Source: a virus
Strand: one strand, 5' to 3'
Length of the DNA stretch: 31,271 nt
Virus record (IMG/VR): IMGVR_UViG_3300038557_000002
Span: 1-31,271 of that record
In this document: piece by piece, positions 1-31,271 of the stretch
Position numbering within the stretch: the first letter of the stretch is position 1
How the letters are laid out: each line of letters begins with the position of its first letter
Notes under the pieces: model-generated
The model's input: the letters and a program-made list of their open reading frames with translations, nothing else
What the model was told of the DNA's origin: nothing
Databases searched by the model: none
Translations under genes and position numbers: made by a program

Positions 1-144
1 GCAGCGGCCGGTCTGCTGCGCTGGTTGATGGCTGCGCAGACCGGCCTCTTGCCAACCCCACAAACCCCAGTTCAGATCACCAAAGGACTCTCGTTATGGC
101 TGGATGAGAAACGGGGGTCACGTCACCGGCCACGATCGCGCTGA
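1..144 (+). CDS. Possible 3' end of an upstream rightward gene, cut by the window edge
   Basis: Frame 1 is open from the first base for 47 codons and stops with TGA at 142-144, overlapping the ATG of the next gene as TGATG, a typical coupling arrangement. The visible residues end in a very basic tail ([13 protein letters not shown]). No motif is recognisable. A 47-codon open frame can occur by chance in GC-rich DNA, so the call rests mainly on the overlap. A competing reading is a start at 96 (AAGGA about 8 bases upstream) that meets TGA after three codons and then continues in frame into the next gene. Confidence 0.35.
6..46. repeat. 10-bp inverted repeat near the left edge
   Basis: GGCCGGTCTG at 6-15 is the exact reverse complement of CAGACCGGCC at 37-46, with a 21-base loop. 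No T-tract follows, so it does not look like an intrinsic terminator. It may lie inside the coding end of the truncated upstream gene. Confidence 0.4.
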
Positions 145-626
145 TGTTCGCCTACCGGGTTGGCATTCTCCAGGCGCAAATCCTGGATAAGCAATCGCAG
201 CTTCAACATCTCACTGCCAATCGGACGCTGGAGCTTGAAGAGCGGAAGCTTCGCGCCGACCTCTTCGACAAGCGGATGGAGGTTTACACCGCAACCCAAG
301 CTTTCATCGGCGTGATCTTGGCCGAAGGCGAACCTCCGTCCTATGCCCGGACCGGTTCAGATGAAGAGATGGCTCGACAGTTTCGGATCACACGCGAGTT
401 CACTGTCGCAATCGACCGGTCACAGTTCCTTTTCGGTCAGCACGTCGAGGCCGAACTCCGTCAACTTTGGACGAATGCAAACGATCTCCACTACCATAAC
501 GTCCAACACGCGAATGACCGGCCCGATGACGAGGAAGATCACGCCCAGAAGGCTCGCGATCTGATCAAAGGTTTCTTGACCTATGACTTGAACGCCCTGA
601 TGGGCGACAAGCTCAACATTCACTGA
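144..626 (+). CDS. Hypothetical protein, helical, 160 aa
   Basis: I do not recognise a named family. The protein begins with a short apolar stretch (MFAYRVGIL), followed by a charged, probably coiled-coil segment at about residues 10-50 (LDKQSQLQHL, LEERKLRADL). A LFDKRMEVY motif follows, of a kind seen in small membrane-anchored bacterial proteins whose N-terminal helix precedes such a segment. The ATG overlaps the stop of the preceding open frame (TGATG). In-frame codons upstream back to the TGA at 105-107 would encode a slightly hydrophobic extension, so the real N-terminus could be longer if that TGA were a nonsense change. The 3' end overlaps the convergent leftward gene by 7 bases. It is not obviously part of the virion block. 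Confidence 0.6.
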   Translation: MFAYRVGILQAQILDKQSQLQHLTANRTLELEERKLRADLFDKRMEVYTATQAFIGVILAEGEPPSYARTGSDEEMARQFRITREFTVAIDRSQFLFGQHVEAELRQLWTNANDLHYHNVQHANDRPDDEEDHAQKARDLIKGFLTYDLNALMGDKLNIH

Positions 627-817
627 TCACGCTGATCCAGCCCGAACGCCTTGCGGAGTTCGCCAGCCTGATAGTCCATCATCCCGGCGCATCCGATCAG
701 CGGCGGATTCAGGCCTCCGAGCCAAAGGTCCGGTTGGCTCGCGATTACATCCTTCACCGCGTCCAGGGCGGCAATCACGGCCAAGGCGTGAGCCCGCTTT
801 TCGTCCGCCGCGCTCAT
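620..817 (-). CDS. Small hypothetical protein, paralog of its upstream neighbour, 65 aa
   Basis: It is the last gene of the leftward structural block. ATG at 817 overlaps the TGA of the preceding gene (ATGA at 817-814), so it should be translationally coupled. The open frame extends further upstream, but the extension lies antisense-out-of-frame over the neighbour and is not needed. The protein shares a layout with that neighbour: a helix with K-RAHA---A-LA, a DLWLGGLNPPL motif near residues 30-40, and a C-terminal helix ending GELRKAFGL. The function is unknown. Its place downstream of the tail fibre suggests a fibre-associated or host-interaction role, which is inference only. Confidence 0.65.
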   Translation of the reverse strand: MSAADEKRAHALAVIAALDAVKDVIASQPDLWLGGLNPPLIGCAGMMDYQAGELRKAFGLDQRDQ

Positions 818-1017
818 TCGGCCACCGGCGTCGGAAGCTGGAAGACTGAGCGGATGTTGTCCGCGCGGTGAGCGCAAATCCGGTTCAGTTCTTCGAATGA
901 CGGAGGCAAACCTCCAAACCAAAGATTGTCGGGGTCCAGGGCGATTTCGGCCTGAACCTGGGCCAATAGGGCGAGGACGCGTTCGGCGTGAGCTTGTTTT
1001 AGTTCGATCGTTGTCAT
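814..1017 (-). CDS. Small hypothetical protein with DNLWFGGLPPSF motif, 67 aa
   Basis: The start is placed at ATG 1017 because a CTAAATA element ends exactly five bases upstream (element 1023-1029), the spacing seen throughout the window. The open frame could reach 1035, but that would cross the element. The protein has an N-terminal helix (LKQAHAERVLALLAQ), a DNLWFGGLPPSF turn and a C-terminal helix (ADNIRSVFQL). It resembles the next gene in the same three segments, so the two are probably tandem duplicates. It is coupled to that gene by ATGA. The product is unknown. Confidence 0.7.
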   Translation of the reverse strand: MTTIELKQAHAERVLALLAQVQAEIALDPDNLWFGGLPPSFEELNRICAHRADNIRSVFQLPTPVAE

Positions 1018-1022
1018 GACCA

Positions 1023-1029
1023 TATTTAG
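1023..1029 (-). promoter_or_regulatory. TAAATA element ahead of the 1017 gene
   Basis: The element reads CTAAATA on the minus strand and is followed by 5 bases and ATG at 1017. The TAA stop of the fibre gene lies inside it. It resembles a T4-type late -10 box without a -35 box and predicts a leaderless transcript. Confidence 0.6.
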
Positions 1030-4010
1030 CCCCAACCCCCGCCATTCTGGGATTGCTTGTTGACCTGTAGGTTGTAGGCGAACTGGCCAATCCGACCTCC
1101 AGCCGTCAGGTTATCGACCACGACTGAGCCGACCGCTGACGCAGTCAGGGCGGAGGTGTATTCTGACATGTCACCGGTGACGGTGATGTCAAAACGGATC
1201 GAATCGTTCGGGTTGAACGTGATGTCGTCGCGCCACGTGTATTGGTCGGACCCCGAATAGTAGCCATACACGTAGTGGCTCAGGCTCCCGACGTATTGGC
1301 CATTCCGGTAGATATCGAGGTTGATGCTCCCGGACTGAGGCCCGTCGCCAACCATGATCGGCCCGCCTCCACCGCCGGAACTCGATTCATAGAAATTGTG
1401 CTGCGAGTAGCCGAGATAGATGCGGGTCGTGATCCCCGCGCCGAACCCGGTCATGTAATAGGTGTTTGAGGAACGGGTGATCGACGTGTTGAACTGGTCG
1501 AAGGTCGAACCACTCACACCGGCGAAGTTGATCTGATCGGGTGTCTGATCGACCGTGGTGTTGTAGTTGTTGTCCGCATCGACCGTCATATAAATCCAGG
1601 CCGAACCCATGTATTCGCCCGTGGTGAGGTTCGTGACGTGGTTCCGCCATTGCGCCGAAGCGGAGCCCGCTGTGGTGTCAGCGTAGCCCTTGATAAAGAA
1701 CCAATCGCCGTTGTTCGCGGTCAGATCGACCACCATGCCAGCCGCCGCGCCCAGGTTATATTCGGAATAGCTCGCGCCACCGTTCGTGGACCGTCCGATG
1801 ATAGTCCGGCGGGTGAAGACGTTCCCGCTCTGGGTCAGACTATCGCGGGTGAAGCGAAGCGTGATCGGCGCATTGATGCCGGTGACCTGGAAGAACGTCC
1901 CGCCCGTGTAGGCGGACGGATCGTTAGACGATGCGCTCTGATCGTTCAGCGTGATCGGGTTCGCTGAGTAATCCGCAACATTGTAGTTGTTGTCGTTGTC
2001 CACGACCAATCGCTGAGTCGCGCCCGCGATCTGGTGACCACCCGTGTTGTTGTGGATCACGATATCGACCTGACCCGAACGACGACCAGAGTTCGAGATC
2101 GCGTGAAGGTTCATCGCGACACGGGTCCCGTTCACGACGTTTGAAACGTCGAGATACCAGTAGTTCCCGTCGTTGATATGCGCGTTGAAGTAGCCGTGAT
2201 GGGTCCAGCCGGAGGCGCCGGGCGGCCAAGTGAAACAGTCGATGTAAAGGGCGTCGAAGTTGCCTGAATAGTTGTAGCGTTCGAAGCGCAGCGTGATCGG
2301 CGCATTGATGCCGGTGACGTAATGCTCGCCGTACCAGGCCGTGGACCACGAATAGTCGTTCTCGTTCACCGCCGCGTCGATGGTCGGAAGGTTGATCCAG
2401 TCGGCGATGACATCGACGTTGTTGTAGTTGTCGTCGTTGTCCACCACGCCATTGAAGTTAAACGCGGCGAGCGAGTTTCCCCCCGTCGTCAGGTTCGTGA
2501 TTTCGGCGTTGTATTGGGCGGTTCCGCGCCCGGCTTGGGTCCGTATCTCAATGGTGAGTTCGAACCACGCGCCATTCGAGGCGGTGAAGTCGATCTGGCC
2601 ATTGCCATAGAGGATTCCGACATCGGACCACGGGCCTGACGATGACGGTCCAGTCCGAAGCTTCAACTGGTTCAGACTGATGTTTGGCGAAGACGTGGAA
2701 GCCGACCGCGTCAGCCTTAAACTAATCGCCTGATTGATGCCGGTGATCTGAAAGACACGCGGCGTTCCATAGGCGGTCTCAGCCGCCGAATTTGGCGCGA
2801 AGTTCGCGATGCTGAACGGGTCAGGCGTGACATCGACGCTGAACGCTTCAGCGACGTGGCTGAAGGTCACATCGGGTCCATATCCGACCACGCCGTTCGT
2901 GTCGGTGGCACGGCATCGCCAGATGGCGGACCGGGTCGAACCCTGGGGTTGATTGGCCGTCGAGGTGCTGAAGCTGGCGCCGTTGGCCGCGCCGTTCGCC
3001 AGTACCTCGCTCGCACCGCTGATGAACTGCCAGAGGTAGGAATATGACCCAGAGCCACCGCTCGCCGAAGCGGTCACCGATGGGGTGACCGATTGGCTGA
3101 TCGTGCTGGCTCCGCCCGTGGTGACGGATCGCGAGGTGGCATTCACGCCGACGTTGATCTGGGTCGGATTGATCGGCGCGGCGGCGGTGAAGTTCGTCAC
3201 GTCCACGATCAAGTGACGGGCCTGACCATAGACGTTGATGGATGGCTGGTCATAAGCTGGACGCCATCCAAGATCGAAATATTCGAACCGCGTCAGTCCC
3301 ACTTCAATCGTGTTGGCCGACGTGTATCCGCCAGTCGAATGGTAATATTGGAGAACTTGCTGACGCCAGTTGAACGAGCCTTGGTTTGGGTCGTCTTCCG
3401 GGTCCAGAACTACGGTGTCGGGCTTGTTTTGCGAGTTGGAATAACCGCCCTGATCGTAAGTGGTGTTAACGAAGGAAGGGGTCGCTTGCGAGATCGCATA
3501 GACCTTACCAGCCGGAACCGTGATGGTCTGGGTATCCGATAGATCAATGAACCGACCGAAAGGGATTTCATTCGCTGTCTTTGGCGTCTCGACCGCTTCA
3601 GCCACTCGCATCGCGGCCATGGTCGCGTCGAAGGTGACGACCCCGAATTCGTCTCTGAATTCGGCGACGATCCCCGCCATCGTGGGGTCTTTGATCGACT
3701 GGGCGGCGGAGTCGAAAATCCAATACTGGACGCCAATCGATCCGCTCGATTGAGCCCTGAGATTGAAGGTGAAGGTGGACCCGCTAACGCTGACGCGTTC
3801 GACGTTGATCCTTCCGTTCGCCTTGTAGGTCAGCACCGGGTTTTGACCCGTCACGGACACCGAACCGATAACCATTGGCTGGGGGTGGTTCTGGGCGTCA
3901 GATGTGAGAGTGACGGCGCCGGTTGCGCTGAGTCCGTATCCGATGCCTCCGGTCCCGGTAACTTGGAGATGTCCGCTCTCGGACAGGATTTCGATCACTG
4001 CGTCAGCCAC
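1026..4010 (-). CDS. Tail fibre or receptor-binding protein with four tandem repeats, 994 aa
   Basis: This large Gly, Ser, Asn and Thr-rich protein lies just after the tail-tip genes, as expected for a fibre or adhesion protein. The N-terminal 300 residues are unique. At about residues 300-390 there is a PKD/Ig-like segment (SVTASASGGSGSYSYLW, then WRCRATDTNGVVG). Four beta-rich repeats follow, each about 143 residues long, beginning near 418, 562, 705 and 852 with variants of VTGINAPITLRF. The first three close with VVDNDDNYN-type motifs, which look like acidic, possibly metal-binding loops. The start is GTG at 4010, four bases after a CTAAATA element that also contains the previous gene's stop codon. 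Host-receptor binding is inferred from position and architecture; no enzymatic domain is visible. Confidence 0.75.
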   Translation of the reverse strand: MADAVIEILSESGHLQVTGTGGIGYGLSATGAVTLTSDAQNHPQPMVIGSVSVTGQNPVLTYKANGRINVERVSVSGSTFTFNLRAQSSGSIGVQYWIFDSAAQSIKDPTMAGIVAEFRDEFGVVTFDATMAAMRVAEAVETPKTANEIPFGRFIDLSDTQTITVPAGKVYAISQATPSFVNTTYDQGGYSNSQNKPDTVVLDPEDDPNQGSFNWRQQVLQYYHSTGGYTSANTIEVGLTRFEYFDLGWRPAYDQPSINVYGQARHLIVDVTNFTAAAPINPTQINVGVNATSRSVTTGGASTISQSVTPSVTASASGGSGSYSYLWQFISGASEVLANGAANGASFSTSTANQPQGSTRSAIWRCRATDTNGVVGYGPDVTFSHVAEAFSVDVTPDPFSIANFAPNSAAETAYGTPRVFQITGINQAISLRLTRSASTSSPNISLNQLKLRTGPSSSGPWSDVGILYGNGQIDFTASNGAWFELTIEIRTQAGRGTAQYNAEITNLTTGGNSLAAFNFNGVVDNDDNYNNVDVIADWINLPTIDAAVNENDYSWSTAWYGEHYVTGINAPITLRFERYNYSGNFDALYIDCFTWPPGASGWTHHGYFNAHINDGNYWYLDVSNVVNGTRVAMNLHAISNSGRRSGQVDIVIHNNTGGHQIAGATQRLVVDNDNNYNVADYSANPITLNDQSASSNDPSAYTGGTFFQVTGINAPITLRFTRDSLTQSGNVFTRRTIIGRSTNGGASYSEYNLGAAAGMVVDLTANNGDWFFIKGYADTTAGSASAQWRNHVTNLTTGEYMGSAWIYMTVDADNNYNTTVDQTPDQINFAGVSGSTFDQFNTSITRSSNTYYMTGFGAGITTRIYLGYSQHNFYESSSGGGGGPIMVGDGPQSGSINLDIYRNGQYVGSLSHYVYGYYSGSDQYTWRDDITFNPNDSIRFDITVTGDMSEYTSALTASAVGSVVVDNLTAGGRIGQFAYNLQVNKQSQNGGGWG
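1854..2320 (-). repeat. DNA-level repeats inside the fibre gene
   Basis: Two copies of a stretch of about 28 bp (containing GATCGGCGCATTGATGCCGG) lie near 1857-1884 and 2290-2317. They encode the same INAPITLRF segment of repeats 2 and 3. Near-identity of DNA, not just protein, points to recent duplication or gene conversion between repeat units. Confidence 0.6.
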
Positions 4011-4014
4011 TCAA

Positions 4015-4021
4015 TATTTAG
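4015..4021 (-). promoter_or_regulatory. TAAATA element ahead of the tail fibre gene
   Basis: The element reads CTAAATA on the minus strand, followed by 4 bases and the GTG at 4010. The TAA stop codon of the upstream gene (4020-4018) is part of it. No Shine-Dalgarno sequence fits in the gap, so a leaderless GTG-start mRNA is predicted. Confidence 0.6.
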
Positions 4022-4311
4022 GCCCGCACCCCGAAGGCGAGGCGGACTGGCTGGTTGTAGTTCGCGCCGCTGACCTTGAACGACCAGGAGATCGTGTTCC
4101 CTGAGATCACGATGTCGGGAATCGTGTAGCTGGTTCCGGATTCCGGCAAAGCCGAGATGATCACTGGCCGACCACGGGCAAAGAGGGGATGGCTGACAGA
4201 GCCGTTGCTCTTGCCGGTGGAGACGATTCCCAACGCGGTGACGTTGGAGGTTCCGGGTCCGAACAAAACTGTCGTCCCATCAGCCGCCCATATCCAGAGA
4301 GCGGGCTCCAT
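4018..4311 (-). CDS. Small tail-region protein, beta-rich, 97 aa
   Basis: The family is unknown. The sequence is almost all short beta-strand-like segments (TTVLFGPG, SYTIPDIVISGNTISWSF, PVRLAFGVRA) with no charged helix, which suggests a small beta-sandwich. ATG at 4311 overlaps the TAA of the tail-tip gene (TAATG), so it is likely co-translated with it and made in similar amounts. Its own stop codon forms part of the next TAAATA element. From its position between tail tip and fibre it may be a fibre-attachment or tip-decorating protein, but no motif confirms this. Confidence 0.6.
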   Translation of the reverse strand: MEPALWIWAADGTTVLFGPGTSNVTALGIVSTGKSNGSVSHPLFARGRPVIISALPESGTSYTIPDIVISGNTISWSFKVSGANYNQPVRLAFGVRA

Positions 4312-7283
4312 TACGCGAACCCGATCATGATCCGGCGGACACCGCCCTTGAACATCTTCATCCCAGAGACCCCGCTGAACTCGATCCGATCGGCTGGGTT
4401 ACCCGGCGAGACGACGTTGAACTTGTCAGCCAGGACGTTGAAGTCGGAGGTCTGGCCGTTGTTGTTGTTGATGAAGCCACTCACGTAACCGTTGACGTTG
4501 GTCGTCAGCCCGATCGTTGCTTTCGACCGGTTGTCCGCCGTGGTGGCCAACGACATCGCCGCGCTGATCGAAGAGGTCTGACCATTCACGGTCTGGGTCA
4601 ATTGCTGGACCGATGAGTTCGTCGCCGCCCCATCGGCGGTGATCTTGACCTGATCGATGCGGGTATTGGCCGCGTCGATCCGACCCTTCTCCGTGTTGAG
4701 AGAGGTCGAGAGCGCGTTGACCGATTGGACCGTCGCCAGCCCGTCGATCTCCAGGTCAACGGAATCGAGGCGGCTGATCGCGCCATTGATGCGACCCCGC
4801 TCCGTGCTGATCTCACCAGCGAGGGCCGTGACTGAGGTCGTCAGGGCGCGCTTTCCGACCTCGACGTTCGTCGTGTCCAGTCGTGAGTTCGTCGCTGCCA
4901 GACCCGAAGTCGGATGATTGACCACTGAACTGAGCGCGGTCAGCGCGGACGATTCAGCCTTTGTGGCGAGCCCATTCGTGAGCGTGGTCTGGGTTTGCTC
5001 CACCGTCAGGAGGCGCGAGTTCACGCCCTCTTCGCGGCTCTCCAGGCCTTCGATCCGCGCAACGATGGTCCCATCGGTTCCGGCGACCTCCAGGGTGACG
5101 ATGCGCTGACGAAGGCCTTCCTGATCGCTTTCGCCAAGGATGTCCCAGGCGTCTTCGATCCGGCCCCTCACCTCTTCGTTGGCTTGATCGATCTCGTTGA
5201 TCGCGTCCTGGACGGTCTTCGTCACCTCACCCTCTAGGGCGATGAACTCAGCCTTGATCTTCCCGCCTTCGAGATCACGCAGGACCGGCGGAACGTTGAT
5301 GATGACGCCGGGATCATTCCAGTCGAACGACATGTCGCCGGAGGTCTGAGCCCCGAAGATCAGGCGCGGCGATAGGACGCCCAGGTTGGAACGGTAGCTG
5401 AGCGCGATGTCATAGGTCGTGGTCGGCGCGACCTCGCTCACGATGATCCGGGTCGATCCCGGAGCGGCCTGGAAGGCGACCGTCCAGTCTTCGTCCTCTT
5501 GCTCTCCGGTGCGGGTTTCGACGTAAGGCCTGATCTCGACCACGATCCCGCTGATCGCCGGTTCGGTCGCCTCGCCCATGAAGACGAAAGCGGGCTTTGT
5601 GACCGGAGCAATCGGCTCCGGCGTAGGCTCGCCCTCAACCGGCTCAGGCGGCGTGACCGTCTGAGTGATTTCGTTGGCGACCAGAGACCATTCGGTGGCG
5701 AGGGGTGCCGCCGGGTTGAGGGCGGCGGTCGATTTCAGCGCAGCCGGAGCCGGTGCGGTCGCGGTCCGTCCGAGGGCGAAATCATGCTTTCCAGGCGTCT
5801 CCGAAACGAGGGTCATTTCGACCGTCTGGGCGATTGCGTCGAAGGCCCAGTTCTTCACGATGAAGTTCTGGCTCTCGATCGCGCCGATGGGGAAATCGAG
5901 CGTGATCATGTCGCCGCGTTCGACGCCCAGAGCTTCCGCCGTGGTCGTGACATCGATCTCATATTCACGCGAGTTGACCAGTTCATACGCGGCGATCTGG
6001 TGAGCCTGGGTGGCTTGCTGGATCAGCGGATAGGTGGTTTCGGTCGTGCGAACGCCGCCGTCCATGGCGACGTATCCGGCGTCCGTGACTTCCTCACCGG
6101 AGATGATTTCGTATTTCGAATTCGGCTCACGGTATTTGACCAGGATGCGGTTGACCCGATTGGTCATCGGGCGTGTCGCGCGGATCACCTGATCGCCGAT
6201 CAGCATGGATTGGCGGAGCGTGAAGGTGCTGACCTTCGGCTCATTGACGAAGCAACTGATCTGAGGACCAGGAAGATACTGACCGGCGCCCGCGACCAGG
6301 ATGTTGGCCAGCACGGCGTCTTTGTTGTCGTCGGTCGTGATCAGACCGCCGATCTTCCAGTTGTTCAGGTCAGCGACGTTCGCGCCGTGGATGAAGGCCG
6401 CGACATCCACGTCTTCCAGGTCGGCGCCGATCCCCCAGAGCTTGTGACCGGTCGGTCCGTTCGGACCCAGGATATAAGCGAGGGCGATGATGTAGGGGTT
6501 TTCGCTCCAGCCCCAGGTCAGAGGTTGGTCCAGGCGTTGGGAGCCCATGCCGCCCGGCCACGTCGAATCCTGACGCGGGTCCCACGCGAAGATGCCTTCC
6601 ACGGTCGCCTGAGGCTGATCCGGGAAGCCCATCGGGAAGCGGAGGTTCTTCGACCCGTCCAGTTCGAAGACTTGGACGATCCGAGCGAGGCCGCTCATCT
6701 TGTGCGATGCGTTGACGTTCGGGAGCCACGTATCGCCGGTGATGTCCCGGAGGGTCCGATTGTCGTTGTGTGCGCCCAGGATGAAAGCGGCGCGGACGCC
6801 GTCCTTCCAAACCGACGACTTCGCATCGAAGCCCTGAACACCACGGCAGATCGACACGCCGGTGGAAGAGCCCAAGCGTGTCGGATCACGGTCCCAGTAA
6901 ATCTGGTGACCGGTCAGGGTGTAGTTGGAGATCGATTTGACCGGACCGACGCTGACGATCGTCTCGAACGCCAGCTTGTTGTTCTTCGAGGTGTTGTGGA
7001 CGGCGTCCGGATAGGCCTCCCGATAAGAGATCAAACCCTGGATGCCGGTCCGTCCGATCGCAATCGGTAGGGGAGCGTTGGCTCCCGCTGGCTGAAGATT
7101 GACCTGGACACCCACGCTGGGGAGGCCGGGTGGCTTCATCAGCATGGACGCGCCCATCGACGCCCACATTGCGACCTTCGCCCAGGTGGCGACGGTCATC
7201 CCGAGGACCTTGATCGCGGCGACCGTGGCGATCGCGCCCTTGATCGCGGCGAAAGCGGCGGCGGCGGCGGCGGCGATCTCCAT
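4311..7283 (-). CDS. Tail tip / central fibre protein, lambda J-like, 990 aa
   Basis: Size, position after the NlpC-like gene and architecture fit the tail-tip protein of HK97/lambda-type siphophages (J, or the gp15 megatron of gene transfer agents). A hydrophobic Ala-rich N-terminal segment at about residues 1-45 is followed by the conserved hub region (LPIAIGRTGIQGLISYREAYPD and beyond). After a proline-rich linker near residue 560 comes a fibronectin-like part (TYDIALSYRSNLGVLSPR). A long helical region at about 670-880 is rich in regularly spaced Thr, Asn and Arg. The C-terminal domain (SDFNVLADKFNVVSPG) resembles the DUF1983-type end of J proteins. ATG 7283 is chosen because it overlaps the upstream stop (ATGA); an ATG at 7298 would add five residues. 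Confidence 0.85.
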   Translation of the reverse strand: MEIAAAAAAAFAAIKGAIATVAAIKVLGMTVATWAKVAMWASMGASMLMKPPGLPSVGVQVNLQPAGANAPLPIAIGRTGIQGLISYREAYPDAVHNTSKNNKLAFETIVSVGPVKSISNYTLTGHQIYWDRDPTRLGSSTGVSICRGVQGFDAKSSVWKDGVRAAFILGAHNDNRTLRDITGDTWLPNVNASHKMSGLARIVQVFELDGSKNLRFPMGFPDQPQATVEGIFAWDPRQDSTWPGGMGSQRLDQPLTWGWSENPYIIALAYILGPNGPTGHKLWGIGADLEDVDVAAFIHGANVADLNNWKIGGLITTDDNKDAVLANILVAGAGQYLPGPQISCFVNEPKVSTFTLRQSMLIGDQVIRATRPMTNRVNRILVKYREPNSKYEIISGEEVTDAGYVAMDGGVRTTETTYPLIQQATQAHQIAAYELVNSREYEIDVTTTAEALGVERGDMITLDFPIGAIESQNFIVKNWAFDAIAQTVEMTLVSETPGKHDFALGRTATAPAPAALKSTAALNPAAPLATEWSLVANEITQTVTPPEPVEGEPTPEPIAPVTKPAFVFMGEATEPAISGIVVEIRPYVETRTGEQEDEDWTVAFQAAPGSTRIIVSEVAPTTTYDIALSYRSNLGVLSPRLIFGAQTSGDMSFDWNDPGVIINVPPVLRDLEGGKIKAEFIALEGEVTKTVQDAINEIDQANEEVRGRIEDAWDILGESDQEGLRQRIVTLEVAGTDGTIVARIEGLESREEGVNSRLLTVEQTQTTLTNGLATKAESSALTALSSVVNHPTSGLAATNSRLDTTNVEVGKRALTTSVTALAGEISTERGRINGAISRLDSVDLEIDGLATVQSVNALSTSLNTEKGRIDAANTRIDQVKITADGAATNSSVQQLTQTVNGQTSSISAAMSLATTADNRSKATIGLTTNVNGYVSGFINNNNGQTSDFNVLADKFNVVSPGNPADRIEFSGVSGMKMFKGGVRRIMIGFA

Positions 7284-7750
7284 CAGCCAACCCTCCACGC
7301 AACGACCTGGAGCCCGGCGTCAGCCGCATACACACACAGTTCGGTCAGGTTGCCGGTGTCGGCGAAGGTCCGGCCATTGTGAGCGATGAAGGCGATCAGC
7401 TTGTTCGCGCCCAGGGCGACGCCCAGGGTCCATCCGCCCAGGACTTCCGCGCTATCGGCTTCGACGGCGATCAGGTCGCCTGGAAGGGCGGACGCCGGTG
7501 GAATGCGTTCTAGCCCAATCTTGTCCAAGGCCTGAGCGAGGTCGGACGCTCCAGCGGCCTTCAGAGCCCGCTTGGCGCCCCGCAACGTGGTGTATCTGGC
7601 GCGGCTGAGCGGATGTTTGATCCGGCTCGCGTCCAACACTGACGCGGCCAAATGGGCGCAATCGCAGACACCCAACCGAAGGTCTTGAAAGATGAACCGA
7701 TCGACGACGGACTGGGCGATCTGCTGACGAGTAATGGAGGCGTGAGTCAC
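7283..7750 (-). CDS. NlpC/P60-like (DUF6950-type) tail protein, 155 aa
   Basis: In siphophage and GTA tails this slot holds a cell-wall peptidase fold that sits at the tail tip. The N-terminal GVCDCAHLAA motif (Cys29 and Cys31) corresponds to the catalytic-Cys helix, and RYTTLRGAKRALKAAG and ALPGDLIAVE are typical of DUF6950-type proteins. The segment that normally carries the catalytic His (GHVGI-like) reads WTLGVALG, with no His, so hydrolase activity is doubtful. GTG at 7750 follows a CTAAATA element by four bases and has no Shine-Dalgarno sequence. The gene is coupled to the tip gene by ATGA. Confidence 0.75.
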   Translation of the reverse strand: MTHASITRQQIAQSVVDRFIFQDLRLGVCDCAHLAASVLDASRIKHPLSRARYTTLRGAKRALKAAGASDLAQALDKIGLERIPPASALPGDLIAVEADSAEVLGGWTLGVALGANKLIAFIAHNGRTFADTGNLTELCVYAADAGLQVVAWRVG

Positions 7751-7754
7751 CTCA

Positions 7755-7761
7755 TATTTAG
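7755..7761 (-). promoter_or_regulatory. TAAATA element ahead of the NlpC-like/tail tip operon
   Basis: The element reads CTAAATA on the minus strand with 4 bases to GTG 7750. It lies in a 19-base gap after the preceding gene's stop. It predicts a leaderless start for the three-gene unit 7750-4018. Confidence 0.6.
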
Positions 7762-7769
7762 GTCCTGGG

Positions 7770-8447
7770 TCAGAACTGGACGCTCACGTAGCCCCCGCCT
7801 CCCCCGATGCCGCCACCGCCTCCAGAGCCATATCCGCCACCGCCGGTGTAGGATGTGGACGGGTTGGCGCGGATCGCATCAGTCCCCCAGAACGGCTGTT
7901 CTTTCGCATCGACGACAAACGCCAAGCCGCGCTGACCCGGCCAGTGTAAATCTTGCCAAGCGACGTTCAGACGCTCGCCCTCATTGGCCATCATCAGAAG
8001 GTCGGTCGGGGTCACGACATCCAGTTCAACGGCGACCGTGTCTGCGTTCAGGCTAACTCGCTGCGTGTCGATCTTGCCCCGCCATAGGGACTTCGAAGCC
8101 ACCACGGCTCCCGAAGTCGGATCGATGACCAGGGTCCAGAACTGAACCCGCGACCCTTGCGCCGCCGGTGACGCCAAGTTGGCGATTCCCAGCGGCGTGT
8201 CCGGCATCAGCGACACCTTCCAAACCGGCGCCGACGCTTCCATCGAGAACGACACCTTTCCGACCGAACCGATGCGTCCGAACATCGGGTCCGATCCGGT
8301 GAAGGTCGTGAGCGTCGTTCCGACCAGCATCCGCACAACGGAGCTTTCAGTGATCAGATTGATGGTGTGGCCGGGGAGCTTGATCTGGACGGCCTGGGTA
8401 GTCGTGTAGTGGGACGCCGCGACCGCGCTGGCGTGTGCGGGCGTCAT
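7770..8447 (-). CDS. Tail hub-like protein (DUF2163/GTA gp13-like position), 225 aa
   Basis: Gene order places this between the distal-tail-like and NlpC-like genes, the slot of lambda L or GTA gp13. Matching features are a start rich in Ala and Thr, strands such as TINLITESSVVRMLVG, and the middle WTLVIDPTSGAVVASKSLWRGKIDTQRVSL, typical of DUF2163-like hub domains. The last 25 residues are a Gly-rich, Tyr-containing tail (GGGGYGSGGGGGIGG) after GTDAIRANPSTSY. ATG 8447 overlaps the previous stop as ATGA. Assignment is by context and general layout; the family name is tentative. A CCGAAGTCGG site lies inside at 8111-8120. Confidence 0.65.
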   Translation of the reverse strand: MTPAHASAVAASHYTTTQAVQIKLPGHTINLITESSVVRMLVGTTLTTFTGSDPMFGRIGSVGKVSFSMEASAPVWKVSLMPDTPLGIANLASPAAQGSRVQFWTLVIDPTSGAVVASKSLWRGKIDTQRVSLNADTVAVELDVVTPTDLLMMANEGERLNVAWQDLHWPGQRGLAFVVDAKEQPFWGTDAIRANPSTSYTGGGGYGSGGGGGIGGGGGYVSVQF

Positions 8448-9031
8448 TCGCTTTCCTCCACCTGGAAACCGATCTCGACCGTGTCTGTGAACTTGATCTG
8501 CGTCGGGTTGATCCGGCTGACCAGATAGCCTTCGATCACCGGTGAGTTGACCTGGACCACGTCGGCCACGTTGAGGACCGTGCGGACGGCTGGGATCACG
8601 GTCAGGGTCGCGCGGCCAGACCCGTTCGCTGTTGCATCATCGGTAATCTGGTGGAGGTAGCTGACGCCGTTCGCGCCAATGACGGAGAACAACTGACCAC
8701 CCATCAGGACGTGACCCACGGGGAGCCCGGCCAGAACGATGGTGGAGCCGCCGCTGACCGCCGAGCCAATGGTCACCGGACCTGGGACTGTGGTGTATTC
8801 GGCGGGCTGACGAACATCGACCCTGACTTTCTGAGCCAGACCCGCGTTCAGCTTCGCCGCGTATGCCATCCCCTGATCGCCGCGCGCTGGGAAGCTAAGC
8901 GAATAGGCCCAGTGGTCACCCAGGCGGTTGATGCGCTTGTTCGGACCGCCATGGGTGGGACGCTGGTCCTGGAAGTTGGCGACGTAATCTAGGCTGGCCT
9001 CACAACGTGGCGGATGTCTCAGAAGGATCAT
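8444..9031 (-). CDS. Distal tail / minor tail protein (lambda M-like or GTA gp12-like position), 195 aa
   Basis: This is the first gene after the tape measure in transcription order, where distal tail proteins are found. The N-terminal half (LRHPPRCEASLDYVANFQDQRPTHGG, with WAYSLSFPARGDQ) and the beta-strand-rich C-terminal half (GPVTIGSAVSGGSTIVLAGLP) are typical of small minor tail proteins, but no specific motif proves the family. ATG 9031 follows a TTAAATA element by four bases. The TAA of the tape-measure gene is part of that element. It couples to the next gene by ATGA. Confidence 0.65.
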   Translation of the reverse strand: MILLRHPPRCEASLDYVANFQDQRPTHGGPNKRINRLGDHWAYSLSFPARGDQGMAYAAKLNAGLAQKVRVDVRQPAEYTTVPGPVTIGSAVSGGSTIVLAGLPVGHVLMGGQLFSVIGANGVSYLHQITDDATANGSGRATLTVIPAVRTVLNVADVVQVNSPVIEGYLVSRINPTQIKFTDTVEIGFQVEESE

Positions 9032-9035
9032 CCAC

Positions 9036-9042
9036 TATTTAA
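9036..9042 (-). promoter_or_regulatory. TAAATA element ahead of the distal tail gene
   Basis: The element reads TTAAATA on the minus strand with 4 bases to ATG 9031. The tape-measure stop codon TAA (9041-9039) is embedded in it. Confidence 0.55.
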
Positions 9043-11936
9043 CGGCGGAGGCCCCTTCGCTGACTTTCGCTCATCTGTTCCTGGGTCAGTTCATTCGCAG
9101 CCATGACCGCGCCGACGTTGGCCTCCCTGATCTCTTTCCTGATCTGGCCAGCCAGAACCGCGTCATCGGCGTTCACGACGGTCGTGAAATTATAGACCGG
9201 CGCCCCGCGCGACATCATCGAACTGGACGCCGTCAGGTTCTTCAGATCACCCGTTGGCATGACCTGAGAGCCCTTCGGCATGTTGACCAGTTCGGGTCCG
9301 GCCTCGCCGACCAGCGACAGACCACCTGGAGCAAACCTGGTTCCAATGGCGTGGCGGTTCAGCATCGACGAAATAAGGCCGCCGTTATCGCCTCCAGCCG
9401 CAGGCTTACCCGCAAACATGGACAGTATGTTTGGTCCCCCGCCTCCGCCGAATCCGAGGAAGTTAGCAATAGGCGCGGTGATCATTTTCTGGACCGCGAT
9501 CCGCATCAAGTCGGCGATGATTTGCTTCGAGACATTGCGGAACATCTCGCCCATTTCCTGGGTCCGCATCATCACATCCACCAGCCCGTTTTCGATCGAT
9601 CCCAGACCTTCAGCGGCGACGTTCTGGAAGGCCGACTGGAGATCAGCCGCCTTGTCCACGAACTTGGCGAACGGGTTGTCCTGACGCTTGTCGAACTCAC
9701 GGCGAGCCCGCTCCGACGACTGCATCTGACCGAAGGCCGAAGCCTCAGCGGCCAGTCGGCGTTCAGCTTCGTCGTCCAGGGTTTGGGCGTTCTTCAGCCG
9801 TGCGCGTGTCTCCGCCTGACGGGCGTCGAAGTCGGCCTTCGCCGCTTGCTGATAGATGGCGAATTCCGCGTCCTCCAGGGCGTGGCGTTCACGGATCGTC
9901 TTCGCCATGGCGGCGCGGTTTTTGAGCGTGTCCTGGGTCAGTTGAGCGACCGATTGCTCCATCGCCAAGGCTTCGGCGGCGGCATCGGCGCGCTCTTGTT
10001 CGATCTCCAGGGCGCGGCGACGCTCTTCGCCCTTGCGCTCTTCCAGACGAGTGTTCTCGTTCAGGCTCAGGGCTTCGGTCGCCGCCGCTTCGCTGACCTT
10101 TTTGTCGGCCAGTTGCTTTTTGATCGCCTTCTCGATTTCGAGGGCTTCCAGGTCGATCATGAAGAGCGCGTTGCCGTGTCTCTGATCGCTGGTTTCGGCC
10201 AGCGCGTTCAGGGCGTCGATGTTGCGACGACGGGCATCAGCGAGGAGGCGTTCGTCGTTCGACTCGATATCGACAGCCGCGCCCTTCGATCCGCCGCCAC
10301 CTTTACCGCCACCGGCGCCGCCCGACGTGGACGGCGATCCTTGGATCAGTCGGGCTCCAGGCGCGGTGACCAGTTGGATCGCGCGGCCCATCAGGTCGCC
10401 GTTGGCGGCGTAGAGGCTTTCTTTCTCGCGCTGATCCCGTTCCTGGATCAGTTGACCGTTGTGACGGGTCCCAGCCGCATAGAGACCACGGCGGAAGAGC
10501 GACGGGTTTTCGAGTTCGTTGATCCGTTCGCGGTTCGTCGCGACGGCCTTGAAAATCGCCGTTCTAGCCGCCTGGGCGTTGGCGTCGGCCAGACGATACG
10601 TCTCGTCCGCAAGGGCGCGGGTCGCGTCACACAGACCAACGACACCGGCGATCGCTCCCGAACTGGCGTCGCCGACATCCTTCGTCCCCTTCGCTGATTT
10701 GCGGAGGACTTCGTCGGCCATCTTCATGGCTTCGTTCGAAGCCTCCATGGCTTCGGTGTAGGCTTTCTGATCTTCCTCAGCGTTCTTTGCGACGGTCGCC
10801 AGACCGAAGATTGCAGCCGCCACGGCGGTGATCGCCAGACCGATCGGGCCGCCGAAGAACGCCATTGAGGCGTTGAGCTTATCCATTGCCGCTGAGGCGA
10901 TCAGCGACGTGCGGGTGACACCCGTCTGAGCGGCCATCATTGCCAAAAGGGTCGCCTGATAACGGGCATTCGCCACGGCGCCGGTGACGGTCGTGGCGGT
11001 CCACGCAGCCATCGAACCGACCGCGCGCGACGCAAGGAAGGCCGATACGACCAGGAGAGAGTTGGCGACCAGATCGATATTCTCGCCCAGCATTTGGAGG
11101 GCGAAGCCAAGCTTCTCAGAAACGCCCAGGGATTGGTCGGCTTGACCGACATATTCGACCAGCGAGGTCCGAAGGTTTTGCAGACCAGCGGCGACAGTCA
11201 GGGGGGCGTTAGCGGCGTCCGACTTCAGTTTCGCCGACGCCGCGACGATGGCGTTCGCCCATTCCTGGGAAGACACCTTGCCGTCGTTGATCTCTTTCCT
11301 CAGGGCGCCCAAATCGCCCTTCCACTTCGTGGAGCTTTCGGCGACCGCACGGACCAACGCCGGAGCGTTTTCCAGCATCGAGTTGTATTCTTCGGCGCGC
11401 ACCGTTCCACCGGCGAGGGCCTGTCCGAGTTGGAGAATGGTCGCGCTGGCTTGGGCGGTCGTGGAGCCGGACAAACGCATTGCAGCGGCGACACCCTGCG
11501 TCGCGGCCATCATGTCGTTCTGGCTCAATCCGAGCGACTTCGCCGACATCGCCATGTTGCCGTAAAGGTCGGCCAGAGCGGTGACTTCGGTTCCGTTCGC
11601 CTTCGCCGTGGCGAAGAGATCGGCCTGGACTTGCGCCATATCGGACGACGCGACTTTGGCGTTGATCAGCTTGGATTCGAACCGGGTGAACTCGTCAGCC
11701 AGTGCGATGACTTCGCGGGCCGAAAAAGCAGCGGCGAAGGTCGCCCCCATCCCTTTGAGGGACGCGCCCAAGCCGGAGATCGAGCCCTGGATCGAGTTGA
11801 GGCTTTGCGCCGACTGCTGACTTGCGCGGGCCGAAGTTGCGGCCAAACGCATGATCTGGGTGTCTAGCTGGGCGATGCTCCGGCGGAGGGCGCGGTCGTT
11901 CGCGGTGAACTGAGTTTCAACTCTTGTGGTTGCCAT
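9039..11936 (-). CDS. Tape measure protein, 965 aa
   Basis: This protein scaffolds tail-tube assembly and sets tail length. The N-terminal tape-measure domain spans about residues 70-255, with the characteristic run ADEFTRFESKL, DLFATAKANGTEVTALADLY, VAAAMRLSGSTTAQASA and LAGGTVRAEEYNSMLENAP. Apolar stretches follow near residues 280-390 (LLVVSAFLASRAVGS; FFGGPIGLAITAVAAAIFGLA), which could interact with membrane at DNA entry. Long charged coiled coils follow at about 590-770, then a C-terminal GLSLVGEAGPELVNMPKG motif near 875, common in tape-measure proteins. At about 1.5 angstroms per residue the tail would be roughly 140-150 nm (family rule, inference). The start ATG 11936 follows a CTAAATA element by four bases. 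Confidence 0.92.
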   Translation of the reverse strand: MATTRVETQFTANDRALRRSIAQLDTQIMRLAATSARASQQSAQSLNSIQGSISGLGASLKGMGATFAAAFSAREVIALADEFTRFESKLINAKVASSDMAQVQADLFATAKANGTEVTALADLYGNMAMSAKSLGLSQNDMMAATQGVAAAMRLSGSTTAQASATILQLGQALAGGTVRAEEYNSMLENAPALVRAVAESSTKWKGDLGALRKEINDGKVSSQEWANAIVAASAKLKSDAANAPLTVAAGLQNLRTSLVEYVGQADQSLGVSEKLGFALQMLGENIDLVANSLLVVSAFLASRAVGSMAAWTATTVTGAVANARYQATLLAMMAAQTGVTRTSLIASAAMDKLNASMAFFGGPIGLAITAVAAAIFGLATVAKNAEEDQKAYTEAMEASNEAMKMADEVLRKSAKGTKDVGDASSGAIAGVVGLCDATRALADETYRLADANAQAARTAIFKAVATNRERINELENPSLFRRGLYAAGTRHNGQLIQERDQREKESLYAANGDLMGRAIQLVTAPGARLIQGSPSTSGGAGGGKGGGGSKGAAVDIESNDERLLADARRRNIDALNALAETSDQRHGNALFMIDLEALEIEKAIKKQLADKKVSEAAATEALSLNENTRLEERKGEERRRALEIEQERADAAAEALAMEQSVAQLTQDTLKNRAAMAKTIRERHALEDAEFAIYQQAAKADFDARQAETRARLKNAQTLDDEAERRLAAEASAFGQMQSSERARREFDKRQDNPFAKFVDKAADLQSAFQNVAAEGLGSIENGLVDVMMRTQEMGEMFRNVSKQIIADLMRIAVQKMITAPIANFLGFGGGGGPNILSMFAGKPAAGGDNGGLISSMLNRHAIGTRFAPGGLSLVGEAGPELVNMPKGSQVMPTGDLKNLTASSSMMSRGAPVYNFTTVVNADDAVLAGQIRKEIREANVGAVMAANELTQEQMSESQRRGLRR

Positions 11937-11940
11937 CCCA

Positions 11941-11947
11941 TATTTAG
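11941..11947 (-). promoter_or_regulatory. TAAATA element ahead of the tape measure gene
   Basis: The element reads CTAAATA on the minus strand with 4 bases to ATG 11936. Together with the plus-strand element at 11986 it forms a divergent pair only 38 bases apart. Confidence 0.6.
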
Positions 11948-11985
11948 ATGAAGGGAGGCGAGAGCCGGGTCGGTCCAGCTACCGA

Positions 11986-11992
11986 CTAAATA
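11986..11992 (+). promoter_or_regulatory. TAAATA element ahead of the tail chaperone (plus strand)
   Basis: The element reads CTAAATA on the plus strand with 4 bases to ATG 11997. It is one of only two well-formed plus-strand copies outside AT-rich DNA, and it sits exactly where the inverted chaperone gene needs a promoter. Confidence 0.6.
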
Positions 11993-11996
11993 TGTG

Positions 11997-12479
11997 ATGA
12001 TTTCTGGAGACAAGCCGAAAGGCTCTCGAACCGCCAAGGTCACTAAGGCCATCGGCGACGACTATTACGACCTCAAACTGGACTTCGAAGGCATCGTCGA
12101 ACTCGAAGAGAAAACCGATCGAGGCGTGTATTTTCTTTACAAAAAGATGTCGGAACTGAACTTGCATCAGTCCGACTTCGAAGGTGACTTCCGAGCCAAA
12201 TGGATCGTCGATGTCATCCGGATCGGGCTGATCAGGTCTGGCGCCATGACAGGACCGAAGGCGATCAACTTCGTCGAACATCACCTCCGTGGCGGCTTCG
12301 TCATGGACTATCTCCCAGCGGCGATCGACGTGCTTTACGCCGCGATCTATGGGCCTGAGGATGAGCCCGTGGTGTTTGAAAAATCGGGGGAGCCGGAGCC
12401 GGAGGTGGACGCGAGCCCGACCCCTTCGGCAGACACGGATGGGGCGAATACTGGAAACTCGCCGGAGCCATCGGCCTAG
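11997..12479 (+). CDS. Tail assembly chaperone, short form, 160 aa, inverted relative to the tail operon
   Basis: Its position between the major tail protein and tape measure is that of the tail assembly chaperone (lambda G, GTA g10), which coats the tape measure during tube assembly. The protein begins MISGDKPKGSRTAKV and has a folded core (DDYYDLKLDFEGIVELEEKTDRG through PAAIDVLYAAIYG). It ends in an acidic Pro-rich tail (EPEPEVDASPTPSADTD). The -1 frame below the tail is open and encodes the second chaperone domain, as in G/GT pairs. Unlike all neighbouring structural genes it is on the plus strand, with its own CTAAATA element four bases upstream. An in-frame GTG at 11994 would overlap that spacing and is less likely. 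Confidence 0.8.
   Translation: MISGDKPKGSRTAKVTKAIGDDYYDLKLDFEGIVELEEKTDRGVYFLYKKMSELNLHQSDFEGDFRAKWIVDVIRIGLIRSGAMTGPKAINFVEHHLRGGFVMDYLPAAIDVLYAAIYGPEDEPVVFEKSGEPEPEVDASPTPSADTDGANTGNSPEPSA
12378..12392 (+). promoter_or_regulatory. Candidate -1 ribosomal frameshift site in the chaperone gene
   Basis: The zero frame reads GAA AAA TCG GGG GAG. Two runs, five A (12379-12383) and five G (12386-12390), could allow a -1 slip; G GGG GAG lets the P-site Gly codon re-pair perfectly. The -1 frame is open from 12380 to the stop at 12692, and the zero frame stops at 12477-12479, so a slip must happen between those limits. Neither heptamer is a textbook X XXY YYZ. Confidence 0.45.
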
Positions 12480-12490
12480 ACCCGGAAAGC

Positions 12491-12694
12491 TTGCGCCGGA
12501 TGACCCTTTGGGAAATCGGCAAGCTGCGTGAGGGCTGGGTCGCCGCGAACTCGCCGCCGAAGAAACCGGGAGACCCAGTGGCGCCGGAAGAACTGACGGA
12601 CGAAGAGTTCGCCAGACTGATGGCCGTCGAAATCGTCGAGACGAATGAGGTGATTAGCTTCGACGAAGCGATGAAATTAGAAAAGACCCGGTGA
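12491..12694 (+). CDS. Tail assembly chaperone second domain (T-like); probable frameshift extension
   Basis: A separate start could be TTG 12491 or ATG 12500, but the same frame is open back to 12380. That upstream part encodes GEYWKLAGAIGLDPESLRRMT, followed by LWEIGKLREGW. This is the typical start of alphaproteobacterial phage and GTA tail-chaperone second domains (W---LAG--GL-P---W-MT--E, as in DUF2376/TAC-type proteins). I therefore infer that the domain is normally made as a -1 frameshift fusion of about 231 aa with the 11997 product. The C-terminus is acidic (PEELTDEEFARLMAVEIVETNE). Its TGA lies inside the stem of the downstream terminator. Confidence 0.7.
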   Translation: MRRMTLWEIGKLREGWVAANSPPKKPGDPVAPEELTDEEFARLMAVEIVETNEVISFDEAMKLEKTR

Positions 12695-12716
12695 TCATTC
12701 ACCGGGTCTCTTTTTG
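12681..12716 (+). terminator. Bidirectional intrinsic terminator between chaperone and major tail protein
   Basis: An 11-bp perfect stem (AGACCCGGTGA 12684-12694 with TCACCGGGTCT 12699-12709) closes a TCAT loop. T5 follows on the plus strand (12711-12715), and A4 precedes it and reads T4 on the minus strand. The genes on both sides converge here, so one hairpin can end both transcripts and stop antisense reading into the chaperone. Confidence 0.9.
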
Positions 12717-12731
12717 TCTTCGAAGTCGGTC

Positions 12732-13181
12732 TTAGGCGTTCTTCGTCAGAACCGGCGTCCCGTTTTGCTTCCAGGACATCTGGCAAGTCGCTTGCTCTTT
12801 GTAGGGGCCGTCGATCGTGAACGTCTCCAGGATGTAAGGGCAAGTCAGGGTCCAGCCGGTCGAAGCGTTGTCCTGACGGACTTTCAGATTGACGGTCGCG
12901 CCGGAGAGTTGCAGGGCCAGCATGTCATAGACATAGCGGTGATCCACGTTGCCGGAGCCTTCCAGCGATACGTCGATCGAGCGGACTTCGCGAGAGATCG
13001 CGTAAGGCTTGTCGAAGTCGTTCAGATCAGGAATTTCGGCCTCAGTCAGGTTTGCGGCTGCGCTGAGCGAGAAATTTGAGTTAATAAGACCGATGCGGGT
13101 GAAAACCTCAGGCGTGGCGCCATCACCTTTTTCGATGAAGTAACGCTGACCCTTAGTTTGTTGAAGACGATTTTCTGCCAT
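12732..13181 (-). CDS. Major tail (tube) protein, 149 aa
   Basis: The gene lies between the tail completion gene and the tape measure, the major tail protein slot. It starts MAENRLQQTKG and has a beta-rich body (EVFTRIGLINSNFSLSAAANLTEAEIPDLNDF; SIDVSLEGSGNVDHRYVYDMLALQLSG; CPYILETFTIDGPYKEQ) typical of phage tube proteins. ATG 13181 is chosen because AAGGA sits at a good distance upstream; the open frame up to 13223 crosses that ribosome site. Unlike most genes here it has a leader of about 25 bases between its ATAAATA element and the start. This fits its need for high expression. A strong terminator follows. Confidence 0.85.
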   Translation of the reverse strand: MAENRLQQTKGQRYFIEKGDGATPEVFTRIGLINSNFSLSAAANLTEAEIPDLNDFDKPYAISREVRSIDVSLEGSGNVDHRYVYDMLALQLSGATVNLKVRQDNASTGWTLTCPYILETFTIDGPYKEQATCQMSWKQNGTPVLTKNA

Positions 13182-13210
13182 GGGATTTCCTTGTGTTAGG
13201 ATGTTCCCGT

Positions 13211-13217
13211 TATTTAT
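13211..13217 (-). promoter_or_regulatory. TAAATA element with leader, major tail protein
   Basis: The element reads ATAAATA on the minus strand, about 29 bases upstream of ATG 13181. The start of transcription expected near 13205 would give a leader of about 24 bases carrying AAGGA. It is one of three elements in the window that are not immediately followed by a start codon. Confidence 0.55.
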
Positions 13218-13241
13218 CGTCACCCCTCTATTGGGCGGTCC

Positions 13242-13643
13242 CTAGTAGGTGTCTGGGTCCAGGAGATACCTGAAGTTTACTTCGACCATTTGAAAGTTTC
13301 CGCCTTCCTCATCTTTATAGAACCGGCTCTCTTCAAACGACCATTCCTGGGTCAGATAGCCCTCCACCTGAAGCTCCACGTCCAGGATCACTTGGATCAG
13401 GTTGGCCAGACGCTTCACGCCGGTGAGGCCGTTTTGTGAGGTGAAGCCCTGGATCATCACGAAGCATTCGTGTTGCCAAAGATCACGCGAGAACGCGTCC
13501 TCGCCGATCACGACGTATGGGAAGACGGCGTCATTCGGGACGTGGTCATAGACCCGCCCGTCGATCACGGCGTTCAGGGCGGTGTCGGCCAGAAGGGCGT
13601 CGAAGATTGCTTTTTGGAGCGGGAGGGCTGGGTGGTTTGCCAT
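13242..13643 (-). CDS. Tail completion / tail terminator protein, DUF3168 family, 133 aa
   Basis: DUF3168 proteins cap the tail tube at the neck (HK97 gp10/lambda U slot). The matching pattern is LPLQKAIFDALLADTALNAVIDGRVYDHVPNDAVFPYVVIGED, followed by CFVMIQGFTSQNGLTGVKRLANLIQ. ATG 13643 is preferred over farther upstream starts because a GTAAATA element ends four bases before it. The longer frame up to 13790 reads through the preceding gene and is low-complexity Pro/Ala. Length agrees with the family (about 130-140 aa). It lies upstream of the major tail protein, as in HK97-like phages. Confidence 0.85.
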   Translation of the reverse strand: MANHPALPLQKAIFDALLADTALNAVIDGRVYDHVPNDAVFPYVVIGEDAFSRDLWQHECFVMIQGFTSQNGLTGVKRLANLIQVILDVELQVEGYLTQEWSFEESRFYKDEEGGNFQMVEVNFRYLLDPDTY

Positions 13644-13647
13644 CCAA

Positions 13648-13654
13648 TATTTAC
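13648..13654 (-). promoter_or_regulatory. TAAATA element ahead of the tail completion gene
   Basis: The element reads GTAAATA on the minus strand with 4 bases to ATG 13643. It decides the start codon of this gene. Confidence 0.6.
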
Positions 13655-13665
13655 CCCAGGAGGGG

Positions 13666-14067
13666 TCAGGGGGAGTATTTGCGGGCGATGCGCTTGATCC
13701 CGGCGCGGATGCGGGCGCGGTGGCTCTTACGGGCCTTGGAGCGGGCTGGCCGGTGATACGGATCAGCGCGCCGTCCCGACTTCGTCCCAAACTCTTGGAT
13801 CAAAGCGTAGTCGAACGCGAACGATCGGCCACCGACGCGCTTCGTCGTCACGGCGCCGCCGGAGTGGACCTCCCAGCCGTCCTGGACCTTCACCGCTTCG
13901 ATCGTGCTGATCAGCTTTCCCGTCTTCCGGGGCGCGATGCGCTTCATCTGGTTCCGCATCGCGCGGGCTGACCGCTCGCTCGCCTGATCAGACATCTCTT
14001 TCACGTCGCGCGCGTAGGCGGCGAAATTGGCGCGGAACTGGGTCGTGTTGACCGAAGTGCGGATCAC
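13666..14067 (-). CDS. HK97 gp10-like head-tail/neck protein, 133 aa
   Basis: The segment KRIAPRKTGKLISTIEAVKVQDGWEVHSGG followed by FDYALIQEFGTKSGRRADPYHRPA is the characteristic core of the HK97 gp10 family (basic, with the Tyr-Ala---E-GT motif). The C-terminus is highly basic (KARKSHRARIRAGIKRIARKY). GTG 14067 overlaps the preceding TGA (GTGA) and gives MIRTSVNTTQFRANF. A TTG nine codons upstream is possible but less natural. It belongs to the three-gene neck operon headed by the element at 14650. Confidence 0.85.
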   Translation of the reverse strand: MIRTSVNTTQFRANFAAYARDVKEMSDQASERSARAMRNQMKRIAPRKTGKLISTIEAVKVQDGWEVHSGGAVTTKRVGGRSFAFDYALIQEFGTKSGRRADPYHRPARSKARKSHRARIRAGIKRIARKYSP

Positions 14068-14402
14068 CTGACGACCTCGCAAGTCACCAGCCAATCCCTC
14101 CCCTCACCTTTCAAATCGGCGATGTGGCGGACCTCATAGACGACGCCTGAGCGGGCGTTGACCAGCCGGTCGGATGGCGCGAGCTTGTTCGTGGTCGGGC
14201 TCTGGCGAAGGGTGATCTCGAAGGCGTTCTTCGAAATCAGACGACCGGCGCGGACTTCCTCACCCCCACGGAGCGGGAGAATATAGGCCGCGATCCCTGA
14301 CCATAGGGGAGCCCATCCGGCGACTGTGTTCCCGTAACCGTCGCTGGCTTTTGTCTGACGCTGAGCGTTTACGCGATCGCGGAACTTGCCAGCCGGGATC
14401 AT
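14064..14402 (-). CDS. Head closure / head-tail adaptor protein, SPP1 gp16-like, 112 aa
   Basis: The pattern MIPAGKFRDRVNAQRQTKASDGYGNTVAGWAPLWSGIAAYILPLRGGE, then APSDRLVNARSGVVYEVRHI, is typical of the phage head-tail joining family that closes the head after packaging. ATG 14402 overlaps the stop of the preceding gene (ATGA); an upstream ATG at 14414 is in frame but unnecessary. Length matches the family (about 105-115 aa). It is followed by the gp10-like gene with a GTGA overlap. Confidence 0.85.
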   Translation of the reverse strand: MIPAGKFRDRVNAQRQTKASDGYGNTVAGWAPLWSGIAAYILPLRGGEEVRAGRLISKNAFEITLRQSPTTNKLAPSDRLVNARSGVVYEVRHIADLKGEGRDWLVTCEVVR

Positions 14403-14644
14403 TGCGGACCCCACTTCTTCCTCATCCGGGTCCGCTTCAGCTTCGTGACCAGTTCGGGATCGGAGCCGTCGTCTTCGTCATCGCCAAGGATGTCGTCGGG
14501 CACGACCTCACCCAGCCCGCGTTCGAGGATGATCTCAACGGCGTCAGCGGGGACGCCGGGATAGGTGTTGTCGGCCAGATAGGCGACCGTCCCGTTCGGG
14601 ATGCGGTGATCGTAATCGGCGAAAAATGTGACAGTGAATTCCAT
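14399..14644 (-). CDS. Small neck-region hypothetical protein, 81 aa
   Basis: The protein begins with a short beta region (EFTVTFFADYDHRIPNGTVAYLADNTYPGVP) and an acidic patch (DDILGDDEDDGSDPE). It ends in a basic tail (KLKRTRMRKKWGPQ). No known family is evident. ATG 14644 follows a CTAAATA element by exactly five bases. It heads a coupled neck operon (14644 to 13666), so a role in head-tail connection is likely. The clear split between acidic and basic halves suggests a partner-binding protein. Confidence 0.7.
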   Translation of the reverse strand: MEFTVTFFADYDHRIPNGTVAYLADNTYPGVPADAVEIILERGLGEVVPDDILGDDEDDGSDPELVTKLKRTRMRKKWGPQ

Positions 14645-14649
14645 GCCAA

Positions 14650-14656
14650 TATTTAG
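14650..14656 (-). promoter_or_regulatory. TAAATA element ahead of the neck operon
   Basis: The element reads CTAAATA on the minus strand with 5 bases (TTGGC) to ATG 14644. The same element-plus-spacer string occurs ahead of the small terminase gene. Confidence 0.6.
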
Positions 14657-14666
14657 GGCGGCGGCG

Positions 14667-15218
14667 TTACTGAGCGGCCCTGTAGTTGCTCAGGATGCGG
14701 TCGATCTCAGCCGGGATCGGTTGGTCTTCGTCACCCCGATGGGCGGAGTAGTGGCCGACCAGGAGAAGGATCACCCGACGCAGGACCGCCGGGACCGTTT
14801 CGGGATCGGAGCCATAACCGGCTTTGAACGTCACCTTCACGGCACCGGGCTGTGGAGTGAAAGACGGCCAGTTGGTATTCGGCGCCCTGACGATGACGGG
14901 GACAGATAGGTCGAGGTCCACGACGTATTGATCCGGCTCCATCACTTCCCCCAGGACTTCAATCGCGTCGATGGAGATCACCGGTCCCAGGTTGAGCGAG
15001 ATGGCTTCCAGGCGGTCGTGGCTCTGTCTCCAGGTCTGGGTCAGGAGGCATCGACCGATCCCGTTCGGGCCTTCGATATGCGAGGTCGCTTGTTCGATCA
15101 GGGCGTTGATCAGGGCGTCGTCATCGTTGTGGAAGACGTTCAGGTGACGCTTCGCTTCGGCGAGGCTGACGACAGTATCCAGGGGAGCCGATACGCGGCG
15201 GAGGTTGAGCCAGTTCAT
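14667..15218 (-). CDS. Head-tail connector protein, phiE125 gp8 / HK97 gp6-like, 183 aa
   Basis: The pattern VVSLAEAKRHLNVFHNDDDALINALIEQATSHIEGPNGIGRCLLTQTW is typical of this connector family, which forms the ring below the portal. KVTFKAGYGSDPETVPAVLRRVILLLVGHYSAHR near the C-terminus is also diagnostic. Length is normal for the family. ATG 15218 is chosen because it lies five bases after an ATAAATA element; ATG 15224 overlaps the element itself and would add two residues. Confidence 0.88.
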   Translation of the reverse strand: MNWLNLRRVSAPLDTVVSLAEAKRHLNVFHNDDDALINALIEQATSHIEGPNGIGRCLLTQTWRQSHDRLEAISLNLGPVISIDAIEVLGEVMEPDQYVVDLDLSVPVIVRAPNTNWPSFTPQPGAVKVTFKAGYGSDPETVPAVLRRVILLLVGHYSAHRGDEDQPIPAEIDRILSNYRAAQ

Positions 15219-15223
15219 GCTCA

Positions 15224-15230
15224 TATTTAT
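15224..15230 (-). promoter_or_regulatory. TAAATA element ahead of the connector gene
   Basis: The element reads ATAAATA on the minus strand with 5 bases to ATG 15218. It lies just downstream of the capsid-unit terminator, so it restarts transcription for the connector. Confidence 0.6.
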
Positions 15231-15240
15231 GGGCGGGCAT

Positions 15241-15268
15241 GAAAAAGCCCGGCGGGGGACGCCGGGCT
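15241..15268 (-). terminator. Intrinsic terminator of the capsid transcript
   Basis: On the minus strand a perfect 9-bp GC-rich stem (AGCCCGGCG with CGCCGGGCT) closes a TCCCC loop and runs directly into T4-5. It lies after the capsid and 58-aa gene, ending the most strongly expressed unit before the connector promoter. Confidence 0.9.
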
Positions 15269-15300
15269 CTCAAGGATAGTGCGCTTATTTCTCCCAGAAA

Positions 15301-15477
15301 TTATCGCGTCTCTTTGGTCGGTCCACTACGGACGGCCTTTTCAGCCTTCCGTGTCTCCACGACCGGGATCGCATAGCCAGCGGCCAAGTATCTCTTGGCC
15401 CGCTCGCCTTCGACGATGTCGCCGGGGACAAGGCCCCCGGCTCCATTCATCAGCGCGGTGATCATGCGCGCTTTCAT
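15301..15477 (-). CDS. Small head-associated hypothetical protein, 58 aa
   Basis: This short gene starts one base after the capsid stop codon (TAA, G, ATG at 15477) and ends with TAA at 15303-15301, 33 bases before the terminator. It therefore belongs to the capsid unit. The product starts MKARMITALMNGAGGLVPGD, continues IVEGERAKRYLAAGYAIPV and has a charged end (RKAEKAVRSGPTKETR). The GLVPGDIVEGE---R-L-AGYA pattern resembles small proteins encoded between capsid and connector genes in other phages, where decoration or completion roles are common. The role here is inferred from position only. Confidence 0.7.
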   Translation of the reverse strand: MKARMITALMNGAGGLVPGDIVEGERAKRYLAAGYAIPVVETRKAEKAVRSGPTKETR

Positions 15478-15478
15478 C

Positions 15479-16678
15479 TTACGCCTTGATCTTCAGACCA
15501 GCGACGCAGTTCGGGTTCATCAGATCGCCATCGTAACGACCGAAGCCGACGAACACGACTTGATCCGAGGTCATGGCCAGTTCATCCGAACGCTTTATCG
15601 AGTAGTCGCTGACCTTACGGAAGGTGTAACCCTTCAGATCGCCATAGATGGCGCCGATCGAACCGGCGGTCGTGACCATGTCCGGGTTGATCACGTAGGG
15701 CTTGCCCAGGATCGTCCCTTCGGCGCCAGCCGTCAGGCCGGGTTGCCAGATGTAGCGACCTTCAGCGTCCTTCAGAGTGCGAGCTTCCAGAAGGAAGGCG
15801 TCCGAGAACATCCACTTACCAGCGGCGCGGTAAGCCGGAGCCACCTTGTGTTGCAGGGCGAAAAGTTCGTCCGCAACGGCCTTGGCGCCCAGCGTGGTGA
15901 CCAGCTTGGATGCGTCAGCAGCCACGGCGGTGACAATGCCATGGGGCTGGTTAGAGCCGGTGCCGTTGGTGAAGTGACGGTTCAGGATGCGGGCGATACG
16001 ATCGTTCAGAGCGTTCGAAACCAGGGCGACGATGTCGGTGTTCGAATCTTGCAGAAGCTCATTCGAGATCATGACCTTACCCGACGTGTATTTGAACGCA
16101 CCCAGGGCGCGTTGCGTCAGGGTGATGTCGGTTTCCGGAGCTTCAGTCGCTTCACCGATCAGCGAACCGACGTTTGAACGGTCGTCCAACGAGTTCTGGA
16201 AAATCTCGTTGCCGTTGTCGGTGGACAGGATCGTAACGTTGGCGCCGTCGATCATCGGACCGACTTCGCCGCGTGCGACTTGGACTTCCGACTGAGTCGA
16301 GGACGGAGCGGTGAAACCACCCTTGGCGTCGGTTGCGACGTTCATCGCACGCAGTTCGCGAGCGGAAATGTCACCGCGTAGATAGGAAACGAAAGCGGCG
16401 CGTTGCTCAGCTTCACGTCCACCTTCAGCGGACTTGGCCGAACGGGTCTGCGACGGACGATCGAAGTCGGTTTCGTTGGCGATCTTCTCGCGCTTGGCCA
16501 GATCGTCGCTCAGGTCGGCGCGAGAGCCATAGCTGTCGGCCTCAGCCAGCATACGACGGACTTCGGTTTCGGCTTCACCCCGAGCTTCGGGGGCCAGCTT
16601 CTCCATCTCGTCCATCTTGGCGCGGGCTTGGAATTCGATTTCCGCCTTACGTTGGCGAAGTTCGCGGGAGGTATTCAT
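15479..16678 (-). CDS. Major capsid protein, HK97 family, 399 aa
   Basis: It forms the icosahedral shell. Residues 1 to about 110 are charged and coiled-coil-like (MNTSRELRQRKAEIEFQARA and onward), the typical delta or scaffolding domain removed by the protease. The shell part starts near MNVATDAKGGFTAPSS, with HK97-type segments LTQRALGAFKYTSGKVMISNELLQDS and NRHFTNGTGSNQPHGI. GRYIWQPGLTAGAEGTILGKPYVI and GAIYGDLKGYTFRKV follow. Length is normal (about 390-410). ATG 16678 has GGAGA six bases upstream and a leader of about 35 bases from an ATAAATA element. Order portal, protease, capsid is canonical. Confidence 0.96.
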   Translation of the reverse strand: MNTSRELRQRKAEIEFQARAKMDEMEKLAPEARGEAETEVRRMLAEADSYGSRADLSDDLAKREKIANETDFDRPSQTRSAKSAEGGREAEQRAAFVSYLRGDISARELRAMNVATDAKGGFTAPSSTQSEVQVARGEVGPMIDGANVTILSTDNGNEIFQNSLDDRSNVGSLIGEATEAPETDITLTQRALGAFKYTSGKVMISNELLQDSNTDIVALVSNALNDRIARILNRHFTNGTGSNQPHGIVTAVAADASKLVTTLGAKAVADELFALQHKVAPAYRAAGKWMFSDAFLLEARTLKDAEGRYIWQPGLTAGAEGTILGKPYVINPDMVTTAGSIGAIYGDLKGYTFRKVSDYSIKRSDELAMTSDQVVFVGFGRYDGDLMNPNCVAGLKIKA

Positions 16679-16718
16679 TCAGTTCTCCAATAAAAGTCGT
16701 GATGACTGTTGTTGGAGA

Positions 16719-16725
16719 TATTTAT
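16719..16725 (-). promoter_or_regulatory. TAAATA element with leader, capsid gene
   Basis: The element reads ATAAATA on the minus strand, about 40 bases before ATG 16678. A start near 16713 would give a leader of about 35 bases carrying GGAGA. The capsid is one of only three units with a Shine-Dalgarno leader behind this element. Confidence 0.55.
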
Positions 16726-16763
16726 GTTTTGACCCGCGATGACTGGCTCTCAGGCCGGTCTAA

Positions 16764-17435
16764 TCACCGCTTACTGACGTTGTCAGCATGACGACGAAGC
16801 AATTCCATACGTAGTTCCTCGAACCGGCTGGCCGACTCTCGAATTTCATCTTCGGTGGGTCCAGTTTGGAGGGCCTCACGAATGATCTCCTTCGTCTCAA
16901 CGGCGTTCCGCTCAGCCACCCAGGCGTCACGGCTCCGTAGGGCGACCGAAGTCGCCGAATAGGCCGGATAGGTCACCAGAGAGACTTCGGTCAGTTCGAG
17001 TTCGAAGACCGTCCGAACGAAGACGCCGTCCGCTTTGTCTTCCCAGGCGTCGCGGTGGGTGTAGAAGCCGAAGCTGACCTGGAGGTCTTTGCGAGCCAGC
17101 GTCTTCCGTTGCTTCTCGTCCAAACCATCGATGTCGAATTCGAACCTCAGGCCCAGGTCGTCGCCGAAGAGACGGAGGGTTCCGGACTGGGTCGAAGCCA
17201 GAATGTCGGCGTGGTCGTGTTGCCAGAAGAGGTAAACGTTCGCCTCGCCAGCGGCGACCTTGCGAAGGCTTTCGTCGAAGGCGCCTGGAGCCAAAACCTC
17301 ACGGAAGTCGCCCAGGATTTCACTGGGGCTGTTGTAGAGAGCGGCATATCCACCGGCGGTCTTCCCATCGGCGATGTCGGCGCGAACGGCGCGGGTTTCG
17401 GGTTGGCCGTATGTCCGGCGTTCTAGCTTATCCAT
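16764..17435 (-). CDS. Prohead maturation protease, HK97 family (U35-type), 223 aa
   Basis: This serine protease removes the capsid delta domain. Visible markers are GYAALYNSPSEILGDFREVLAPGAFDESL near residues 29-57, then LFWQHDHADILAS (catalytic His at 73 or 75) and the DLQVSFGF Ser near 121. ELTEVSLVTYPAY, with its Glu near 150, completes the set. ATG 17435 is chosen because GGAGG lies nine bases upstream; ATG 17441 is only three bases from it. The gene overlaps the portal stop by eight bases and has no own TAAATA element, so it depends on the portal transcript. A helical C-terminal tail of about 50 residues follows the protease core. Confidence 0.92.
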   Translation of the reverse strand: MDKLERRTYGQPETRAVRADIADGKTAGGYAALYNSPSEILGDFREVLAPGAFDESLRKVAAGEANVYLFWQHDHADILASTQSGTLRLFGDDLGLRFEFDIDGLDEKQRKTLARKDLQVSFGFYTHRDAWEDKADGVFVRTVFELELTEVSLVTYPAYSATSVALRSRDAWVAERNAVETKEIIREALQTGPTEDEIRESASRFEELRMELLRRHADNVSKR

Positions 17436-18747
17436 TGTCATCTTCCTCCAGGGCCGCGTCGGGCTCTTCGTTCTCTTTGTTGGGTTCTTCGGCTCCGACT
17501 TCGGCGTCCGGCTCTGCGTCCAGGATGTCGGCGATTTGGGCCATCGGGACGGTGGCGCCCTGGATGTAGAGTTCGTCTCCACCTTCCTTGGCTTCCATGT
17601 TGAGCTTGGCGCGGACTTCGTTCGGGGTCAGGAACCCGCCGTGGATGCCGATCCGGAAGCTGTCGTATTGCGTCTTCAGATCGCCGCGTTCCAATCCAGC
17701 CATCTCAAATTCGACGTAGCTGGAGCGATTACGGTCCGCGAAAAGCTTCGCGTTCATCTCAGCTTCCATCATGACCAGGATCGGGCGGATCGTGTGCTGG
17801 CTGAAGTGGATGTTGAGTTGTTCGACGTTCGAATACGTCGATTTTGAATGGTCCTGGATGAACGACGGCGGAATGTTGAAGATGCGCGCGACTTCGCCAA
17901 GATGATAGCCGCGAAGTTCGACGTGTTGCTGGTTCTTCGCGTCAGAGCCAATGGCCTTGATCTCGAAACCGTTCGGCATCGGTAGAGCCGGGAGTTTCTT
18001 CGCCCGAATGCTACGCAGACCCGCCCAAATGCTTTCGACGCCACGCGCCATCGCCTCCGGCGATCCCTGCGGCTGAGTGATGACGTGAGCGGGGATGCCT
18101 CCGCTCTGGAACATGTGAGAGGCCGAACGCTGGGCCGCGATCATCTCGCCGATGATGTTGCGGTTCAGTTGGATCGGGTTGGTGGTCTGACCGTCGTGGG
18201 TGATCGGACCCTTGGCGAAGTCGAGAATCTTCCAGGCCGGTATCCGCTTCGTTCGCCCGAAGTCGTCGGTGTGGACGTAGGTCCGGACGTTGTCGTCGTC
18301 GATCTCGACCTGAACCCGCTTCTCATCCAACGGCATGAAGCCGATGACGCGGTTCTTCGCGTTCATCTCGATGTAGGTGATGGCCCGGTTCGACAGGTGG
18401 AGCCGGGTGACCGCCCAATAGACCCACTGGGGCGCCGTCATCATCGAACGCGGGCTCACCACATCGTGGATGATGCGCTGGAGCGGATCACCTGGACCGG
18501 CTTTGACCCGACCCTCGCCGGTGCGGCGGTAAAGATTGAGCGGAAGAGAAGCGCACGTCGATGCGATCGCGTGGACGGCGGCTGAGATCGCCGGAACACC
18601 CATGGCGTCCGTTTCGGTGACGCGTTCGCCGGAGAATGCTCCGGGGGTGCCATTGATCATCAGGGCGGCGTCGCTGCTGCCGCTTCCCGTAATGTTGAAT
18701 GATTTCTGAGTCCTGGAGCGTTTTTCTCCGAAGCCGAATAGAGCCAT
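17428..18747 (-). CDS. Portal protein, HK97 family, 439 aa
   Basis: It forms the dodecameric DNA-entry ring. Recognisable parts are VPAISAAVHAIASTCASLPLNLYRR near residue 50 and DPLQRIIHDVVSPRSMMTAPQWVYW near 90. GYHLGEVARIFNIPPSFIQDHSKSTYSNVEQ (about 280-315) is the strongest family marker. The C-terminus is an acidic tail (NKENEEPDAALEEDDNG). Length is normal. ATG 18747 follows a CTAAATA element by four bases, and the terminase stop codon lies inside that element. It overlaps the protease gene. Confidence 0.95.
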   Translation of the reverse strand: MALFGFGEKRSRTQKSFNITGSGSSDAALMINGTPGAFSGERVTETDAMGVPAISAAVHAIASTCASLPLNLYRRTGEGRVKAGPGDPLQRIIHDVVSPRSMMTAPQWVYWAVTRLHLSNRAITYIEMNAKNRVIGFMPLDEKRVQVEIDDDNVRTYVHTDDFGRTKRIPAWKILDFAKGPITHDGQTTNPIQLNRNIIGEMIAAQRSASHMFQSGGIPAHVITQPQGSPEAMARGVESIWAGLRSIRAKKLPALPMPNGFEIKAIGSDAKNQQHVELRGYHLGEVARIFNIPPSFIQDHSKSTYSNVEQLNIHFSQHTIRPILVMMEAEMNAKLFADRNRSSYVEFEMAGLERGDLKTQYDSFRIGIHGGFLTPNEVRAKLNMEAKEGGDELYIQGATVPMAQIADILDAEPDAEVGAEEPNKENEEPDAALEEDDNG

Positions 18748-18751
18748 GCCG

Positions 18752-18758
18752 TATTTAG
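18752..18758 (-). promoter_or_regulatory. TAAATA element ahead of the portal gene
   Basis: The element reads CTAAATA on the minus strand with 4 bases (CGGC) to ATG 18747. The TerL stop TAA (18757-18755) is part of it. Confidence 0.6.
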
Positions 18759-20431
18759 GCGGCGGCTCCCCAGGCTCCGGCGAAGGGGTTGTAAGTGGGG
18801 TCTTCGAATGGGTTTGTGATGACGTTCGATGTCGTTCGATCGCGTTCCATCAAGCCCAAAGCCATCGCGAGCGTCACCGCGCCGTCGATGCGGAAGCGAG
18901 ACTTGGACTTATCCAGCTTGCGCGCGCCGGTTGGGTCTTGGGTCGTGATCGCGTTGGAGACGCAGAAGTTCTGGATCGGGTTGTCATCGTGCCGAAGTCG
19001 GTCGTCAGTGATCGCCGCCTGGAGGGCATTCACGGCCACATCCATATCCCTGTATCCCTGCCCCCACGGCTCCAGCCGCAAGCCATCACCTGGGCCGATC
19101 TGAGCTTCGAACTGGAGGTGGTCCAGGCAACGAAGGAACTCGTCTATTTTCCAACGGTCATAGGCCAAAGCCTTCACCCGATACTTAGTCGCCAGTTCGA
19201 CCACGGCGAGCGCGGTCACCATCGGATCGATCGATTCCTTGGGCGAGGTCCGGAGGTTTCCTTGGATGTGTTGGGCGACGTAGTCGAAGCCGTCGCGGTT
19301 CGAATGCTCACGCAGGAGATCGGCGGGTTTCCAGAACAGGGTCGAGGTCCTGAGCGGCTTTTCCGTGGTTCCGAAGTCGGGCTCCACCGTGAGGATCGAC
19401 AGGGCCGTGAGGTCGAAGCGACCTGACTGGTCGAGGGCCAGGTACACTTCGGCCTTCTCTTCGATCTCGAAGTCGTCGGCGGCGCGTTTCCAAAGCTTCT
19501 GAGGGATCAAGCTGGCATGCATCGAAACCCGCTGATTGTAGAGGTAGAGGCGGAAGCCTTGCTCTTCTGACGGGAGGCGCGCGGCGCGACCGGCCTGAGC
19601 TTCGAAATCTCCAAGGTCGCGGAAATCACCCAGCGCGGGGTTGCAGCCGAACCAAACCTCACGGTCGTCGATCGCAGCGTCATCGGGCGCGGCGTAGAGG
19701 TGGCAAGCCGTGGTGGGGTCCTGACCCGTAAGACCATCGTCGATGAGGATGCTCATCGGATGTTGAGGGTCATGGGACTGGGTCGAGATCGCGACGAAAA
19801 GCGGCTCTTTGCGCGAGGCGAAACCGTAGCGGAGGGCTGTCAAAAGCTTGGCGTTCGGAGCCTCGCCGAGTTCATCATAGATGATCAGGCTGGGCTTGAA
19901 GCCCTGTTTGGTCGAGGCGTCCGCAGACAGGGCGCGAAACTTCGACCCTTGGCATCGTTTCAGGCCGCTAGACGGCTTCACGATCATGGTTTTGTTGGCG
20001 AAAATATCAATGATGCTGGCCAACGTCGGGTTGACCTCGATCAGGGCTTTGACCGCATCGAAGATGATCGACGCCTGGAGGCGGTCGTTGGCCGCTGAAT
20101 AGATTTCGCCGTTGGGTTCTGACTCCGGACCAACGAAGTGGACCAGTAGGAGCGGCGCCATCAGGCCGGTCTTCCCGTTCTTTTTCGGCATTGAGAAAAT
20201 CGCCTGACGGATCAGGCGAAGGTTGTTCTCACGGGTCGGGCCGTAAACGTCGCGGATGAATTCCTTTTGCCATTCACGCAGCTTCATCGGCTGGCCGACG
20301 TGAGGGCCTTCCGTGACGAGACAGAAAGTCTCGATAAACTGGATGACGCGTTCGACGCGTTCGTGGTTGAAATCCCCCTCCGACTTCGGTGACCGGTGGA
20401 AGCAAGGGTTCGGCTTAACCTCCGGGATCAC
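18755..20431 (-). CDS. terL: Terminase large subunit, HK97-type, 558 aa
   Basis: This is the ATP-driven packaging motor and DNA-cutting nuclease. Walker A is SMPKKNGKT at about residues 80-88 and Walker B is LIIYDELGEA at about 182-191. YSAANDRLQASIIFDAV between them is typical of Terminase_1-type proteins. The C-terminal nuclease shows YLALDQSGRFDLTALSIL, YDRWKIDEF and a final RIDGAVTLAMALG Asp. GTG 20431 overlaps the TerS stop (GTGA). The open frame extends to 20617, but that part overlaps TerS and is low quality, so I exclude it. Length fits the family. A CCGAAGTCGG site lies at 19371 and another at 20380. Confidence 0.95.
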   Translation of the reverse strand: MIPEVKPNPCFHRSPKSEGDFNHERVERVIQFIETFCLVTEGPHVGQPMKLREWQKEFIRDVYGPTRENNLRLIRQAIFSMPKKNGKTGLMAPLLLVHFVGPESEPNGEIYSAANDRLQASIIFDAVKALIEVNPTLASIIDIFANKTMIVKPSSGLKRCQGSKFRALSADASTKQGFKPSLIIYDELGEAPNAKLLTALRYGFASRKEPLFVAISTQSHDPQHPMSILIDDGLTGQDPTTACHLYAAPDDAAIDDREVWFGCNPALGDFRDLGDFEAQAGRAARLPSEEQGFRLYLYNQRVSMHASLIPQKLWKRAADDFEIEEKAEVYLALDQSGRFDLTALSILTVEPDFGTTEKPLRTSTLFWKPADLLREHSNRDGFDYVAQHIQGNLRTSPKESIDPMVTALAVVELATKYRVKALAYDRWKIDEFLRCLDHLQFEAQIGPGDGLRLEPWGQGYRDMDVAVNALQAAITDDRLRHDDNPIQNFCVSNAITTQDPTGARKLDKSKSRFRIDGAVTLAMALGLMERDRTTSNVITNPFEDPTYNPFAGAWGAAA

Positions 20432-20916
20432 TGGATGAGCCCCCCGGTCAGGCTCCCCAGTGTCGGTTTGTCCGAAGTCGCCGAACGCATGGTTTGGCGC
20501 GCCACCGGCGTCAGGAAGAGCGACGGCCCCAGCAAGTTGATCTGGGCGATCGCATCTTTCTGCATGGCGACGAACGGGCTGGCCGTGACCTGACCCATCG
20601 AGCCTTCGGTCGTCCATTCACCCTTCGCCAGACGGGCCGACGCCATCTGGAACTTGGCCACCGCTTCGCAATAGGCGGCGATCTGGAACTTGTCGGTGTT
20701 CCCATAGACGCCGTCCAACTGTGACTGGACCACCTCGCGCCAGATCGCCTGGGCGGGCTTCGACATCGGAGGCATGGTCAGGGGGGTGACGTTTTGGACG
20801 GGGTGCTGGCCAGCGTCGAGAGCGGATTTCGCATCGGCTGACAGACGGTTGCCGGGATCACCGGCGAGGTGTTTTTCTTGGATGGGCTTAGGGGGACGCC
20901 CTCTGGGCTTTGACAT
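20428..20916 (-). CDS. terS: Terminase small subunit, P27 family, 162 aa
   Basis: It binds phage DNA and loads it on TerL. The start MSKPRGRPPKPIQEKHLAGDPGNR matches the P27 terminase pattern (G-RP-KP, then L-GNPG-R), with PPMSKPAQAIWREVVQSQLDG and a C-terminal ASPFVAMQKDAIAQINLL-like helix as in the family. ATG 20916 is five bases after a CTAAATA element. It is coupled to TerL through GTGA. The non-coding stretch directly upstream is the expected site for cos or pac recognition. Confidence 0.92.
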   Translation of the reverse strand: MSKPRGRPPKPIQEKHLAGDPGNRLSADAKSALDAGQHPVQNVTPLTMPPMSKPAQAIWREVVQSQLDGVYGNTDKFQIAAYCEAVAKFQMASARLAKGEWTTEGSMGQVTASPFVAMQKDAIAQINLLGPSLFLTPVARQTMRSATSDKPTLGSLTGGLIQ

Positions 20917-20921
20917 GCCAA

Positions 20922-20928
20922 TATTTAG
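20922..20928 (-). promoter_or_regulatory. TAAATA element ahead of the terminase operon
   Basis: The element reads CTAAATA on the minus strand with 5 bases (TTGGC) to ATG 20916. No -35-like hexamer is seen 16-18 bases upstream. Confidence 0.6.
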
Positions 20929-21188
20929 GAGCCCAGTCGCGGCGACCGGCCTTAGCCGGGTGTCCGCCCAGGCCGACAGGCCACGCCGAAGGCGGCGCCC
21001 AGGGCTGAAAAATGGACTTCGATTTTCGCAGATGTCCGCGTTGTGGGGGGCGACGGTCTCTGGCGAGCGTCATCGCTGGTCCTTCGACCACCCCCTCCCC
21101 TCTGTTGATCCGCCGGACCGGTCGTGGGAGCGACCAATCCGGCTTCATCAATCCGAAAGGAGCGACGATCGTGCCCGACCATCACTCT
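20929..21188 (-). other. 260-base region upstream of terminase; candidate packaging (cos/pac) region
   Basis: No convincing gene lies here. Two short leftward open frames exist (starts near 21182 and 21151), but they are Pro, Arg and Gly-rich and overlap each other. The stretch is GC-rich with small dyads (for example GGCGCCGCCTTCGGCG-type repeats near 20980-21000). A TAAATA element at its right end would transcribe it toward TerS. Placement beside TerS makes it the best candidate for DNA recognition and cutting; the exact site cannot be seen. Confidence 0.35.
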
Positions 21189-21195
21189 TATTTAG
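21189..21195 (-). promoter_or_regulatory. TAAATA element without a clear gene
   Basis: The element reads CTAAATA on the minus strand. GTG lies 3 bases and ATG 6 bases downstream, both just outside the 4-5 base rule. The frame from them (to 20952) is not convincing. It may drive a non-coding RNA through the packaging region. Confidence 0.4.
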
Positions 21196-21216
21196 TATTC
21201 GAGGCGTCGGTTGCGG

Positions 21217-21222
21217 TATGAT
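21217..21222 (+). promoter_or_regulatory. Possible -10 box (TATGAT) for a leaderless zinc-ribbon gene
   Basis: TATGAT is followed by six bases and ATG 21229, so a start of transcription at the ATG is possible. No matching -35 hexamer is visible. It differs from the TAAATA elements and may be read by the host sigma factor. Confidence 0.35.
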
Positions 21223-21228
21223 CGGGAT

Positions 21229-21603
21229 ATGTATTGCACCGATTGTAGTGTCCGTCTGGAAGTAAACGTCAACATCTCAGGTCTAGCCCTGAGGCGTGGG
21301 AACCTGATTTGTCGAAAGTGCAAGAACAAACTTCATTGTCTTAAGTGGTATCATGAAAAAGGCGCGAACGAACGCAGCACGGCGCGGGCGGTCGAGAGAG
21401 CTAAGCGTGAGCAAAAGCCCAAGGCCCCGCCTATACCTAAGTCCCCAGACATCCCGGCCCTGTCCCGATCCATGGTGGGCCATGCCGCTTTGATCCAGGC
21501 TAAGATCGATGCGGTGGCCGACGTGCTGGCCAAGCCAGCCAAGATCACGACCATCACTCTTCGAGGTGGTCAGCCCAAACCATCATCACCTCAAACTCTC
21601 TAG
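21229..21603 (+). CDS. Zinc-ribbon protein of unknown function, 124 aa
   Basis: Two CxxC pairs, CTDC at residues 3-6 and CRKC at 28-31, form a probable zinc ribbon. A basic helix (ERSTARAVERAKREQKPK) and a Pro-rich linker follow, and then a C-terminal helix (GHAALIQAKIDAVADVLAKP). ATG 21229 is preferred to an upstream TTG at 21211 because the Cys pair begins right after it. It is the only rightward gene between the terminase block and the early region, and its last 50 bases overlap the end of the convergent gene. A DNA-binding or transcription-linked role is plausible but unproven. Confidence 0.65.
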   Translation: MYCTDCSVRLEVNVNISGLALRRGNLICRKCKNKLHCLKWYHEKGANERSTARAVERAKREQKPKAPPIPKSPDIPALSRSMVGHAALIQAKIDAVADVLAKPAKITTITLRGGQPKPSSPQTL

Positions 21604-21784
21604 CGGGATCAAAGAGGACCAGGGTCAGGACGTATTGAGGGACCCATGTCCCAAAGGCTGGGTAGGTCGCACGTATGCGGCGCCCAGATAGCCAATACAC
21701 CACCTCATTATCCGTCGCCCATTCGTCCCACTCTTGCGGGCTCACGCCGACCAGGGTGATGACTGGGTTCATCTCGCCCGCCAT
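21554..21784 (-). CDS. Hypothetical protein, 76 aa
   Basis: This is the last gene of the leftward small-gene operon. The product (NPVITLVGVSPQEWDEWATDNEVVYWLSGRRIRATYPAFGTWVPQYVLTLV) is Trp and Tyr-rich with alternating strands and has no recognised motif. ATG 21784 overlaps the HNH gene stop (TGATG). An in-frame ATG at 21772 is an alternative. Its 3' end overlaps the 3' end of the rightward zinc-ribbon gene by 50 bases, so the two mRNAs would have complementary tails. Confidence 0.6.
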   Translation of the reverse strand: MAGEMNPVITLVGVSPQEWDEWATDNEVVYWLSGRRIRATYPAFGTWVPQYVLTLVLFDPAREFEVMMVWADHLEE

Positions 21785-22164
21785 CAGAACCCGCCTCTGT
21801 TTTGGGGATGGGAAGGGTCTATTGGATATCCGTTGGCGTCGGACATGCTGGACCAGCCGCCGCGTTCCTGCTGAGCCTTAGAGGCGTCGTGGTGTGGCTT
21901 ACACAAACCCTGGAGATTCAGGGGGTCGAAGAACAAATCTTCTGATCCACGATGGGGCGTGACGTGGTCCACCACACGGGCCAGTGTGACCCGCTGCTGA
22001 GCCTCACAGAACTTGCAGAACGGGTTGGCGTCGAGGTGATCCCGACGCAGTTTCCGCCACCGACTTCGGTTGTAGAGACGGCGATATTCGTTCGCTTCTG
22101 CTGACCTATCGAACCGTGACAAAACTCTCCCGTCGCCGGACCAGGACCAGCTTGTCATCTTCAA
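21784..22164 (-). CDS. HNH endonuclease, 126 aa
   Basis: A zinc-type HNH fold is clear: CKFC (Cys50, Cys53), VVDHVTPHRG with the Asp66-His67 pair, NLQGLC (Asn83, Cys88) and PHHDA (His91, His92). Small HNH proteins encoded near terminases of HK97-type phages assist terminase in cutting at cos, so a packaging role is plausible. The start is uncertain: ATG 22164 overlaps the previous gene by 59 bases, while TTG 22122, preceded by GGGAGAG, would give a shorter protein that keeps all motifs. It is coupled downstream by TGATG. A CCGACTTCGG site at 22060 encodes part of NRSRW. Confidence 0.88.
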   Translation of the reverse strand: MKMTSWSWSGDGRVLSRFDRSAEANEYRRLYNRSRWRKLRRDHLDANPFCKFCEAQQRVTLARVVDHVTPHRGSEDLFFDPLNLQGLCKPHHDASKAQQERGGWSSMSDANGYPIDPSHPQNRGGF

Positions 22165-22348
22165 CGGTTATGAGCCCGCCGATCGGGACGATCGTTTCCG
22201 ATCCATCCTTGTGGGTCATGATCAGAGCTTGATCAGATGGGCGGACTTTCAGGTCGTGGGTCTCTGGCGTGGCTGACCACATGTGGCTCACCACATCGTA
22301 TGATCCCCGATATTCGACTGGTCTGAAGGCTGAGGTCTTCGTGGTCAT
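22106..22348 (-). CDS. Hypothetical protein, 80 aa
   Basis: ATG 22348 overlaps the TAA of the preceding gene (TAATG). The product has an N-terminal beta region (FRPVEYRGSYDVVSHMWSATPETHDLKVRP) and a strand pair (TIVPIGGLITVEDDKLVLVRR). No family is recognised. It overlaps the proposed HNH start, which is typical for this compact operon or shows that HNH starts later. The function is unknown. Confidence 0.6.
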   Translation of the reverse strand: MTTKTSAFRPVEYRGSYDVVSHMWSATPETHDLKVRPSDQALIMTHKDGSETIVPIGGLITVEDDKLVLVRRRESFVTVR

Positions 22349-22539
22349 TAGGTCAGGTCCTCTCTAAAGACCCGGATGCCGCCCAGGTGGTAACAGTCGC
22401 AGACCCAACACAAATAGACTTGAACGGGGCGGGTTAGCTTTCCAGCCGCCTTCCGCCGCTTCATTGTTTTTTCGGCTTCCCACTCGCTCGCGTGCTTCAC
22501 TTTGCCGGTGTAACGGCAGATTTCATCATTATATGTCAT
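22348..22539 (-). CDS. Small Cys-containing phage protein, possible zinc finger, 63 aa
   Basis: The layout is C--TGK----SEWEAEKTMKRR, then YLCWVCDCYHLGG: Cys8, Cys44, Cys47 (and Cys49) with His51 could bind zinc. This C-TGK/CxxCxxxH pattern is seen in many small phage proteins of unknown role. ATG 22539 overlaps the preceding stop (ATGA). It is part of the leftward operon from 24326. DNA or RNA binding is an inference. Confidence 0.7.
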   Translation of the reverse strand: MTYNDEICRYTGKVKHASEWEAEKTMKRRKAAGKLTRPVQVYLCWVCDCYHLGGIRVFREDLT

Positions 22540-22811
22540 TCGCCGTCTCCCCAGAACGTCCGGAAGAGCGAGGCTCGCTCCTGGTCTTCACTGATCGAGG
22601 CGAGGAAAATGGCGGCCTCCATCTGGTCGGGAAAGACAACCGTCAGGCCGGTGATCTGATTTTTGATATACCCGTCAGACTCCAGTTTGACGTGACCGCA
22701 CTTACGGCTCGCAAGTGCGGTCATACAACGGGCCGCGCTTTCGATGCCGACGACATCTTCCGATCCACGGTCGTATTCAGCGGTAAAGTTGAGGGTTACT
22801 TTCCAGGTCAT
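22536..22811 (-). CDS. Hypothetical protein, 91 aa
   Basis: ATG 22811 overlaps the previous TGA (ATGA). A longer open frame to 23039 is antisense-like, Arg/Pro-rich and overlaps the neighbour, so it is excluded. The product begins MTWKVTLNFTAEYD and ends with an acidic patch (EDQERASLFRTFWGDGE). One region (CMTALASRKCG) contains two Cys. No family is recognised. It is part of the compact leftward operon. Confidence 0.65.
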   Translation of the reverse strand: MTWKVTLNFTAEYDRGSEDVVGIESAARCMTALASRKCGHVKLESDGYIKNQITGLTVVFPDQMEAAIFLASISEDQERASLFRTFWGDGE

Positions 22812-23170
22812 AGGGTCAGGCCCTCGATCAAACGGTCCGCGAAAACGTGGGCCATCTGGTCCGTTTTCAGTTCGCGGTCGCCCTGGAAGAGACGGCCACG
22901 GCCATCGACCGTGACTACCTTGTCGGCCAACAAAGCTTCGACGAGGGCGGCCTGAATAGCCTCTCCGTGAATGTTGCTCAGCACGGTCGCGTAATGGTCG
23001 CGGATCGCGGACACCAGACGGTCGAGATCGAAATGACATTCATTGCGCCCCACGTGGTCGATGCAAAGGGTGGTTTCGCCATCTTCGGTCCAATGATCGA
23101 TTACGGTGCTAGGGTTTTCCGAACTCTCTTTCAGAGCGTTCACCAGCACGGTTTTGAGGGTGTCGGTCAT
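22808..23170 (-). CDS. Hypothetical protein, 120 aa
   Basis: ATG 23170 overlaps the stop of the membrane gene upstream (ATGA). The sequence is mostly alpha-helical and acidic (TVLVNALKESSENPSTV; FDLDRLVSAIRDHYATVL; AALVEALLADKVV), with a central strand pair (TTLCIDHVGRNECHF). No motif is recognised. It is coupled to the next gene by ATGA, so the two are likely co-expressed. Confidence 0.65.
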   Translation of the reverse strand: MTDTLKTVLVNALKESSENPSTVIDHWTEDGETTLCIDHVGRNECHFDLDRLVSAIRDHYATVLSNIHGEAIQAALVEALLADKVVTVDGRGRLFQGDRELKTDQMAHVFADRLIEGLTL

Positions 23171-23334
23171 TTCGACACCTGATCCGTAATGACGATTGAG
23201 CCTTGGCTTTCACAAACCTTCATATCGCCCGTCAGTATCGAGAAAGTGGCGACGCCCATCATGATCATCAGACAGATCACCATCACGGTGAAGCAAGTCA
23301 TTAGGGTCGCCAGAATGGCTTCAGCGAAATCCAT
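23167..23334 (-). CDS. Small single-pass membrane protein, 55 aa
   Basis: ATG 23334 overlaps the preceding stop (TGATG). The longer open frame upstream is out of character and excluded. After MDFAEA comes a long hydrophobic segment (ILATLMTCFTVMVICLMIMM, continuing GVATFSIL) that must cross the inner membrane, and then a short polar tail with one Cys. With an early-type operon position and no endolysin beside it, a role in host membrane or superinfection effects is as likely as a holin role. It is unassigned. Confidence 0.7.
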   Translation of the reverse strand: MDFAEAILATLMTCFTVMVICLMIMMGVATFSILTGDMKVCESQGSIVITDQVSK

Positions 23335-23888
23335 CACTTCACCTCCGGAGCGGTCGGGTGAGCCTGGATCGCGGTTTCGATGGCCTGGATGGCGGCGTCG
23401 ATGCGCTTGTTCGCTTTCAGGCAATCCTTGGCGTCACCGTAGGCTTCGTGGGCGACGGCCTCTCCGGATGACGCGATGGTCTCGACGGAGCGCACACGGG
23501 CCTTCAGATCATCGATCTCGCTCCATAGGAGGGTCAGGTCGGCGCGGGTCGGGGAAACCGACTTCGGCTCCATCGCGATTCCGATGGCGTCGGTGATCCG
23601 CTCATTAAGGATTGCGTAACGGTCGATCAGATCACGCGTCTGGTCATCCACGATATTTCGGAGGTCACGGATCGGAATTCGGCGGTGTGGGATTACGGGC
23701 GCCGACTTCGGAAGACCAATAACGCTCTCAGAAGCTCCAGGAGCCGCTTCCACCACAACCTGGTCCGGTGACACCGGCGAGGGTGAGTTGGGCGTCCAGA
23801 CGCCCTTAGAATCGATTTCTGAGGCCTTTTCGAAGTATTCGAGACCCGCGCGGATGCGTCGTCCCAGTTCTCTAACGTAGTTTTTCAT
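23334..23888 (-). CDS. Hypothetical coiled-coil protein, 184 aa
   Basis: ATG 23888 has AGGAGA at good spacing upstream, one of the clearer ribosome sites here. The N-terminal helix (KNYVRELGRRIRAGLEYFEKAS) is followed by a Pro-rich linker (residues about 30-70). A long helical region follows (DDQTRDLIDRYAILNERITDAIGI; DLTLLWSEIDDLKARVRSVETIA), probably coiled coil. No known family is evident. It contains two CCGACTTCGG sites (23558 and 23702), both encoding Pro-Lys-Ser. It is the second gene of the leftward operon. Confidence 0.7.
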   Translation of the reverse strand: MKNYVRELGRRIRAGLEYFEKASEIDSKGVWTPNSPSPVSPDQVVVEAAPGASESVIGLPKSAPVIPHRRIPIRDLRNIVDDQTRDLIDRYAILNERITDAIGIAMEPKSVSPTRADLTLLWSEIDDLKARVRSVETIASSGEAVAHEAYGDAKDCLKANKRIDAAIQAIETAIQAHPTAPEVK

Positions 23889-23900
23889 TATTCTCCTGTT

Positions 23901-24326
23901 TCAGTTGATAGGTGGGTTAGTCGGATTAGTCAGTTCGGCTAGCTTTGCGATCCGCTTGGCGTCTCGCTTTTCTTTTGCCCGGCGTTCGTATTCGCGGACC
24001 CGGTCTGGGTTTCTGGCTCTCCAGTCCCGTTGACCTTCCCGGTATTTCTCCGGGTTCGCCTCTCGCCAGCGATAGCTGGGAATTTTGGATCGATCGGGCT
24101 GGGCTGCGTATCGTTCGCGCCCCTTCGCTCTGATGACTTCGCGATTCCGCTCATACCAACGAAGAAAGTTCTCTCGCTTTTTGTCAGGATGGCGAAGTGT
24201 GTAGGCGCGCCCATACGCGTTATTGCGTTGGCGCCAGCACGACCGGCAAACATTGGCGGTCGGCCTAGAAGGAATTGGCGGGTGGTTATCCGGCGTCAGG
24301 GCCGCGTTACAGTGGAGGCATCTCAT
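23901..24326 (-). CDS. Basic zinc-finger protein, first gene of the leftward early operon, 141 aa
   Basis: CLHC (residues 3-6) and CRSC (about 27-30) form a probable zinc ribbon. A strongly basic helical body follows, made of repeating W/Y-R--N-----YE-type units (FLRWYERNREVIRAKGRERYA; YRWREANPEKYREGQRDWRARNPDRVREYERR). Such bodies occur in phage HNH and endonuclease VII-like proteins, but the catalytic part is missing, so it may only bind DNA. ATG 24326 lies six bases after an ATAAATA element. As a DNA-binding protein at the head of its own unit it is a candidate regulator. Confidence 0.75.
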   Translation of the reverse strand: MRCLHCNAALTPDNHPPIPSRPTANVCRSCWRQRNNAYGRAYTLRHPDKKRENFLRWYERNREVIRAKGRERYAAQPDRSKIPSYRWREANPEKYREGQRDWRARNPDRVREYERRAKEKRDAKRIAKLAELTNPTNPPIN

Positions 24327-24332
24327 TACAGT

Positions 24333-24339
24333 TATTTAT
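24333..24339 (-). promoter_or_regulatory. TAAATA element ahead of the leftward small-gene operon
   Basis: The element reads ATAAATA on the minus strand with 6 bases to ATG 24326, one base longer than the usual gap. It would drive the nine-gene unit down to 21554. Confidence 0.5.
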
Positions 24340-24845
24340 ACTGTATCGGGGAGCCTTAACCCTAATTATAACTCGCCCCGCCCTAGCAAATGGCGGCGCG
24401 TGCGCCGCTCGCCGTGGTATCTGGGGAACTGGGACCTGTAGGACCCAGATAAATCAAAAGCATCCGGCTGGGGCTCTAGCCCTATGCCCTATATAATTTA
24501 TTATTATTATTATTAAATATATACCAGATACCCCAGATGGGCAGGCCACAAGGGCATTTGAGAGCCTTAGGGCACCTGGGACTTCTGGGTATATACGGCC
24601 TTTCGGCCCCTGAAATCAATATAGGTGCGAATTATATTGAGGTGGTAGTTAACTCTCCGGCATACTTGATAAGTAAGAATGAACGCCTTGGCCGGACAGT
24701 TCACCTAGTCAAGTTTCCGAAGTCGCCCTCTGGGTGACCTCGAAGATAGGGCTCCCGAAGTGTCCGGCCAAAAGATGCCTTCGGGAGCCCTATAACCTAT
24801 GCAAACGACTTTCTTCGTTACCTCTAATCTCAACGACATTCACCA
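24340..24845. other. 506-base non-coding region between divergent operons; candidate replication origin
   Basis: No convincing gene is present. From left to right there is a GCGGCGC/GCGCCGC hairpin (24393-24408), a CTGGG-rich dyad (24429-24448), and a GGGCT/AGCCC dyad near 24470-24482. An AT-rich core (about 24489-24523, mainly TTA repeats) follows. GGTATCTGG (24416-24424) and its inverse CCAGATACC (24524-24532) flank the core. Then come GGCC-TTTC-GGCC (24598-24608) and the large structure at 24688-24793. It sits directly upstream of the primase and helicase genes. An AT-rich core with flanking inverted repeats beside replication genes is typical of an origin, but this is inference. Confidence 0.5.
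24688..24793 (+). ncRNA. Possible structured RNA: 15-bp hairpin whose loop pairs with an upstream segment
   Basis: Perfect 15-bp inverted repeats (24746-24760 and 24779-24793, core AGGGCTCCCGAAG) enclose an 18-base loop. The first 11 loop bases (TGTCCGGCCAA, 24761-24771) are the exact complement of TTGGCCGGACA at 24688-24698. So the element can form a long-range pseudoknot or two alternative folds. No T-tract follows. It ends about 50 bases before the primase start, so it could be a 5' leader, a regulatory RNA or an origin structure. Confidence 0.5.
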
Positions 24846-25964
24846 GTGGGCGGTGATGTCGTGATTGCCGTCTCCTATTGCCGCCACACTTTCCAGTCGA
24901 AGCGTTTGGGTCACCGGACCCTTCATCAGTCGCAAATCACGGACTGGGCCGAACACGCCGACTGGGATGAGTTCGTCCAGGCCTTCCTCCAGACGGCGAC
25001 CTATCCCCGACCGTCTGAGGCGAAGACCGACATCTATGGCTGGACCCCGACATGGTTCGAACCCTCTGACCGACTTCGGTCTGACGGCGAACTCGAACAC
25101 GGGGTCTGGCGAGACGGATCGGTCGCCGCCGACCACCTCACCCTCTTCATCGCTGACCTGGACAATCACCAGGACGACCAGCCCCGCGTGTCGATCGACA
25201 CAGTGAGCGAGGTCCTGACCGCGTTGGGCGTCGCTCACCTCCTATACACCTCACACTCTCACACGCCGGAGAAGCATAAGGTCCGGATCGTCACGCCGGT
25301 GTCCCGACACCTGACGCCGGACGAAGCCCATCAGGTCTTCACCGTGTTGTCCCACGCCCTCGCCTATCAGCTTGATGGGTCGATCTACGATCCGGGTGAC
25401 TTCCTCTACGGACCCGGCCTCGCCTCGACCGTCGTCAGAGCCCCAGGCGAGGCCCTGGACGTGGATGAATGGCTCGGATGGGCCGAAGCCCTTCCAGACC
25501 ACGTGAAGGCCCGGTTCGTCCGTCAGACGGCGATCGAACGGCGCCAGCCGACTTCGGAAGAGATCGCCCAGGCGAAGCGCATGGCTCAGGACCTTCGGGT
25601 CCAGGACGGAGTGTCGATTCATGACCCGCGTTTTTTCAACCCAGACTGGTTCGACCTTCTGACCTCACTCTATGTCGGCGGATCGCGTCACCAGACCGTC
25701 CAAGGCCTTCTGATCAAGGCGTGGCTGAAGTCGGATCGGAACCTGACGCGCGGCGATCTGGAAATCCTTCAAGGGGAGTTGGACGCCGAACTGGGCGGAT
25801 ACCTCCGGCGCCAATACGGCTCACACGTCCTGCGCCACGACATCACGTCGGTCATGAATGAAGTGTCGAGTGTCAGCTTCACACCCCGTCAGACCGACGA
25901 AGAAATCAAACAATCCAAAATAGCAAAGGAGCTAGCCCGACTGAAAAACCGTCGCGCCAACTAA
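24846..25964 (+). CDS. Primase-polymerase-like (AEP-type) replication protein, 372 aa
   Basis: An archaeo-eukaryotic primase-like core is suggested by LTLFIADLDNH (the D-x-D metal pair near 104-106). About 30 residues later comes LLYTSHSHTPEKHKVRIVTPVSR (the S-x-H and basic strand near 136-152). YDPGDFLYGPGL may hold another acidic position. The C-terminal half is helical and could be a primase C-terminal or helicase-binding domain. It lies four bases before a VirE-type helicase gene, which fits a two-gene phage replication module. The start is GTG 24846 or GTG 24861; neither has a clear ribosome site, and an in-frame stop lies at 24825. The family is inferred from motif layout. Confidence 0.7.
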   Translation: MGGDVVIAVSYCRHTFQSKRLGHRTLHQSQITDWAEHADWDEFVQAFLQTATYPRPSEAKTDIYGWTPTWFEPSDRLRSDGELEHGVWRDGSVAADHLTLFIADLDNHQDDQPRVSIDTVSEVLTALGVAHLLYTSHSHTPEKHKVRIVTPVSRHLTPDEAHQVFTVLSHALAYQLDGSIYDPGDFLYGPGLASTVVRAPGEALDVDEWLGWAEALPDHVKARFVRQTAIERRQPTSEEIAQAKRMAQDLRVQDGVSIHDPRFFNPDWFDLLTSLYVGGSRHQTVQGLLIKAWLKSDRNLTRGDLEILQGELDAELGGYLRRQYGSHVLRHDITSVMNEVSSVSFTPRQTDEEIKQSKIAKELARLKNRRAN

Positions 25965-25968
25965 CAAG

Positions 25969-27351
25969 ATGTCTTTCACAAACCTCATTCAGCAATACGA
26001 CGCTCTCAGGAAGGGCGTCAGCATCACCGACGAAGAACTGGCCGAACTGATCGTGGAGGCGAACTTAGCCAACACGGCGCACGAAGCCGAATGGGCGATC
26101 TTTCGCCGCGTCCTCCGAGATCGGACCGATCTGGACAAGGCCGAAGTCGCCGCGACCTTCCGCCGATGCCGGATCACCGCCGACCTGGGGACCTACCCCT
26201 ATTCGGTCGAAGAGTTCGTTCCGGCATTCCTGAAGAGCCGTGGTCACCGCATGTCGTTCAACGGGTCGTTCGGCAATGACCGGGACGCCGCCTTCATCAT
26301 CAACCAGATGGTGATGTGGTCGTCCCAGATCGTCATGGGATCGGTGATCTATTCGGATTCTCTCCTGAAGGCGGCGTTCCAGAACTGGCAAACCCAGGAA
26401 ACGGGACGGCTTCTCCGTCAGGCTTATGATCACGTCCGCTTCGACGCCTCCGCCGACTTCGGAGAACTGGAGCGGTTCGCCGCCCTGGTGACGAATCCAA
26501 CCGGCGATCCCGAACACGACGCCATCCTGGTCCGCGCGACCGTCGTCGCTCTGACTAACTTCATCTATCGGGTGAAGAACCACATGCGAGGTCGTTGGCA
26601 TCACTCAATTCACATGATGCCGATATTCTACGGACCCCAGGGGTCGGGCAAAACGACCGCCGTCCGCCATCTCTTGTCGCCGCTCGAAGAATGCGCCACC
26701 TCAGTCGGCTTCGACATTCTGGAGCATGACGCGAAGATGTATCAGTTGAGCGTTGTTCCTGTGATGTTTTTTGATGAACTGGCCGGGATCAGCAAGGCGG
26801 AGAACGAACGCCTCAAAGACATCATGCACACGCGCCAGCGCGACCTCCGCAAGCTCTATTGCCAGCCCAGCAATCGGACCCTGGTCAGCACATTCATCGG
26901 ATGTTCGAACAAAGAGATCGCCGCCGTGATCCGGGACGAAACCGGAAACCGCCGATACCTCCAGGTCGAGACGCCCGCCCAGATGAAGCGCGCCGACATC
27001 GAGGCCTTCGACGCCTTGGCGATGTGGCGGGCGGTGGACGAAGACGCTGACGCCCCCCTGTATGCGAACGCCGCTGACCTCGACGCGATCAACACGATCC
27101 AGCGGGACCAGCGTCACCTTGGCCGTGTCGAACACTGGATCAAAACGCTGACCCGCCCCCTCGATGACTGTCAGGCCTCATATTTGTTCGAGATTTTCCA
27201 GGCCTGGATGGAGATCGCCTATCCGGGTCAGGCCCGTTTGGAAAACCTCCAGTCATTCGGTCGCGAACTGACCCGCCTGACCTCGATCGCCGGGTCCAAG
27301 GTTAGCAGCAAACACGGCAAGTCATCAAAGCTCTACACGGTCGGACGTTAA
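25969..27351 (+). CDS. VirE-family (SF3-like) replicative helicase/ATPase, 460 aa
   Basis: The AAA+ core shows Walker A GPQGSGKT at about 221-228 and Walker B VMFFDELAGI near 263-272. GCSNKE sensor follows near 310, and DETGNRRYLQVE with arginine-finger-like Arg near 325. This order and spacing match the virulence-associated E/D5-like helicases of phages and mobile elements. The N-terminal 200 residues are helical and may contact the primase-like partner. ATG 25969 is four bases after the primase stop. Downstream, a TAAATA element starts the next operon. This gene and its neighbour would unwind and prime the phage origin. Confidence 0.88.
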   Translation: MSFTNLIQQYDALRKGVSITDEELAELIVEANLANTAHEAEWAIFRRVLRDRTDLDKAEVAATFRRCRITADLGTYPYSVEEFVPAFLKSRGHRMSFNGSFGNDRDAAFIINQMVMWSSQIVMGSVIYSDSLLKAAFQNWQTQETGRLLRQAYDHVRFDASADFGELERFAALVTNPTGDPEHDAILVRATVVALTNFIYRVKNHMRGRWHHSIHMMPIFYGPQGSGKTTAVRHLLSPLEECATSVGFDILEHDAKMYQLSVVPVMFFDELAGISKAENERLKDIMHTRQRDLRKLYCQPSNRTLVSTFIGCSNKEIAAVIRDETGNRRYLQVETPAQMKRADIEAFDALAMWRAVDEDADAPLYANAADLDAINTIQRDQRHLGRVEHWIKTLTRPLDDCQASYLFEIFQAWMEIAYPGQARLENLQSFGRELTRLTSIAGSKVSSKHGKSSKLYTVGR

Positions 27352-27379
27352 GTCCGCCCATAACCTGATCTGTTGCGTC

Positions 27380-27386
27380 ATAAATA
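27380..27386 (+). promoter_or_regulatory. TAAATA element with leader, rightward operon 27458-29719
   Basis: The element reads ATAAATA on the plus strand, 71 bases before ATG 27458. A start near 27391 would give a leader of about 66 bases with CGGAG ahead of the start codon. It is the third leader-type example. Confidence 0.5.
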
Positions 27387-27457
27387 ATGACAGGCAACAA
27401 CGCCCTCAGTTACAATGTTTTTGTAGTTGAGTATTTTATCAATCCATTCGGAGTATT

Positions 27458-27742
27458 ATGCAAGTCCATATTAAGATCAAACCCGACGACACTGGCCATA
27501 TTCGCCACGAACTCGCTTGCGAGATTCAGGATCGCCTCCTGGACGAAGTCGGGATCAGCCTGGGTGAGCCGTTCAGCATCATCCGCGCCACCATCGATTA
27601 TTCCCCCGCCCCTTTTCTGTGGCCCATAGACCCCGCCTATCCGTTCAGCACCTTCCGTTTCCGTTTCGGCGCCACGGATAGCGAGATCGCCAAGGTGAAG
27701 CGGTTCCGCCACCCCCACGTCACCCTGGAGGTGGCTGCGTGA
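27458..27742 (+). CDS. Hypothetical protein, 94 aa
   Basis: ATG 27458 has CGGAG five to six bases upstream. The product starts with a strand (MQVHIKIKPDDTGHIR) and helix (HELACEIQDRLLDEVGI). A Pro-rich loop (YSPAPFLWPIDPAYPF) and strands (TFRFRFGATDSEIAKVKRF) follow. No recognised family. It heads a seven-gene coupled rightward operon and is joined to the next gene by GTGA. The operon lies after the replication genes, so an early or middle function is possible. Confidence 0.65.
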   Translation: MQVHIKIKPDDTGHIRHELACEIQDRLLDEVGISLGEPFSIIRATIDYSPAPFLWPIDPAYPFSTFRFRFGATDSEIAKVKRFRHPHVTLEVAA

Positions 27743-27993
27743 CTGACGCCGAACGCATCACCGAACTGGAAGCCGAAGTCGGACGCCTTCGGGTCCAGCT
27801 ATCCCTTCACGGCGTGGTCGAAGACGACGGCCTGACCATGATCCTGAACACGCTCACGGATTTGGGCAACCGCCTGGGTTTGATCGCACCGGTCCTCAAC
27901 CGTTTCCACCAGGACATGAAGGGGATGGCCTCCGCTATCGACTACCTGGGTGATCGGGAGGCAGAGCGGTCCGAACTGGAGGCGCGCGCATGA
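27739..27993 (+). CDS. Small coiled-coil protein, 84 aa
   Basis: GTG 27739 overlaps the previous TGA (GTGA). The first 25 residues are a heptad-like helix (AERITELEAEVGRLRVQL), followed by apolar and amphipathic helices (GLTMILNTLTDLGNRLGLIAPVLN) and an acidic end (REAERSELEARA). It probably oligomerises. No family is recognised. A CCGAAGTCGG site (27773) lies in the coiled coil. It is coupled by ATGA to the following gene. Confidence 0.65.
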   Translation: MTDAERITELEAEVGRLRVQLSLHGVVEDDGLTMILNTLTDLGNRLGLIAPVLNRFHQDMKGMASAIDYLGDREAERSELEARA

Positions 27994-28439
27994 CGGGCGC
28001 CGAACAACGATTCCTCGCTGCGATAAAGCTGGCCGACGCCCGCGTCGCGCTCTGGGCCTACATCGAAGATGATGCTGACCCGGATGAGATCATTCCGAAT
28101 GAAGTGACTTGTGACGAGGACTGGGGCGAAGTGGAGTTCCACCGGGTCGGCGACAGCTATCACCTCGCATACATCGCGAGATTTGAAATTCGCGGAACGT
28201 GGTTCCCACCATACGTCTCGGACTTGTGGGAAGCCTCACAACGAGGCCTTGCCATCGATCCCATCATCGAGTTTCCAGACCTGTTTCCGACGTTCGTCAG
28301 CCTGGAGGCCGCGACGAAGTCGATACGACCATCCGAGTTCCCGATCGTCGCCAGCACGTTCGACGCCCTGACGCAGGAGCGTCCGGAGCTTCGTCCGCAC
28401 TATGAGCGGGCGCGGCTGGCCTGGGAGGCGAGCCAGTGA
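27990..28439 (+). CDS. Hypothetical acidic protein, 149 aa
   Basis: ATG 27990 overlaps the previous stop (ATGA). The sequence starts MTGAEQRFLAAIKLADAR and has an acidic stretch (IEDDADPDEIIPNEVTCDEDWGEVEF). It continues with aromatic segments (YHLAYIARFEIRGTWFPPYVSDLW) and a Pro-containing C-terminal part. No family is recognised. The high content of Asp and Glu is notable and could mean a DNA-mimic-like or partner-binding role, but that is speculation. It is coupled to the paralog array by GTGA. Confidence 0.6.
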   Translation: MTGAEQRFLAAIKLADARVALWAYIEDDADPDEIIPNEVTCDEDWGEVEFHRVGDSYHLAYIARFEIRGTWFPPYVSDLWEASQRGLAIDPIIEFPDLFPTFVSLEAATKSIRPSEFPIVASTFDALTQERPELRPHYERARLAWEASQ

Positions 28440-28819
28440 ATCGCGTCGTCTGGACCACCATCGGCATTGAGGCCGACCTGACTGAGCGGACCTGGGCCAA
28501 CCTTTCCCAGCAACACAGCGAAGAAATCAGAAAAATCACGACGCATGTTATCGACGGGATCAGTTCGTCTGATGTCGTCGCATTGTTGACCGGTAGGACC
28601 GCACCCAATCCGCCGGGTGATAAAACGCAACCCGTTGAGTTAACCCTTAGTGAGCCGGTCACAACCCTCAGATTCGAGTTCGACACGGAAACCCAGGCGA
28701 TAGCTTTCCGCCTCACTCATCCCGACCATCTGATCGATGAACCGACCGATCCTGAGCCGGAAAAAGCCGCACGGGTGAACCGCCTCAACCGTCTTCCGAG
28801 GCTGGAGGCGAGCCAATGA
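28436..28819 (+). CDS. Tandem paralog 1 of an unknown family, 127 aa
   Basis: This is the first of three adjacent related genes. Shared framework: VVWTTIGIEADLTERTW at the N-terminus, RFEFDTETQAIAFRLTHPDHL near residue 80-100, and a C-terminal EKAARVNRLNRLPRLEA. This copy carries an insert of about 25-30 residues relative to the others (region SSSDVVALLTGRTAPNPPGDKTQ). GTG 28436 overlaps the preceding stop (GTGA). DNA identity with copy 3 is very high at both ends. The function is unknown; the two conserved ends around a variable centre suggest diversification of a binding part. Confidence 0.7.
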   Translation: MNRVVWTTIGIEADLTERTWANLSQQHSEEIRKITTHVIDGISSSDVVALLTGRTAPNPPGDKTQPVELTLSEPVTTLRFEFDTETQAIAFRLTHPDHLIDEPTDPEPEKAARVNRLNRLPRLEASQ

Positions 28820-29106
28820 GCCGCTACGTCTGGACCAGCATCAGCATCGCCTCCGAACTGGAAGAGCGGACCTGGATCGCTTTGTCAGAAGTCGCGGCGG
28901 ACACGGATCGTGTTGTCTATGGCTGGCGCGGAGTGCGCTTAGCGGTCCCCAGGACCGGGTTGAAGTTTGAATTCGCCACGGACGCCCAGGCGATAGCTTT
29001 CCGCCTCACGCATCCCGACCACCTACTGGACCAACCGGCGACCGAAGGCGTCCACTGGAGCCCGATCGTCGATGTCCTGAATCGTCTTCCGAGGCTGACC
29101 CAATGA
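28816..29106 (+). CDS. Tandem paralog 2 of the same family, 96 aa
   Basis: The same framework as the flanking copies is present: YVWTSISIASELEERTW, a middle GLKFEFATDAQAIAFRLTHPDHLLD, and a C-terminal LNRLPRLTQ. The segment EKAARVN of the others is replaced by VHWSPIVDV. ATG 28816 overlaps the previous stop (ATGA). It is the most diverged of the three. The conserved strand-helix (QAIAFRL) and final NRLPRL motif define the family; no enzyme motif is seen. Confidence 0.7.
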   Translation: MSRYVWTSISIASELEERTWIALSEVAADTDRVVYGWRGVRLAVPRTGLKFEFATDAQAIAFRLTHPDHLLDQPATEGVHWSPIVDVLNRLPRLTQ

Positions 29107-29417
29107 GCCGCGTCGTCTGGACCACGATCGGCATTGAGGCCGACCTCACGGAGCGGACCTGGACTGGCGTTCGACAGTTCGCGTGGGGGGAAAAGTGCCA
29201 ACGCTTGGACGAACTCGCGATTTTCGTGTTCGGCAGTTCAGAATTCGTCATGCTCAAGGTGTCGGGTTTGAAGTTCCGCTTCAAAACGGAAACCCAGGCG
29301 ATCGCCTTCCGCCTCAGCCACCCCGATCACCTGATCGACAAACCGACCGATCCGACTTCGGAGAAGGCCGCACGGGTGAACCGGTTGAACCGTCTCCCCA
29401 TACTGGAGGCGGCGTGA
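29103..29417 (+). CDS. Tandem paralog 3 of the same family, 104 aa
   Basis: It has the same ends as copy 1 (VVWTTIGIEADLTERTW; ETQAIAFRLSHPDHLIDKPTDP; KAARVNRLNRLPILEA) but a different middle (GVRQFAWGEKCQRLDELAIFVFGSSEFVML). ATG 29103 overlaps the previous stop (ATGA). The near-identity of ends to copy 1, with an unrelated centre, fits recombination between paralogs or strong selection on the centre. A CCGACTTCGG site lies at 29352. The role is unknown. Confidence 0.7.
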   Translation: MSRVVWTTIGIEADLTERTWTGVRQFAWGEKCQRLDELAIFVFGSSEFVMLKVSGLKFRFKTETQAIAFRLSHPDHLIDKPTDPTSEKAARVNRLNRLPILEAA

Positions 29418-29719
29418 TGTTTGAGGTGGCCGTCCTCACTCCGAATAAGTGCCTCACCGGACGATTGGACCCGATCTATCTGGCCGCTGGTCGTGGGACG
29501 TTTAGCGATTGCCGTGACGTTGATCTCTATTGCGACCAAATCTTCAGCGCGACCTTCAACGAAGTGATTGAAATCGACCATGTCGTCCTGGGAGATCGGG
29601 ATCGCCCCACCACACACCGGTTCATTGTCCTTAGAACGTTCGACACGTTAGCCCAGACCTTGGCGTTCAAGCTTCAGGTCGAGGGTCCGGAGTTCGAGGT
29701 GACGATCGTCGAAGTTTAG
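29417..29719 (+). CDS. Hypothetical protein, possible fourth, diverged paralog, 100 aa
   Basis: ATG 29417 overlaps the preceding TGA (TGATG). The product begins MFEVAVLTPNKCLTGR and is beta-rich. Near the end VLRTFDTLAQTLAFKLQVEG resembles the FDTETQAIAFRLTHPD segment of the three preceding proteins, so it may be a distant member. It ends the operon and overlaps the stop of the convergent zinc-finger gene by four bases. The function is unknown. Confidence 0.6.
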   Translation: MFEVAVLTPNKCLTGRLDPIYLAAGRGTFSDCRDVDLYCDQIFSATFNEVIEIDHVVLGDRDRPTTHRFIVLRTFDTLAQTLAFKLQVEGPEFEVTIVEV

Positions 29720-29991
29720 ATTTCGACCTTGAAGCCGGACCTGGGATCATAGGCCTCCAGCCTCATCCGACCGTGACACCCAAGGCGCGGACAAGGTGCG
29801 GATCGACCCCAGGGTGACCACGCCGGTCCCCGAAGTCGGATTATCTTTTGGGGGTCAGTGGCGACCTGGAGCCGACACGCCTGACAAGTCAGCGTCAGTG
29901 ACCAGGACCGCCGGTCCATGTCCCCGATGGTCGGGCAATAGCCGCGCCAATTCTCGCGATTCCAAAATCGGTATTTGGCGTTGAAGCCCAC
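29716..29991 (-). CDS. Zinc-finger protein, up to 91 aa
   Basis: TCQACRLQV and CPRLGCHGR give two Cys pairs separated by about 36 residues, a probable zinc ribbon in a compact basic protein. The start is uncertain: GTG 29991 gives 91 aa with an aromatic, Arg-rich N-terminus, while ATG 29919 gives 67 aa that keeps both Cys pairs. No TAAATA element is nearby. It overlaps the end of the rightward operon tail to tail. A nucleic-acid-binding role is likely from the fold type only. Confidence 0.6.
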   Translation of the reverse strand: MGFNAKYRFWNRENWRGYCPTIGDMDRRSWSLTLTCQACRLQVATDPQKIIRLRGPAWSPWGRSAPCPRLGCHGRMRLEAYDPRSGFKVEI

Positions 29992-30080
29992 GGATAGCTC
30001 AGCATTGGGACGCCACGACCCACGGGCTGGATAACCGATTCGTCGGGCTTTTGTTCACCGTCCGTTCTCATTCTTGTGGA

Positions 30081-30533
30081 TCACTCCGGATCAGCGAATG
30101 GATCGATCGGATCGTCGTCCCCGACTTCGGATCGGCCACCATAGCCGCCACCGTATCCGCCCCAGCGGCCACGCCCGTCCCGTTCGTCCTGTTGATCTCG
30201 CCTGAACTTCATCAAACCGGCGGCTAGCGTCAGGATCGCCACGACAGACGTTTCAGTGACGGTCAGGCTCTCGCCAGTGAACTGAAGCTTCCCGATCAGA
30301 TAGGTGCCCACACCCATCGCCCCCCAGATCATGACCTTCGTCGAACTGAGCCTGGGCGGAGATACGTCGTCCTCAATCAGGTTGAGGAAATGTAGGACGG
30401 CCAACGCAGCCGACCACGCCCAGGCCAGCGCGCGTCCTGACCAGCGGAAGGCCGAAAAAAAATTCTTGAGTATGCGACGACGGAACCACTTAAGCAGTCG
30501 GTTCGGCTTTGCTTTGGCGTTTTGAGTTTCCAC
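30081..30533 (-). CDS. Membrane protein with two or three helices, holin-like by features only, 150 aa
   Basis: A very basic N-terminus (KAKPNRLLKWFRRRILKNF) precedes a hydrophobic stretch (LAWAWSAALAVLHFLNLI, about 37-54). A second (VMIWGAMGVGTYLIGKL, about 68-84) and a possible third (SVVAILTLAAGLMKF, about 95-109) follow. The C-terminus is Gly/Tyr-rich and acidic (GRWGGYGGGYGG, then DDDPIDPF). Size and helices would fit a holin, but no endolysin lies next to it, and a basic N-terminus with long polar tail also fits a virion or host-membrane protein. GTG 30533 follows a TTAAATA element by five bases, so it belongs to the same regulon as the virion genes. Confidence 0.65.
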   Translation of the reverse strand: METQNAKAKPNRLLKWFRRRILKNFFSAFRWSGRALAWAWSAALAVLHFLNLIEDDVSPPRLSSTKVMIWGAMGVGTYLIGKLQFTGESLTVTETSVVAILTLAAGLMKFRRDQQDERDGRGRWGGYGGGYGGRSEVGDDDPIDPFADPE

Positions 30534-30538
30534 ACTTG

Positions 30539-30545
30539 TATTTAA
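30539..30545 (-). promoter_or_regulatory. TAAATA element ahead of the membrane protein
   Basis: The element reads TTAAATA on the minus strand with 5 bases to GTG 30533. It shows that the rule also holds for an isolated gene far from the structural block. Confidence 0.55.
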
Positions 30546-30572
30546 GCCCAGACTGTGCGTGTCAGTATCCTA

Positions 30573-30617
30573 TTTGCTTGCCATTTGATGTTTCGCAAGC
30601 ATCATATCTTTTGCTTG
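30573..30617. promoter_or_regulatory. Operator-like repeats upstream of a sigma70-type promoter
   Basis: TGCTTGC (30575-30581) and GCAAGCA (30595-30601) form a 7-bp inverted repeat. TTTGCTTG recurs directly at 30573-30580 and 30610-30617, next to the -35 box. Three copies of the same half-site beside a strong promoter suggest repressor binding. No repressor gene is recognised in the window. Confidence 0.45.
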
Positions 30618-30620
30618 ACT

Positions 30621-30649
30621 TTGACAAACAAGGTTTTTCCAGCTACAAC
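30621..30649 (+). promoter_or_regulatory. Sigma70-type promoter
   Basis: TTGACA (30621-30626) and TACAAC (30644-30649) are separated by exactly 17 bases. The -35 box is a perfect match and the -10 has two or three mismatches. The expected start is near 30656. It is the only clear host-type promoter seen in the window, and the surrounding 100 bases are more AT-rich than average. Confidence 0.7.
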
Positions 30650-30723
30650 TCAAGTCAATAGAGCGGGCCAGCCGCGTGACCATTGGCCAACCCGCACTCA
30701 ACACTTGGAAGAAAGCTAGTAAG

Positions 30724-30954
30724 ATGACTAACGCGGCTCACCCGAGTCCGCTCACGGGGACGCTTGGCCTAATGCCAACCCTTGCTGAACTGACCGCCAC
30801 TCCGATTCAAATGCCCGCCTGGGCCAAGGCCGCCGTCGAGTGGACGGACGATGATGTGACGGTGCGCGTGAAGTTCTTCCGGACCCGCGCTGAAGCCCGT
30901 CGCTGGGCCGGAGCTTGCGACCATCCGACTTCGGTCATCCTGGGAGGCGCGTGA
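30724..30954 (+). CDS. Hypothetical protein, 76 aa (92 aa if GTG 30676 is used)
   Basis: It lies directly behind the sigma70-type promoter. ATG 30724 has a purine-rich GGAAGAAAG about 10 bases upstream; GTG 30676 is in frame but has no ribosome site. The product has a Pro/Thr-rich N-terminus and a conserved-looking end (WAKAAVEWTDDDVTVRVKFFRTRAEARRWAG). This resembles small strand-helix proteins of unknown role. A CCGACTTCGG site at 30925 encodes Pro-Thr-Ser. It is coupled to the next gene by TGATG. First in an apparent early operon. Confidence 0.6.
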   Translation: MTNAAHPSPLTGTLGLMPTLAELTATPIQMPAWAKAAVEWTDDDVTVRVKFFRTRAEARRWAGACDHPTSVILGGA

Positions 30955-31154
30955 TGGGAAAGCCGAAGTCATGGTCGGGATATCTGAAGTCCGCTGCGAT
31001 CAATGAGGACATCGAAGTGACCGCGAGTAATCGCCTAGCCTGCGAAAGCCTTCTCAGGGACGCCGCCTACGTCGTTCACCGTAAGATTAAAAAGCCGATC
31101 CTGGACGCTTGGGTGGTTGACCATTCATCAGACGAGGTAGGTGAGGTGACGTGA
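30954..31154 (+). CDS. Hypothetical protein, 66 aa, possibly truncated by the IS element
   Basis: ATG 30954 overlaps the previous stop (TGATG). The product is basic then acidic (MGKPKSWSGYLKSAAINEDIEV; VVHRKIKKPILDAWVVDHSSDEVGEVT), with no recognised family. The TGA stop at 31152-31154 coincides with the likely left end of the IS3 element, so the original gene may have continued and the IS may supply the stop codon. Confidence 0.55.
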   Translation: MGKPKSWSGYLKSAAINEDIEVTASNRLACESLLRDAAYVVHRKIKKPILDAWVVDHSSDEVGEVT

Positions 31155-31271
31155 CCCCCTGAAACTCCTCCAGGAATAGCTAGAGTCCGCCCCTTGAAAG
31201 GACGGACAGAATGAAGCGATCACGGTTCACGGAAGAGCAGATCATCGGGATCCTGCGTGAGCAGGAGGCGG
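31152..31271 (+). mobile_element. Left end of an IS3-family insertion sequence
   Basis: The sequence from about 31152 (TGACCCCCTGAAACTCC) to the window edge looks like the terminal region of an IS3-type element: a TG start, about 60 bases, then OrfA. The right end is outside the window, so terminal inverted repeats and target duplication cannot be checked. Confidence 0.7.
31211..31271 (+). CDS. IS3-family transposase OrfA, N-terminal fragment
   Basis: ATG 31211 has AAGGA nearby. The 20 visible residues (MKRSRFTEEQIIGIL, then REQEA) are the typical start of IS3-family OrfA, the helix-turn-helix part of the transposase. OrfB, with the DDE catalytic domain, should lie outside the window and be joined by frameshifting. 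The gene is cut by the window edge. It is not part of the phage. Confidence 0.9.
   Translation, partial: MKRSRFTEEQIIGILREQEA

Follow-up and report, generated by a model that had tools for sequence, protein, structure and literature searches.

Few features of long-tailed phages are as stable as the order of major tail protein (MTP), G/GT chaperone, and tape measure protein (TMP) on a single strand. How, then, can a phage carry its chaperone gene on the strand opposite to its tail genes? This question is raised by the window analyzed here, a 31,271-bp virus contig whose late genes lie on the minus strand: terminase small and large subunits, portal, protease, HK97-type capsid, connector, head completion, tail terminator, MTP, TMP, distal tail, and fibers. 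As the original prediction proposed, G and T lie on the plus strand, flanked by MTP and TMP on the minus strand, and Pfam and PHROG matches support these assignments (Table 1). A search of the window for a second G copy in the usual, minus-strand orientation found none.

Table 1. Features of the chaperone cassette and neighboring late genes in the window
Feature	Position	Strand	Remarks
TMP	9039-11936	-	TMP_3 match, 2.2e-44; divergent from G
CTAAATA of TMP	11941-11947	-	divergent to G element
CTAAATA of G (putative T4-type late promoter element)	11986-11992	+	last A 4 nt before ATG 11997
G, tail assembly chaperone	11997-12479 (ORF start 11994/11997)	+	Phage_TAC_11/GTA-gp10 family; inverted relative to tail operon
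Slippery heptamer G GGG GAG (putative -1 frameshift, G to GT)	12385-12391 (approximate to 1-2 bases)	+	correct register
T domain (-1 frame)	12392-12694	+	conserved W/F..AGA.G..P..L..M..WE motif
Two-way intrinsic terminator (predicted)	12684-12709	both	between convergent T and MTP
MTP	12732-13181	-	Phage_tail_2, PHROG 13196; convergent with G/T
TAAATA of MTP	13211-13216	-	29-nt leader with SD (AAGGAA)
TAAATA of major capsid protein	16719-16724	-	40-nt leader with SD

G and T form a putative frameshifted chaperone pair

In phage lambda, gpG and gpGT link the tape measure and the tail protein (PMC5009743). The window cassette resembles lambda G/GT, Phage_TAC_11, and RcGTA-gp10 in its position between MTP and TMP, its family match, and its -1 frameshift register into T, but differs from them in lying opposite the tail operon with its own promoter-like element and terminator. 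G matched PF11836 (Phage_TAC_11) at 5.5e-8 (33.2 bits, curated cut-off = 27.8) and PHROG 8985 at 1.4e-12. All four genomes found to carry the inversion (see below), and nearly all relatives, have the heptamer GGGGGAG in the -1 register, the -1 extension adds 71 amino acids beyond the G stop codon, and T homologues are present in the relatives L126, L127, L270, L002, and L003. The in-frame heptamer and the conserved T in the -1 frame suggest that the two genes encode a G/GT pair. G is under purifying selection, since differences between the window and L126 fall at codon positions 1, 2, and 3 at 0.27, 0.25, and 0.50, respectively. When the G model (mean pLDDT 77, core >90) was searched against the PDB for similar folds, no significant match was returned. 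With the window G as query, direct DNA similarity and single-protein searches found no relatives; these were retrieved instead with TerL, MCP, TMP, and MTP queries.

The inversion arose once and has been retained

We compared the orientation of G in related phages by alignment-based scans of viral contigs. Three metagenomic contigs, each from a different sample, carry the same cassette inverted between MTP and TMP: L126 (TMP 67% and G 54% identical to the window), L127 (57% and 48%), and L270 (G 44%). Across these contigs G identity is about 44 to 55%, and each G also scores above the PF11836 curated cut-off. The window is a single metagenome-derived record, so the inversion might have been made by an assembly or binning artifact; however, the same arrangement in three contigs from other samples with G this divergent, and the agreement of the G tree with the MTP+TMP tree, make that explanation almost certainly wrong.

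The inversion is as unusual as originally proposed. In a census of loci with G beside MTP or TMP, four genomes were inverted versus approximately 140 same-strand loci (the latter including some overlapping pieces of one contig), and every locus outside the four has G on the tail strand. The isolated relatives with a recognizable G, Rhizobium phage RHph_X2_26 and Mesorhizobium phage vB_MseS-P1, share with the window the order MTP, TAC11-type G, TMP but differ from it in having G on the tail-gene strand. In maximum-likelihood trees the four inverted genomes form one clade (support of 100/100 on MTP+TMP and 100/98 on G), and orientation requires a single change of state. Path lengths were 0.42 changes per column between the window and L126 and 1.86 between the window and L270; given this long divergence, the inverted arrangement has been long retained. 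We conclude that a single inversion event, in the common ancestor of this small siphophage clade, has been kept since.

A compact cassette flanked by signals on either side could also be a switchable invertible element (phase variation) of which only one of two orientations has been seen. Short inverted repeats that could have mediated the inversion had been suggested at the cassette borders, but a search of both borders found none. Near the left edge, the only repeat pair (11934-11947 / 11986-11999) consists of the two divergent putative promoter-plus-start sequences themselves. The lack of flanking repeats, together with the shared orientation of four divergent members, renders phase variation highly unlikely.

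A TAAATA element precedes nearly all late genes

The original prediction placed a promoter-like CTAAATA element four bases before the ATG of G. The element is there (Table 1), and its geometry is repeated in L126, L127, and L270. As an element belonging to G the claim held in all four inverted genomes, but as a peculiarity of the cassette it did not, since the element stands before nearly all late genes. In the window, CTAAATA occurs 9 times (0.34 expected) and TAAATA 18 times (1.3 expected), with the TAAATA copies mostly immediately upstream of late genes. Across 18 family genomes (524 kb), TAAATA occurs 305 times versus approximately 39 expected, and 169 of these copies have an ORF-opening ATG or GTG exactly 4 to 5 nt downstream (gap 4, 112; gap 5, 57). 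Gaps of 6 to 20 nt account for about one copy each, about a dozen together. An SD sequence accompanies 2 of 179 near sites versus 34 of 59 far sites. Among the far sites are those of the capsid and MTP genes in almost all family genomes; these genes, unlike most late genes, have leaders of 26 to 40 nt, usually with a hairpin that holds the SD in its 3' arm.

The 4- to 5-nt spacing is the usual place of an SD sequence, and TAAATA might be a non-SD translation-initiation element, with late genes read in long operons and the inverted cassette in need of another promoter. Against this, the capsid and MTP copies lie far upstream, and a separate SD intervenes before the start codon; the inverted cassette, unreadable from the tail operon, has kept the element in four of four genomes; and terminator-like hairpins stand between genes (near 15229 in the window, and in L082). 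We regard a translational role as improbable. The distribution argues that TAAATA determines where transcription starts and does not act as a ribosome signal, because SD sequences explain translation at the far sites.

Late promoters of this kind are known from T4-type phages: T4 uses TATAAATA at -13 to -6, S-PM2 uses NATAAATA, and Aeh1 uses CTAAATA from -12 (PMC1524935, PMC2984593). The family element shares with them the CTAAATA/TAAATA core, the position before late genes, an expected start approximately 6 nt downstream, and the lack of a -35 signal, no -35 information content being present upstream of TAAATA in the 18 family genomes. By this resemblance, each late gene would have one putative promoter. 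Two differences set the family apart from the T4-type phages. Its members are siphophages and prophages with HK97-like heads, in which a gp55 homologue was not found, and most expected starts fall on the start codon. Because the T4/Aeh1 spacing puts the start there, we infer that most late mRNAs are leaderless. Searches of the open-access literature turned up neither an inverted chaperone nor promoters of this type within the group, which constitutes weak evidence of absence.

The pattern of element plus ATG was also scanned in the related lysogens Novosphingobium chloroacetimidivorans, N. silvae, and Sphingomonas sp. IC081, where it occurs in 13 to 20 copies per 4.6- to 5.5-Mb genome, mostly within the prophage. 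Because it clusters in the prophage within host chromosomes, a phage-specific specificity factor likely reads the element. The apparent link of the family to the Sphingomonadaceae comes from these related prophages and not from the window's own host.

Several further sites were observed. The exact T4 octamer TATAAATA occurs on the minus strand of the window (24333-24338), 6 nt before a gene for a 141-amino-acid, zinc-ribbon-like basic protein, and in L003 (near 2408) it has a similar position ahead of a comparable start. In N. chloroacetimidivorans, a further TAAATA cluster with a tail-fiber-like large gene (G015:C21) probably represents the remainder of that species' prophage, which is interrupted by a contig end. 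The N. silvae prophage (G016:C62, ~187-189 kb) is probably damaged, because a transposase-like gene separates the large terminase subunit gene from a truncated small-subunit gene.

A terminator and per-gene promoters would make the inversion workable

The predicted bidirectional terminator was borne out by folding. The hairpin has T-rich tracts on both sides and free energies of -25.3 and -24.2 kcal/mol on the two strands (z = -4.1 and -4.4), which no shuffled sequence equaled, and it is the top plus-strand terminator within 9000-21500. All four inverted genomes have both an own TAAATA element for G and a two-way terminator, the terminators being of unrelated sequence.

Relatives in the usual orientation indicate how this state may have been reached. 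G overlaps the MTP stop codon (TAATG or similar) in distant relatives that lack the element and in some that have it (L002, L003, L130, L204, and L232). G has its own TAAATA while still on the tail strand in L082, L089, L092, L218, and prophages L234 to L236, which implies that G may be independently transcribed in these genomes as well; in L082 a terminator also stands upstream of G. All relatives with an element-less G are same-strand, and no inverted member lacks an element of its own. By parsimony, a plausible path leads from a translationally coupled G through a same-strand G with its own element to the inverted G, with three changes on the tree. The own-element state appears to have had more than one origin, and the L082 group does not contain the inverted clade. 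The window layout would result if a unit like that of L082 were flipped next to the terminator upstream of it.

Taken together, these results make it likely that G/T is a self-contained transcription unit that was inverted once and is workable through per-gene late promoters. The unit would comprise, in order, a T4-late-type CTAAATA promoter, G, the -1 slippery site, T, and the two-way terminator. Most late genes would likewise have their own -35-less CTAAATA promoter, used late in infection and recognized through a factor that may be phage-encoded or phage-recruited. Transcription of G/GT would start at the start codon or 1 to 2 bases from it, yielding a leaderless mRNA; the terminator would end both this transcript and the opposing MTP transcript, and TMP would start from its own divergent element. 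The flip would cut no transcript, because of the two-way terminator and the divergent element of TMP. The earlier proposal that the self-contained cassette makes the inversion workable thus agrees with the comparison of element-bearing and element-less relatives, and the inversion is probably workable because a putative promoter stands before nearly every late gene. Since same-strand relatives also have their own G element, independent transcription appears to make the inversion tolerable and not to result from it; chaperone dosage may, as originally proposed, be set independently of the tail transcript. The inverted clade has departed from the single-strand order and kept the frameshift, which shows cotranscription with the tail genes to be dispensable. 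The arrangement points to a form of late-gene control in alphaproteobacterial siphophages with one putative T4-type promoter per gene and leaderless mRNAs.

The G and TMP elements stand back to back

The divergent TAAATA hexamers of G and TMP are separated by 40 bp in the window, 31 bp in L127, 8 bp in L126, and 2 bp in L270. The L270 pair (11266-11279) forms a near-palindromic, double promoter-like sequence, CTCTATTTACCTAAATAGAG. As an addition to the explanation above, the two promoters might be mutually exclusive, tying the chaperone to tape measure output. Judging from polymerase size, two polymerases could not co-bind at spacings of 2 to 8 bp, but the spacing varies, and 31 to 40 bp may admit both; we consider the addition doubtful.

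A broader reading, offered here as a tentative possibility, extends to temperate siphophages of the Sphingomonadaceae and their relatives. Nearly every late gene would be transcribed from its own CTAAATA promoter by means of a factor unrelated to gp55, giving leaderless mRNAs, and leaders with an SD-bearing hairpin would be confined to the two virion proteins of highest abundance. The chaperone would thereby have been free to invert and, in one clade, to share a mutually exclusive promoter with TMP.

Candidates for the specificity factor

Sigma70_r2 matched none of 14 related records, several of which are fragments, and gp55 is itself divergent. Among the related records, some incomplete, no universal early gene resembling a regulator was found. 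The widely shared genes encode the HNH endonuclease, terminases, and structural proteins, and small candidates occur in subsets only. Host-type sigma70 promoters were also considered as drivers of the late genes and rejected, with 1 found in 9000-21500 versus 2.7 expected. Lysogens of Novosphingobium and Sphingomonas would allow a direct search for the factor.

Immediately upstream of the HNH gene, several family members encode a protein of 73 to 82 amino acids that has LPGLPGG close to its C terminus (e.g., G002:C1:27150-27371 and G016:C62, ~190.9 kb); this small protein is a possible regulator candidate. Elsewhere, the plus strand of the window carries three small tandem paralogous genes at 28436-29417 (MNRVVWTTIGIEADLTERTW.., MSRYVWTSISIASELEERTW.., MSRVVWTTIGIEADLTERTW..).
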